This document shows positions 1 through 64,000 of a stretch of DNA of 64,000 bases, one piece after another; positions within the stretch are counted from its first letter, which is position 1, and every line of letters starts with the position of its first letter. This DNA is from Byssothecium circinans (taxonomy: Eukaryota; Ascomycota; Dothideomycetes; Pleosporales; Massarinaceae): assembly GCA_010015675.1 (NCBI GenBank), contig ML977025.1, positions 1 through 64,000 of the forward strand. The letters run 5' to 3'. The notes beneath the pieces are model-generated. The model was not told the DNA's origin and made no database searches. It saw nothing but the letters and a program-made list of their open reading frames with translations. A program made the position numbers and the translations under genes.

Positions 1-1055
1 CTGTTCAGTGAGCTGGGCGACCTCTTAGAGCCGCGACGACGACGTCTAGGACCTCAACTTCTAGCGGCAATACAGTGCGTACGACGGTGGCAAAGAGCTG
101 GCCTCGGAGGCGACGACGAGGTAGTGGAGGAGGAGGCAGCAGACGACGACAATATGGAGCTTTTGTGCGGGCTGGCGACTTGGGACGACGAAACTCAACA
201 CTAAGGCTAGCGCTAGTACAGGCTATCAAGCCTATCAATCAAGCCTCAATCAAGCTCACGATCTCAGCTTGTTAGCCCCAACAATCCAAGCTGACGCCCT
301 CAAAAAACGAGCAATCCAAGCTAACGCCTCAGCTTGGATTGGCTTGATTGTTGACAACTATGCTTCAAGCATCCAGCCAGGGGGTGATTCCCGAAGAACT
401 GTGCCTGCATGATCATTTTCAATACATGGAAACTGTAAACATTGTCATGAATTGGAAGCAATGAGGGGGGCTTGTGCTGGCGGCGATTCTACCTTTGGGC
501 AGCTTTGTGATGGTAGGCGCTGTGTGGTAGGAAGGAAGGAGGCGATGGTGGAGGTCGGGAATCATGGCAGCGTCCAAAGTATGACTATCATCTTGCTAGC
601 TGTATTGACCATAGCGAAGTCCATTAAGTGCTTCAACGTGATGTTCGTACGGCTGTGCGAGAACGTAGTCGCTCTAATGCTGACACTACGTGAGTCCGCG
701 ACAGTCCAGGCGGCTTTCTACCAGTTCAAGCTCACAATGGGGCTCAGAAAGAAGCACGAAGTATTCCTCATTGGAGGCTTGATAAAATAAACTTCAGATA
801 GATGAACCATCGTGATGATGGAGTCTCGATTCGTCACGTCAGCGGCTGGTGTGGCTAATTACGTGCTCCAGTCCATCTGTGACGAGATCTACGCCTGTCA
901 TTCACTAGCGCAGCACGCCGTCTTTTCCTTGGAACTACATTGAAAGTGACGTCTGTCGTCCTAACCTTCCCTCTGCTTAACCAATTCCATCTCCCACCCC
1001 CACCCCCCGGCGACATTGGTTTTCTACGTAGAGTAGATAGACGTGAATAGCAGCA
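1..1055. other. left edge without a convincing gene
   Basis: Short open frames occur on both strands (for example 452-790 on +), but none shows a recognisable domain, and the one at 75-275 is low-complexity Arg/Gly. The first 350 bases look repeat-derived. The last 150 bases before 1056 are pyrimidine-rich on the + strand and probably form the 5' leader of the PIN-like transporter. Confidence 0.5.
183..345. repeat. short direct repeats and a 10-bp hairpin
   Basis: The 10-mer AATCCAAGCT is followed by (G/A)ACGCC at 283 and again at 313, 30 bp apart. The copy at 313-322 is mirrored by AGCTTGGATT at 331-340, giving a perfect 10-bp stem with an 8-nt loop. Nearby TCAATCAAGC words repeat irregularly at about 230-256. 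This could be the end of a degraded transposable element (a hairpin near a terminus suits a Helitron or MITE), but no element boundary or coding part is visible. Confidence 0.45.
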
Positions 1056-2456
1056 ATGGCATCCGGACTCCTTCCCTCCTTCGTCGCCGCCGTCCAAGCC
1101 TCCCTCTCAGTCCTCCTTGTGATCAGCTACGGCGGTATCGCGGCACATCTCGGCTTGTTGGATAGTAAAAATGGCAAGGCTATCTCGAAGATATGTGTCA
1201 AGATGTTCCTTCCCGCTCTTCTTCTGGTGAAGCTGGGCTCAGAGATGCACCCTTCATCGGCTCACCGGTATCTCGTTATTCTCCTTTGGGCTTTCATTGC
1301 CCACTTTGTATCTTTCCTCATCGGTATTTCCGCACACTTCCTTCTCGGTATGCCGGATTGGATTACATGTGCTATCATGTTCAACAACACGACGTCGTAT
1401 CCATTGCTGCTCATCCAGAGTTTGGAAGAAACGGGCATTCTGAGGGCTTTAGGTGGGGAGGAGGAAAGTACGAGGGATATGATTGAGCGGGCGAAGAGTT
1501 ATTTCCTGGTGTTTTCTACCGTCAGCAGCTGCTTGACCTTCGCTGTTGGGCCGAGATTGATCGACCCCGAGCATGCATGCGACAGTGAGGATGAAGATAG
1601 AACTTCTACCAGTGACGGAACGGCGGATTCGCAAGATGGAGAAGCTCAACGGGGTGATGGCATTGGAAATTTAAGTAGCCGCAGGGCGAGAGATATCCTG
1701 GATGAGCGGACCAGTCTTCTTCCATCCGGATCTTCACATCGATATTCCGCCCGTCACCAGAGTGTCACAGGCATAACCTTCTTCCCCTCGAAGCCGAAGT
1801 TCACCACTGTACGAAGACGCCCATACTACATTCCGCTTCCGAAGTGGAGTTCCTTCAGTGCTCGAACGCAGTGGTGGTCACTCTTCTTCTACGACTTCCT
1901 CAACGCACCGCTCCTTGGTGCCATACTTGGTGCCATTATCGGCCTCGCAACTCCGTTACATGTCGCTTTTTTCGGCTCGACCTACGATGGCGGTGTCTTC
2001 ACGGCCTGGCTAACCGAGAGCTGGAAGAACGTTGGTCAACTCTTCGTTCCACTGCCACTCATCGTCGCCGGTATATCCCTCTACACCTCGTACCTCGAGT
2101 CACAGAAACCGTCTCCATCTTCTGGCCAGGCACCTCGCACACCAGTCTTGACTACATTGTTCATCCTCGTTGTCCGCTTTGTCATATGGCCTCTCGTCTC
2201 GGTCGCCGCCATCTACCTCGTTATTAAGAATGGGAAGAACAGGATTCTAGGCGACGATCCGATGCTTTGGTTCACGATGATGCTTATGCCGACCGGACCG
2301 CCGGCGATGAAATTGATCACTATGATTCAAGTCAGTGACGCAGGTGATGACGATGAGAGGGCTATAGCGAAGATCTTGACAATCAGTTATATTGTCAGTC
2401 CAGTGCTTGCCTTTACGGTAGTCGGGGCGCTGAGGGTATGCCAAAGTCAGGCATGA
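1056..2456 (+). CDS. PIN-like auxin efflux carrier family membrane transporter
   Basis: The single exon encodes 466 residues. The N-terminal half (about 8-165) holds about five hydrophobic helices, including an Asn-Asn-Thr-Thr-Ser-Tyr-Pro segment near 110 that resembles the conserved central part of auxin efflux carrier (Mem_trans) proteins. A hydrophilic, Ser/Asp-rich loop follows (about 170-270), and the C-terminal half has about five more helices with a MPTGPPA motif near the end. That half-loop-half layout is typical of fungal PIN-like proteins such as yeast YLR152C, usually placed in the ER or other internal membranes. The substrate cannot be read from the sequence. The start is the first ATG after a pyrimidine-rich leader. 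No intron is needed. Confidence 0.88.
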   Translation: MASGLLPSFVAAVQASLSVLLVISYGGIAAHLGLLDSKNGKAISKICVKMFLPALLLVKLGSEMHPSSAHRYLVILLWAFIAHFVSFLIGISAHFLLGMPDWITCAIMFNNTTSYPLLLIQSLEETGILRALGGEEESTRDMIERAKSYFLVFSTVSSCLTFAVGPRLIDPEHACDSEDEDRTSTSDGTADSQDGEAQRGDGIGNLSSRRARDILDERTSLLPSGSSHRYSARHQSVTGITFFPSKPKFTTVRRRPYYIPLPKWSSFSARTQWWSLFFYDFLNAPLLGAILGAIIGLATPLHVAFFGSTYDGGVFTAWLTESWKNVGQLFVPLPLIVAGISLYTSYLESQKPSPSSGQAPRTPVLTTLFILVVRFVIWPLVSVAAIYLVIKNGKNRILGDDPMLWFTMMLMPTGPPAMKLITMIQVSDAGDDDERAIAKILTISYIVSPVLAFTVVGALRVCQSQA

Positions 2457-2979
2457 GTAGGAAAATGTGGATTCACTTTGAGGAGTTCTTTTCCCGTCAG
2501 CTCCTCAGGCGATCCGTCCATTTTCAGTGCGCCGTTCGCGCTAGGGCATGACGGGAACTCGAGGCTGCGGCCGGATCATGCAAACGCGTCAGCGGATACC
2601 AAGAACACTGAACCAAAGCCGCTATTGATGGTGAGCAGGACTACCCATCCCACGCTTCACGATGGACGTTTGAATTGAGACAAAGCTTCAAACAGAAAAA
2701 GACCCAGGGTCATGTCCCAGTCGACAGTTGCGTCGAAAAACTTGGCTGACACGCTGATTCTAATACCCTATATCGGCCTTCCAGTGAGTTCTCCGGCCCG
2801 CCGCGTTAGCCGTTCGCTTTCACGAGACCTCTTCCTGCTTCCAAGCCAGTCTATTCGCACGTTCACGAGGGCAAATCGCGTTTACTCAGACCTCACCGCC
2901 ACTAAGCACGTTCAGTTCCCTCCTTTCTGCCCCTTCGCTAAAGAGCATGAACCGAACAAGTTAGCTTTAGAGGCTCTTG
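2457..2979. other. intergenic region, upstream of the 3200 gene
   Basis: No supported gene. Short open frames at 2478-2678 and 2712-2984 have no recognisable features. The right end carries the promoter of the next gene. Confidence 0.5.
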
Positions 2980-3186
2980 TATAAATACTCCCCCTCTCCC
3001 ACATTGCGTTTTTCAAAACACAACACAGAGAGCACCCACGGCAATTACAAGTGCACAACACAAAGCTTCGAACAAGCGACAAGATCCCTCTTCCTCGAAC
3101 AACAAACTCCTTCCACAAATCCCCTCTTCTTGTAAGTAACCCTGAACCCCGACCCAACACCTGATCGCTCACTGACACGCACAAAG
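2980..3186 (+). promoter_or_regulatory. TATA box, CT-rich start region and 5'UTR intron
   Basis: TATAAATA at 2980-2987 is followed by a CT-rich tract and a CA-rich leader, a classic arrangement for strongly expressed fungal genes. An intron is likely inside the leader: donor GTAAGT at 3132, branch-like CTGAC at 3172, acceptor AAAG ending at 3186 (55 nt). The ATG of the downstream gene follows 13 nt later in a CAAAATG context. Confidence 0.6.
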
Positions 3187-3199
3187 CTTCCACCACAAA

Positions 3200-4030
3200 A
3201 TGTCCGACTCAAACGCAGGACCCTCCACCGACCCGCCCACCGGTACTCGGGAGGTCAAACCTGTCGAGTACCGAGCGTACAAGAAGGACATAATCAGCTA
3301 CCAGTACTCGCATGAGCTTCTGCCGCTTCGCGAGTTCTGCAGCCAGGTGATGAAGGCCGATGGTGAATCCGGCTTCATCGACCGCCGGGATTCAAAGCTG
3401 GACGACGAAGAAATCCCAATGCCCACCTTCGAGGAGCTTCCGTACGGCCAGACGGAAGTTGTGTACGTCCCGCAGGTCCTACGCGTCGACAGCCGAGTTG
3501 GCGTGGGCGCGGCCCTTGGGTTCATCATGGACGAGATGATTGTGTGGTTGAGGTTCGACTGTCCACTCCACAATCTGCTCGCGGCCTGGAAGGTGGATGG
3601 TTCTGGCAAGCTTGCGACGGAGTGGCCCTGCACCAAGGTCCAGGTCAACTCTAAGGGTCACTATCCCTCGAGCGAGGATACCCTGCCCGACAACAACAGC
3701 CCCTCCAAGCTGTTCACCAAGATCCGTGTCATCGACGATGGCAACAACAGGGCCCGAGACACGATCGGTAAGAACCCGGAACACCGCCGGTTTTTTGAAC
3801 TGGCGTACCATGCCAAGGCTCCTGATGAGTCTACCGTCGATGGCCTTTTCTGGCCGAAACACCGCTTTCAGACTGCGGAGGAGCAGAAGGAGCAACTGAA
3901 AAAGCTCTCTGCGGCCTGGAAACTCTTCAGGGACAGCGGCGTTCCGGTCGAGCAGATGGGATACGACCCGGCCATGGAGGGCAGGCTCAGTGGTGATCAG
4001 GACGGTGAGGGTGACGTGGAGGAGGCTTAG
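3200..4030 (+). CDS. unknown 276-residue soluble protein
   Basis: Single exon, 276 residues, with no signal peptide or membrane segment. I do not recognise the family. The N-terminus is Pro/Thr-rich, the middle (about 75-200) alternates hydrophobic and charged stretches like a folded domain, and residues 225-245 are a charged helix (Glu-Glu-Gln-Lys-Glu-Gln-Leu-Lys-Lys). The C-terminus is acidic. The strong TATA/CT promoter and 5'UTR intron upstream support a real, well-expressed gene. Confidence 0.75.
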   Translation: MSDSNAGPSTDPPTGTREVKPVEYRAYKKDIISYQYSHELLPLREFCSQVMKADGESGFIDRRDSKLDDEEIPMPTFEELPYGQTEVVYVPQVLRVDSRVGVGAALGFIMDEMIVWLRFDCPLHNLLAAWKVDGSGKLATEWPCTKVQVNSKGHYPSSEDTLPDNNSPSKLFTKIRVIDDGNNRARDTIGKNPEHRRFFELAYHAKAPDESTVDGLFWPKHRFQTAEEQKEQLKKLSAAWKLFRDSGVPVEQMGYDPAMEGRLSGDQDGEGDVEEA

Positions 4031-5302
4031 GTGTAGAAACATGTATATTGGAGCCGAGTGAGGGGGTTTTCAAGGTGCTTTCTGCATGATTAGGCCACTT
4101 TGTCGAAAATCTTATACCCTGGGAGGCGTTTAGGTTGGGTATATAGAGGTGGTTGAATGCGAATGATCATCTCTAACATCCCATGCCTTGATACTTTATA
4201 CCGTGCAGTTAACTACGAGTAATCTTGTCGAGTATCATTTGATCCCTTGTTTCTCTCGACGTGTGCAATGGTTAGATGTGTGACACGATTATCTAGGGTT
4301 GCGCAGAGCAAGCTTAAGGATCATATGTGGGTAGTTCAAGAACGTGGTTTCAATCATGCGTGACGTCTATCTTGCTTGATAGGTTATTTGCGTAACCAAG
4401 GATCTGGACGATTGCTAGTTACCTTTACATTCTCGAGTTTTTCAGTTTCTACGGTGGGTTTGCTATCCCACCCCCACTATTGTGGTCACGCTCTTTTTGC
4501 ACACCACGTGAGACTGTCTCAATGACTTCTACAATTATTCGTAGGTCGGAGAGGGAAATCGCGGGATATTTCGCTCTCTTATTGTGTCAATTGGTTTCAT
4601 GTGTACGTTCGTGAGGCTCGCAATAGTGCCTATCATCACGCAGTATTGGCGCCACGCACTACCTCGCCTCAACCAAGGTGCGTGGTGCGAGCATCTAGAC
4701 GCTTGCGCGTACAGAGACTTAAAAGTACCAGCCATGTAATCACTTCGAAACGAATGAGTCTTTAATTCTTCATTTTCGCATCAGTCTACCTGTAACATGG
4801 GCCTTCTAGGTTGAGAACACTGCAAGTGAGGCTGTAAGGCTGTATAATCTCTCCAATCCACCACCCCAGCCACAACCATGTTCAATCTCCACCGCCCACC
4901 CATCCTCTCACTATTTTCCCTTGTAATTTGACTTCTCGCCCATTCTTTCGTTCTGCGCAAATCACCGTTAGCTTATTGCCTCACGTGTACAATTAAAACG
5001 TTATTGTAGAAAACATATCAGCTTACCTTTCTGTCCTTCTTCCGTCCAGAGCCTTAGCGGGGGTTTGGATTCTTCATCAGTTTGTCGGCACGAACCTTCA
5101 CCCTCCTCTGTTTCGTCTCTTTCTGCGTTACTGCTTCATAATTCAGACTTTCTTCACAGGGCACGAGTGCCTGTGTGCGGAGATGTTGTATGGTGATGAG
5201 CCCACTTTGCTGTACGAATTCGAGTTTTTTGGGAGGCTCGCTCATTACTGCCGTATGATAATTAGCTTCTATTATCACACTTCGCAAGAACTAGTACAGT
5301 GT
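4031..5302. other. intergenic gap between convergent genes
   Basis: Nothing supportable was seen. Minus-strand frames at 4535-4735 and 5054-5287 have no recognisable motif, and the latter probably lies in the 3' region of the Cys-rich gene. Confidence 0.45.
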
Positions 5303-5584
5303 TCATGACTTATAACTCTCAGTCCCAGGTTCAGGCCCAGGCTCAGACTCAGTCCCGGCACCAGCGCGCTGACACGCACAATCCTGCTCGCAAACGCATC
5401 CAAACTTCCCCTCAGATGATGTTTCCGCCTCGGCGTCGACGTTCTTGCAGCCGTGCACGTGGAAGCAGACGCAATTATAGGAAATCTTGCATGTGCAATC
5501 GTCAGTGTCGATTTTCAAGGTGGTGGTGCCGCTGTCAGATGGCACAGGGGTTGCTGAGAGGTACATTTCTACCTCGGTGCTCAT
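5303..5584 (-). CDS. small Cys-rich, metallothionein-like protein
   Basis: 93 residues starting at the ATG at 5584, in a CACCATGAG context about 40 nt downstream of a TATA box. The frame is open further upstream, but this start fits the promoter. Nine cysteines (30, 32, 38, 40, 46, 63, 65, 69, 71) form four C-x-C pairs plus one single Cys, in two clusters separated by an acidic linker, with two histidines (42, 44). There is no signal peptide and no aromatic core apart from a few Phe/Tyr, and the tail is rich in Glu, Gly and Pro. Two C-x-C clusters suggest a cytosolic metal-binding protein (Cu, Zn or Cd), but the Cys spacing matches no metallothionein subfamily I can name. It could also be a fortuitous frame. 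Confidence 0.5.
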   Translation of the reverse strand: MSTEVEMYLSATPVPSDSGTTTLKIDTDDCTCKISYNCVCFHVHGCKNVDAEAETSSEGKFGCVCEQDCACQRAGAGTESEPGPEPGTESYKS

Positions 5585-5621
5585 GGTGGTTTGGGGAAGT
5601 GAGGATGGTATACAGATGGAA

Positions 5622-5627
5622 TATATA
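5622..5627 (-). promoter_or_regulatory. TATA box of the Cys-rich gene
   Basis: TATATA on the minus strand lies 38 nt upstream of the ATG at 5584. Just upstream of it is a 13-base run of C (minus strand; G at about 5639-5651 on +). Confidence 0.4.
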
Positions 5628-6457
5628 GGTGCGGAATTGGGGGGGGGGGGGTTATATAGGGGGTTTACTTGTTTGTCATTGGAGCTTGTCATCAAGCCAT
5701 CGATGGATTGAGAGGAGGGCATAAGGAGCGGGAAGCACGTGGAGGGTACTTCGGTGGCATGGAATTCGTGCATGGAGGAGACGTCTTCTGATAGCTTAGT
5801 ACTAGGTATGGTTGATTTGTCTACGCTACGAGTAGTTTTGCAGGACCGAAAATAAATAAATAAAAATCATTTGGACTAGAGCGCAAGAGTCAAGAATTCA
5901 CCCCCCCACATTCGTGTATGCACTGTTCGTGGTGAACTTTCATGCTAATCTTAAGTTTTCCATAGGCTCTTCACGGGAATCTCAACGAGTGTTACACATT
6001 GTAGTTCTTACCGGAGTGTTATGAACTGTGCACACTTGATGCTTTTCCTTGCGTCCTATAAATTTAAAGCTATGTTTAGAGTAAAGGCGAATTTAATAAC
6101 AAGCACAAGTGTAATATATTGAACAGGAAGAGAGATTTGATATGATAGGGGGAAGCCTCTACTTATACGTGCAACCGTTGTGGTTATGTGAGATTATGTG
6201 ATCAGGTCATGTGACTTTGCCATTCACCGTAACATCTAAATACACATATTAAATGATGACTGGTTCTATAACTACTGCTCAGCTGAGTAAAATGAATTCA
6301 GAGGAGCGTCGCAGATAATCACTAGCTTCAATTTAGTCCTCTTCAATACGACGCGGCAACCTGAGAAGTCTAGCCTAGAGCTTTGGTGCCGCCAAAGCAC
6401 GCTTGCAACGAACATAATTCCTCATATCCACAAAATCAAACCACTAGCTGCACTCTC
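5628..6457. other. intergenic, moderately AT-rich
   Basis: No supported gene. The region holds the G/C homopolymer tract near 5640 and AT-rich sequence from about 5820 to 6420. Confidence 0.4.
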
Positions 6458-7503
6458 TCAGAGCTCGCCTTGGACACTTTCTAAGATCAGCTGAACGATC
6501 GTGAAACTGAAGCTGTTAGCGAACTCTGTCGTACTAAAGAAGACAGAAAACTCACCCTGCAATCACTGCAAAGCAGTCAATACGTCAGGCGTCAGTAAAA
6601 ATGTTTAAATACGCAACTATCGAAATGGTCAATGACATGATCAACCCCATCTTCCCCCCCTGCGACTCAGCGAATGCCAAAACCATCAGGCCCACAACAG
6701 GGATGAGAGGTCGCCACCATGGCCGTGGAGTCATACCAGGTGTGCGACTCGAAAGGCTCTTCCTTCGAGCCTTTGTTGATCCGGTGGGTGGGATCGAGTT
6801 TGACGAGCATGTTGCAGTTATCTCCAATGCAACGAGAGAAAGGTTCTTCACGCGCACAAGATTTGATGTTGACGAGATCACCGCTGATTTTCTTGGGAGT
6901 GTGACTGCTACCCCACACGCGAGCATCTTCTCCGCGAAGACAGTCCGAGCCTCCTGCTGGATGACCGAGTCAACGCTGAAGGTCGGTGAGGTCGAACTCA
7001 GTTGGGCTGGTTAGCCTCCAGAGAAAATACGCTTGAATAAGAGCATCATCTATCATTCATCCCATCAGTATACATTCGAGTCTTTTGAACCAGCTCAAAA
7101 GGTATTTTGATCAACTTACTTTACTCTTTCAAAACCTCTCTCTGATCTTGCACGTCAGAGCAAGCTGTTTGGTATCGGCGTCCATACCCGACAGCGTCCT
7201 GTATTCGTGGTTCACGGACTACTTGGGCTTGTCACCATCTCCAACTTTTTCAGATTTCCCGATGTCGAGCAATGCACTCTCGAGGCGGCTTAGCTCGGCT
7301 TGCATGTAGAGGAGATTTCGGTTGTTGAGTTCGTTGAAAGCCGCGGAAGATAGCTGTGTCGAGAATTCGCCGTATTCGACCTGCAAGTTTAGGGTATCTG
7401 TAGACGAGATGAAGAATGCACTCTTCTGATGGCGTCATGCTCTCGTGGGGGGGTGGGGCGTCGAGACGGTAGCGGAATTTGGGACAGGAGCAGTATCAGT
7501 CAT
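6458..7503 (-). pseudogene. degraded DUF6594 membrane-protein gene
   Basis: Family landmarks appear in order on the minus strand but in different frames. They are a YPKLAGR segment and AIFRGF (near 7380-7330), then NRNLLYMQAELSRLE in another frame (near 7290-7250), a C-terminal hydrophobic segment GLMVLAFAES...KMGLI, and NIFTDA followed by an in-frame TGA where the family has Arg (CGA to TGA would explain it), then a CFAVIAG-like motif with a GTGAGT donor. A last exon with a TIVQL segment ends at 6458. At least two frameshifts and one stop break the gene. It is related to the two intact DUF6594 genes at 55.4-58.5 kb in this window. Donor sites at the family positions are still recognisable, so decay seems fairly recent. 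Confidence 0.75.
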
Positions 7504-7972
7504 CTTGAGTGTTCAAGTGAGCATGGAATGGAATGATGTATGTAGGCCGAAATCTGAAGGTTGAGGGTGGGTGGTTGGGTGTACAATGCCTGTGCGAGTT
7601 CGTGCAATCGATCGCTCAGCTCGCATCCACGCATTGTGGGACCCGGCATCTTCACAAAGCCACGCATTTCACACTCGACCTGATCAAACACGATCATAGC
7701 GTTTGTCACTCTCGTGTGATGGCAATGCCAGCGACCATCTGGCTTACCTGCGGCTGTAGCACGGCACATGTTGGTTCTTTTTCTTTTGAAGCGACTTACA
7801 CATGATTGAGATACCCCAGGCAGGGGTATACAGCGGTCGAAAAATTTACTTTCACCGCGAAATTCTCGACGCCCCGCTTGGCACTGCACTACCACAGCTA
7901 TAACACCCCCCGCATCCACCATCAAAGCACTTCACAACCTCATTCACACCACCCATCGCAGCCATAGCAACC

Positions 7973-9835
7973 ATGGCTGCGCAACCTAAATCATACCACA
8001 CCTTCCGCGCAACCCAAGTTCACAATACCATCGCCGAAGACACGGAGTGCTCCCTGTGCTGCGAGGAGTACGACGACAGCACACACCAAGCCCTCCGCAT
8101 CGACGTCCCACCCTGCACTCACGTCCTCTGCACACACTGCTTCGATGAGCTCGTCAGCCGCCGTACACTCCAGCTCGAAGCAAACAAGTGCCCGTTCTGC
8201 CGAGTTGTATGGTTCCTCTCGGAATACAACCCTCTCTCCCGCCTGTCATTAAGAGCTCCTGTTGCCGGGCTTGCGGCTCCACACTTCGGAGCTCCTCCAT
8301 TGGTCTCCTCGCCTGGCCTCTTTCAAAATTCTCAATGGAGTAGGCAATATAGAGCCGTGCGCCAAAGGCTACAGCACCTCGAATCGGACAGACCCCAAGC
8401 CCGTAGGCAAGAGAACGAGTCTCATCCATCACCATTCTCAGTTTCGGGAAGCGTCAATACGTCACTGCTTGGACGGCTGCCTGGCGACTATCCATATGCT
8501 CAAGGTGCCGGCAACGGTTCTCCTCCAATTGTGCAGCAGGACTGGAATGCCGAGATCGATCAGCTGATCAGGGCGCGGCAGTCGCAACTAGAGCGAGTAT
8601 CGGAGACAGGCCGTCCAGAATTGCCCACGACAAACGCAAACTACCATGGAGACCAATTAGCGAGTCCCGGAGCGTTTCAATTTACCGCGCAAGAAGAGGA
8701 GCAGATCCAAGCGCGAGCTGCCCAAATTGGCGCGGGCCGCACACCATTCGTCAATAAACATGTGGCAGAGCAGGTCCGGCGAGGCAGGAGATTAATAGCA
8801 GAGAGTGATATTCTACTTGCTCGACGTCAACCACTGCCCCCACCGGCGCGCATCCCGGAGCACATTCCAGAGCGAACTCCAGCCGCGCGAATATATGAGG
8901 ATATACACCGTATTCTAAATGCTGACCGGAGCACCATGGCTAGGCAACAAGCACGTGGAAATTTCGGACGTCCTCCAACCCCGAGACCGAACCTGGAGCA
9001 ACTGCTAGGCGGGCGAGAGCAATTGGACACAACCACAGACAGGTCAGTTGATGCAGTAGCTTCTTTGAATGAGCCGCCACGACTACGACAGCAGTCACAG
9101 GTGCAGGAAAACCATGCCCCAACGGCTTCTGCATCCGCCCTGACCCCACAGCAATCATCTTCAGACCGCGAGCCGACAGCAACGGTTGGAGAGACGGACG
9201 CCCTACTCGATGATGTTGAGGCACGACTTCATGGAGAAAATGCGCCACCATCACCTCCCGCTGGTGTCAGAACTCAGGATGAGCGCTCAATTGGCCTGAT
9301 TGAACCGTCACGACCGCCCCCTAGATTCCCCAATCTCTTTTCCTGGGCTGAGCATCGCATCATAGCCCCAGAAGGGCGTCCACGCGAATATGCCGAAGAC
9401 CCCCAAGCAGAACCACCTTTCAACACCCATGAAGATTGGGACTTAGAATACACACTGTGGATCTCTCCGCCAGCGCGGTTAAAAACGATGATCCGTGAGC
9501 TCACGAGACAAGCTTCCGAGCAGGCCCATGTCAATAGACAGCAAGAGGCACGCATCGCCGAGCTTGAAGCGACCATTGCACATATCCACAGTCTCTCGCG
9601 TGCGCAAACGGGTCAGCCTGACATTCGTTTCGGTGGGCCAGAAACCGTCCTTTTGCCTACTGCTCCCGCTGTACCAGCGCGACCCCGCCCATACGACGGT
9701 GTTCTCGAAAACCGTCTAGGCGAGCGTGCACCGTATGCACCATGGAGACCAACAAGTGATGAGGAGAGGCGTTACTTGGATACACCCTGCGGTGGTGCTG
9801 CACGGCGAGTGGCTGAAGATCGTGGAAGACAGTAA
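7973..9835 (+). CDS. RING-finger protein, putative E3 ubiquitin ligase
   Basis: Single exon, 620 residues, with an ATG in an ACCATGG context. An N-terminal C3HC4 RING uses Cys26, Cys29, Cys48, His50, Cys53, Cys56, Cys73 and Cys76. The long middle part is disordered, rich in Arg, Gln, Pro and Ser. A predicted coiled coil lies near 505-545 (Arg-Gln-Gln-Glu-Ala-Arg-Ile-Ala-Glu-Leu-Glu). No membrane segment is seen. RING proteins usually recruit an E2 and ubiquitylate partners; the substrate is unknown, and outside the RING and coiled coil nothing is recognisable. Confidence 0.85.
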   Translation: MAAQPKSYHTFRATQVHNTIAEDTECSLCCEEYDDSTHQALRIDVPPCTHVLCTHCFDELVSRRTLQLEANKCPFCRVVWFLSEYNPLSRLSLRAPVAGLAAPHFGAPPLVSSPGLFQNSQWSRQYRAVRQRLQHLESDRPQARRQENESHPSPFSVSGSVNTSLLGRLPGDYPYAQGAGNGSPPIVQQDWNAEIDQLIRARQSQLERVSETGRPELPTTNANYHGDQLASPGAFQFTAQEEEQIQARAAQIGAGRTPFVNKHVAEQVRRGRRLIAESDILLARRQPLPPPARIPEHIPERTPAARIYEDIHRILNADRSTMARQQARGNFGRPPTPRPNLEQLLGGREQLDTTTDRSVDAVASLNEPPRLRQQSQVQENHAPTASASALTPQQSSSDREPTATVGETDALLDDVEARLHGENAPPSPPAGVRTQDERSIGLIEPSRPPPRFPNLFSWAEHRIIAPEGRPREYAEDPQAEPPFNTHEDWDLEYTLWISPPARLKTMIRELTRQASEQAHVNRQQEARIAELEATIAHIHSLSRAQTGQPDIRFGGPETVLLPTAPAVPARPRPYDGVLENRLGERAPYAPWRPTSDEERRYLDTPCGGAARRVAEDRGRQ

Positions 9836-10958
9836 GCACAACTAAGGGATGAGAGGTAACATGGGCTTGTGCAAGAGTCTGACCGTATGGAATCAAGGGA
9901 AGGAATGGATTGCATGCTCGTCGAGCTCTCCTCGGCGGAATATATATGACTGAGATGCATGCATGGAGAGGCGGGCATAGAGATGACATAAGTGCTGCCT
10001 TTGCGCAAGCGGCAAGGATGGATTGAGAGATAGAGACCCCGAAATCAATGAAAATTTAATGAATATCCAGTTACTGCTGGAGTTAATCTATAAAAAGTTG
10101 GTGCTGAGGATCGACTTTCTTAAAGTCAAGGCGAAAGGTGAAGGCGCACGTGCCGGTTCTATATCCCAACGATTTCGTAGTCTCGCAATGGTAATCATCG
10201 TTGGATAGAGCTTAGATGGCCGCTTCAGCGTGAATCGAGGGCGATCGAGAAGCTGAATTTGCCACTCATTGACAAGGGCAAGATTCCCCGACGCTGGGCA
10301 TATTCAAGGGAGCATAGCTGGGCAAAAGGTCGGTTGGCAAGCTTGCGATGCGGGGATCGTAGCCCGATCCTGATGGCGTCTTGTTGGTCTTCGCGTTCCT
10401 AATACCGAGTTCTTCGAATCCACGCTGCCGGCCAGTGACTTCTTCGGTTCCTTTCTTCTCTTGACCTGCCTCCCCACGATTCTTGTCTTGATGCATATCC
10501 TTCACTTGACCGTTTTCTCTTGATTGCATATCAATCCGATTCCCCGTACTATGTCCATGCGTTGCGTTGTACCTGCTCCTCGCCTTAAAACGCTGACGGC
10601 GTTGGCGGTAGCTGGTAGGGACGTCGCAGCCCACACAGTCCTGAGCACACCACGACCATGCTACGTCGTGCCACCCCATGTTAAGCGCTTTGTGGTTGTT
10701 TTTATGAGTTGGGGTAACAGACCTTGGTGCGGAAGTGACGTGGTGATTGATGAAGCTTTGGTGGTAGATTTAATTCGAAGAGTATATGTGACGCCTGAGC
10801 ATTTGCGAAGTCAAAGTAAGAGAAAACGTCAAGGCCGTACAGAGGTCCTACCGTTTCCCCGGCCGAACGTATATTGACCTTTTCCTGGAGGCTCAACCGA
10901 TCCGCTAGCAGTTGGTAGCCCGATAGCCTGCTGTCTGAAGTCCGGGCTTCTGCTAGTA
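9836..10958. other. intergenic; one weak minus-strand frame
   Basis: A 137-residue minus-strand frame at 10266-10679 (charged, Gln/Lys/Arg-rich, no motif) is the only candidate and is not well supported. The rest shows nothing recognisable. Confidence 0.35.
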
Positions 10959-13080
10959 CTACAACTTATGCTCTTTTAGGAAGACCGTTCCGGTAAAGGC
11001 AGCAAGCGAGCATGCTATTGAAAGGACTGACCGAATCTTAGCTTGGGGAAGGTAAGTGAGAGGACGGCTATCCTACCATGAGTGTAGGTCAAAGCCTCGA
11101 TATAAGAACCAATTACAATACCGGCAATCCTCGGTTTTGTGTGGTCCGAGTAGTGCACATCTGAAACTGCGCGTTCGATGATCTGCACATGTTGTCAGCT
11201 TCTCCTCTCAACTTCCACGGTGCGTATTATAACTGACCTTCAGCTTCTTCCACCCTTCGAAGCCCGCATAATCCAGCCTTCTGTTCAACGCTTTCCTTAA
11301 CGTGCTCTGCAGTACAGAACTAGTTCCCGCCATTCCCATCAACGTGCCCACTGAGCTCGCGAGATACAGCGACGATGCTGCGACTGCTGAGTGCGCTGGA
11401 TCGATTGAGGCTTGTACACCCACAAAAAGCGTAGAGATAATGACGCCCATACCGAAGCCACCAGGGAAGATGTAAAGAGACTCAAACCAGCTAGTTTTTC
11501 CGTGCCAGCGGAGAATAAGAAGCGTGTAACCGATGCATGCGAAGAGGAGGGCTGAAAGCGTGAGAAGCTTGTAGCGACCCGTTCTGTTGACAATGCTGTT
11601 AGTGATTGCTAAACGCGGTATTGACTTCAAAGGATGCATGAAATAGGTACTCGGAGGACTTTACATACCGCTTTATGACAACTCCAGATAAAACCCCGCC
11701 CACTGCATTACCGACGACTGCAGGAATGAGATGCGCGCCAGCTTCCGTGTTTGATGCCGAGCTCGTCACCTGGAAATAGAGTGGAACTGCTACCATCAAC
11801 TATTAAAGTTAGTATCGTATCAGCCTCCTGGTATTCTCTATATGGATTTGACTTACTCCAACTTGAGCAGCGCCCTGACCGATCATGACGCACAGTGAGA
11901 TCACCATGTTCTTTTGCCGTAATAGTGCCAATGGAATAACCGGCTCGTTGGCGATTCGACCCTCAATGATCAAAAAGAGAAAGACGAAAGCGAATGCTGC
12001 ACCGAAGAGACCCAAAATAACTGGATGGGACCACGGAAGCCGGTCTCCAGCAATCTCCAAAGGTAGCAAGAAGCTCAAGATGGCTAGCGTCATAAAAGCT
12101 GATCCGAGGAAGTCAACGCGACCTAGCTTGTTCTGCTTCGGTACATCGTCCATAGTCGGAGTACGAGACGGAATCGTGATGGCGATGAGGGCAATAGCAA
12201 TACAAGCAAGCGGTGCTTGGCCCGTAAAGGACCATCGCCAACCCACGGTATCAGCGAGCCATCCACCCAACGGCCCACCAATACTCCTCCCAGTGGTAGC
12301 GACAATGTTAACGTAAGAGCGCCATGCAGCAACCTCGCGGAGGGGAACCAGGTCAGTGATTAGGATAGAGACTAGAGTGGTCATGCCCGAAGATCCCAAA
12401 CCCGAAATCACTCTGCCGATAATCAATTGGAACATCGATGATCCGACACCCCTATAACTGTCAGTGTGCAGCCCAGAAGCTAGGTTATTCGTATTCACTT
12501 ACACCAGTGCACTGAAAATGTTAGCGGATAGTATAAAACGTTCGGTAATGTTGATGGGGACTCACCAGCCAATAGCAAAAAGAGCGTAAGCCACTATGAG
12601 TAGAGGTTTACGGCCATATATATCGCTCAACTTTCCGTACTGCCAATATTCAGACTTTGATCGCAAGAAGAAACATAAATACGTACAAGAGGCTGAGTCG
12701 CCGCCGAAGCAAGCCCAAAGCTAGTGAGAAGCCAATTGGAATCGTGCAAAGCATCGAACTCTGAAGCGATGATAGGGTGTGTTGCCATTAGAAGTGAGCC
12801 ATCGGCATTGGATATGAAAACGCCTGCTTCAGTGTTAGATACGTTCATCTTCTCTCGTGATCATGAAACGCTTACCAATGAGAAGAACAAGTACAATTCT
12901 GCCTATGGATGTAGTTGCAGGCACCGTGGCACTTGACGAGTGAAATTTACTTGGATCTTGACCAACTTCTTCGTCAATCTCTCTTTCAAGTATTGCCGAG
13001 CTCGACGTGCTATTAGTTGGTACGGCGGTTGCGTCGCCAAGCAGCGGGGTACGCTCATAAATGGTGCCGATATTCGCCAT
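10959..13080 (-). CDS. MFS transporter, vacuolar basic amino acid/DHA type
   Basis: Nine exons join in frame to 556 residues: 13080-12876, 12823-12687, 12639-12566, 12511-12503, 12451-11857, 11799-11669, 11583-11238, 11182-11077 and 11026-10959. The third intron is followed by a 9-nt exon. The N-terminal tail carries an ERTPLLGD di-leucine-like segment, as in vacuolar VBA-type transporters. The MFS signature between helices 2 and 3 reads YGKLSDIYGRKP, and ASEF-DALHDSNWLLTSF is the typical helix 1-2 region of this 14-TM group. The C-terminus ends FLKEHKL, as in the family. The likely job is proton-coupled export, or vacuolar uptake of amino acids or drugs. The last junction (acceptor at 11027) was chosen by frame and by family-like sequence. 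The gene is transcribed away from the minisatellite at 13361. Confidence 0.85.
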
Positions 13081-13360
13081 CTGAGCTGACAGAACGAAGA
13101 AATCCTGACGCTGAGAAACTGTGAGCGGCGAAAGGAAGGAAGAAAAAATTGAAGTAGTAAAGAAAACTATGACTCCTGTCATCGATCTGTACCCTATCAG
13201 ACAAGCTCCCGACCAGACCGCAGTCGCGGGAAAACCGATGCCTAGATGGTGGGTCTCGGCAAGCATAGTTCGCCAATCTATCGAATCCAAATAATGCTAG
13301 CGATGTTGTAACGCAAGGGTCAAATTACGACATCGGGAAAATGTATAGAGAAATTGCTAT

Positions 13361-13442
13361 GCGAACCATCGAACGTATGCGAACCATCGAACGTATGCGA
13401 ACCATCGAACGTATGCGAACCATCGAACGTATGCGAACCATC
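13361..13442 (+). repeat. 18-bp minisatellite, about 4.6 copies
   Basis: The unit GCGAACCATCGAACGTAT is repeated four times exactly (13361-13432), plus ten bases. Because 18 is a multiple of three, the + strand frame reads Met-Arg-Thr-Ile-Glu-Arg repeatedly (13341-13604), but there is no other sign of a gene. It lies about 280 bp upstream of the MFS start codon. Confidence 0.9.
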
Positions 13443-14047
13443 CTGAAGCGAGCGAATTTTTGCAGAGATTGCTACCTACAGATGCGGCTAGGAACTAGCT
13501 GGGAAATCGTAGTGCAGGCTGGATCCAAAGTGATTAGTGACTACCGTGACGGTAAATATGGCCTTGTTGGTATTGTTGATTTGAACCTTTTTTATCCTCA
13601 CTAGCACAGACATCAGCATTCGAGCACCAAATCCCGAAGTTCTGTAAGGCGGTAAGAAGGATCATTAAATAAGATCGGACGAAGGGCCATGAGTTTACGC
13701 ACCAGTGATCGCGTCAACGTTCCACTTGACTCATTTCTCACTCATTGAACCTTCACTTTGCATACATGAGTACTGCTGTCATTCTCTTCCTAGGATATCT
13801 ACTCCCGCTGTGCTATTGACACCGTACTTGAAAAATATAGTAGATTCTTGAACTAATCCCCAAACTCGAATGCCCTCAGGACTGAAGGTAGTAGCTGATG
13901 AGAGGGGAGCTGCAAAGTTTTCCCTAAAATACATCCAGAAAGACCGCTCCAAAGAATAGAGCGATGTCCGAGAGCCTAATGTGCATCCCCGGAACCAAGA
14001 ACTTCCCAGACGCCTGACATATATTCGAGCAGAGGGTATCCAATCCC
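13443..14047. other. intergenic between minisatellite and coiled-coil gene
   Basis: No supported gene. A minus-strand frame at 13779-14123 overlaps the end of the next gene in another frame and has no recognisable content. Confidence 0.4.
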
Positions 14048-15876
14048 TCAAACGCCAAATTGTACACACTCCGCTTCCTCCACCAATACCTGGGCCTTTG
14101 CCATCAAGCTCTCGCCTGGCCATCCATGTGTCTGTCCTGGTGTTGGAAGAAAAGTCCTTCTCTCTAGCAGTGCAATCTCGTACGAGTTTCGTGCATTATC
14201 CTTCCCCAAAGTTTTATCAGTGTGACTGATAAGCGCGGGCCACATGCATAGTTTGACTATGAATCGGTCCGCGTTCATGATACCCTGCTGTTCCCCTTTC
14301 TCGTTAACAGCATTCATTCTGCGCCGATCGAACGAAGTGCCTGGCGGGAAGGTCACGATTTTGTGAAGCTGGGCGCTGACCATCAGGTCGTTTTTCATGT
14401 TGATGAGCTCTTTCAGGAATTTATTCGTATCGGCATCGTCCCTAAGCATATCTGGGAAATTCTGAGACAAGAGTTTCTCACACTGCTGTACTCGCTCAGG
14501 AAGTTCGTGGTTTTGATAGTACTTGCCCTTGTGGTAGTATTGTGTGCAGGCGCAGTCGATGGATCTCATTTGTAAGAGTCCGGCTAAAATGTACAGGTCA
14601 GTACATAGCTCAAACCAGATGGCCGTGCCAACTGACCTCTAGTTGCAATTTCTTCCCGCCACAGCCCAAGCATCGGAGATGTGTCCTTCTCCTCCATGAC
14701 CATAGTATCAAAATCTTGCTTGATGATATAGTAGGCAAGCATGGCTCGCTTAACGTCCCAAATTGTCGGCTTGTGCTTCAGTGCAGCGAAGCAGGCAAGC
14801 TTCTCGTAATCCTTTGTCGCAACATTATTCAACCCACTATATCCGCAAACGTGTGCCAAAAGAGAGGTATAGAGTCCCTTTTCTGCAGGCTTGCGTATGG
14901 TATTCTCTGAACAAAAGCCGCTCTTGAGCTCATCCCATTCCAACCCCCATCTGAAACACACACCATACCCTGAGAATACTGGCTGGAATTCGATGTTGCG
15001 TGGGAACGTCAAAACGCTGACAAGGGTTCCATACTGGTGGATGCTGTTGTTGCGCTCTCGAGTCTTTTGTTCGGCCACTCGTTGTTGTACTTGCAATGCC
15101 TCCTTATGCTCCTTTTTCTCTTCCTCACGCTCTCTCCTTGCCTTTTCAAGCTGGCGGGTTACATCGAATAGCTGGTTTTTGTACCTTTTCAGCAATTTCT
15201 TGTCTTCTTCGGAGCTCTTAGTGTTGCTATGGTCTCCAAGGCCATCTGGATGCGATCGCTTTCGCGAAGGATTCTGCGAAGGGACTCTCTCAACTCGGGA
15301 TTGATGTATTCGTATCTTAGGTGTTCGAGCTTCTGCTTTGGTATTGTGACTTTTGCTCGTACGGTTTTTAGGCGCCGGTAGGGTTTCTTCGACGGCAATC
15401 GGATGGCTCTCTTCGGACTCAAGACTCGCAGTCCTGGGCGCTTGACCATTCTTTGCTCGCTCCAGACTACTTTCCGGATCGAACAGTTCTGACGAGTCAG
15501 ATTGTTCACTCCCTTCGCCCATGAACTCAAGAATGCTCTTGCGGTACTGGGCAAGCTGTGCGCGCTCAGCCTTATCCAGCTGCAGAGCACCGCTTCCCTC
15601 CTCTTTCACTGAATGTGCGTGCTTTCCATTCTTGAGCGTCCAATTCTGGATGCCAGGCCTGGATAATCGATCCCATATTGTATTCCATACAATCGGTACT
15701 TCCAAATTCCGAGCCCATTGCACGATCTGAGGTAACCACTCCTTCCGCTCACTGTCGTCTGTTATGAGATCGAGTGCCGCTATAAGCTTGCCCTCTACTT
15801 CTTTCGACCATCGAAAAGTTTGACTACCGGACGTATCTCTTCGTCCGGCGCGATTAGTATCCTTTGTTCGTGGAGT
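14048..15876 (-). CDS. unknown coiled-coil protein (5' end uncertain)
   Basis: Two exons are clear: up to 14637, intron 14584-14636 (donor GTCAGT, acceptor TTTTAG), then 14583-14048. The frame is open upstream to 15876, where it meets a TAG that is also a plausible intron acceptor (GTACTAG). The true start is therefore probably in an upstream exon, perhaps around the ATG GTG GCT ATG near 15930, but I could not place the intron confidently. The N-terminal part (Phe-Arg-Trp-Ser-Lys-Glu-Val-Glu-Gly-Lys-Leu) resembles a small helical DNA- or protein-binding module. The middle is disordered and Ser/Arg-rich with KRSHPDG-like basic patches, followed by a coiled coil (Arg/Glu/Lys-rich heptads). The C-terminal 350 residues look globular. 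The family is not recognised. It is divergent from the Hsp70-like gene. Confidence 0.65.
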
Positions 15877-16635
15877 CTAGTACAGATCAGCATATTCCTT
15901 TCCTCGTTGGTAGTACTGGGCATAGCCACCATCGCGGGCTCGAAGTCGTTCGATCGAATAAGGGCAGGCGCGCAGGTCGCCTACTGGGTGGGTATAAAGT
16001 GTGGCAACGATGGATTTGTCGGAGTGGTAGCCCCAATATATATTCTGTAGGATAGGCTTCTTCTGCCTTTACCGTGGTAGGGCGTAAACGGCGCTTGTGG
16101 CCTGTACAGGTTTCCTCTCACTTTTCCTCCTCTAGAATAATATACGCAGTATGTTAAAAATTTACTCGTTCTTTCCTTCACTCGCAGCTTGGTGCCTACC
16201 GCGGAAAACATTTTGGCATCTAATCAGTTGCACCACTACCAAAGGTCCTCAGCTGGAGGAGGCCAGTGGCCACACTTGCTAAGTATCATTAACTGCGGTC
16301 GCAACTGAGCTCTTTCACCTCAATGTAGCCGCTTCGCATTTTGACAACCGCATTGGTATGTATCTCTCGGTAACGAAACCTACACATACACATGAATGCT
16401 GACTTCCTCTGCTCCACGAGAGCCGGAACCTCAATTAACCAAAGACAAATCTCTCTTAGTCATCCATTACTCCAGATCCCTACAACATCATCTCTACACT
16501 TATTCACTCAAACTCACTCACTATCGACTCCAGTACAATCTCCAAAGTCCTCCATTATTCTACCCCTACGCGGCCTGCCCTAGGAACACCCTCTACAAAG
16601 ACCTCTACCCGACCCAAGACACCTTGCTAGCAAAG
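15877..16635. other. divergent promoter region of coiled-coil and Hsp70-like genes
   Basis: It likely holds the missing first exon of the minus-strand gene and the promoter and leader of the Hsp70-like gene. The frame at 16396 is open into the Hsp70 gene, but the residues before 16636 lack family similarity and look like leader sequence. Confidence 0.45.
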
Positions 16636-19003
16636 ATGTCAAACCAGGCATACAAGACCAAAGTGCTCCTCGGCATAGACGTCGGCACGACCTACGGAAC
16701 CGTCGCATACACCATCCAAAGCGGTAACAAGTCCAATCTCCATGTCCACCCGCACAGTATTAACTTCATCGACGAATACCCCACCGAGACTTACCTCGGA
16801 CCAAACAGCAGCCGGGCCGTTCCAATGATCACATACTACGATCCCGAAAACTGTAATTCCCAAAAATGCGCTCCCGAATGGGGCTTCAAGGTTAAAGACA
16901 ACCTCACGTTCCCCGCGCACGAGATCCACAAACACAGCGAACGTATGGTGTCGCGGATGAAGCTTTTGCTCGACACCCACGATGCCACGGCGCATATTCG
17001 CGAGGAACTGAAGTCCAAAGCCCAGTTCCTGACGCACGTAAGTCCTGTCAAGGAAGTAGAGGATTTACTGAAACACTTCCTGGAGCCTTGGATGGAGTTT
17101 GTGTGGGAGCGACTTCAAGAAAAGCTTCAAGAGGATGGCATCGTTGAAGAGGTTGATGGATATGAGTTCTCTGTCTGTCTGCCTACACACTGGACGGTTA
17201 CTTCTCAACATAAGCTGTGCGCCGCGATTGTATCAGCTGTCCAAGCATCCTGGCTCTTTTTCCAGAAGAGAATCGGTCGTAAGACTCCGCCTGTTGAGAT
17301 TTTCACAGTTCGGGAACCCGAGGCTGGAGCAAATAGTATCTTGACTCACAGACAAGATCAGATCAGGGTAAGTCTCCCTTTACACGCCAAGGTTTCTTTT
17401 CTAACAGTGATCAGGTTGGAGAGATCTTCTTGATCATCGATGCGGGCGGTGCCACCGTTGAAGCCTGCTGCTACAGAGTAACCATGAAAGACCCATTACG
17501 CTTTGAGGAGGTCACTTTAACGACTGGTACGTAACATTCCACACATACCTCTGCAGCCACCACTGACGAAGACCGATCCGCGTTTAGCCAGAGTCTGCGG
17601 TTCCGACATGGCCAACCAAGAGTTCAAGAATTTCTGCATCGATCTCCTTGCCGACGAGCACTACCTGGAAGAGGTCTATGGTGTTTCTTTCGCAGCCCTA
17701 GTCAAAGCCAAGATACTACCTAGATTCGAGAATATGATAAAGCCAAGAATCGACTTCTCGAACCCAAAGAAATCGGATAAACCTTCTTGGTTCAACGTTG
17801 ATATGCTCCGCGCCAATCCAGCGAAGAACTTCAAAGAAGGCCAATTAGGCGTTACAACGTAGGATCCTACCCTCCCCCTCCTCCATGTCCTATGCACGAA
17901 AGACTAAAGATCGCGTCTAGGGCTGACCTTCACGCCGTTTTCGCCCCATTTTTCGCAGAGATCCACGAACTGCTAAACGAGCAATTCTCCCGCGTTGAAG
18001 CCAAAGGGCTCAACATCTCCGAAGTCGTCCTCATAGGAGGATACTCACAATCCAAACCGTTGCAAAATACTATCGCGACCTGGATCGAAGTGAACGAGAA
18101 GAAGACTACGCTTTCACCCCAACCCATCGATGCTAGCACCGCCATCGCCAAGGGCGCCGTCCTCCGCTCTTTAAACAAAGATCACGGTCCAACACGGTTC
18201 ACCAGATCGAGCTTCGCTATCCTGTACCATCGCGAGATCAGCCACACGGCCTGTACAAGGGGCAACTTGAAAGCATACCCAGATGCCGAGGAAATCTTTC
18301 CGCTCGTTCGACCGGGGCTGGACGGTCGTATGTTTCTCATGGATAGTTTGAAGTGGTTCATTCAGAAGGTGCGACTTTTTGATTCGCCCTAAATTTCTCA
18401 TCTTATACTGACTGGCTGCTGTAGGACGAGGAATTGCAACCGGGCCAGGAGTTCAGGTTCGTGGGCGTCCATGTCTTCACTTCAGAGCACGAGGAATGGC
18501 TCGTGGAAGAGGTCATCTACCACAGCCCCCGACGCATGGATCACACATCCCACCGTCCCGTCGGTACTAAAGCGAATGAAGGTATGTCCCGTATTGTGCG
18601 TTTCCAAACCCCATCGCCTCACCTCACCTCACCTCATCTACACTAAATCCTTTCTCAAGGCTAACTAACACAACCAGGAGCCGAACTCCTAGGCACAATT
18701 GAATGCAACGTCACACGCCTCAAAAAGGAAATCCAACCCACCCAGGTCCCAAAAACCAAATGCAATGACGATGGATCTGCAGCTAGGCTATACTGGGAAG
18801 TCGCTATCTGCGTCGTCGTCGAGCTGCTCGAAGGCCACCGTCACAATTTAGGCGTAAGCGCCTTGTGGACGCCTGAGTTACAGCGGATGGTCATGGAGGA
18901 TCCTGAAAAAGCGATTCAGCTGGGGATGACAGATATCAAGTCCCCGGTACGCAGCGAGAAGCCTATGAACATCGCCGCGCATTTCAAGCCTTCGACGGCA
19001 TGA
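16636..19003 (+). CDS. Hsp70-family ATPase of the HSPA12-like type
   Basis: Six exons join in frame to 681 residues: 16636-17367, 17415-17526, 17588-17858, 17921-18368, 18425-18581 and 18678-19003. The nucleotide-binding fold is visible: phosphate-1 LLGIDVGTTYGTVAY near residue 11, phosphate-2 IIDAGGATVEA near 250, and the adenosine motif VVLIGGYSQSKPLQ near 405. A canonical substrate-binding domain with an EEVD tail is absent. The C-terminal part is instead a divergent beta-rich region, as in the large fungal families of HSPA12-like proteins. ATP binding is very likely. A classical chaperone role is not shown, and members of this expanded family often lie near other variable genes. The start is the Met before SNQAYKTKVLL, which fits the family N-terminus. 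Confidence 0.85.
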
Positions 19004-19986
19004 AGGGGTGAGGGGACCGCGTTCGGTGGGCTTGGGGACTATGGTACAAGCGTGAACCGTTCGTTTTGGGTTCATTTTTAGGGAAAAGAAAAAATATCTG
19101 TTCCACATTATAATGAACGTGTATGATCCGAGATTTGTGGCATAAGTGCATGATCTTCCCGTCTATTTTTAGGGCCAAAACCATTAGTTCCAAAACTATC
19201 TATAATAGATATTTATAACCTAAGGCGTAAGGTACACGTGCGCGTCTATTTTCGGGGAAAGAGCACATTTCATAACAACAACTATCGGACAGTAGAGACC
19301 TCAGAGTATTAGAGAGGAAGTAATTAATTGCCGCCTAGTAGAGGAGCTTAGGCGACGAGCCCATACCATATAGGGGAGCGGCTAGAGCTAGATTAAATAA
19401 GGCTATTGAACCATGCGAAACAGTTCCAAGGTTCAGTACGTGTTGCAAGGGAACTATATGTATGGTCTAACAACAATTAAAATATACAAGTAAAATAAGG
19501 AGGTATAGAAGACCTAGCCACGCTAGCCTCTCTGCCTAGGTACTACATTATAACTCGCCAGCTACCATGCATACCTATACCACCGTTTCAATTAATCTAA
19601 AAAAAAAAGGAAAAGGGAAAAGAAAAAAAAAACCCTAACTTTTCCACCTCCAGACCGCAACAATCAGATCCCCTCCCCCATCATCCAAGCTGGCCAGACT
19701 CAGTCCATCCCCAGTCCTTCACCTCCTTATTCCACCTAACTCGCAGCACAAATTAGAAAAAGAGAAAAAAAAAAACCGCTTTAGCTTTAGCAATAAAACC
19801 CAAAACCCAAATAAAACCTTACACGTACAACACACAACACTACATTTCCCTAAACAATCCCCCATCCAAGTACATTCCCATCGCGTCCAGTCCCATCCCG
19901 TCTCTCTAACTCCACCTCCACCTCTATATTATATCATATAACAACCCAACAATACAATACATTTATTCCCATGATCACCCTACATC

Positions 19987-20025
19987 ACCATCCCCATCCC
20001 CATCCCCATCCCCATCCCCATCCCA
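19987..20025 (+). repeat. CCCCAT microsatellite
   Basis: Hexanucleotide CCCCAT repeated about six times. It translates as a His-Pro run in one frame, which is not evidence of a gene. Confidence 0.9.
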
Positions 20026-20184
20026 CCTACCACAATACCCCATACCCCACAACCCACGCCCAGAACCAGCAAACCCAAAGATATCCCAAAGATATCTCAA
20101 GTCCCAACCCATCACCTCCCCATTCCATCCATCTCAAGCTACATACACACACACGCACTGACTGCGACTGCGACCGCGGCTACA

Positions 20185-20236
20185 GATCGGATCAGATTGG
20201 ATCGGGTCGGATCGGATCGGATTGGATTGGATCGGC
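20185..20236 (+). repeat. GATCGG/GATTGG imperfect microsatellite
   Basis: Imperfect tandem hexamers and pentamers of GATCGG, GATTG and GGTCG. Confidence 0.8.
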
Positions 20237-20321
20237 GCTACCCCGTGTGTTACCCAGTCTAGATACTATCTTACTATCTACAGGTCTATATATCCAGGGA
20301 GAAGGAAAGGAAAGGAGGGAA

Positions 20322-20353
20322 GTGGAAGTGGAAGTGGAAGTGGAAGTGGAAGT
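20322..20353 (+). repeat. GTGGAA microsatellite
   Basis: About five copies of GTGGAA. Short CCCCGACA repeats and GACGAC-type triplets follow at 20430-20490. Confidence 0.85.
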
Positions 20354-21155
20354 AATCGTCAATCGACTAGTGCCATGCTAAATGCGACATAGCGCATGAC
20401 AGCGTACTTTCCTTCCTCCCCTATACCCGATACCCCGACACCCCGACACCCCGGCGCCGACAACGACAACGACGACGATGACGACGATGATAATGATGAA
20501 TGCAGTTGAGCGAGCGGTGATAATGATGAAGGCGGTGTAGCTAAGCGAGCGGTGAGAAATCGTGTATACAAACTCTTTCCTTCCCATTCCAGCCTAGCCA
20601 GTCCAGCCTTGCAGGCGCTCGCGCTGAAAATAGAGATGATATAGTGTCAGTCATGTGTAGAATCCATTTCCATTCCATTATCCGAGAATGATTACAGTTT
20701 CGCCCCAAGATGCATTCCCAGACCCCGATCTTTTGCCTGCGTTGTCCTGATTGGTCCCTTCTCCCCCCCGAGAAAGAAAAAAAACGCCTGGTGCTATGCT
20801 TGCTTGCTTGCTATGCGGATGACAAAAGGAGAATGGAAGGGCATTAAACGTGCATGTATTGCTGTGAAAGTCGCAAGTCGCAGTCGTCGTTGGTTAGTCG
20901 CCTTCAGGTACGCCTTGGCCGCGCCACGGCCCCCGCCTCTCTGTATGTACTGTACTGTACGTCACGCTTTCCCTTCCCGATATTCCATAGCCTATAACCC
21001 CGTCGTCACTCGTTTCCCGTTCCATTTCCGTCCGTATGAGGCCTTCAGGGTCCTTGATGAAAGCCAGTCCACATTCCCGACTTACTCCTTGAGGAAGCAC
21101 CTACGCTCCGGTGTCGGCTGACGTATTGAGGGATACCAAGCTCACTGGTATCCGC

Positions 21156-22968
21156 TCACATTGTCTTCTTCACCACGAAGACGCCAATTTCGATACCCTT
21201 CAACCTTGCACCGCCTTCAATCTTCCTGTTCGCAACGCCATCCAATACCGCTTCGATCAAATGTGTTCCCGTCATTCCGGACTCGGGCAGCTTCTTCGTC
21301 TGTCGGAAGTATTTCGTGATGGTGTCGCGGATCCTCGGCTTCTCCTGCTTGATCCACCAGTCCTTCGCCCAAGCATCCCTCTCCAAGTATACCTCCTCTC
21401 TCGCCGCATGGATGACCTGATACGTTGGCTTCTTCTCCCCAGCCGCATTCTCCCCAACCTTGACGCAGAAGTTTTCCATGTGCGTTTTGAGCGCATCGTA
21501 CTCGTCCAGATAAGCCACCGACGTCATTTGTCCCAAGCTCCTCCCGAGGTCCGATGCAAGGTCATGCACCACTGTGAGAGTACGTAGCAACGGATCGAGG
21601 ACAGGGCCTAAATAGTATTGCATAAAGGTCCGGGCGCCAGTCTTTGTTGGATAGATGAACAAGAGCAGGCCGTTCTCCGTCGTGAGCTCGGCGAGTCGGT
21701 CATGGAGTAGGGAGCGGCCTCTTAGCATGAACATCTCTGCGTACTCATTCGTGTTAGTAGGAGGGATATAACGCTCAACAACAGATATCTGGATGCTGCC
21801 AGGAGGCACAACGGGCCGCGGGGAAGGGGGCAAGAGCTTGGAATCCAGCTGGTAGTCGGGAATAGCTACCGCGCTATCATACACCCTGCTAGTGAAGTAC
21901 TCGTCTCCCCCAACGGCGGGACCAGGTGTAGAAGGCGGCGATTTGGGGAGGTCGGACAGGGTGAAGCGGCCGGGTACGGCGTGGAATACATTGATCCAGT
22001 CAGTGGTTGTGCTTGACTCGTCGTGGATGTAGGCGATGAGCTCTCCGAAGAGGTGGCCGTTCATGGATGGACAGGGGAGGGCATGCGACAGTATCTTGAC
22101 CGAGGTGAGCTTCTGGCATCCGGATTCAGATGCTACGAAAGTGTTAGTGAGATTAGAAAGAGTTCGAGATGCACTCACTCAGGATTTCCTTGATGCCCGG
22201 CACCCAGACTGCCATGCCCAACGCCTCGCTGGCCTCGGAAACGACTGGGACGACAATGTTAGACGACGGGCCTGGAGCTGTGGCATCGGCTGTGCTGGTG
22301 AGATTGGGCGACACCCCAGGCTCGGAACTTGGCGGAGAGCCCAAGCCGGCTGTCCTGACATTCACAAAGGAGCCCCAATTGAGAATTCCCGGATCAATAG
22401 GCGGAGTGACAATAGGTACCATGTGATGGATGTGTGCTCTGGCGGCCTGGGGGCTTGGAGGAAAGGGCTCGTCGGGGCCGTCAAACTGCGGAATGCGATG
22501 CAATTTGGGGCTGAGTACATGGAGAGGGTCCTCGGGCTTCGAAAGAGGGCCACCGCCGAGCGAGGAGAAGGAGAGTTGGGTCGCGAGTGGTGTGCGGTCT
22601 GGATGCGGAGCGGCGATGCCCAAAAGATCAAACGAGGGAAGACGCAGGTTGTGCGAGGTTTTCACGGCTGGAGGGGTCGGAAGCGAAACAGAGGTTGAGG
22701 GGAGCAGTCCTGCAAAACTGAGATTGAAGTCGGGACGGTCCTCCTGGAGGGGAGTGGGCAGCTCTTGGGCGTGAGGGGGAGCCGGCAAAGGAAAAGGCTG
22801 GGGCAGAGAAGGATCGAGAAGGGAAGAGAGAGTCTCGGAAACGGGTCCTTTGGGATAGGAAGCGTCTAGAATTGCATTTTCGTCTGGGGTGGTTGGCACG
22901 CTGCTTCCGGGCAATAGGGCATCACTATGCTGCTTTGTCGCGAGAGGTGACGGCAGACTGCTGTCCAT
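21156..22968 (-). CDS. conserved-looking unknown protein with disordered N-terminal half
   Basis: Two exons, 22968-22179 and 22132-21156, are joined over a 46-nt intron (donor GTGAGT, branch CACTAAC, acceptor CGTAG), giving 588 residues. Residues 1-250 are Pro/Ser-rich and low complexity. From about 255 (WVPGIKEIL) the protein looks folded, with a globular C-terminal half containing NGHLFGELIAYIHDES and, near the end, a helix-rich segment with AWAKDWWIKQEKPRIRDTI. No signal peptide or membrane segment is seen. I do not recognise a family. The layout (disordered N-terminus, conserved-looking C-terminus) suits a cytoplasmic or nuclear regulator. Confidence 0.75.
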
Positions 22969-24890
22969 GGCTGAGACGTGGAGAGATCTGGCGGCACGCG
23001 CCGGAGCGCTACGTGACGGTAGCCGGTCACGGTCACGGTCACGTTCACGGGCACGCTACCTGCCTGGCCCGCTGCCCAGGTGGCTAGCTACCCTAGCGAT
23101 AAGCAGTGCAGTCGAAGAGGCAATAGATACTGTGGGCAGCGGAGGGTGGGATACGAGCCAAGACCAAGACCAGCGAAGGGCGGGGCGGCGGGCGGAGGCT
23201 GTGTGGGGAGTGCCCAGGTCGAGTGAATAGAGTGTGACAAGCGAGCGGAAGGTGAAGGAGACGTAGGTGAGGGCGTACGGTAGACACGGGTGAAGGGATG
23301 AATAGGGCAATAATGAGGGCGATCGCTTAGAAAGACTCGGATGCAGGAGAGACATGCAAAGAACTGCAGCTCGCTGTCTTGGGGGTGTGGAGGGTGGGAG
23401 GGCGGAGGTGGGCACTGTGCAGTGAGTAATGGGAGCTCAACCCACATGTGAGCGGAGTGGGCCAATCAGCAGGCGCGCCCCGGTGCGCCTCCTGTTGCGC
23501 CTCAGGGTCCAACGAGGTCTAGATTGTCTGCCCAACGTCCCGTCTCCCCGTACTATACTCACTACACTTGACAGAGTGGCCTGACCTTGCGCAAACCCCC
23601 CCAATTCCATGCAACCTGGCAATCGTCCTGCAAGACACGAATGAAACACGGCCCGCGGCTGCATCAAACCGAAACAGGCCGTGGTGCGATTTTTCCCTCT
23701 TCTCCATCATGTCCACTTTAATCTCTGTAGATGCTGTGGAGATCAGCCAGCGCCCTGCTCAATCTACCCAGTTATCCCCAGCATGGATTCCCTTCCCCAC
23801 GCCACCAACATGGCTGCTCTCTTGCTCTCTCATACAAAGGTACAAAATCTATCGTCCATCGACAACCGCACCTCTTCGACAAACTGCGTCTGTCGTGCCG
23901 ACGTCCCGGCGCCGCACAACCCGAACTACCAGCCGGCCGTCGGAGTCTAGACCAGCAAACATAGCAGTTCTGTCCTCCCGAGGTCAGTCGCCTGCAGGGC
24001 AAAGGCCCAGACGCGCCTTTTCGGTGTTTCTAATATCCTAGTACAACTGCTGAACTGCCAGCCACGACAGCCGTTGAGCGGATACAATTCCAGATCGCTG
24101 CATTGCCGGCTCTACCCGTCAGCGTCAGCAGAGAATACTGTACCGACAAGATCAAGCAGGACCGGACTGGAGGACAGGCTTCGAACTGATGCGGCTTGGG
24201 GGCTGGCAGTATGGTAGACAGCAGTGGGCGTGCTGGCATTTGTATCGCCAGCGGTGATAACAGTTACAAGCGATATCTTTAACCTTAAGTGGTCGCTCTT
24301 ACTTAATAGATACCCAGCTTACAATAGCTGCAGCTTTCTGAACTTTGCAATTCACACCTTCGCGTTAGACATACTGGCCTTTTAAACTACCGCCTGCTCT
24401 CCGCCCTGACAGTAGAAGGTAGTGATTATGTGCGCAATCGGTAGGGCAACTATACCCTGACCCGCCAAGCCACTAGCGGGAAAACCTTCCCCAACGCCCA
24501 ACATTTTCTCTCCGCACCACCACCGCCACCACCACAATCTGCGAACTGCTGTTCACGCTTCAGGGTGAAGATTGTGTAATAGCTCGGGGTAAGTGCGCCA
24601 TGTAAATAAGCCGTTCATTGTTAGTGATTCACATACGCGCGTCCTTGTCCTTTCCTGTTCTCACGCTCAAGTGTGCACTTGCTTTTCCCAGTCATCGTCC
24701 CTTCCTCTTTCGGAACACATCTAGATAAACATCGCCATAACACTAAGATGAATTCTTCCGCCGATGAAGTCTACAAACGGGAGAAAACGTGACTGATCAC
24801 ACGGCAGTAAACCTCACCACGTCGACCCAGTTCCCACACCATCAACCACACTAACAGGTCCCATCCTGCCCAACCTCTACTCAAGCCGCC
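22969..24890. other. intergenic; upstream region of the 588-residue protein and of RPC9
   Basis: A GGTCAC hexamer repeat lies at about 23024-23050, just upstream of the minus-strand gene. Open frames at 23056-24041 overlap on both strands, are Pro/Arg/Ser-rich and show no domain. Nothing else is supportable. Confidence 0.45.
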
Positions 24891-25957
24891 ATGCGGGTAC
24901 ATCTCTCGTCACCCCCAAAAGCCTCAACGATACTAAAAGAAGGGCACAGATCAAAACCGCACAAGCAGCCCTCCTCACCAACCACGAAGTCCTCCTACAC
25001 CTCGAGGCCGAAGCAGCAATCTACAACAACAGACCAGACAAGCACTGGAAACACCGCCCCGGCTCCAAGGACGTGCTGGAGATACTCACAGATGTATATT
25101 CCCTCCCCACCAATTCCCCCCGTAAACATCATCCATCACTCCCCGCTCTCCACCTCCTTCCCTCCCACCTCTTTCCCTCCCACCTCCTTCCCTCCCACCT
25201 CCTTCCCTCCCACCTCCTTCCCTCCCACCTCCTTCCCTCCCGCCTCTCCATTCCAGTCCAGACCTCCCTCCGCGTGGTCCCTGTGGACCGGACTCCACGT
25301 GACACGCCCCCCCCCTCCCCAGCACCACGACCTCATGCATATACGAGATATATACATGCACATGTACTAACGACATGTAAAACACCAGGGAGTAGCCTAC
25401 CTAACCAACCCCGACTACACCACCCACTCCATCAAAACCACTCACCCCACCCGCCCCATGACCCTCTACAAGGGCCCCAACTCCCTCCTCCGCGCCCTGG
25501 CCCCGCGCTACCGCCTCAATAAGACAGAGTACCTGCAGCTCTACAACATCAAGCCGCGGACCGAGGCTACGCTGCAGTTAGTGCTTCAGGAGGTACGTTT
25601 GCGACCCACCCTCCCCCCTCCCTTTCTCTGGTTCCCAGCCACGTCAGCATGTTTTGTGTCGCGGGAGTTTTTCTTGACGGACACACACACAGAGAGAGGG
25701 GGAGAGGGGGGGAAAGATGGCTGATGAAGTGGTTGTGTTGACTGATTGATTGATTGGTTAACTAACTGACTGGTGCACAGGCGAACAAACGTTTCACAGA
25801 CGACGAACTCTACGACATCCTCGCGACCATAACCCGCGTCTTCGACGAAGAAGAGGCGGATATCCCCGCCGGCGTCGAGGACCTTGAGATGGAAAGGGTG
25901 GACGATCGCATGCTGGGCGTGACGAAGGGGAGGAAGAAGCGGCGCGCGCACGCTTGA
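24891..25957 (+). CDS. RPC9: DNA-directed RNA polymerase III subunit RPC9 (Rpc17)
   Basis: Four exons join to 176 residues: 24891-24896, 24950-25093, 25389-25592 and 25781-25957. The first exon is only ATG CGG in a GCCGCCATG context. The next begins IKTAQAALLTNHEVLLHL, which matches the N-terminus of the Rpb4/RPC9 family. The HRDC-like Rpb4 domain follows in the third and fourth exons (LNKTEYLQLYNIKPRTEATLQ, then FTDDELYDIL). RPC9 pairs with RPC8 to form the Pol III stalk that helps initiation at tRNA and 5S genes. The C-terminus is basic (RKKRR). The second intron is long (295 nt) for this genome and holds a minisatellite, and the third is 188 nt. The gene converges with NOP58. Confidence 0.85.
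25151..25240 (+). repeat. 15-bp minisatellite inside an RPC9 intron
   Basis: Six tandem copies of CACCTCCTTCCCTCC (one copy with CTCTTT) fill the middle of the second RPC9 intron. The + strand is purely pyrimidine apart from one A per unit. Confidence 0.92.
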
Positions 25958-26426
25958 GATGAGATGAGTGTTGCTTGCTGAGCGTGAGGTGCGTAGGCAT
26001 ACCCTGTTTATAGTGCTGAATCACGACGCCCCGGCCCTACATAGTCCCTAGACTTCCGAGGACGGAATAAAATGAATAGATGTACTATACAAAACACATC
26101 ACAAAGCAGAACAAAAGCGACCTTTGAACAAATTTTTATTTTCATATGAATTCCATGCAGTATGCTACGCACAATCGCGGGTATACCATCCATCCAACCC
26201 ACTGGCCCACCCACCTCGCCAACCCCCATGCATACTCACCAAGAAGAAGTTTAGCAAAAAAAAAAAACATGTAGTTACAAGAGATCCCCAACCCCCATTC
26301 CTACATGCGCCCTCGCCATACATGGCAAGACAAGAGAGGGAAGAAAATGACTCAGATCCCATTGAGAAGAACGCCATGACCCATTTTGGGAGAACAACAA
26401 CTGCAGTGATGATGAGGCAGCTACTG
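25958..26426. other. convergent 3' region of RPC9 and NOP58
   Basis: Contains the 3' ends of two converging genes. An A-run lies at about 26255. No gene seen. Confidence 0.5.
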
Positions 26427-28301
26427 CTACTCCTTGCTCTTCTTCTTCTTCTTGCCGTCCTTCACCACGGCGTCGTCTTCTCGCTTCCTCTTCTTGTCTT
26501 CCTTGCCGCCTTTGCCGGCTTTCTTCGCCTCCTTAGCCGCCTTCTTTGCTTCTTTAGCCTCCCGCTTTGCCGCGCGCTCGGCTTTCCGTGCCTTCTTCGC
26601 TTCCTTCTCCGCCTTCTTTGCAGCCTTGTCGGATTTGGGCGCCGCCTCGGCCTCGGAATCCGATTCCTGGGCACCGGCATCCGCGTCCACCATGGTGGTG
26701 TCGTCCACGTCTGAGCTTTCTTCGACATCCTGGACAAGCTTCTTTGGCGTGCCGTTGACCTGGCTCTTCGCCTTCTTTGCAGCGGGTTCGTCACCAACGA
26801 GACCGTCGGCATCCGGGTTGTACTTCCGCGCCTCCTTAACCTCCCACTTGGGTGCACCCAACGCCGTCGCGTTCGCATTGGCCAGGCTCTTGAGCGGCTT
26901 GCCCTCGAGTGCGCGTAACCGTCTCTCGATACCGCGCCTGGCATCGCGACCAAGCTGGGACTTCTCCTCCTCAGTTGGTTCCTTGGAAGAGTCTTCAGAA
27001 GAGATGCCCCATGTGCTGAGGGCGTCAATGCGCAGACCGAGGGCAGATTTGGCAGCGAGCATGCGTGCGATTTTGCCCTTGTTCTTACCGGTTGCTTGGC
27101 CGATGAGCGAGGCATGGTAGATGAGACCATACTTGGGCGTGTCGTGCTTGGTCTTGAGAGCGCGGAACAAAGCCTTCTCCGCTCCGAGAATCTGAATGGT
27201 GGATCCGGGGGATTTGGCGAGATTCATCAGTGATCCGGAGTGGGCAATAAGGCGGGCTCCGACGAGGTCACCAACGAGGGCGGTCAGGTTTGGTGCGAGC
27301 GCCTGCATACGCGCACTGAGGTAGTTGGACAGGTTTTGGCGGTGCTCGGTCAGGTCAACGACTTGCTCGGCGAGGGCGCCTGTAGCCTCAAGATCCTCCT
27401 CACTAATATCGGTACCCATGGATATTTCCGCTGCGGCCTTAACGGCGGTCTCAATTTCTTCGGGGAGAATACCCTATTTTAAATTAGCTCAGAACTTGCA
27501 CATGCCGGCAATGCGCTGACTTACCGAGAGATCAGCCTTGCGTGCGTTGGCGCGGAAGCCCATCTTGAGCACAACCCTGGAGTAGGCAAGGTTGTCGTTC
27601 AAGATCTTCGCCAGCTCGGGGAAATGCCATCCGTACCACTCCTTCACGCGCATCGCGTAGGTGTTGAGCTGCTTGTCCAAGACGTCTAGACTTGCGATGC
27701 TTTGGATGATCATGGTATCCACTTTGTCAGGCGAGAACTTCAGCTTGTGACGCGAGAGCGAATGGGACAGACCCAGACGGGTGGAGTCGACTTCGGCGGG
27801 GATCAGGTCGGGGATAAGGGACGGGAGATGCTCGCGAATAGCGCGGTATACATCCTGGGTCGAGGAGTCGGTGAGGACTTTGAGGGAGAGGCCTGGAAGC
27901 TGGGCGACGGCATTTCCGAGCTTGGGGTCTGCGATGGCGAGGGATGACTTGGTCTCGTCCTTAAGGTCATCGAGCAGGCTGGAGAGCATAGGCGTGACTT
28001 TGCTTTCACTGAGCGCCGCGGCTTCATTGAGGGCGGTCACAGCGTTCTCGAATTTCTGTCCTTTATTAGCCTCTTTCGCCATATGAGGAGCTGTGGTAAA
28101 AGCGTACGGTGAATTTCTTAAGCTTGAGCGCATCCACGGCATCCTCCACAGTGCCGAGATTTCTATTACCATCTTTCAACAGCTTCTTGTCCTTGGCCTT
28201 GAAGAGCGCATAACCGGCGCTGCAGTCCCATGTTAGTTAGAGCTTGAAATTGACGCATATGCAGCCTCATACCTGGTCTCGCTCAAGATGAAGAGCCCCA
28301 T
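26427..28301 (-). CDS. NOP58: NOP58, core protein of box C/D snoRNPs
   Basis: Four exons join to 572 residues: 28301-28273, 28219-28108, 28055-27525 and 27473-26427. The N-terminus [20 protein letters not shown] is that of Nop58/Nop5. The NOP5 N-terminal domain is followed by a coiled coil and then the Nop domain, with [19 protein letters not shown] and [30 protein letters not shown], which are nearly invariant in Nop56/Nop58. The tail is a long Lys/Glu/Asp-rich KKE/D region ending KKKKKSKE. Nop58 scaffolds 2'-O-methylation snoRNPs with fibrillarin and Snu13 in the nucleolus. The divergent neighbour is the actin-related protein gene, with 368 bp between start codons. Confidence 0.95.
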
Positions 28302-28669
28302 TTTGCCGTCGTTCGTCCTCGAGCTGTGCGGAGCTACTCGCGGTGTGGGGCGCTCCTGCTACGTCGCCAATGCTTTCCTTCTCGAATTTAGCGAATGCGT
28401 AATTTCTGCCCACTCCAATCGGCAGTATTGCAAGGCGTGACTGCTATTTTGACGTTGGCGGAGGTTGTGGTCGTGCAATTGCAGACCATGCAAAATTGTT
28501 GCTGGAAGGTAAAAAGTTCGATTTGCCAAGCCCGCTAGTTTTCGGGACATGGCCCAAGCTCGAACGCCTCATTGAGCCAATGGCTGGCAATTGACGATTA
28601 TACAGTACATTATACTGAGGTTGGGGTCAGGACATGTCTGAGGATTATACTGAGACAGCGTAATACAAC

Positions 28670-30364
28670 ATGTCCACCGGCGAGCGCAAGCCATCATCAC
28701 TGAGCCGCTCCATAAGAGGCACGACGCCCCGCCTTGCCGACCTCGCATCCACCCCCGAGTCGCCTCGAACACCCCTCGGTCGACCCGCGTCGTCCATATA
28801 CGGCTCGCCCGGCGGCTATCGCATCGAAGAAGAATATATTGTATTAGAGATTGGATCGCGATTTGTGCGGGGAGGGCTCCCTGGCGACAGCGCCCCGCGA
28901 TGCACCCTCTCATTTGGCCCAGACGAGCAGCGACGAGTGGGTGACTATCGTCCATGGGATCCAGAGTATAGCAACCAGCGGCGGAAACGAAAGAGGGGCC
29001 AGGAATGGGGCCAAGACTATGAACTGTACCGGATGGACCTTAGTGAGATCGATCTGGGGCTGGTCGAAGACAAGTTCGAGCGGGCGATGCGGGAGGCTTT
29101 CAACAAGTACTTTGTGCTGGATACGAAACCCAGGCGGGTTATGCTCGCGATACCGCCCAAGATGCCGCATCCGTTGATTTCCACCATACTAGACGTCCTG
29201 TTCGGAAGCTTCCAGTCACCGAGCGTCACTCTGCTGTCTTCCCCAGTCCTCGCCACTGTAGCGGCTGGACTACGCTCGGCATTAGTGGTGGACATTGGGT
29301 GGGCCGAGGCGGTCATCACCGCTGTATGTGAATATCGAGAGGTGCACGAGCGGAGAAGTGTTCGAGCAAGCAAGCTTTTGAGCGAAGAGATGGCAAAGGT
29401 GCTGAATGCCGCGCTGGACGACGAAGCCGACGCCGGAGCAAAGCCTACGAAGGTGTCCTTTGAGGAAGCAGACGAGATTATAACGCGTGTCGGATGGTGC
29501 AAGCCAAAGCCGAAAGCGAATCGAAGAACAATGTATTTCGCTGCCCCTTCATCACCAATTCTCGAAGAGTTTGAAGATGCCGTGGAAACGCCTGAACCAA
29601 CAATTACCATCCCTTTCCCTAAACAAACACTACCGACTGACCTCGCGATTCCCTTTTCCTCACTAGCCGAGCCAGCCGAAAGCGCCTTGTTTGCCCCTGA
29701 CAAGGCACTGAATGAATTCGACGACCACGAACTACCCATTCATCACGTCATCTACCGCGCACTGCTCTCTCTACCCATGGACGTCCGCCGGGTGTGCATG
29801 TCCCGCATCATCATCACCGGCGGCGGCTCTGCGCTCCCAGGTCTCAAAGCCCGCATCCTTGCCGAGCTAGAGGCACTTGTCGCGCAGAAAGGCTTTGATC
29901 CCGTCCGCAGCTATGGCTCCGTCAGCGCACGGCACGAGCAGATGCTCGCTCAAAAACGAGAGAATTCCGATTTGCGAAGACAAGAAGGCGAAGACAAGGT
30001 ATCCGAGTCGCTCGATCCCGATCATCCACTTCCAGCAGGCTTGCAGAATCCCGAAGAAGATCCCATTGAAGCGAAGCTCTCTCACTTATCACTGAAGAAC
30101 TTTCCACCTGTTTCTTTAGTTGGTGGTGTGATTCGCGGCATAGATACTCTGGGCGCATGGGCGGGCGCGAGTCTCGTGGCGCAGCAGCGCATCAAGGGCA
30201 TCGTAGAGATTGAGAAGGAGAAGTACCTGCAGCATGGTCTACAGGGAGCTACTAGAGAGAAGGATGTATCCGTCGTACCTCAGCGGCAGAGTATCATCGG
30301 TCCCGGTATAGTTAGGGGCGGAGGTGGGGAGCGCGCGAGCTGGACGCTGGGAGTGTGGGCGTGA
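28670..30364 (+). CDS. actin-related protein, Arp10/Arp11-like (dynactin)
   Basis: Single exon, 564 residues. After a Ser/Pro/Arg-rich N-terminus, an actin-fold domain starts at about 55 with EEYIVLEIGSRFVRGGLPGD, an actin phosphate-1-like hairpin. It continues with VVDIGWAEAVITAV (phosphate-2 position) and RIIITGGGSALPGLKARI (adenosine motif). The key actin Gly/Thr pattern of phosphate-1 is altered, so ATP binding may be weak. This size and degeneracy fit fungal Arp10/Arp11, the pointed-end subunit of the dynactin complex (Neurospora ropy-7 class). A nuclear Arp is less likely because INO80/SWR-type signatures are missing. The middle insert (about 255-330) is family-variable. Confidence 0.7.
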   Translation: MSTGERKPSSLSRSIRGTTPRLADLASTPESPRTPLGRPASSIYGSPGGYRIEEEYIVLEIGSRFVRGGLPGDSAPRCTLSFGPDEQRRVGDYRPWDPEYSNQRRKRKRGQEWGQDYELYRMDLSEIDLGLVEDKFERAMREAFNKYFVLDTKPRRVMLAIPPKMPHPLISTILDVLFGSFQSPSVTLLSSPVLATVAAGLRSALVVDIGWAEAVITAVCEYREVHERRSVRASKLLSEEMAKVLNAALDDEADAGAKPTKVSFEEADEIITRVGWCKPKPKANRRTMYFAAPSSPILEEFEDAVETPEPTITIPFPKQTLPTDLAIPFSSLAEPAESALFAPDKALNEFDDHELPIHHVIYRALLSLPMDVRRVCMSRIIITGGGSALPGLKARILAELEALVAQKGFDPVRSYGSVSARHEQMLAQKRENSDLRRQEGEDKVSESLDPDHPLPAGLQNPEEDPIEAKLSHLSLKNFPPVSLVGGVIRGIDTLGAWAGASLVAQQRIKGIVEIEKEKYLQHGLQGATREKDVSVVPQRQSIIGPGIVRGGGGERASWTLGVWA

Positions 30365-31273
30365 GCATGGGTCGATCTTCTGACAGGTTTTTGATGGCGA
30401 AAGGCTTCTGAGAGCGTTCAAGCGGAATTTTGCATCAATGATACCCTTCCAGTTCGTCTTGGGCTGCAACTACAAAATACAAGACGCGACTTCTGTTCCT
30501 TCTGCGCCGCTTCCTCCCTTGAAAAGTGGTATGGTCCGTGCTCTAGCCTAGAGAAGGTACGTTCGATGGCATCCATTAATAAGGATCTCAAGGCTGATGC
30601 AGGCCGATTGTAGACAACTTCTTCTCACTGTCTTCTGTCTCATCGCTCTCCTACTCCGTTCATTCCTCTCCCTTTGGCATTGGCGGCCTTGCTGGTTTGA
30701 CAAGGGAAGCCGAGGGAGAAATCAACCTCATCAGCCACGTCACTCGATGTCAGGCTGGCCGGCCGGCCGCTCCTTAATCATGGCTATGGTGTTGTTGGGT
30801 TTAGGGTGGTTCATTCCCTTATACTCTCACTAATTGCTGAACTTTAGTAGTAATGCGAGTTTGATAGCTTCTTTCCCGAGTTTATCTTTCCGCGAGAGAC
30901 ACCCTCTTCACACGTCCAAAATACAAGCAATCATCACGGTATCTTATTCGATTTGACTAGCATGATAGAACGCTTAGAGGACTACAGATTCGACGTCGCA
31001 AGGCTGAAAGTCCTCCGTTTGGCAACTCTGGCCTTCCATTGGAGCATGCATCATGCGCAGCTGCACAACTGCACAGCTGCACGTTGTCACAGAGTGCCAA
31101 CCACACAATCTCACGCCAATCAGATTGGCCCGTTTCACCTCTCATCGACCGCGCACAGCCAACCGACACAGCCCACAACTCTTATTTAACGTCTGCCCCC
31201 GCTGTGCCCGTCTGGAGGACCAGGAGGACTGCTCCGCAGGACCGAACTCTTCGAAGTCCTTCATAATCTCGCC
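30365..31273. other. intergenic, upstream of zinc-finger gene A
   Basis: No gene supported. The right end carries the promoter elements of gene A: repeated CAGCTGCACA-type words at about 31058-31082, a CCAAT palindrome and a TATTTAA at 31183. Confidence 0.5.
31115..31129. promoter_or_regulatory. perfect palindrome of two CCAAT boxes
   Basis: GCCAATC-A-GATTGGC is a 7-1-7 palindrome with a CCAAT pentamer on each strand, 145 bp upstream of the start of zinc-finger gene A and about 55 bp upstream of a TATTTAA (31183-31189). CCAAT is the binding core of the fungal Hap2/3/5 complex. Confidence 0.5.
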
Positions 31274-32905
31274 ATGAATCAGCAAACTCATGACTCCTCT
31301 TCGAGCTTGGAAGGGTCCTTCGATTTCAATTTTGACTCTTTAGACGGCCACGTTGGCTTAGCGGAGCATGATTTCAGCCGCCCATACCCCCTCAGCCTTC
31401 CCGGCATGTCGTCATCAGAAGCTCACATCCCCAACCCAATCTTTCTATCGGCTTCAGTGAGTATTCCCGGCCTCTCTACGCACGCCCCAACTCATCTTGC
31501 CACAGAGCCAGGATGAGAGGTTTTCGCCGCGAGCCCCCCAACCAAGAAGTGAACGTCGGTTGCGTTGTCCCAGTTACCACGCCAGCCTTGTCAATCGCGA
31601 ACGCCCCGGGTGCAACGATATCCGAGCTCGGAACATGGGCGAAGTTTACTCGCATTTGAACAAGGCTCATCCATTGTTTGTTGCGGCTTGTCCTGTGTGC
31701 AAATTAATAGTTGAGTCGCGGGAAGCTAAGGCTTCGCATGGGGATAACTTCGAGATGTGCGGGCGAGAGAAATCACAGTGGTCGGATCTAGGAGTGCATT
31801 GGGAAGCGCTCTTTCGAAAACTATATCCTGCGATACTAGCAGTTCCTAGTGCCTGTGCGTACACGCTGGATGATCTGTTTGTAGTCTGGAACTAATACTT
31901 GCACAGATCATGGCGAGCGCAACAGCTCCCCTGTCCCTCATGGCAATGTGCGTTACGTGGACAGGGTAGCGCCAGCGCAATACCCTTCCACTCGGGGGAG
32001 CCGACCCGGGACGCCTGTTCATTCGATACCACCGCAACGACGCATCATGGACATGCCCTTTCAATCCAGACCTTCTTCCCCTAATCCGGCCGCTTCCACC
32101 TCTTCCACATTCCCTACAGTTGGACATGCTATTACATCACCGAGCATTCCACTAGAAACGCTTCCGGAAGCACATCTTCCCAAAGATATCATTGCGGAAA
32201 ACCGGATACTGAGAGAGCTCTTATTAAAAGACAGACGCGAACGCCTACCAGAAGGAGAAAGAGATAGTGTGGCTTCTCAAGTAGAAGATGAAATCCGTCT
32301 GTGGTTGCAGAGAGAACAGTCTGCAACTGTTCCGAATTTTACTAGCAGAAGTGCCGGCTCGCACGCCCCTTGGAGCCTGTTCAACACGCACGTAAGTTTC
32401 TGACCCCGTGTAATATATACTAAGCTCACACTCACACTAGTAGAACGTGCTCACTTTTCAACCCTTGCCGTCATTTGAGGTAACTTCTGCAGCTCCAGCC
32501 TCTATGGCAATGCGGCCTACGGACACGATCTCCCAATCTGATACGACAAACACTGTCCAACCTCTCATAGCTCCGGGGTGGGAGCTTTCTGACCCCGAAG
32601 GCTTAACTTATGATAGTTTTGCCTCCACTTCTGCTTCTGCTTCTGCTTCTACTCCTGCCGCTACTTTAGAATGTGTCATTGCAGGGTGCGATGCTAAGTT
32701 TAGTGGAGAGTATCGTAAAGGGAACCTTGCTAGACATATAAGGCTTAGGCATGCAGCGGACGGTCGCATTTATCCATGCGCTGGATGCACCAAGAAATTC
32801 AACCGACAAGATGCACGACTGAAACACTATCGAAGAAGACATCCTCATCTTGGACCAGGCCCACCACTCCCGCGAGCGAATCGATGCGAAGACAATCAAT
32901 CCTAG
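31274..32905 (+). CDS. zinc-finger protein, tandem paralogue A
   Basis: Four exons join to 492 residues: 31274-31456, 31506-31854, 31907-32391 and 32444-32905. The N-terminus is acidic and Ser/Phe-rich, like an activation region. A Cys/His-rich module follows in exon 2 (a widely spaced Cys pair, HLNKAH, then CPVC and a further His and Cys). A disordered Pro/Ser region leads to two C2H2 fingers at the C-terminus: Cys416/Cys421/His437/His442 and Cys451/Cys454/His467/His472. Introns fall at the same places as in the neighbour at 34089. This suggests a lineage-specific transcription factor or nucleic-acid-binding protein. Targets are unknown. Confidence 0.82.
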
Positions 32906-34088
32906 TTATAAAACTCAATTCCCATGGCTCCATAGCTTTTTATGTGACTTGCTACTGCAACTGTAACTTGCTGACGCCCAACATTCGATGAACTCCAACA
33001 TGTTTTTGGAGGTTCCATTACACCAGGGCCCTTCAGCCTCGTCTTACCGTGGTGAAGTATTCCTAAGGAATGATATCAAAGAATTCTCTCTTAACACCTA
33101 TCTGAGAGATATACAATGCCCAGTACTTCGTTCGGAAGCCAAGTTTGTAAGTCGTGCTAGTTCCCGCTATTACCTTTTCCACGAAAGCACACTAGTTTTC
33201 ACTCAGCCTTATAAGCGTTTTGGCTCGTTCAAGAGATGTATCATATTTCCCAACTCTTTCCCGGAAATATCACTAGGGAGGTGTTGGACGGAAGGCTTCG
33301 TCGCTTAAATTACTTCTTTAGGCTTAGCTCCAGCCATCCTTCCAGCGCCCATTCACCGTGCTCTTATCTCTTCTTCACAGGATCGGTCAATATCATACTG
33401 TTCTTGCATCTCACCCATTCAATTCATCTCGCATACTGAAAATTTACTTCCATCCATACATGTATCGCCTGCTTCGTCACCTCGTCGTCTCATCGCTTCC
33501 TGCCTCAGCCTGATGAGATGGGCCACGTCATTCGGCATTCAGCCACGCCCGAGATGTATTCAAGGCTTGAGAGAATAATTGGTGCTTGTTGTTTCCCATA
33601 TGACTTCTCTGAGTTTCACAGGCCCGGAGGCCCATAGGAGTCAGGACCTGTTCCCGCTGAAGTCATTAAGCTCGTGAACAGGCTATCATTCGACCAACAC
33701 TACACCACCAGCCTGCAGCTCGACGAAAATATCTACCACTCTCATGATACCACGCTCACCAAAGGTACATTCAATGAGTACGTGGATCAACCACCGTCTG
33801 TGTAGTCTTCGTGTACACAACAATAACGAGTCCCTCTCCACCAAGCACCTCTTTGATTGGCAAAGAGGATATGCACACATGCACGGAAACACAAAGTCGC
33901 AGTGTGCCAAAGACACTTTGCTACGCCAATGATGTGCCATTCAGCATCAGTTTGGCTTACGACCGGCCAATCATGGTAGGCCCAAGCCGAGCTATAAGGT
34001 TCTGCTCTGACCTCCTTCAGGGAGAAGGACTAGTAAAAGGACCTTTTTTCCCTAACGCAACAAGCCTACTGTGTCCTGAACTAGCACC
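32906..34088. other. spacer between tandem zinc-finger paralogues
   Basis: No supported gene. The right end is the promoter of gene B. Weak frames (32988-33308, 33811-34092) lack any recognisable content. Confidence 0.45.
33967..33999 (+). promoter_or_regulatory. CCAAT box and TATAAGG upstream of gene B
   Basis: CCAAT at 33967-33971 and TATAAGG at 33993-33999 lie about 90-120 bp upstream of the ATG at 34089, a similar order and distance as in paralogue A. Confidence 0.45.
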
Positions 34089-35837
34089 ATGAGTCAGCAA
34101 TTTGACAATGACCTCTTCTTCGGCTTCTCGTCCTTCGATGATTTAAGTTCACCCGACCAGCCCCTCCAGCGCGCCACCAATCAAAGTTCCCATGAGCTTT
34201 TCCCCAGCAGCCCTATGAACATGGCAATGCCTGGTTCCCCTCCCGCGGAGCTTCACCCTTCGTACGAAGTAAGTAGTCCACAACCACCTCTTTGCCGAGA
34301 CCTAAAGCACTAAAACAAAACTACGGAGACACTCAACCTGTGGAGAGCGTATCCAGCCTTTCGACATATAACTGTGCAATATACTAACCTGTCTATTTGA
34401 GGTTCCTCAAATTCCACTCCCTCACCCATCCACTCACCCTGACACTCATGACCGCAAACGGCCAAGCTCTAACGAAGCCACCTCATCGTCACAGGGCACA
34501 ACGCACCATTCGCCACATGAGCTATGGAGTCAGCTCACTGGAGGCGACCGAACAACTTTGACGTGCCCGGACTTTTGGGCTGCCATCATCGAGGGAAGGA
34601 ATCCTACCTGCAAGAACTCAACAGCGCGGAATTTTAGCGAAGTGCTTACACATTTGATCAACCACCACGGCCGATTCGTGGAGGCTTGTCCTGTGTGTAG
34701 ACAGGTAGTCTTATCACCGCAGGAGAGGGCCGCTCATGGAAACGACTTTACAAGGTGCCTGAACACTCCTTTCCGGAAGAAGGGCCCTGAAGCGGTTCAA
34801 GTACAATGGACTGCCTTGTTCCAAACGCTTTATCCGTCTATCACAACAGTTCCAAGCCCATGTCAGTGTGCATTCCTTACAATATCGCTTCTTCAGCTTA
34901 TTCCGATTTAGACAACGGCCAACCGGCAGGCCAAGCTTCCAATACGCCTACGCGACGACACATGTCATATAATGCAGATAGTCATACATCCAGAACGCAC
35001 CAAGATTTCCTGCCCCCAGCTCAAGTTATCGGCACGCCTGCACAGCCAAACTTCGCACAACATCCTTCAAACCAAACCAACCTCGCTTCTTCTCGTTCGC
35101 CGCAATTGCCTCTATCCACCTCCCTTTCATCACCAGCACAAAATCAAGAGTCATCGGCCTTAGACGGTCGCCTTCGTGAGCAAGTTATGAGAGAACTTCT
35201 CATAGAAGAAAGAGGCAGACGATACCCCAGTTATAACCGAAACGCGCTAGCTACTCTCGTCGACAACGACATCAGTCAGGCAGTGCAAAGCAGACAACCA
35301 CATCCATCTCCAGTACAGCGGGCTAGGGACACTCGCTCTTCCCAGACTACGCCGAGGCCCTCAGACTTTGGACCATTCTCTGGAGCCAGTCCCGCTGCGC
35401 GGCAATGGGCGAATAACAACGTAAGTACCGTATCACCATCACGGTTGGACCTTTCTCATGATTCACACTAGTAGAACGTTACGCAATACGCTTATACGCT
35501 GGCACCCGTACCTTACTCTCCAAGACTCGAACCACGCACGTCCTTTTTTGCTCCCGTGGCCGCCATTGATATGTCGTCTTCCGATTCATCGATATCATCT
35601 TCTGCACCGTCGTGTGAGGTTGTGTGTTCGTTGTGCGAAAAGTCTTTCAACGGAGAGTATGCAAGGGGCAATTTGACAAGGCATAAGAAATACTGTCACT
35701 CGGATGCCACGTTATCATGCGAAGTAGAGGGCTGTGGGAAAACGTTTCATCGTTCCGATGCTCGACTACATCATTATCGGAAGAGTCATCCTGAGTTTAT
35801 GATGAAGCATCCATGTGCGCCGCGGAAATTGCTCTAG
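34089..35837 (+). CDS. zinc-finger protein, tandem paralogue B
   Basis: Four exons join to 503 residues: 34089-34268, 34402-34861, 34912-35420 and 35475-35837. The layout is the same as gene A: an acidic Phe/Ser-rich N-terminus, a middle Cys/His module (CPDFW, a second Cys, HLINHH, CPVC, then His and Cys), a disordered part, and two C-terminal C2H2 fingers (Cys434/Cys437/His453/His458 and Cys465/Cys470/His483/His488). The C-x4-C finger is the first in A but the second in B. Intron phases and positions match A, and exon 4 begins with an Asn-Val pair in both. Clear sequence divergence outside the cysteines points to an old duplication. Confidence 0.82.
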
Positions 35838-36692
35838 CCTAGTTTTAGCTCGTCATGGCATCCATACGTTATTGGAGGGGATGGGTACTCGATACTACGT
35901 GGCAAGGGCGGAGTTCGGGATCCTTTTACGAGTATTCATTGTTGTTTTGTCGCTCAGGCTTGGCGTCAAGGTGATCTTTCCCATCATTACTTTGCCCAGA
36001 ACCCAAGTTCTCCTTTGGAATTGTTATGCCATGAGCATGAAGAGAGCATGGTTTCGCTTAGATCTTTGAAATTGGAATATGGCAAGCTCTCGACGCATTG
36101 ATATACTTCCGTATTTACACGGCCCGATCAAACACCTCATCTCCTCCACGATCTCGTTCACCAACCCTAGACATGTCGCAGTACACCACACTTTCACGAG
36201 TCTTTACTTTTTCAGAGAAGTACAGCCATGGGTCAAAAGTCTGGATAAGTTTCCGCCGTTTTCGAACGCCAACTTGGCTCTAGAGTAAGCTTCTCTATTA
36301 TATACAGGTGTTCTCACCAGTGCGTCCCGATACTAGATACACCCCACCACTCTTCCATTGCCCATTGAGAAATTCAGTTCCTATCCATCTACCCAATTAT
36401 TCAACTCATTACAGCAGAATACAGTACCCAAACATCTCACACATGCACTCATCATCCGTGACATCAAGCCGGTCAAAATCCCACGAAAGAGTAATACATT
36501 AAAACATTAAGGAGCGAATCCCAACTAGCCATCCAACAACAAAACATTAAGTAAAAAGAAAGAAAGAAAGACAGTATCCCATGCTAAATCCCCAAACCCT
36601 CAAAACCCCACCGTTCCGTTCGCTATGCAATCCCCAAAGACCAAACCCCCCCCTCCCCCCTCCCCCCTCCCCATCACACCTCCACATTTCCC
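35838..36692. other. intergenic
   Basis: No supported gene. Short + frames at 35815-36502 have no motif. The right end is the C-rich tract next to the small secreted protein gene. Confidence 0.4.
36645..36673 (+). repeat. C-rich tract (CCCCCCT)n
   Basis: Four C runs of 4-9 bases separated by single T. On the minus strand this is a run of G-tracts able to form a G-quadruplex, lying 20-50 bp past the stop codon of the minus-strand small secreted protein gene. Confidence 0.8.
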
Positions 36693-37115
36693 CTACTCCC
36701 TCTCCCCCTGAACCTCCCCCTCACAAACAATCCACACATCCGTAACATCCATCTCCAAAGCCTCGTCCCCGCTACCATCAAATTCCAGATACGTCGTCGC
36801 CTCGTCCAGCGCGCCAATCTCCTCCCCCTCGCTGCTCACCGTGCAGCGGCCCTGCGCCATGTCCGTGGTTCTCTGCAGCGAGGTCGCGATGAGGATTCCC
36901 TCTGCGTCGACGAGGGCGGTGTCGGCGAAGAGGTCGCCGAAGCGGTGGGGCTCGCTGTCCACGGGGAGGGTGAGGATTGTGCTCGTGCCGGTTTGGTCGT
37001 TGGTTAGGGAGAAGGCTATCATGGGGTTTTTGGGGGCGTGTCTGCTCGTTCGGCGGGGGGCGGCGAGGGCGGTGGCGGCCAGGAGCGCGGTGAGGATTAG
37101 GGTGGGGGTGTACAT
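36693..37115 (-). CDS. small secreted protein
   Basis: Single exon, 140 residues. The first 18 residues form a clear signal peptide (MYTPTLILTALLAATALA, cut before APRR). The next residues are basic (RRTSRHAPK), and a Kex2-type site could act there. The mature part is acidic with two cysteines (90 and 131), which could form one disulfide. No known domain. A TATA box TATAAAG lies on the minus strand at 37309-37315. Size and secretion fit an effector-like or cell-wall protein, but the low Cys content argues for neither in particular. Confidence 0.7.
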   Translation of the reverse strand: MYTPTLILTALLAATALAAPRRTSRHAPKNPMIAFSLTNDQTGTSTILTLPVDSEPHRFGDLFADTALVDAEGILIATSLQRTTDMAQGRCTVSSEGEEIGALDEATTYLEFDGSGDEALEMDVTDVWIVCEGEVQGERE

Positions 37116-38398
37116 TTTGCTGTGGGCGGTCGTGGTGGTGGTGGTGTGGAGTTTGGATGGGGTGGTTTGGAAGTTTGGGGGTGTAGCTGGGAAGCTGGGG
37201 TTGAGTTGTTGATGGTCTTTTATTGTGGGAAAGACGCGAAGATGTGGAGATGTTGATGTGGATGTGGATGTTGATGATGGGACTGATTATCGTGGAGATG
37301 CATGCCCTCTTTATACCTTTCAAACCACGTCCTTCGAGTTCCGAGTAAAGATACAACCTGCGTGCGTGCCTCATAGCTTGAGCTCGAGCTCGATTCCAGT
37401 CCAGCTACGCCGTGAGGCGTACAACAACCATCATCTCAATGTTACCTCGAGCTCGCCCTCACGAATCCGACACTATGGTCGAAGGGCTCAGCCTCTGAAA
37501 GTCTCAAATCGCCCTCTCTACCCATTGTCTTGGCTCCACTCATGATATTTCCCGAATATACATCCAACAGATCATTTTGCTACCATAACGGCGCGGATCT
37601 GCGCCACGATTACTCTCAAACTGTGCCTCTGCATCTGCCTCTCTCTGGAATGTCCCGTTGAGGTTAGTGTGATTCAATCTACGCCTTATACGCAAGTGGT
37701 ACCAAGTTTTCTCCTAAGCCTACGCTACGCCGCATGTCATCTTACGCCAGCCACTATGTTATTCCTCGGCAACACAAAACGTGTTTAATCTATTCTGGGG
37801 ATATAGGATAAGTGGCTTGGATTCTACGGTGAACGGTGCGGTTGGAGACTCGTGACTGGTCTCCCTTTTCTTCCGCACGTTCTGTCACATTGAGAGGGAA
37901 GGGAAGGCTTGCGTTGTGGGGACGGCTGGCTGAGGCGAGGCACGTGGGATGCGGCTGAAATATCGAGGTAACACTGGGGCTTAGACGACGTTATGGTGCG
38001 GGGTGGGGGGGTTGTTTGTTGGTTGTGCCTCGATTTAGTGTTTGGGTGCTGCGGCACTAGCGCTTAGCAACGACATGGAAAATGTACCGGCGCGTAGATA
38101 TGCTATCGGCTACCAACAACTACTCCTGCGCATTCAAGGCGGAGTTGAATACTTGGAAGAGTTGATATCGAGTGTTCCTGGAGAGGAAGCCTTGATTTTG
38201 TGTCACTGCTAGGGTGCGGCTCAATTTCTCGCCCGCTACGGCTACCACAAAGGTAAATAGTTAGCTATAACTACCTTGCGAAGTAAAAGAATGTCTATAT
38301 TAAGGTTTCTACTATGCCGTTATCTTATATAGGGTACATTAGTCCCATCATTCTAGGACTCGTAAACCCACACATCAACCCACCCTCTCCTACACACC
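37116..38398. other. intergenic
   Basis: Promoter and leader of the small secreted protein at the left; nothing recognised in the rest. Confidence 0.4.
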
Positions 38399-39397
38399 TC
38401 ACAGCCGTCCCGGCCAAAACCTCTCCCGATTCCCCTCCCTCCACCCCCCATCATGCGCTACCACAACCTCTACCTCAACCTCCACCACCTCCCCTCCCGC
38501 CCCCTCTTCCCTAACCGCCCCCTCCCTCATCAGCCTAGCAACCCCCCTGACCGTCTTCTCCGCCGTCCCCGTATCAGCATGCACGCTCCTCAACCCACCC
38601 CTCCCATCATCATACACAGCAATACCCCTCTCTCCCCTCAAGATCCTCACATCATGACAACAATCGCCACCGAGATAAACCCATTTCCGCGGCGCCGTGC
38701 GCGCTAGGAGATTAACGTGGCCGGGAAGGTGCCCTGGCGCATCGATGATGTATACAGAGCCGTCGGTGAAGAAGTCAATGGCTGCCGGGAACCCAGCTAG
38801 CGGTTTCCAAACATGATTTGTTTGCTTCGGAGATGCGGTGGAGGCGCTGGGTGATGTGGGGGGTAGTTCTCGAGTTCGGTCCAAGGGGAGTTCGTCTGCG
38901 TTGAATAGCTCGGCTGGGTATAAGGGTCCGCCGCCGTGGGCGAGGAGATGCAGAGTCCCGCTTCCGACCACGAACTCTGCGTTTGGAAAGTCGGAGGGCG
39001 TGCCTACGTGGTCCCAGTGTACATGGCTTAGGATCACGGTGTCGATTTGACGGGGTTCGAGGTTTCCTTTTCGGAGGGAGTCGGCGACGTCGGGAGAGAC
39101 GGTGGTGGGTTGGCGTTGCGCGATGTGGTGTTGTTGGGCGGTGCGGTAGCCTTTGAAGTCGCGCTTGAGGCCTAGGTCGAAGACGAGGTTTGTGGGTTTG
39201 GAGGATGGGTTTGGGGAGGGGTGTTGGATTAGGAAGGACAGGGAGGGGACTGTTGCGCGCTTTTCGGGGTCTGCGTCGGTGACAAAGAGCTTTTCCGGGA
39301 GAGTGAGGTGGCCGCCTTCGAGGGCGGAGATTGTCACGTAAGTTTGGTTGGCTTGTGGTGCGGGTAGAGTGACAATGGATGGGTCGGACGATGACAT
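38399..39397 (-). CDS. metallo-beta-lactamase-fold hydrolase A (lactonase-like)
   Basis: Single exon, 332 residues. The metal-binding motif HxHxDH is His125-Val-His127-Trp-Asp129-His130. Later ligands fit at His223 or His227 (DAPGHLPGHVN), Asp245 (YLGGDCCHD) and His315 near the end. The order, spacing and the GHxxGH element match the AttM/AHL-lactonase-like branch of the superfamily, which opens lactone or lactam rings. No signal peptide, so probably cytosolic. It is divergent from the alcohol dehydrogenase gene and is a paralogue of the enzyme at 46547 (same motif numbering). The substrate is unknown, and fungal relatives also include lactamases that detoxify plant benzoxazolinones. Confidence 0.85.
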   Translation of the reverse strand: MSSSDPSIVTLPAPQANQTYVTISALEGGHLTLPEKLFVTDADPEKRATVPSLSFLIQHPSPNPSSKPTNLVFDLGLKRDFKGYRTAQQHHIAQRQPTTVSPDVADSLRKGNLEPRQIDTVILSHVHWDHVGTPSDFPNAEFVVGSGTLHLLAHGGGPLYPAELFNADELPLDRTRELPPTSPSASTASPKQTNHVWKPLAGFPAAIDFFTDGSVYIIDAPGHLPGHVNLLARTAPRKWVYLGGDCCHDVRILRGERGIAVYDDGRGGLRSVHADTGTAEKTVRGVARLMREGAVREEGAGGEVVEVEVEVVVAHDGGWREGNRERFWPGRL

Positions 39398-39550
39398 GAT
39401 AGAGAAGTAATGGTACGTAGTCGATAAGAGTTCAATGTGGGCAGTGAGGAATGGCGTGAAAGTGGTTTAGACTGTGACATCTGAAACAAGATGCGATTGT
39501 TGATTGGAGACTCCTGTTGGGGAAGCATGGCGCATGGGAAAGTAAAGCCC

Positions 39551-39590
39551 CACCCCGAGCTCTATACCCCCTCTATACCCCGCTGCGGGG
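39551..39590. promoter_or_regulatory. CCCCG motifs and GCGGGG palindrome in a divergent promoter
   Basis: Between the lactonase A and dehydrogenase genes: CACCCCGAGC (39551-39560), two CTCTATACCCC copies (39560-39570, 39571-39581) and the palindrome CCCCGC-T-GCGGGG (39578-39590). GCGGGG fits the CreA/Mig1 consensus SYGGRG. The same CACCCCGAGC word recurs at 46292. Confidence 0.5.
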
Positions 39591-39721
39591 TTTGAGCTTT
39601 TGCCCGCAGCCTTGTGCCATATTCCCCGTAGTCGTGCGTATCCCTTTAGAGCTCATCCTGACAGAAAGAGCGCCAGTAAAGCAACATTCTCCTGACACGC
39701 CCAAGCGCACGATAACCCAAC

Positions 39722-40852
39722 ATGGCGTCCGCCCTGCCCAAAACTATGCGAGGCCAATTTCTCGAAGCTTTCAAATCGCCCTACACCCTCCGCACAGTGC
39801 CACTCCCGAAACTGACTACACCTCACGATCTACTCATCAAAGTCGATGCTGCGTCATACTGTCACACCGATTTTGTTCTCGCCGAAGGGCAGATGCCCGG
39901 CTTTCCCAAATCATTCCCACATATCGGCAGTCACGAGTTCGCCGGAACAGTTGTTTCGCATTTCGACTCGCCGAGTTCAAAAGCAAGTACATTGAAGCAA
40001 GGCGATCGAGTTGGCGTGCCAGGTCGAGCGTTCCATGCCTGCGGTGACTGTTTTGAGTGCCGTGGATCAAAGGATCCGATCAGTCAGGACGATGAGGGCT
40101 ACTCGATCAATTGTGTACATGCTGAGAACAACGGACTGAGTAAAGACGGTGGCTTCGCGGAGTATGCCGTGGTGGATGCGAGACAGTTAGCACCCATACC
40201 AGATGCTTTGACAGCTGTCGAGACAGCGCCGCTCATGTGCGCCGGCATAACCATATATGCAGCCCTCAAGCGATGCAGGCTGCAAGAAGGCGATCGTGTT
40301 GGCATTATGGGCGCCGGGGGAGGACTTGGGCATCTTGGGCTACAGTATGGAGTGTCAATGGGATACAAAGTGCTGGGTATTGATGCCGCCGATGGACCTT
40401 TGAAGCTGGCAAGCAGCTTGAACACAGGTGCTAGATTGGTCGATGCGAGGTCCGAAAAAGCGGCTGATATCGTCCAGCAACTGGGAGCTGAAGATGGGAA
40501 GAAGTACACTGGTGAAATGGGCTTGGACGCGGTGATCATACTGCCCGAAAGTCAAACGGCGTTTGACTACGGAATGACACTCTTGAAATCGCATGGCAAG
40601 TGTATTGTGGTCTCTTTCCCAGAAAAGGGTTTTTACATATCTGCACGAGACGTGGTCTTTCGCGACATATCGATCATCGGAAGCCTGGTCGGAAGCAACA
40701 GGATGTTGCGGGAGATGCTGGACTTCTCCGCCAAGCACAACATCCGAGCCATTGCAAAATCTTTCCCACTGTCTAGGCTGAACGATCTGGTGGAGGACTA
40801 CCACAAAGGCAGCGGTGGGAAGTTGGTAATCGATATGTCCCTATCAGAATAA
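39722..40852 (+). CDS. zinc-containing alcohol dehydrogenase (MDR family)
   Basis: Single exon, 376 residues. The GroES-like N-terminal domain has the catalytic zinc set Cys47, His71 and Glu72 (SYCHTD, GSHEFAG). The structural zinc lobe has Cys107, Cys110, Cys113 and, after an insertion, Cys131. The Rossmann motif GAGGGLGHLGLQ (about 197-208) binds NAD(P). This resembles fungal Adh1-type enzymes, but the wide Cys113-Cys131 gap is unusual. It would interconvert an alcohol and an aldehyde in the putative cluster pathway. Its 3' end converges with the regulator gene 50 bp away. Confidence 0.88.
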   Translation: MASALPKTMRGQFLEAFKSPYTLRTVPLPKLTTPHDLLIKVDAASYCHTDFVLAEGQMPGFPKSFPHIGSHEFAGTVVSHFDSPSSKASTLKQGDRVGVPGRAFHACGDCFECRGSKDPISQDDEGYSINCVHAENNGLSKDGGFAEYAVVDARQLAPIPDALTAVETAPLMCAGITIYAALKRCRLQEGDRVGIMGAGGGLGHLGLQYGVSMGYKVLGIDAADGPLKLASSLNTGARLVDARSEKAADIVQQLGAEDGKKYTGEMGLDAVIILPESQTAFDYGMTLLKSHGKCIVVSFPEKGFYISARDVVFRDISIIGSLVGSNRMLREMLDFSAKHNIRAIAKSFPLSRLNDLVEDYHKGSGGKLVIDMSLSE

Positions 40853-40901
40853 TACCGAGAAAGCCTGCATCCCGTGCTAGAACCCATGTATAGTAATGTC
40901 T

Positions 40902-43583
40902 TCAACCAGATTCCAGCATATCAGCATACAGATTCAAGGCGCTTCCGATGACGTCTACAATAGCCCAAGTCTGTGAGCCCTTGAAGATGGTTGCCCATAC
41001 GCGCATGACGCCTGCACTGAGGTGCTTTATATAATCTGGCGAGTCTGAAGACATATGTGCAGGTAAAGCAAACTCGGTCTCGTCGAGCATGCTTTTGACG
41101 ATGGCTGCTATCTTGCGTTCATCTTCCGTCACTGGTGGTTCGGGATTTGGCTCTGAAAGAGCCTCGAGCCACTTGCTCATTAGGTATGCACATTCGAGGG
41201 TGCAGAGCGAGTGTTGAATCGACCAAATAAAGGACTGCGTCTTGGCTACCAGTCTGTACCCGATCTTAACTGGGATGCTCAATGCGTGTGCACTGTGCAG
41301 TACGGCTCGGGTGATCTTGGGCGATCGCTTGATGGCAGGACCGGCGCGGAAAGCGTTGGCGATCAACAATGGGTCGCGTGTCTCCAAGGCTCGGCCAGAG
41401 GTATCTACGTAGAGACGGATATACGCCAAGCGAAGGAGGGCAGTCGAATTGAAGGCTACTGGGCCATTTGGGCACATGGGATCGAGTGATGACTCTGGAT
41501 TGTTCTTCCATCCTATTTGCCAATTTCTCAAGGCGTTTTCAAGTGAAGTGACGTCTTCTTGACTGAGATCCCGATGACCATCGAATCGACCTCGCGCAAC
41601 TTGTCGAACAAAGAATATGTGCTGGATGAGCGCATGAATCAGCGCATAATTTCCGGCGCTTGAATTCCATTCCGTGATATCCTTGCCTCTTTTCGTGAAC
41701 AGTTTCTGCAGAGCATCTTGAAAATGGATCTCCGGTATGCTCTTCTTTCTCAACTCCCGCCATGCGCATTCGGTCGTTGCTTTGAACTCTGCAGCGCTGC
41801 ATGGTAAAGTGAGCTTGACCTCAGATGTTAAAATGAAGGGAGGTATATTGTAGACGATGCAATGAAGATTCGAAAAGCCATAGACAATAAACTTGGTTCG
41901 TTTGATGGTCTCGCGTCTGATCCAATCTTGCCATGGTATTTCCTCCCGCAGCGGCTCATCTGAAAGGCCATCGTCTCGGATTAGAGTTGCCAGAATGCTT
42001 TGAATTGCAAGTGCTTCTCGCAGAATTTCCTTGTGTTTTGCCCATGTGCATAGCGCCATGAGCAAAAGTAGAGCCTGCGCCGTCTGCATTAAGTCTTCGT
42101 CTGCAGGGAAGAATTCTGCGCCAGAGGGAAGGCCCAGAGGACCGACGGTGGATGAGGTGCGTGCTGGGCTTCTAGTGGTCACAGATGTGCCGTCAGCTTC
42201 GTGCGAAGAGGACCGAGCAGACTCTGCGCGGCGATGGACTTCTACAAGTCGAGCATCCCTTCGCCGTATCCGGCGTGTTGCTATTGCACGACTCGCGTTG
42301 AAGAGTTCTACGCCCTTTTCACCTTCAAACGTGTACTGGGCCCCTATAGCAGCGATGGCCAGTATGAGCTCGATGGAGCAGGTGTCGACGGACATGGACG
42401 GAATGTGGAGGAACGGCATGTGCTCATGGAACCCATTGATATATGCTGCAGTGTATCTGCACAGTGCCAAGCGAGTGGGGAGACGGAAGTCGCTTGGGAT
42501 AGCGGAGGCAAATTCTTCAAGCTTATCCGCGATCTTTTGGCGTCCCTCGATTGAAATGTCAGAGAATGAAGTCCGAGGACGCTCGTGCTGCGTGATATCA
42601 TCTGGTTGTAAAGATGGCAGTCTTGAACCAAATCGTGAGAATGAATGGCTTTCGTCCATATTTGTCTGGAATTGACCGAGCACTGATGGCGCAGTTGACG
42701 CTGGTGGAGGCAAGAAGTCGTGCCCATAGGTGAAGGACTCGGGTGAAAAGAACGGCATTGGCTGTTCAGTATTGATCACGCTTGCAAAGTGGTACGAGCT
42801 GAGAGGTTCGTGGTCAAGGAAGGCGGACAAATTATCTAGGGATTCGCCGACGCCGGCTCCGTGCAGTTGGGAGGTTGGTGGATGCATAACAGGTCGCTCA
42901 ACGGTTCTTGCTATGTTCTCCTCATGTAGAGGCAGCGAATTGGACATGTCTTGATGGGGAGTCGCGCCATTACCCATGCCCTGCATTGCTTGATACTCAG
43001 CAGCCATTGAGAGGGCCGCGAGGGAGTACTCGTCAGTCTGCGCCATTGACATTGAGACCATGGAAGGGGGATGATGGTGGTGAGGCGGGTGCATGTCCTT
43101 GGGGCCAGTGGCCGAGGGGGTCATCATGCTCGGTATCTCAGGAACTGGGCGGCCGGCATCATAGCTGTGGCGCATACGCTTCTGCGGTCTTCCATCGGGA
43201 GGGGTGTAGCTGTTGCTCGGTGGCTGCAGGTCATGATGGATTTGGTGATTTTGGTGGTTCTGATGATTCTGTGTCTTTTGGTGTTCTTTCTGATGCGTCA
43301 ACCTCTCGTGCCTCACCAGCAGGTCGCTAGTTGCGAATCAGCACGTGTTGGACGCGCCTCCCATCCCGACATACCTGCGAGTGAATGAGTAGTTGCACTC
43401 TGAACACGAAAAAGGCTTTACGCCCGAGTGGATTCTATCGTGACGCTGCAAGTGTTCTAGCCTTGCAAATTTCCTGTTGCAATTCTTGCATTCAAAACGT
43501 TTTTTTTCCTTTTCTTTTTCTTTCTCTTTCCCCTTCTCCTTCCCCGCGTTGGCGTTCGGCTCGGTAACCGGCTCCGCGTCCAT
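40902..43583 (-). CDS. C2H2 / fungal_trans transcription factor, likely cluster regulator
   Basis: Two exons, 43583-43375 and 43326-40902, are joined inside the second finger by a 48-nt intron, giving 877 residues. A Lys/Glu run precedes two fingers: Cys32/Cys35/His48/His52 (RLEHLQRH helix) and Cys60/Cys63/His76/His81 (RSDLLVRH helix). The helix residues match the Mig1/CreA pattern for G-rich GCGGGG-type sites. A Gln/His/Asn/Pro-rich linker leads to a fungal-specific transcription factor domain (about 290-520, with RLPTRLALCRYTAAYINGF and a conserved-type WIRRET/FVYG segment). It is nuclear and sits in the middle of the catabolic cluster, so it is a good candidate for its pathway regulator. 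Confidence 0.88.
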
Positions 43584-44003
43584 GACACATATGACAGCAG
43601 CGCTTACTCGCGTAGAGAGTGGCGATGCGCAGTTAGGCCATTATTGTCGGCCGTTTGGAATCATGTTTGGAGATGGTGAGAGAAAGTGTGGAGAGCGGAG
43701 GAATGAATGTGGGGATGGCTAGGGCGGACCGAAAGGGAAGAAGGGGCCCACGAACGGCCTTGGCGACGTAGATCGCGTATTTACGTCATCACCGGATCCT
43801 ATATGTGTTTCTATAACATCACAGACGGGATTTGGAATGCGAATTGTGCGCTGCGTGGACTTCGCGATAGATTGCGTGTGGTGTTGAGCTGTGTGCATGT
43901 GGGGCGCTCAGCTTCCCCGGATTCCAGGTCTCTCGCCTGCGCATTTCATCTATCGTGCGTCCAACACCATGCCCGTCTACCACAGCCCCGATCTACACCC
44001 GAC
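43584..44003. other. promoter region of the regulator
   Basis: No gene seen. Short + frames here are shadows of the antisense decarboxylase gene or have no content. Confidence 0.45.
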
Positions 44004-44516
44004 CTACGCCCGCTCGCTCTTGTTCCCCAGCTCGCGCGGCATCTCGCCCTTCTCTGCCATGTGGTTGAGCACCTTCTCGGCTGTCTTCATTGCGTCGACG
44101 CCTGCAGGTACACCGCAGTATGTGGTGGCGTGGATGATTGCCTCCCGGATTTCCAGCTCACTTAGGCCATTGTTCCGGGCTCCACGAATGTGAACTGCCA
44201 ATTCTGGTGCGCGGTTGAGGGCCATGAGCATGCCGATGTTGAGCAGGGAACGCTGCTGCTTTGAGAGTCCTGGCCGTGTCCTACCAACATCAGCCTAGCA
44301 TCTAAAGCCTTGTTCCAGGTAGTAGAGAGGCCAGACTTACCACGCGTATCCCCAGCAGAACTCTGTGACGAGCTCCTGGCCGGCGCGACTGAAGTCGGAT
44401 GAACCGTTGGCGAGCGCCTTGTCGACATACTCGCTCCCAACGACGCTCCTGCGCATCTTCAAGCCCTCCTCGAAGAGCTGCTTGTGCAGGTCATCGTACT
44501 TTGGATCCGAAGACAT
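44004..44516 (-). CDS. gamma-carboxymuconolactone decarboxylase-like protein A
   Basis: Two exons (44516-44341, 44280-44004; 60-nt intron) give 150 residues. The single CMD domain has the PcaC-type run [21 protein letters not shown] and [21 protein letters not shown](V)PAG. PcaC decarboxylates 4-carboxymuconolactone in the protocatechuate branch of the beta-ketoadipate pathway. The match to the PcaC core is good, but fungi mostly use the carboxy-cis,cis-muconate route, so the real substrate may differ. It lies next to a dehydrogenase and the regulator. Confidence 0.85.
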
Positions 44517-45089
44517 GGCGGCTGATTGGTGGGGAATTCGATGGGTGCCGTATATCAAGAGTTGGCTAAGTGAAGTATAGATGGAGGAGATGATTCCAGG
44601 AATCATTCAGATGAAGCCGGCAATGTGAAGGCATTGCCGTCATCTGTACCCCTCCATGTGGGCGCCGGCCTCGCTGTACTCAGTGTGCCGTTGGAGTTGC
44701 GGAGCTTCCCCAAGGATCCACTTCACCCCGCTTTCCTAATTGAGTATAGTCGAGTTGGAGGTTTGGCCTTCACAAGATGGCTATAGCACCTGAGTGCAAT
44801 CCAAACGATGTCACTTTGCGATGAGTTGAAGAAGATAGATTTAATAACCCGATTGATTGTGAATTCTGTGATCTGGACATAAGACTAAGCACCAGTACAG
44901 ACCGTCGGTTGCGGCGCAGTTCTTTCCTCTGATCTAACGTGCAATGGCCTTCATCGTCGAACCCGCGGATGCGTCTTCTTCACCTCTTCCTGATTACTAT
45001 ACTGTCAAACACTTCGTTGGTCACCTGAGGCACACGGCCAATATTCATCCAAGGTTTGATTTACAGGCCACCGATGTAGCTTCAATAAT
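44517..45089. other. upstream region of decarboxylase A
   Basis: No gene seen. CACCCCG at 44724-44730 and TACCCC at 44647-44652 repeat motifs found in the other cluster promoters. Confidence 0.45.
44724..44730 (+). promoter_or_regulatory. CACCCCG motif upstream of decarboxylase A
   Basis: A third copy of the CACCCCG core shared with promoters at 39551 and 46292, about 210 bp upstream of the decarboxylase A start. Confidence 0.35.
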
Positions 45090-46116
45090 CTACCCCTCCT
45101 TATTCAAGCCATCCATCCAATCTTCATTACCGCCTAGGTATCTGTATACAACTCTTGAATCCAGGTCCCGACACCGGGGGTCTTTGCTTGCAGCATCGTA
45201 CGTTGCCAGACCCACCTCTCCCAAGACATTCTGCGAGCCGACACGCTTTGCCATGTCCACAGCTAGCCCGAAGTCCTTCTTCATCAACTGTACCTTGAAG
45301 CCCTGCTTGTACCCTGCTGTTGATGGAGCTTCAGAATATACATGCGGCACTGGGCAGAAGCGATCTGCTATCGTATTCTGTGCTGTCCCTGCGGCATATA
45401 CTTTCGCCAATGTCCGCGGGTCCAAACCAGATCGCATTCCCATATCAAATGCCTCTGAGCATGCGATCGCGATGATACCCGACAGGTAGTTGTTCGATAG
45501 CTTCGCCGCAAGACCGAGCGAAGGACCACCGCAGGCGATGATCTGCTTTCCCATCATGCTCGCCAGATGCGTCAATGTCTTCAAATTCGGATCGGATTCT
45601 GAGCAGCCCAAAAAGAAAGCTATTGTGCCCTTGATCGCGCCCACTACGCCTCCACTGACTGGTGAGTCATAAAAGGATGCCGATGGGAAATTCTGCTGGA
45701 TGTGGTCTTTCACCGCCAGACTCGTTGCCGTATCTATCGTAGAGCAGTCGATGAGCAGTTTGTTCGATATGTCGGTGCTGCAGATGCCGCTTTCGGGATC
45801 AAGGAAGACCGAACGCACATGCGATCCTTCAGGGACCATTGTGATCACTGTTTCCTGTCGTCTCTCAGCTTTCTCTGTCATCTCGTATCTCGTAGTTACT
45901 CACCACTTGCCCGGCAACATCTCTGGCACTCTTTCCTTTGAAAACTCTATTTGGAAACTGTGTGCACATTTCATCTATCGCCTGCTCCACTACATCGAAA
46001 ACGAATATCCGCGACTCCGGTGACAGCTTGTTTGCTAGATGGACCAACATTGGCTTTCCCATGGCCCCAAGGCCAATGAACCCTAAGGTTTTGAACTGAG
46101 GCGACTCGTTCATCAC
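45090..46116 (-). CDS. NAD-binding beta-hydroxyacid dehydrogenase A
   Basis: Two exons (46116-45904, 45854-45090; 49-nt intron) give 325 residues; a second ATG follows at once, so the protein may start one residue later. The Rossmann motif GFIGLGAMGKPM is at residue 12. DSPVSGG (134-140) is the substrate-binding motif of 3-hydroxyisobutyrate/6-phosphogluconate-type dehydrogenases, and Lys189 in GLAAKLSNNYL is the catalytic lysine. The family oxidises short beta-hydroxyacids (3-hydroxyisobutyrate, tartronate semialdehyde and similar). It is divergent from lactonase B and is a paralogue of 49081. Confidence 0.88.
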
Positions 46117-46546
46117 GACGTGGAGGCTTGCGATGGGAATTATTTCGAAACGACTTTACACAATGAGATGTTATATCTTGTATCGTCGCCTTTCCAGAAG
46201 ATCCAGGGGTGCCAGATTCTTCGAAGATTCCCCAAGCTATCGCGCCCCACTACCTATTAGCGACCAGGACGGAGAGGGGTAATACTGGCAACACCCCGAG
46301 CCTCATCCGCTCTCTACCCCGAACAAGCGCGTTCAGGTCCGTGCTACCCACAGTACCTTCGATCAACTCCGGAAATTGAAGGATCAGTCAGCCTCGAGGG
46401 AAATCAGCAGCCTCCACAATGTTTATCGGAACGGCCTTATCGACCTCTCAACATCCGAGTCCATCCTTGCATCGTGTCTGACTAAAACCTAAACACGTCT
46501 CACGCGCAGTGTGTGACACTTTACCTCAAGTCTATCGAAAGTCCTC
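46117..46546. other. divergent promoter of dehydrogenase A and lactonase B
   Basis: No gene. Contains the shared CCCCG motifs listed separately. Confidence 0.5.
46292..46321. promoter_or_regulatory. CCCCG motifs in a divergent promoter
   Basis: CACCCCGAGC (46292-46301) and CTCTACCCCG (46312-46321), in the same order and almost the same wording as in the promoter at 39551-39582. Confidence 0.5.
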
Positions 46547-47588
46547 ATGTCTTCGTCTGTGTATACCAGACCTCCCAGACCTCCATCTCCATCTCTCAAG
46601 AGAGCAACTATCACTGTCCATGCTCTTTCAGCTGGTCATTTCACGCTCCCTGAGTACCAGTTCGTACACCCAGTTTCGTACGACGCACGAAAGACCGTAC
46701 CATCGCTTGCCTTCTTGATACAACACCACGACACACAGAATGGCACAACGACGCGGATAGTGTTCGACCTCGGCCTAAGAAGAGATATTACACGCTATGC
46801 GGCTCCAATCCAAAAGCACGTGGGGACACGGCAGCCTATGACAACGGATCCTGACGTAGTCAAGAGCCTAGCAAGAGGAGGCCTGACACCTGACGATATT
46901 GACTACGTTCTATACTCGCATGTAAGATGGCCACATATTGCCAATTTGGCGTTCTCTAATTCTATTGAAGGTGCATTGGGATCATATAGGCGAGCCTCGC
47001 GACTTCCCTTCTTCCATCTTCGTCGTCGGTAACGGAGCTCTTGGGTTACTTAACGGTACATCTGCTACCTCTCATGGCGGCCACTCATTCTTTGAGCATG
47101 ATCTTTTACCCGAGGGACGAACTGTCGAGCTTTCAGATCCTTCATCTTCAAATCAGCGACCCTCCAGCAGCCAACCAACCGGGAAGTTAGACTTTGACCA
47201 GCCATGGAAGGCTTTTCGAAACCTTCCCCAGACGCTGGATGTCTTCAACGACGGTTCACTTCTAATAGTGAATGCGCCTGGCCATCTAGCTGGTCACGTG
47301 AATATCCTAGCCCAAGTTTCTGAATCACACCAAGTCTACCTGGGGGGCGATTCATGCCACGACCGAAGATTGCTGACTGGGGAGAAGGAGATCGGTGAAT
47401 GGAACGACACTTCCGGGCATGTTTGCTGCATCCATGCGAATCGGAAGGAGGCCGAGGCGACAATAGACAGGATACGGCAGCTGGAAAAGGACGGGGTGGA
47501 AATGATCTTTGCGCATGATGTCGAATGGGAGAATCGACCTGCGAATAAAGCACGTTTCTTTGGAGCGGAGAGAAGCAGCAGTCTATGA
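46547..47588 (+). CDS. metallo-beta-lactamase-fold hydrolase B (lactonase-like)
   Basis: Two exons (46547-46921, 46971-47588) give 330 residues. The intron splits the metal motif SH|VHWDH after His125, with His127, Asp129 and His130 on the other side. GHLAGHVN, YLGGDSCHD and a late FAHDVEWEN supply the remaining ligands. The N-terminal 30 residues share ISALEGGH/VHALSAGH and LIQH with paralogue A, and the motif numbering is identical. Probably the same ring-opening chemistry as A, on an unknown lactone or lactam. The family also includes AHL lactonases. Confidence 0.85.
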
Positions 47589-48090
47589 ATTATTTGCGTT
47601 GCTCGTGTACATTTTACAGCACCAAACACATTCACCAATTCGTACTTTGCCTTCTTTCCCTCTTAGTCGGGTCATAACTCAAACCTAATCAGCTCACTCG
47701 CATACTCAGCACCTGCCCATTTCCTCGCACATTTCCTCGCGATCCTCAAAATTCCAAAACGCCGCGGTGTCCGCACTACTCCACGCCATCGTTGGAGAAT
47801 GTGGGGCATGTGTTCCGCGAACCGGGCATCGTCATCTTTCTCCAACACCACACCACATCAGCGTTTTCCTCTCCCGAACAACCATCAGGACGTTCGGAAC
47901 CACCGCCCAGCCTGCGCAATACCATCCACAACAGCCACAGCTTCCGCACGGCCCTCCCCATCACCTGTGTCCGCATCCGCCGTTGCAATATCCCCTTGCG
48001 CTGTCATTCGCTGGCGCTAGGCTTGATCGGGTCAGCTTCCATTTGTGCCCCTCAGCACCTACTTTACTTCTCTTGGAGAGGGTGACTATA
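47589..48090. other. upstream region of decarboxylase B
   Basis: The frame of the next gene is open upstream of 48091, but the added sequence is Pro/His-rich without family similarity, so it is treated as leader. Confidence 0.4.
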
Positions 48091-48984
48091 ATGGCTTCTT
48101 CTTCAGGATCCCCATTCATACGCCCTCCAGCTTATTCGATTCTTTCTACGCCACCCGATATGTCGCTCACGCCGCAACAGCAATCGCTCAAGGAGCGTTT
48201 TGATGCTCAGCTCGGCCCCGATGCATTTGATGAATCATGGTCGCGACTGTTGAAGCATAGTCCGGAGATGTTCTCTGCGAGTCTACGGTTGACGAGTGTG
48301 CCGAAGCGAAAAGGCCATCTATCTCCCAAGATCCAGAGTCTTGTATCCCTGTCTGTTGCGAGTGCGAGCACGCATCTGCATGTACCTAATATCCAACGAT
48401 ACACGAAGCAAGCTCTGGCGAACGGAGCAAGTAAACAGGAAATCGTGGAAGTTCTGTGTCTGACGTCGACACTTGGGATCCATGCTTGTAACATTGGGGT
48501 ACCGATTCTGTTCGAGGTGTTGAGAGAGGAAGGGAAGGAGTTGCCGAAAGGCATGGATGGGATGAGTAAGGAGCAGTGGGAATTGAGGGAAGATTTCGAG
48601 AAGAAGAGAGGGTACTGGCATGCGTTTTGGGAAGACTTTCTCAGGCTTAGTCCCGAGTTCTTTGGGGCGTATGTGGAGTTTTCGAGTGTGCCGTGGACGA
48701 ATGAGGGCGGTAATGGGGTGCTGGAGCCAAAGGTATGTTCACCCATTTGATGCTGTAAAAAGAGTCTAATAGCCCGACAGGTCAAGGAACTTATCTACTG
48801 CGCCTTTGACACGGCAGCTACACACCTCTACACGCCAGGGCTCAAACTACACATGAACAATGTGTTGAAATACGGCGGGACTGCAGAGGAAATCATGGAG
48901 GTCATGGAGTTGGCGACACTGCTGAGTATCAGCACGATGGATGTCAGTCTCCCAATCCTAGAGAAGGAGCTAGCAAACCAGTAA
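48091..48984 (+). CDS. two-domain carboxymuconolactone-decarboxylase-like protein B
   Basis: Two exons (48091-48732, 48781-48984; 48-nt intron) give 281 residues. Two CMD/AhpD-like repeats are visible: residues about 45-140 (SPEMFSASLRLTSVP, ASTHLHVPNIQRYTKQALANG, then EIVEVL) and about 185-278 (SPEFFGAYVEFSSVP, then AATHLYTPGLKLHMNNVLKYG, EEIMEVM). The repeats share phrasing and spacing, so the protein is an internal duplication. The CxxC of peroxidase-type AhpD proteins is absent. It may act as a decarboxylase or isomerase. No signal peptide. Confidence 0.83.
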
Positions 48985-49080
48985 ACAGACACCATCAACG
49001 CATCACACAAACCTTCCTAATCACACCCATCCCATTCCAACGCCATACAAAACAAAAATCTCATTTTCTCCACCGCAAAC

Positions 49081-50121
49081 CTACTTCCGCTCACTCTCAT
49101 TCAACCACTTATAAACAACCCTAGCATCCTTCCCCTTATACCTCTCATCGCCCATTGCCTCCCCAAACGCCTCCAAAGTCGGCCTATCCAGCACCGTCCT
49201 CGCCCCCACCATTTCCGCCAACTGACTCCCCATCCCCAACACCTTCGCACACAACTCAATCCGAAAGCCACCCTCATACCCCCTCGAACTCGGCACATTC
49301 TCCATCACCCCAGGCACCGGATTCGCCTTCGACGTAACCCAGCACTGGCCCCCCGACACGTTAATAACATCTGTAAGCAACTTGACATCCAACCCCATCT
49401 TCGCGCCGATATTCAGCGCCTCGGACGCCGCGAGCGATGTTATCGCAGAGAGGTAATTATTAATCACTTTAAACGCCGTCCCGGCACCTACATCGCCGCA
49501 GAGGAAAATCGCATCCTGCTTGCCCATGTGCGAGAGGTATCTCTTCGCGGTCGGGAAAGCGGCTTTGTCGTTCGTGCCCACCATGAAGGTTAACGTGGCG
49601 TCTTGCGCGCCCATCGGACCCCCGGACACCGGCGCGTCGATGAAGGTCAAGTTCGCGGATACACTTGATGCGGCTGTCGCTTTTGCGACGTCGAGGATCG
49701 TGGCGGTTTCTATGGTTCCGCATTCCATGATGATTTTCTTATTCTCCTCTTTCTTCTCTTTTCCCTGCAGGGCTTTCTCGGCGCCCGCGATGATGCCGCT
49801 TGTGCGGTTGAGGTAGACGTCTTTCACGGCGCTGGCGCCGGGGAGCATAGTTATTACCATGTCGGCGCGCTGGATGGCTTCGAAGCCGTTGGGGATGACT
49901 TCAACGGGACCGGAAGAGGTGGTTTCGGATTGGAATTGCGAGAGCGCGGAGGCATCGACGTCACAGACTAGGAGGGTGTGGGTTTCCGGGAGGGTTTTGC
50001 GGAGGTTGAGGGCCATGGGGTAGCCCATTACTCCTAGGCCTGGTGTGTTTTAGACGTTGATAGGAGAGGAGGGGAGCAGGGGCGTACCGACGAAGGCTAC
50101 GGTTTTGTTTGGTGAGGTCAT
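49081..50121 (-). CDS. NAD-binding beta-hydroxyacid dehydrogenase B
   Basis: Two exons (50121-50088, 50039-49081; 48-nt intron) give 330 residues. The first exon is 11 codons (MTSPNKTVAFV) and the intron falls just before the Gly-rich loop GLGVMG (12-17). DAPVSGG (146-152) and catalytic Lys202 in AGTAFKVINNYL complete the family signature. It belongs to the same family as 45090 but with a different intron position, so if they are duplicates the event was not recent. Confidence 0.88.
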
Positions 50122-50913
50122 TTCGGCGCTGAGGTGTGACGTCGTAGGTGTTTGGAGGTATTAATGGTCTTAAGGCTAAATTTCGATGGAGGTAGTTATG
50201 TTATTCGGTTTAAGGGTTTCGTTGCGGTTAACATTTGATACAGTACGAACTATTCAAGGGGAGGGTAATAATAGCACCTCGCAAACTTGGCCGGATGAGA
50301 AGCTACAATGGTATAGCTCCTACCTACGCGGGCGAACAACTTCACGCGATAACCTGCCCCGCATACAACAATTCCGAAAACCACCACCACGTTTCGGAAA
50401 GCATTGGAGAAAAGCAATCTAAATCCCTTCATGGTGTTGCATGCATGATGCAACCCCTCACTCTCTCCGTTCTCGTTTCCCCATCGCTATCCCTGCACGG
50501 TCTCCCCACCATCTTCCCCACAATCTCCGCATTTGGGGTCCAGCTCATGACCTCACCGCGCAGCATCCTTCTCCCTTTTGTCTCAGCTCCCGGGTGATCT
50601 TTGCCGAGCTGAAGAAACGGAATACTGGTTTTCTCTCAAGGCGAATGGGACGCAGCCGGGATGTTTTTATGGAGAGGGATCGCAACGGTGAAGGCGATTA
50701 TTGGCGCGGGCGCTAGACCCCAGATTTGATGAACATTATTCGGCGCTCTTGTCTGGGGAAAAGAAACGCGGCGCTCCGCGGGCTTACTGAGGCATGGCTC
50801 TTGGCATATTGACCCTTGGACTGGGTTGTGATTCCATCTCACCTCCAAGGCAGAAGTGTTTGTCTTTCGTCGTCGTTGCTTCTTGTCGCGCTTCCTCGAA
50901 GAATTGTCGATCT
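50122..50913. other. divergent promoter of dehydrogenase B and the MFS permease
   Basis: No supported gene. Overlapping short frames here have no recognisable content. Confidence 0.45.
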
Positions 50914-52651
50914 ATGATGACGGACTCAGACCAAACTGGCAAAGAGGCCTTTTCCCTTGCGGACGAGAAAGAGCAACCAGTAACGCGAGAATACCTCCAC
51001 CAAGATGAATCACCAGACACCATCGAAGCGAGACGCAAAGAAGCGAAGCTTGTTAAGAAACTGGACTGCTTCGTTGCGCCGGTCATGATGTTGCTTATGC
51101 TGATATCGTATCTTGACCGTGGTAATATTGGCTTCGCTGCTACTCAAGTATTACTTCCTTTTTTCATCCCAGAAATCGACACAGCAAAACACAAGTTACT
51201 GACTAGTGAAGGGCATGACGACGGATATCTCACTGAAAGGATCCGAACTCAATGTAAGACCTCCACCGCCATCCTACTGCCGAACACGCTCATAGTAATG
51301 ATCAAAGACCGCAGTATCCGTCTTCTACATATTCTACATTCTCGCTGAATTCCCAACCTCCATCCTCGTCAAGCGCCTCCAATTCAACCGCGTCATCCCC
51401 TTCATCACCTTCTGCTGGGGTCTAGTATGTCTATGCACAGGTTTCATTCAATCGTTCGGCGGCCTCGTCACCACGCGCATCTTCCTCGGTTTCTTCGAGG
51501 GCTGCCTCTTCCCTGCGATGACGCTGTTCTTGTGCAATTGGTACACGCGGGAAGAGCTTGGTGTAAGAGTGGCTTATCTATTCATCGCTAGCGCGCTAAG
51601 TACATCTTTTGGCGGACTCATTGCACTGGGAGTGTTATACATGGACGGTGTTCGCGGCTGGCCAGGTTGGAGATGGTCAGTACCCAAACTCACATGCCAT
51701 GCATATCCCAACCCATCAGCTGACCACTTCATAGGCTCTACGTACTCGAAGGCATCATCACCATAATATGGGCCTTCATCTGCATCTTCGTGGTCCCCAA
51801 AGACTACGAAACCGCCTACTTCCTCAACGAAGACGACAAAAAGATCATGCGAGTCCGCGCCGAACGCTCCGAAGCCTATTCCGGCGGCAGTGGCCACTAC
51901 AGCAAAGCCGACATCAAAGAAGCCGCCAAAGACATCAAGAGCTGGCTCCACGGCTGCATCCAAATCTGCGTCGTCACGATCCTCTACGGCTTCGGAACTT
52001 TCCTTCCCATAATCATTAGATACGGCTTCAAGTACTCGACGCAACAGAGTCAGTACCTCGTCATTCCCGTTGGGTAAGTCATCCTGCTCTTAAAGTCATG
52101 TTACATGTTCGAGAAGACATCGCTGATAGACACCGGCTTCAAGTCTCTGGGGCGCTATCGTCTACGCCATTGGCGCCTACCTAAGCGACCGTTACCAAAC
52201 CCGTTTCCTCCCCATGATCCTCGCCGCCCCCTTCGGCATCCTCGGCTACGCCATCCTCCTCGCGCCCGTCCGCCCAGCTATCTGGTACTTCGCCACCTAC
52301 CTCATCGCCACGGCGTGTTTCATCTGCACCGGCTCCAACATCACCTGGTTATCCGTCAACTGCGCGCCCGACGGCAAGCGCGCGGCTTCGCTGGGGATCT
52401 TGCTCACGCTGACGAATATCGGCGGCGTGGTGTCGGGGCAGATCTATCAGAGTAGAGATGCGCCGCGGTTTGTGCTCGGGCACGCGTGGAGTTTGGGGTG
52501 TTTGGTTTTTGCGTGGGTGGGGTGGTGGGGGGTCAGGGGGATTTATGGGCGGAGGGAGAGGGGGAAGAGGGAGGTGGTTAGGGAGGGGTATGTTAAGGAT
52601 GAGGGGAGGATGTTTACGGATCGGGAGCCGGGGTTTAGGTACCAGACTTGA
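50914..52651 (+). CDS. MFS transporter, anion:cation symporter (allantoate permease-like)
   Basis: Five exons join to 496 residues: 50914-51147, 51212-51253, 51308-51675, 51735-52073 and 52144-52651. Residues 55-75 read CFVAPVMMLLMLISYLDRGNIG, the first helix and signature of the Dal5/allantoate permease family (ACS). LNTAVSVFYIFYILAEFPTS follows, then FFEGCLFPAMTLFL, and the second half carries the usual six helices (GLWGAIVYAIGAYLSDRYQTRF). These permeases import organic anions such as allantoate, nicotinate or carboxylates. This fits a cluster that catabolises an organic acid. The N-terminus and C-terminus are cytosolic and charged. Confidence 0.88.
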
Positions 52652-53021
52652 GGATTGGAAGAGAGAGAGAAGACGCAGAGTTTTGTTTGAGCCGGTTGTA
52701 ATTGCGCAATTGGTTCTTCGGAAAGCTTTGATATGCACAATTTATGGGCATTGCAAAGCACATATACTATACTCTACTTGAACTGTACCTGACATTGAAA
52801 GAAAGACAGCATAAGCAGAGGGGTAGTGAGCCCAACTGACCGTCAGCCCAACGGATCGTGCAACACCAACTGACCGCGTAACACCAACAATCTCAACGAG
52901 ATTACAATCCATGCACTGACCGGCCCAGCCATTTGGACGCGACCAAGCCCAATGCTGGCGGGGTATTCATGGTTTTCTGAAACATGTTAGGCTAAACTGG
53001 GAAATGCAAAATGTTGACTTA

Positions 53022-53344
53022 CTACATAATGACGCAGTGAAGGCATTTTCCTTCCTTGTCCTTGTGGCCATTGTCCTGCTTCTTGTCCTTGTTGGGTGGG
53101 CGCGGCGGCTCAGCGCCGGTACGCTCGCGTGAGTCTTGCTACCAAAGAATCAGCAGCTGCTTTGAGAATTCCACTGCAAAATATATACATGCGCCTCAGT
53201 GTCGTCTTGGGTGTCGTTTGAGTCTGTTCATCTCGTGAGCTAGAAACATGCAGCAAGGGAGAAGGCAAGGTTTCAGCACAGAAGTTACATGTACATACTG
53301 GGGCGTGGAGGAGCCAGATAGATGGTGTTTTTGTTGCTAGACAT
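53022..53344 (-). CDS. predicted small prenylated protein ending in CaaX (CVIM)
   Basis: Two exons, 53344-53299 and 53134-53022, would give 52 residues. Exon 1 starts MSSNKNTIYLAPPRP, with donor GTATGT at 53298; the acceptor is AAG ending at 53135. The intron (164 nt) is long for this genome, so the first exon is the weakest part. The second exon is Pro/Arg-rich, then Lys/Asp-rich (residues 31-45), and ends Cys-Leu-His-Cys-Val-Ile-Met-stop. CVIM is a classic farnesylation box, Cys46 could be palmitoylated, and the basic stretch would aid membrane binding. Fungal lipopeptide pheromone precursors also end in CVxM but are usually shorter. An AACAAAG word (HMG-box core) lies at 53422-53428. No family is recognised. 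Confidence 0.45.
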
Positions 53345-53757
53345 AATGTACCGTTGCGTGGTTTCTAAGAGGAAGGGCCCGGGTCGCGCTGTTGGTATTG
53401 GAAAGCATTGATCTAATGGCTAACAAAGCCTTCGTGCCAGCTTCGACGCACGTACACTACATCCATTCGTTCTCTCCGTCAATTCAAGCCGCAGATGTAT
53501 AAACGTTTGCATTAGTGTTGAATTCTAAGTAACAACTCACTTTTCTTGTTAGACTTCAGCCTGACCCATTCACTTTTGCATAAGATATCTTAGACCTCTT
53601 TAAAAAATAAATTTGTCTTTCAATAAATCCTTAAAGCTATAATATATTGCTTTTACTACTAGACCTAGCCCTATAAGCTTCCTTTAAGTTTCTTTAGTTT
53701 AAAGTGGTCCTTATCCTTAACTTATTACTACACAGCTCCACCGAAAAGACAAGACTC
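53345..53757. other. spacer with start of AT-rich island
   Basis: No gene seen. AT-rich from about 53580. Confidence 0.4.
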
Positions 53758-54138
53758 ATGGTAACCTTCACTGCACCCACCATGCAGCAAGGGGCATTCA
53801 ATCAAGGTCTCGACCGCCTAGGCGAACGCGCCGCAACCCTACGTCTAGACATCGACCTTGCGATACTCGACATGAGCGGTAGCGGCTCAGCCGAGACCCT
53901 CCGTCTAGAGTACCACGAGCTCAACGACCTGCGGCAGGCTAAGCTTCGGAACTTCGAGATGCGGCATCAGTCGCTGACCTTGAACTCGTCGAGATGGGTG
54001 CACCGTGTCGATTCACTGGATCCCGGTGATGAGAGCAAGGCGCTGGTTATGAAGCTTGGGGAACAACTGGCGGGAATCTGGACGCGGTATAGTGAGTTAA
54101 CGGAGCCGGATCTTTTGCACGATCACCAACGCCTTTAA
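53758..54138 (+). CDS. small unknown helical protein in an AT-rich island
   Basis: 126 residues, rich in Leu, Arg, Glu and Asp, mostly helical (ERAATLRLDIDLAILDM, then YHELNDLRQAKLRNFEM). No signal peptide, membrane segment or known domain. The coding part has normal base content while both flanks are strongly AT-rich, which argues that it has been kept under selection or is a recent insertion. A later ATG at 53782 is also possible. Confidence 0.45.
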   Translation: MVTFTAPTMQQGAFNQGLDRLGERAATLRLDIDLAILDMSGSGSAETLRLEYHELNDLRQAKLRNFEMRHQSLTLNSSRWVHRVDSLDPGDESKALVMKLGEQLAGIWTRYSELTEPDLLHDHQRL

Positions 54139-55362
54139 ATGATGACGGATGATATACTTTATGGATTATCCTTCCCACGGCTTAAGATGTTAATCTGTTG
54201 ATCCCTATCGTCATCATAAATCACCAAGTTAACAGAGTTCTGCTTATTTATTTAATACTCGGTCGTTAATTATAATTAAGCAAATATAAATTGTTCCTTC
54301 TATTGGTATCTTAGGTATTCTCCCCATCCGATCAACCTTCTTCTGATTGCAGCTCGGAGCGTTCTCCATTTTGTACGCATTAGTATTGAATAGATATAAA
54401 GGCTAACTAGGCAAGAAACGTATCTCCAAAGGTTAAATATGTAAGCGCTAATCAAGGATTCTAATTCATTACATACTAGATATCTGGCTTGGTCATCACT
54501 CTCGGCAATATCGACACACTATATAGCTCCATATTATGAAGCCACTTCTTCACATATAATCCACTTATTATTCTCCGCTTTCAAGTGCTCCTCTGCTGTC
54601 TCACACTAGATATAGAGAAGATGTGCCCTTTAGCAATTAAAATACATATCAGTTTATTAAACTTCCTGTATTTTCACTATTTCTAAAATATTATTCTAGG
54701 ACTATAAAAGCCTATGCATCTATTCTATCATCATTCCTTAGTTACCATACCGCGCTTTAAGATAAATAGTTTTGGTAATCCTATTAGTGTCTTTAAACTG
54801 CAACTAAGCTCTGCGAAACTTTTATTTAAGTACCTTTAACCCCTAAACATATCCTTGAACTCTGCTAAAATTGCAACAGTCTCTTCACCTACTCTAGGTT
54901 GCGCGCTACGGTAGACTTTTCCAACTCTTAGAAGTTGGAATGGATGAGAGCAACAACGTATTAGTAGAAGGGGTTGCCATAAGCGGAGCCTGTGGTCTTC
55001 TGGCAGAAAACCCTCGCTAAAAAAATTTTAAGCCCAGAGTTCTTCCGTCTATAATCCAACTATTCGTAAACTCCTAGCCCTCATTGAATTCATCATTATT
55101 ACTCTAGCATCTATCCTGAGGGTTCCTCCCCTTATAGGAGTGGTCAAAATTATTCTCAATATATACAACGTCATTACCAAATGCTTGTATATATGTATAT
55201 AGTCTTCTCTAATAGTTCCAGCCCGATCACTTCATCAGTCAGTTTTCTCCTCCTCACTCAGAGAATCCTTTTAACACGTGAAGTGAGGTGTATGAAGGAG
55301 CCAAGATATTACTACTAACAACACCTTGTTTTCTGCTAAGCAGGTTGGATGTACCGCATACC
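54139..55362. other. AT-rich, RIP-like island
   Basis: Long AT-rich sequence with TpA-rich wording and many stops in all frames. Typical of transposable-element remains mutated by repeat-induced point mutation. Contains the repeat copy at 54403. Confidence 0.6.
54403..54513. repeat. decayed dispersed repeat, copy 1
   Basis: About 110 bp aligns with 63840-63950. It shares CTA(A/G)CTAGG, AGAAACGTATCT, an exact 17-mer ATTACATACTAGATAT-type word and TTGGTCATCACTCT versus TTAGTCGTCACTCT. Most differences are C/T or G/A transitions. Confidence 0.65.
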
Positions 55363-56645
55363 TCAGTGACTGCAGGTGGTATTAAACACTGCATTTGCAG
55401 CCGGCTTTACCTCTGTCACATGATCTAGCGCCTGCCCTACGAACACGACCTGTACTGCAGCAAATCTAAGGGTAAGTCAGCTTCGCGCCCTGGCAATTTA
55501 TTTTATGAAGCATGATAGTGACCTTGGAATACTTACGCTGCTGTAACTGCAAAGACGTCTGTCCTTTTTGCGTCGCTGAATACTGTTAAACAAATGCTTA
55601 ACAATGCGTTAAAAGCCGCAATAGTCGCCAGTCTTGCAGTTAAAGCCTTCAGCTTAATCAACACCACAATACTTATCACAGGCATCGCACTCGCAATGAG
55701 ACTGGTGACCCAGAACGTAAACCGGAAGATGCTCTCCGTACGCACAGCTAGTGCACCGAACCTCTCATCTTTCTTCATCCATCGGGCGAAGCCAAACTTC
55801 TGCAGAAATGTGATGACATGTGCGCCAGTAAATCGAGAAAATGAGTCGGCATCCTGACGCGGTCGAAGGCAGATAAGCTCTTTGCTCATCGTAGATGTGT
55901 CATTGAAAGTGCCCCATATTTCGCGGTCGGGTCCGAGGAGCCCTTTAGGAATCATGTGGTCCGAGACAAGAAACTTCTGGATATCCTGGATATCATAGTT
56001 GTCTGGTTTGCCCATTTGGATGATTTGCGCCTGTTGAATGATTGCCGTGTCTTCGCGTTGGTGGTCAGGAAAAGAACCTTTTTAGGACAACAAGTACAAG
56101 AGTAACTCACTGTATTCCTTCAAAACACCTCGAATCTGGCGGACAAGATCCAATTGTTTGGTATCCCCACTTCTGAGCACGCCGTCCTTCATTTGAGTCG
56201 ATGCCATCAACAACCAATGATCTCTAGCGAAGAATCTCTTGTCTCCGACAGTACTTTGGCTGTCTTCGTATTCAAGTCTGCGGAGCTTGTTCTCCAATTC
56301 GACGAGCTCAGACTGGAGATATAACAGATTCCGACAGTTCAGTGCACCAAAGCGGCGAAACATGGCGACTTCTGGCATGGCACCCATACGACCCGCAAGC
56401 TTGGGGTATCCTTGAACCAGGTCTTCGTAGGCGTGGTGTAACCCGGGTGTCTCAGAGGCGGCTGTTCCTGGCTGATCCAGTGGAGTAAGGTCAATTGTAG
56501 ACATCGCCGATGGCTCTGCAACTGGTGGAAGGGGATGGGAAGGCTTCGTGGCTGGATTCATATTCGAGGAAATTATTTCAAGACCTGTGTCTTCTTGAGT
56601 AGGAGCTGGTGGAGGTGCTCCTGCGGATGCTTGATCAGAGCTCAT
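55363..56645 (-). CDS. DUF6594-type membrane protein 1
   Basis: Three exons (56645-56111, 56050-55537, 55465-55363) give 383 residues. Landmarks of the fungal DUF6594 family are clear: YPKLAGRMGAMPEVAMFRRFGALNCRN followed by LLYLQSEL, then LKEYNTAIIQQAQII, the C-terminal hydrophobic helices (LIASAMPVISIVVLI, FNALLSICLTVF) and AKRTDVFAVTAAFAAVQVVFVG. The N-terminus is disordered. Two or three C-terminal helices suggest an integral membrane protein. Function is unknown, and members are common and variable in Pezizomycotina. It is tandem with the gene at 57449. Confidence 0.88.
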
Positions 56646-57448
56646 GGTGGTCGAGGAGTAAGGGTGAGGTGCCTTCTCCGGAGAGGGGGCAATAAATATT
56701 CAGCGGGAGGGGTTGCTATAAGTAGACCTGCGCCCTAACACAGCCTTGAGAAACAATAATAGACACTTAGGGTGGTTGAACATGTGTTCCGATAGGCATG
56801 GGTGCGCGAGTGTAAATTTCATGCCGTATCCCCTTGAACGTTTCGTGGCGTTTCTATTATACTCGGCTTTTGGATCAATTGGTCAACGAAATTGGTGAAG
56901 TGAGAGATTGGGAGGTAGAGAACGGACCATCTCGGGGCCTGCACCTTTGTGGGAAAGCAGTATTAAAATGCGTTTATGGCTCGAAAAATTCCCCCTCCAT
57001 GAAATTGGGCTTGGGGGCGCTTCCACTGTGTTCTGTTGTACAGCAGAAAAGGTTGGTAAAAAAACTTGGTTCTCGACCGGTGAGCACACGAGGAGCCGTT
57101 GTGATACGGCAATCATCTGTAACTTTTATTGTTTCTGTTGCGGAACATGGCCTGATCAAATCATAGGAGAAGTGTATAAGACGCCAAGTTATCTCTGGCA
57201 ATGAATCAGGAACTGTCGCTGATAAGTTGTCAAAATGGGATGATAGCGGGCTATGGGGCAGAAGAGAAATGCAATTGTCATGAATTGAGGGAGATAACTG
57301 TACTGCTATGTCACCTTTTAAGGTTCCTAGACAAGGTAAGTTAAAATATGCTATTTCAAAACCTTCCACAGATGCCAGGTAGTAACCCTCACACAAAAGC
57401 CTCGTAAATGAACTTCACTATCGTCGCGCTTCGATTTGGGACATTCAT
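56646..57448. other. spacer between tandem DUF6594 genes
   Basis: No gene supported; a minus-strand frame at 56974-57396 has no recognisable content. A GTGATACGGCAATCATCTGTAAC stretch near 57108 resembles GTGATACAGCAAACAATCTGTG near 58656, upstream of the other copy, consistent with tandem duplication that included promoter DNA. Confidence 0.45.
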
Positions 57449-58461
57449 TCACTGTTTAGTCCCTGCACCTTTTCCAAACTCGGCCTCCAGGGAAACGACC
57501 TGGACAGCCGCAAATCTGGCTTTGTTAGCGATAATAATCACTTCAGTCCTGGGGACCTAAACCTACGCAGCGGTAACAGCAAATATGTCGGTCCTCCGGG
57601 CTTCCGTAAAGAGCAGCAGACATAATGTGATCAGCACATTAAATCCAGCGATGACCCCCAATTTTTGCTGATCGGTGTGGAATTCGCGCAACACCAGAAT
57701 AGAAGCTACCGGTATCAGTGATGCAACCAAGGAAGTCATCCACAGTGTGATTTTGAGAACGGTGTCATCGTAGTACACTCGAGTACCCAAATGCCGATCT
57801 CGTTTTGTGAACCGTCCAAGCCCGCATTTGAAAAGATGGACTGTATTCTCGGCAATATATCTCGAGAATTTGTCCACGTGAAGACGAGGCTTCACAGCAA
57901 CGATATCGGGTGGATGGTCATATATGTCATCTTTCGCACCCCAAGTTCCGTGATCTTCACCTTTCATGCGGCCTCCGCCCATTTGCTCACTGTAAAGGAA
58001 GCAGTTGATGTCCTTAAGATCGAAATGATCTGGAGAACGTAGTCGATGAAGAACTTCCTGTTGAATAAGTGCCTTGTCTATATTAATTGACCAGTTAGCC
58101 TTGTGTTCAACTCCATAGTGATTGCATACGAACTATATTCCTTGAGCTTCTGCCTGATCTGGAGAATGGTACAGAGTTGTTCTTTCTCAACATTATCCGC
58201 ATCTCTCAACATATACTCTAGGTCGGTAGCATAGTGTGATCGTTGGGACTCGGAGCTTCTGTTGTCATCGTCCTCTTGTATTCGCAGTATTCTTTCGAGA
58301 GCGCAGAGCTCAGCTTGCATATAAAGAAGGTTTCTGGCGTTGAGAGCATCGAATCTGCGGTAGATGCCTGTTTCCGGCTTCAATGCGATCCGTTCTGCTA
58401 ATCTCGGGTAGCCCATGGGACGCTTTTGCCATGCCTGACTGAAGGGAAGCTTTTCGATCAT
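57449..58461 (-). CDS. DUF6594-type membrane protein 2
   Basis: Three exons (58461-58134, 58077-57567, 57515-57449) give 301 residues. Donors are GTTCGT and GTAGGT, and exon phases equal those of the copy at 55363. Landmarks: GYPRLAERIALKPETGIYRRF, LNARNLLYMQAELCALE, LKEYNKALIQQEVLH, C-terminal helices (LVASLIPVASILVL, LITLCLLLF) and ARRTDIFAVTAAFAAVQVV. It lacks the long disordered N-terminus of copy 1. A third, broken member lies at 6458-7503. Confidence 0.87.
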
Positions 58462-59427
58462 GGTGTCTTTGTTGTCTGGGTAACACGAAGAATAAAAGAA
58501 TATGCAGTTTGCATGGAACTGTGGGAAAGCCGGCTTTAACTGTCAAGAAATGAAAAGAACGCTTGTTTCGCAGACTAGGCAAGCGGAACTCTGCATTTTG
58601 GGGCTGTGCATTGTGCACTCTCAACAACCAGTCGAGTGCCAGAATAGGAGGTTGTGTGATACAGCAAACAATCTGTGATGTAACCTGTTCCATCGAGGGG
58701 AACCCTCGTGATTACCTACCAATCACAGCCTTATTAAGAAGGTACAAAAATGGTGAAAGGTTGAAATCAAGATCTGATTCATACGGCGAGTACTGAGTGA
58801 GGCCCATTGCACATACGCTAGTTGTAAGAAGCATACTAAAAATGCAGCAACAGGTGCAGGTGGACCCAGTTTGCCATCCCATATAATCTAAAGTAATTAA
58901 TTCTGGTACAATCAAAGATTTCGCGTAATGATGGTGTACATGACTGCTACCCAAAATATTTCAACAAGGAGAGGTAAATCACGTGACGTTCGTCTGATGG
59001 ATGCTTCCTGCTCCACATAACATGAACGACTCAGATGGACTCCAGTGCATATCTCGCCCTGAAAATTAGGTATTGATAATTCGCTTGTGCTTTGCTTTCT
59101 ACGATGCTAACAAGCCAGTTTCCTGAAGTAGGTGTAATGATCGAGCCACAGAGCAATGTAAGATCAGACGAGGAATAATAGTACAGAGCTCAGTATATAT
59201 CCATGGAAATCATTCCACGCTGACCTAACCTCGTTTCCGTTATATATAGTAGGGATCAATTGACTATTATGACGGCTGGATCTGGCAAATGTGCAGCTAC
59301 TTTAACCACTATTTAGGAATCAACCTCAACAGATACCTATCCTGTAGAGGCTGCATATCCCAGCGCAGTCACTAATCTGATTCACTCTATCTTGTTCAGT
59401 GCCTTGATGGCCAGTGTGCGAACAAAA
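58462..59427. other. intergenic
   Basis: No gene recognised. Contains moderately AT-rich sequence and the promoter of DUF6594 copy 2. Confidence 0.4.
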
Positions 59428-60738
59428 TCACGCCTCCAACTTCTGAACATGCACACTACACGCTTCCCCCTCGCGCCAAACTCCCCGAATATTCAGCGTC
59501 GCATCAATATCCTCTAACGGATTCCCCTCGACGAGCAGAAGATCCGCATTCAAGCCCTCAGCCAACCGACCACGATCCTCGAACCCAAACCTTCTCGCAA
59601 CGACGCTCGTAGCCGACCGAATCGCCTCTTCCGGCGTCATACCGACCTTGTGCACGAATAGATACAGCTCGTGATGCGCCGAGAGTCCAAACGCAGTACC
59701 CACCGCTGGGCCCGCAGCATCACTTCCACTGCACAACATCAGCGACCAAGTATGAGGTAAGGAAGTGAAGGGAACCTACAGCACGATATCAATCCCAGCC
59801 TCCCTCAACATACGCACGCTCTCATACGCATATTCCACTTTCGCGTTCTCCTTCGCAAACCCCATACAATTACACAGATTCTCGATCTCGTCCCCCTCAA
59901 TCAAACCCTGAACGCGCGGATCATGCGCGAAACGATGCTGCAGCTCTTTTCCCTCCGTCGTCAAGCTTCCGATGGCATTCAGTGTGGGATTCAACCACGC
60001 GTTGTTGCGTTTATACGCGTCCACGAGGTCCTGCGTGGGGGGCTGGTCGCACATCGTATGTGTGAGGCCGTTGACGCCTGCATCAAGCACTTCGAGAGTA
60101 TCATTTAGACTGAGCGCATGCGCGACTGTGAGAAATCCTCGCTTCTTCGCTTCTTCGACGATGATCTTTTGTAGCGAGACGGTTGGTTTGGAGAGCTGCA
60201 TGCCCATGCTGGCTCCAGATTCGTGCATCAGTTTGATGTAATCGGGCTGCATCTCTTTCTTGTTCCAGTCCAGGTACTCGATGACGTTCTCTCGGTTCGA
60301 CAACTTCGGCCACTTTGCGATTTCGGCGAGCGTCTCGGGACTCTTGTCGTGCGCGGTGATGACTGGAATCGGCCACCCGTTCTCGATGGTCGCGGCTTGT
60401 CCGGCGGTTTTGTAGGATGCCGTGTCGGGCTCTAGAGCTTGTTTCTTGAGCTTTTGCACGTTGGGGAGCTCGTTATGCATCTCGCAGACTGTAGTCACGC
60501 CGAAGCGGAGGGCTTGGATGAGTGCGATAGGATTGGCTCCGTCGGCGTGGATGTGGCAGTCAATTAAGCCGGGGACGAGGGTATGGCCGGGCTTGGAATA
60601 GGTTTTAAGGGATGTGTGAGGTGCGGATGATGTTGGGCCGATAGCTTTGATCTTACCATTTTCAACGTGGATGTAGGCTTCCTTAATTGTTTCTTCGCCA
60701 GTGAAGATGCGAACATCGCGGATAACAAAGGATGCCAT
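59428..60738 (-). CDS. metal-dependent amidohydrolase (imidazolonepropionase-like)
   Basis: Two exons (60738-59780, 59728-59428; 51-nt intron) give 419 residues. Ligands of a binuclear amidohydrolase are in place: His62 and His64 (LIDCHIHADG), Lys169 (PDYIKLMHESG, the carbamylated lysine), His207 (VAHAL), His227 (LTHTM) and Asp323 (GSDAAGP). The beta-sandwich start (IRDVRIFTGEE) and the closing NADLLLVEGNPLEDI are typical. Relatives hydrolyse cyclic amides, dipeptides or amide-linked toxins. There is no signal peptide. It sits 7 kb from the catabolic cluster, with DUF6594 genes in between, so a shared role is possible but not shown. Start chosen at MASFVIRD. Confidence 0.87.
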
Positions 60739-61761
60739 TGTTGTAAGTATTGTTGAATGAGAGGAAGGGAATACAAGGGTGGAGTTCGCGATATATTTTA
60801 TCGAGGCGCATCGTTTGTGTTCTGCGGAATTAAATAGATAATCAAACCCAAAATTGACCAACAAACGTCCCAATCAACCGGACGCTATCTCGGATTCACC
60901 GAGCAGGCCAGCCTCAGCCGCAAGGGCCTCCAGTAACACAACTATGGGCGCTGATGCAAACGAGTCCGAGGCTCGGATAGCGAAGGTGGAGAGCCGATTA
61001 CGAAAGCCTATCTTGGTACCACAGGTCGGTTAGATGAACTTCCGTCACGTGTAAATAATGGCTAATGTACGCACATATATACGTAGTTTCCTTTAAGGTA
61101 CGAATGTATTTATACTAAGCTAGGATAGCTTTAAGGCGTAATACCTAGTTAGCTGTCTATCTCTCTAGCTATCCTAAGATGTCTTCGCTTTGCAACGATA
61201 ATAGAGGCGTCTAGCGCACACGTGATTGAACTTCATCTGCCAACCCTATGGTAAAAAGCTCACAAACGCAAACCCTCTTCTTCAATGTTCCTGCCTTATA
61301 TACGCTAGGCTTTCCAAAGCATTTAAGCGTGGGGGTACTAGTGTGTTAGTAACACAACGATCGGAGAATCTCCAAAGCTGTGCGATGAGCTGGACGTTTA
61401 TTCAGCACGACTAGTATAACAGAGTTAATATTTAAGATAAGAAATAATTTGTAAATCTAAATACTATTGTAACTCTTGCGGTAATAATATCTAAGGAAAT
61501 TAAAGTAGCAACCACGTTCTTAAAACTTTACTAGAGTACGTACAACATCCAATCTTCACTTCAAAAGCTTATACTTAAGCCTCTATAATTGCCTAATATC
61601 CCTTCTCCGCACGAGCTCAAACTGGGGACCATAGCAAAAATCTTTCCTCGTTATCTAGTACTGTGAGCAAGATTGTATGCTTTAAGCGCACGCACTGCAT
61701 GCGAAGACTCTTTGACGTTGAATTAATTTGAATACCTTTTAAACGAATAAATCTCTATCGG
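60739..61761. other. intergenic, partly AT-rich
   Basis: AT-rich from about 61040 to 61760, with an imperfect inverted repeat around GGATAGC/GCTATCC near 61125-61175. No gene seen. Confidence 0.45.
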
Positions 61762-62007
61762 ATGAAGACTTTCTTTTTCCGTAGTATCTTTCTTCTGTTC
61801 CAACTCCTCGGAAGTCTTACTACTTACCAACACTGCGTAGGCGAAAACAGCAGCTACGTCAGCCCAGCGCAGGAAGCAGTTTTCAAATTTGGCTCGGATT
61901 TGAAATTATCTACTTCTTCTTTGCCATCGACATGGGACTACAGCTCGTGGGTGAGTTTGCTTCAAGCTCCTGACAGCAGGTCGGTCATTCAGATCACGTT
62001 GTCATAG
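61762..62007 (+). CDS. possible small secreted peptide (weak)
   Basis: 81 residues with a good hydrophobic N-terminus (MKTFFFRSIFLLFQLLGSL) that could be a signal peptide, then a polar part with one Cys. A GTGAGT donor lies at about 61950, so the true C-terminus may differ. It has no homologue I recognise and lies in AT-rich surroundings. Confidence 0.3.
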   Translation: MKTFFFRSIFLLFQLLGSLTTYQHCVGENSSYVSPAQEAVFKFGSDLKLSTSSLPSTWDYSSWVSLLQAPDSRSVIQITLS

Positions 62008-62217
62008 CAGTATGACACGCTTTCACAGCCTTTGTCCACTCATCCATATCCTCGTGTGCACTGAAAGGTGTCAGACTATAGTTGGTGATTTCACTTCGTG
62101 ACTCAGAGTGTAGTTGTCAGCGTGCGTAAACGCAATCCGACACAGAAGGTATAAATGCGACGGAAGGCCCATGGGTTGGATTCTCCTCTATTAGATTCAT
62201 CCCCCAGCTTCCACAGA

Positions 62218-62623
62218 ATGGGAAACTCAAAATCTTCCCACGCTAATATGAATCAGACGGCGAGGGGCGGTGGCAGAGATAGCAACAGAAGTTCCGAACG
62301 TAAGGATCGCAATTCCAACCAAAAGTCCAACGGCCGACATGACACCTCAGGTAGTCGTGAACCTGCACCAGAAAAAGGTAAGCCCTTGGGTCGCCGCTTT
62401 TAACTTAGACGCTAACGCCTGTTTAGTTGAGGGGCCTGATCCAGGTAAAGATGAGGCTGAAGAGAGCAGTGCCAGTGAAGCGCGAAAAAGGGGATGGATT
62501 CCATGTTGCAGTGTTCACGGTGCCCCAATTGTGACTGGCGAAAATTCCTGCACCAAATACGACCGAAATGACCCGAACAGTAAAAAATGCAAGTGGCAGG
62601 TTTTCTATGTAGGGGAGACCTGA
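62218..62623 (+). CDS. small Cys-containing protein, possible N-myristoylation
   Basis: Two exons (to 62377, then 62427-62623) join over a 49-nt intron with a GCTAACG branch and TTTAG acceptor. From the ATG at 62218 the product is 118 residues and begins Met-Gly-Asn-Ser-Lys-Ser-Ser, a textbook N-myristoylation motif. An in-frame ATG at 62155 would give 139 residues without it. Residues 20-60 are basic and polar (Arg/Asn/Ser-rich). The C-terminal part has WIPCCSVHGAPIVTG, a later Cys and Lys-Cys-Lys. Unknown family; it could be a membrane-tethered or effector-like protein. Confidence 0.45.
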
Positions 62624-62779
62624 ACTGGGTAGAAAATTTATAGCCACGGTGTTTCCCGTACCATCATCTCATTAAGCAATGTTTTCGCGTGTATTCAAGC
62701 CAGCACAAAGATCATACGCTCTCAATAAAAGTAAAACTCACGTGTATGTCAGTTAGCAAATAACCTTACAAGCAAAGAG

Positions 62780-63312
62780 ATGTCGATTTGCCAAATACAC
62801 AAGAAACGTACGGGGGACTGGTACTTCGTAAGACTCAGCCGACCTTACTCAAAATCTTTACCGTTCTTTCCGGTCCGAATACGTCCACGGCTATCCCATC
62901 ATACTAGACCAGGAAGAAGGGCAAAAACAGAAACCTCAAACCCTCAAACCAACAACTCAACTACCTCGCCATACCCGACCCCCTTCACGATGGCGGGATT
63001 TGTCACATGTGCGGCTGCTGCCATCACCATTTAGAAACTAACCTCCACAGATGCGTGTCATGCGGAGGATGCATACCCCACAGCAAATGCCACTTATGCC
63101 CCAACGTTATCGAAGTCCTACACCACGAAACTCCGTATATCCTGAACCCGTACCCCGTTTTCGGCCAGCCGGGGATCTACTACCAGGTTTACTACTGCGT
63201 TCACTGTTTGTTCTGTCATGAAACGCCGTGGGTGCCACAGCAGTGTGCGAAGTGTTGTGCTGTGGACAGGGAGTTTGGGCTTTTCGTGGGGGTTGTAATT
63301 GACAGGTATTGA
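62780..63312 (+). CDS. small Cys/His-rich zinc-binding protein
   Basis: Two exons (62780-62827 and 62908-63312) join at GTAAGA and CTAG to 150 residues. The second exon alone holds the striking part: CHMCGCC, HHH, CVSCGGC, CHLC, later YCVHCLFCHETP and CAKCC, i.e. at least five C-x2-C pairs. This suggests several zinc-binding knuckles. The last residues are hydrophobic and aromatic. The first exon (MSICQIHKKRTGDWYF) is chosen by splice sites and frame. No family recognised; no signal peptide. Confidence 0.6.
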
Positions 63313-63839
63313 TGAGGTGATTGGGGTAGCAGGTGGTGGGAATTTTGCTGGGAGATTACCGTGGAAGGATGGGAATACATGTATTATCTGGTGGGAATTG
63401 GTGGCAGAACAGATTGCTCAAAGAAGAGGAACATGAACGCTTTGAACCTCTCCACAACATGTGTTTGACGGAGTTGTACGAGGTGATACAAGCGGAGCGG
63501 CAGGTTATTTTTCCAGAACGATTCAATGGAAATCATCTCAGTATTACAGCCAGATCCTGCCCTCGTCGTTCCTAGTAATGAACATCCTCAAGAGCGAGGT
63601 GACTTTCGTGGCAAAAAGAAATGTTGACACGCACGATTTCAGAGAAGACGGCCATGAACAAATGTTCTACTCTAATAAGGAACACGGTTGAGATGCTGGT
63701 CTCTCAAGCCAAACGAAATATAATGGATGCACTGGAATACCTCAGAAATTGCGACCCTTCATGTGACGTGGGGGCATGGGAGATGCGGCGGGTTTGATAG
63801 GCTGGCGTGGACCTTGATTATTAAAGCCGCAACTCTAGA
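63313..63839. other. right flank without a supported gene
   Basis: Short frames at 63333-63691 have no recognisable content. Confidence 0.4.
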
Positions 63840-63950
63840 CTAGCTAGGTAGAGAAACGTATCTTTAAGGACTAACTACGGAAGAACTATCTAACGGTCCT
63901 AGCCTATTACATACTAGATATTAGACTTAGTCGTCACTCTTACTACTTGC
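63840..63950. repeat. decayed dispersed repeat, copy 2
   Basis: Matches 54403-54513 in the same orientation with mostly transition differences. Continues AT-rich to the end of the window. Confidence 0.6.
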
Positions 63951-64000
63951 TTACATAGTCTCGTCTCCTAATCTACTCTAATTATACAATTAATTATTAC

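Follow-up and report, generated by a model that had tools for sequence, protein, structure and literature searches.

A cluster of nine genes lies in the window (the whole stretch of 64,000 nucleotides of Byssothecium circinans DNA that was analysed). The cluster is conserved and co-inherited, and the grouping of its genes exceeds chance. Judged from the sequence, the nine genes probably encode a single conserved catabolic pathway, which would combine lactone opening with hydroxyacid oxidation and decarboxylation. The most likely substrate would be a lactone that arises when aromatic or phenylpropanoid compounds are degraded. We infer all of the reactions, the order of the steps, the substrate and the regulation. 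No description of the nine-gene cluster was found in the open-licence literature.

The nine adjacent genes lie where a preliminary description had placed them, and gene models with GT..AG introns were obtained for all nine (Table 1). In these models, the outer limit 38399 coincides with an end of MBL_A and 52651 with an end of MFS. Pfam confirmed the enzyme class previously named for each gene. The mechanical ORF list lacked the first exons or starts of the regulator (start 43583), HAD_A (46113) and HAD_B (50121). The MBL_B intron spans positions 46922-46970. Finger 2 of the regulator was identified by eye, with PF13465 and PF13894 below cut-off. Zn-ADH scored 156 bits with the AdhP model (cut-off 344), and its nearest solved structures are alcohol dehydrogenases. 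MFS scored 191 bits with TIGR00893, the D-galactonate transporter model (cut-off 395). CCCCAC-type words were present in 6/6 intergenic regions. A 6-letter word common to all six regions was, however, also present in 21 of 100 shuffles. Hence, we claim no promoter motif.

Table 1. Genes of the cluster, with positions in the window.
Gene	Product	Position	Strand	Gene model and Pfam domains
MBL_A	Metallo-beta-lactamase-fold, lactonase-like hydrolase	38399..39397	-	332 aa, intronless; PF00753
Zn-ADH	Zinc alcohol dehydrogenase, AdhP-like	39722..40852	+	376 aa; PF08240+PF00107
TF	C2H2 (two fingers) + Fungal_trans regulator	40902..43583	-	877 aa; exons 43583-43375, 43326-40902; PF00096, PF04082
CMD_A	Single-domain CMD, PcaC-type	44004..44516	-	150 aa; exons 44516-44341, 44280-44004; PF02627
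HAD_A	Beta-hydroxyacid dehydrogenase, HIBADH-type	45090..46113	-	324 aa; exons 46113-45904, 45854-45090; PF03446+PF14833
MBL_B	Lactonase-like hydrolase	46547..47588	+	330 aa; exons 46547-46921, 46971-47588; PF00753
CMD_B	Two-domain CMD	48091..48984	+	281 aa; exons 48091-48732, 48781-48984; PF02627 in two stretches
HAD_B	Dehydrogenase, HIBADH-type	49081..50121	-	330 aa; exons 50121-50088, 50039-49081; PF03446+PF14833
MFS	Permease, organic-anion type by family	50917..52651	+	495 aa, five exons; PF07690

A search for synteny in related genomes had been suggested. Among the matches listed, the cluster genes are kept together in related fungi. We tabulated by hand the relatives with positional locus tags; the search of relatives covered the MBL, CMD and HAD genes. 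Of 12 gene pairs in relatives among the matches listed, 10 had a locus-tag spacing equal to the gene order of the window and two were off by one. JGI-style 'DRAFT' numbers were excluded from this count, since they label gene models and give no position. In Thermoascus, the 'DRAFT' numbers of CMD_A and HAD_A are consecutive (4373, 4374). In Bimuria, Decorospora and Zopfia, the numbers of paired genes differ widely, although both members of each pair lie on contigs of equal length. Among the matches listed, MBL_B and CMD_B are fused into a single gene model in three species, and the HAD_A match of Paraphoma lies apart from the remaining members, on another contig. Relatives of MBL_A, found in Pleosporales and Helotiales, are 67-78% identical (among the 120 matches listed of 1429). 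Relatives of CMD_A are 78-93% identical (among the 120 matches listed of 421).

An operon of the order MBL–HAD–CMD_A–HAD–CMD_B–VAO–…–ADH was found in six of the nine bacterial loci with a CMD_B relative, so that a unit with both classes doubled, HAD and CMD, is seen again in bacteria. The carriers are Microbacteriaceae/Micrococcales, comprising Herbiconiux and two MAGs (L037-L040, L043, L045). Within about 9 kb, the operon has one MBL, two HADs, relatives of both CMD_A and CMD_B, and a Zn-ADH. Identity to the fungal proteins is 44-47% for CMD_A and 42-50% for CMD_B, with the Herbiconiux protein at 50%. The HADs are about 25-33% identical, the ADH 29% over 213 aa, and the MBL matches locally, e.g. 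32% over 59 aa. A gene-by-gene orthology with the operon was not found: CMD_A (45%) and CMD_B (50%) are close, but HAD, MBL and ADH match as families only. Since only the CMDs are close, any case for the same pathway depends on gene content and gene order. We also compared the surroundings of CMD_A relatives in seven bacterial genomes. Within 4 kb of the best relatives, there was a HAD in 6/7 cases and an MBL in 5/7. For lower-ranked PcaC-like copies of these genomes the counts were 1/11 and 0/11. Four of the seven main loci had been found via the adjoining CMD_B, and so are not independent; the other three gave HAD 2/3 and MBL 1/3.

An operon in which a single MBL accompanies two HADs and two CMDs favours one pathway in which the proteins have distinct roles. 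In such a pathway, the MFS permease would import an organic anion and the two dizinc MBL enzymes would open lactone rings. The HADs and Zn-ADH would then oxidise the freed hydroxyl groups. The PcaC-type CMD_A and the two-domain CMD_B would remove CO2 from the resulting keto-acids, or isomerise them. The C2H2 regulator would turn the gene set on. The HADs and CMDs, although doubled, would serve different steps of this single pathway, rather than being copies left by a block duplication.

The same genes could instead belong to two related pathways that merged. MBL_A, CMD_A and HAD_A would then act on one lactone, and MBL_B, CMD_B and HAD_B on another. Consistent with this, MBL_A and MBL_B belong to distinct groups, and both groups are represented in several Pleosporales among the matches listed. 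In addition, CMD_A and HAD occur together with no CMD_B nearby in two alphaproteobacterial genomes (L053, L054), and five CMD_B loci have no CMD_A or HAD nearby (L041, L042, L044, L051, L052; a further locus, L050, is just 3 kb long). Conversely, the Microbacteriaceae operon unites both CMDs and both HADs with one MBL, and both sets remain together in Pleosporales. We consider a merger unlikely.

Ring opening by the MBLs is suggested by their metal ligands. Both proteins carry the HxHxDH motif and the dinuclear ligand set of AHL and pyridoxolactone lactonases. The ligands, which we take to correspond to AiiA positions, are H125, H127, D129, H130, H230, D252 and H307 (MBL_B numbering) and are invariant in 10/10 aligned proteins. 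At what is presumably the position of AiiA Tyr194, the MBLs have a conserved His. The predicted structure of MBL_B (pLDDT 77) has AHL lactonase and 4-pyridoxolactonase structures as its top matches, and the first 32 Foldseek matches of the model are lactonases. Thus, MBL_B is predicted to have a lactonase fold. The likeness to AHL lactonases (AiiA, AttM, AiiB) and 4-pyridoxolactonase amounts to 16-22% identity in structural alignment, and the MBLs are far under the family cut-offs. With the AttM model, MBL_A scored 52 bits and MBL_B 59 (cut-off 390); with the AiiA model the MBLs scored 25 and 40 (cut-off 375). A pattern scan gave 21 and 5 matched stretches, none of which was confirmed as a bacterial or viral relative of the MBLs. 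The lactone route had been proposed from gene classes. The ligand set, the modelled fold and the fit of the classes to opening, oxidation and decarboxylation all point towards it, with the chemistry itself kept provisional.

Fungal xenobiotic 'lactamase' clusters, too, typically combine MBL-fold hydrolases with an MFS transporter and a regulator. Hence, the MBLs might open a plant lactam or lactone for detoxification, with the other genes as accessories. In Fusarium benzoxazolinone (FDB) clusters, the MBL lactamase occurs together with acyltransferase/amidase genes; by Pfam, neither partner is among the nine genes here. The enzyme set is also one able to carry carbon onward, and the structural neighbours of the MBL_B model are lactonases. 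Detoxification therefore seems improbable.

An equally improbable reading places CMD_A in the protocatechuate branch, as PcaC (4-carboxymuconolactone decarboxylase). CMD_A matched the PcaC equivalog TIGR02425 with 130.7 bits (residues 12-133), under the cut-off of 155.7. A PcaB-like cycloisomerase (449 bits, cut-off 595) is encoded in the genome, as are CoA-transferase and thiolase pieces on contig C66, near another MBL and HAD. The Aspergillus niger PcaC orthologue, a possible counterpart of CMD_A, is 240-fold up on protocatechuate, yet is dispensable for growth on it, and A. niger produces 3-carboxymuconolactone (PMC10406623). Furthermore, CMD_A has HADs and MBLs as neighbours instead of a pca operon, and the protocatechuate branch leaves no role for two HADs and CMD_B. 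CMD_B did not match TIGR02425 at E<=0.001. Its residues 47-278 matched PDB 2q0t (E 5.6e-70), a two-domain CMD like CMD_B that is named only as a putative gamma-carboxymuconolactone decarboxylase subunit.

Both HADs resemble 3-hydroxyisobutyrate dehydrogenase (HIBADH). An alignment of the two showed that the Rossmann GxGxMG, the D(A/S)PVSGG loop and KxxNN, which we take to be signature motifs of the HIBADH/beta-HAD superfamily, are all kept. HAD_B matched the HIBADH structure 2i9p (E 3e-47). However, HAD_A (213.5 bits) and HAD_B (220.4 bits) are both under the cut-off of the HIBADH equivalog TIGR01692 (291.6), and a further HIBADH-type gene is present on contig C84.

Each enzyme class had been called duplicated, which holds as a count of genes, with three classes present twice, but not as a set of equal paralogue pairs. 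CMD_A and CMD_B are unlike in architecture, gave no significant alignment (best E 0.08), and each match a different gene of the bacterial operon. The nearest paralogue of CMD_A within the genome is on contig C51 (49% over 81 aa); no second copy of CMD_B was found at E<=0.001 in the 48.4-Mb genome. HAD_A and HAD_B share 34% identity, versus 40% and 39%, respectively, with the C84 gene. In the HAD tree, the branch joining HAD_A and the C84 gene had a support of 15 only, and three AU tests gave p 0.61-0.63. MBL_A and MBL_B are 42% identical and stand together in the tree, with a support of only 29. No other pair is a candidate for a simple duplication, and the two MBLs split before the Pleosporales arose. 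Thus, in the proposed comparison of paralogue splits, the CMD pair failed, the HAD pair failed by pairwise identity only, and the MBL pair passed weakly. With only the lactonases left as a candidate, and these split so early, we reject as very improbable the suggestion that an MBL-CMD-HAD block was duplicated long ago.

If the CMDs of the single pathway that we favour do work with lactonases and beta-hydroxyacid dehydrogenases on another lactone, this would offer a testable answer to the puzzle of the induced yet dispensable A. niger PcaC. PcaC-like proteins are widespread in fungi and have no settled role. It would also add a route for plant-derived lactones common to fungi and bacteria. A second MBL and HAD locus is present on C66, near HGD-like and carboxylesterase-like genes (the esterase by eye); it yielded no relative of CMD_A or CMD_B. 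This locus, on another contig than the cluster, is alike by family only to the methoxyhydroquinone pair mhdA-omeA, A. niger NRRL3_10111/10110 (PMC8336404).

The VAO-type protein of the bacterial operon is nearest to vanillyl-alcohol/eugenol and 4-allylsyringol oxidases. It prompted a guess at pinoresinol (lignan) catabolism as the pathway, which we hold as no more than a guess: the portions available of PMC12607616 and PMC12997858 make no mention of carboxymuconolactone, hydroxyisobutyrate or lactamase. We tentatively suggest that one undescribed pathway may be common to the fungal cluster and the Microbacteriaceae operon. A lactonase, two HADs and two kinds of CMD would together act in it on a lactone derived from lignin-type phenols or lignans. 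The fungal version might have grown up around CMD genes of bacterial type, with native copies of HIBADH replacing the bacterial HADs. The two differ in that the operon has a single MBL and, in addition, NmrA, VAO- and BagG/FevA2-type flavoproteins and SDRs, whereas the fungal cluster has no VAO and the VAO-like matches of the genome are on other contigs.

The window belongs to a fungal genome of 48.4 Mb, and its MBL_A and HAD_A proteins match Byssothecium circinans proteins at 100% identity. Nine gene models, built with introns, make up the cluster, in the order MBL_A, ADH, TF, CMD_A, HAD_A, MBL_B, CMD_B, HAD_B and MFS. These are lactonase-like hydrolases (MBL), a zinc alcohol dehydrogenase (ADH), a C2H2/Fungal_trans regulator (TF), carboxymuconolactone-decarboxylase-type proteins (CMD), HIBADH-type beta-hydroxyacid dehydrogenases (HAD) and a permease (MFS). 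Pfam bore out the class named for each gene in the preliminary description. Coordinates are listed in the table.

Coordinates of the cluster, its surroundings and related loci
Feature	Location	Strand	Remark
Nop-domain snoRNP protein	window 26427-28172	minus	housekeeping neighbour upstream of cluster
Actin-family protein	window 28670-30364	plus	housekeeping neighbour upstream of cluster
Nine-gene cluster	window 38399-52651
10-mer CACCCCGAGC, first copy	window 39551-39560		MBL_A/ADH divergent promoter; occurrence only
10-mer CACCCCGAGC, second copy	window 46292-46301		HAD_A/MBL_B divergent promoter; occurrence only
Low-GC stretch	window 54-56 kb		directly past cluster; GC down to 0.42
DUF6594 gene	window 55533-56645		after low-GC stretch
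Amidohydrolase piece	window 59776-60873		after low-GC stretch
Second MBL+HAD locus	G000:C66:26954-44645		about 27-45 kb; L025, L026, L034
L041, L042	near 8000		CMD_B relative; neighbouring genes alpha/beta hydrolase-like and luciferase-like (by eye)
L044	near 8000		CMD_B relative beside SDR and Baeyer-Villiger-like monooxygenase (by eye)
L053 (G006)	7644-9789		alphaproteobacterial; CMD_A relative, then directly HAD (divergent MBL in L053 or L054)
L054 (G003)	8476-9726		alphaproteobacterial; CMD_A relative, then directly HAD

Fungal synteny was gauged from locus-tag numbers, tabulated by hand, in a search that took in the MBLs, CMDs and HADs. Among the matches listed, 12 gene pairs were counted in 10 relatives with positional tags. 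Tag spacing equalled window spacing in 10 of these pairs and was off by one in two, which supports the candidate cluster as a real one. Exact spacings were MBL_A–HAD_A (4) and HAD_A–MBL_B (1) in Paraconiothyrium brasiliense, HAD_A–MBL_B (1) in Kalmusia, MBL_A–HAD_B (7) in Paraphaeosphaeria sporulosa, Plenodomus lingam and Neocucurbitaria cava, MBL_B–HAD_B (2) in P. minitans and CMD_A–HAD_A (1) in Pyrenophora teres. On the assumption that their tags count in tens, HAD_A–MBL_B (1) in Neocucurbitaria VM-36 and HAD_A–HAD_B (3) in Parastagonospora nodorum were also exact. MBL_A–HAD_A in Kalmusia and MBL_A–HAD_B in Plenodomus lindquistii were off by one. The MBL_A–HAD_B spacing of 7 is the sole support in relatives for the intervening genes. 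JGI 'DRAFT' numbers, which do not reflect position, were excluded from the count; they are consecutive for CMD_A and HAD_A of Thermoascus crustaceus (Eurotiales) and not consecutive for pairs in Bimuria, Decorospora and Zopfia.

Single gene models of 574-580 aa contain both MBL_B and CMD_B in Paraphaeosphaeria, Paraphoma and Clohesyomyces (P0204, P0226, P0235). Thus, the two genes are adjacent in these species. The models are probably annotation joins and possibly true fusions. Relatives of CMD_A, MBL_A and HAD_B lie together on a 15-kb metagenome contig, and those of CMD_A and HAD_B on a 24-kb one (rows hand-picked, assigned by equal size). Counting against conserved clustering, the Paraphoma HAD_A match is on a separate contig. 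The cluster is real, conserved and uncharacterised.

The preliminary description read the doubled classes as a possible old block duplication or two merged pathways. Of the three pairs, the MBLs (42% identity) alone could stem from a duplication. Among the matches listed, where group labels were assigned by identity to the first query, MBL_A and MBL_B form distinct groups, both with members in several Pleosporales, and the MBL_A group extends to Helotiales. HAD_A and HAD_B (34% identity) likewise each have their own group, extending to Eurotiales and Cercophora, respectively. A HIBADH-type gene on contig C84 is 40% identical to HAD_A and 39% to HAD_B in pairwise comparison, with AU tests on the tree favouring neither arrangement of the HADs. 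CMD_A, of PcaC type, has a single domain; its PcaC score of 130.7 bits falls below the cut-off of 155.7, and a further copy lies on contig C51 (49% identity over 81 aa). CMD_B has two domains and resembles PDB 2q0t (E 5.6e-70), and pairwise comparison of CMD_A with CMD_B gave no alignment. Block duplication is ruled out, since the CMDs do not align and the HADs are pairwise nearer the C84 gene than one another.

A CMD_B search of bacterial and archaeal genomes turned up nine loci. Six share an operon (Herbiconiux L037-L040; MAGs L043 and L045), ordered on one strand as NmrA, MBL, HAD1, CMD_A-like, HAD2, CMD_B-like, VAO-type flavoprotein, second flavoprotein, one or two SDRs and ADH, the last truncated by the contig end in L045. 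The CMD_A-like and CMD_B-like proteins are 44-47% and 42-50% identical to their fungal counterparts. Conversely, the HADs share about 25-33% identity, and MBL and ADH give local matches only. The closest solved structures to the VAO-type protein are vanillyl-alcohol/eugenol and 4-allylsyringol oxidases. CMD_B lacks a nearby CMD_A or HAD in the other three loci (L041, L042, L044) and in L051 and L052 from a wider search; L050, a 3-kb contig, is too short to be informative. The neighbours in L041, L042 and L044 hint at lactones from cyclic ketones. CMD_B is rare: in a sample of 396 genomes from the order of the bacterial source genome, four carry it, the source genome being one of them.

As a control, we compared 18 PcaC-like places in seven genomes, some of the control stretches stopping at contig ends. 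A HAD lay within 4 kb of 6/7 best CMD_A relatives and 1/11 lower-ranked places; for MBL the counts were 5/7 and 0/11. An adjoining CMD_B led to four of the seven main loci, which are not independent; the remaining three have HAD in two and MBL in one. The CMD_A–HAD pair in L053 and L054 shows spread beyond the Microbacteriaceae operon.

At the second MBL+HAD locus, on contig C66, the two genes flank one that looks by eye like a carboxylesterase. Next come a CoA-transferase (118 bits, cut-off 128.5), Fe-ADH and thiolase, and after these a PcaB-like cycloisomerase (449 bits against a cut-off of 595), a gene of which a piece scores 199 bits as homogentisate-dioxygenase-like, and one resembling a class III CoA-transferase by eye. 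In fungi, the protocatechuate branch is known to use an enzyme other than a PcaB-like cycloisomerase. The locus is likely an aromatic-catabolism cluster, and links an MBL+HAD pair to such catabolism in the B. circinans genome by neighbourhood only. In A. niger, one report describes a homogentisate-dioxygenase-like gene adjoining a carboxylesterase as the methoxyhydroquinone dioxygenase/esterase pair mhdA-omeA (PMC8336404). Another describes a PcaC orthologue induced 240-fold by protocatechuate, yet dispensable (PMC10406623); its counterpart here may be CMD_A or the C51 copy. This orthologue, the C66 locus and the operon's VAO-type gene suggest an aromatic link.

In the proposed pathway, MFS would import the substrate, MBL_A and MBL_B would open the ring, HAD_A, HAD_B and ADH would oxidise, CMD_A and CMD_B would decarboxylate and the C2H2 protein would regulate. 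The favoured reading of the doubled HADs and CMDs is separate steps within one pathway, because the bacterial operon also doubles both, with a single MBL. In the open-licence papers searched, we found no description of this gene combination or its bacterial echo; the parts of the cluster are of known kinds.
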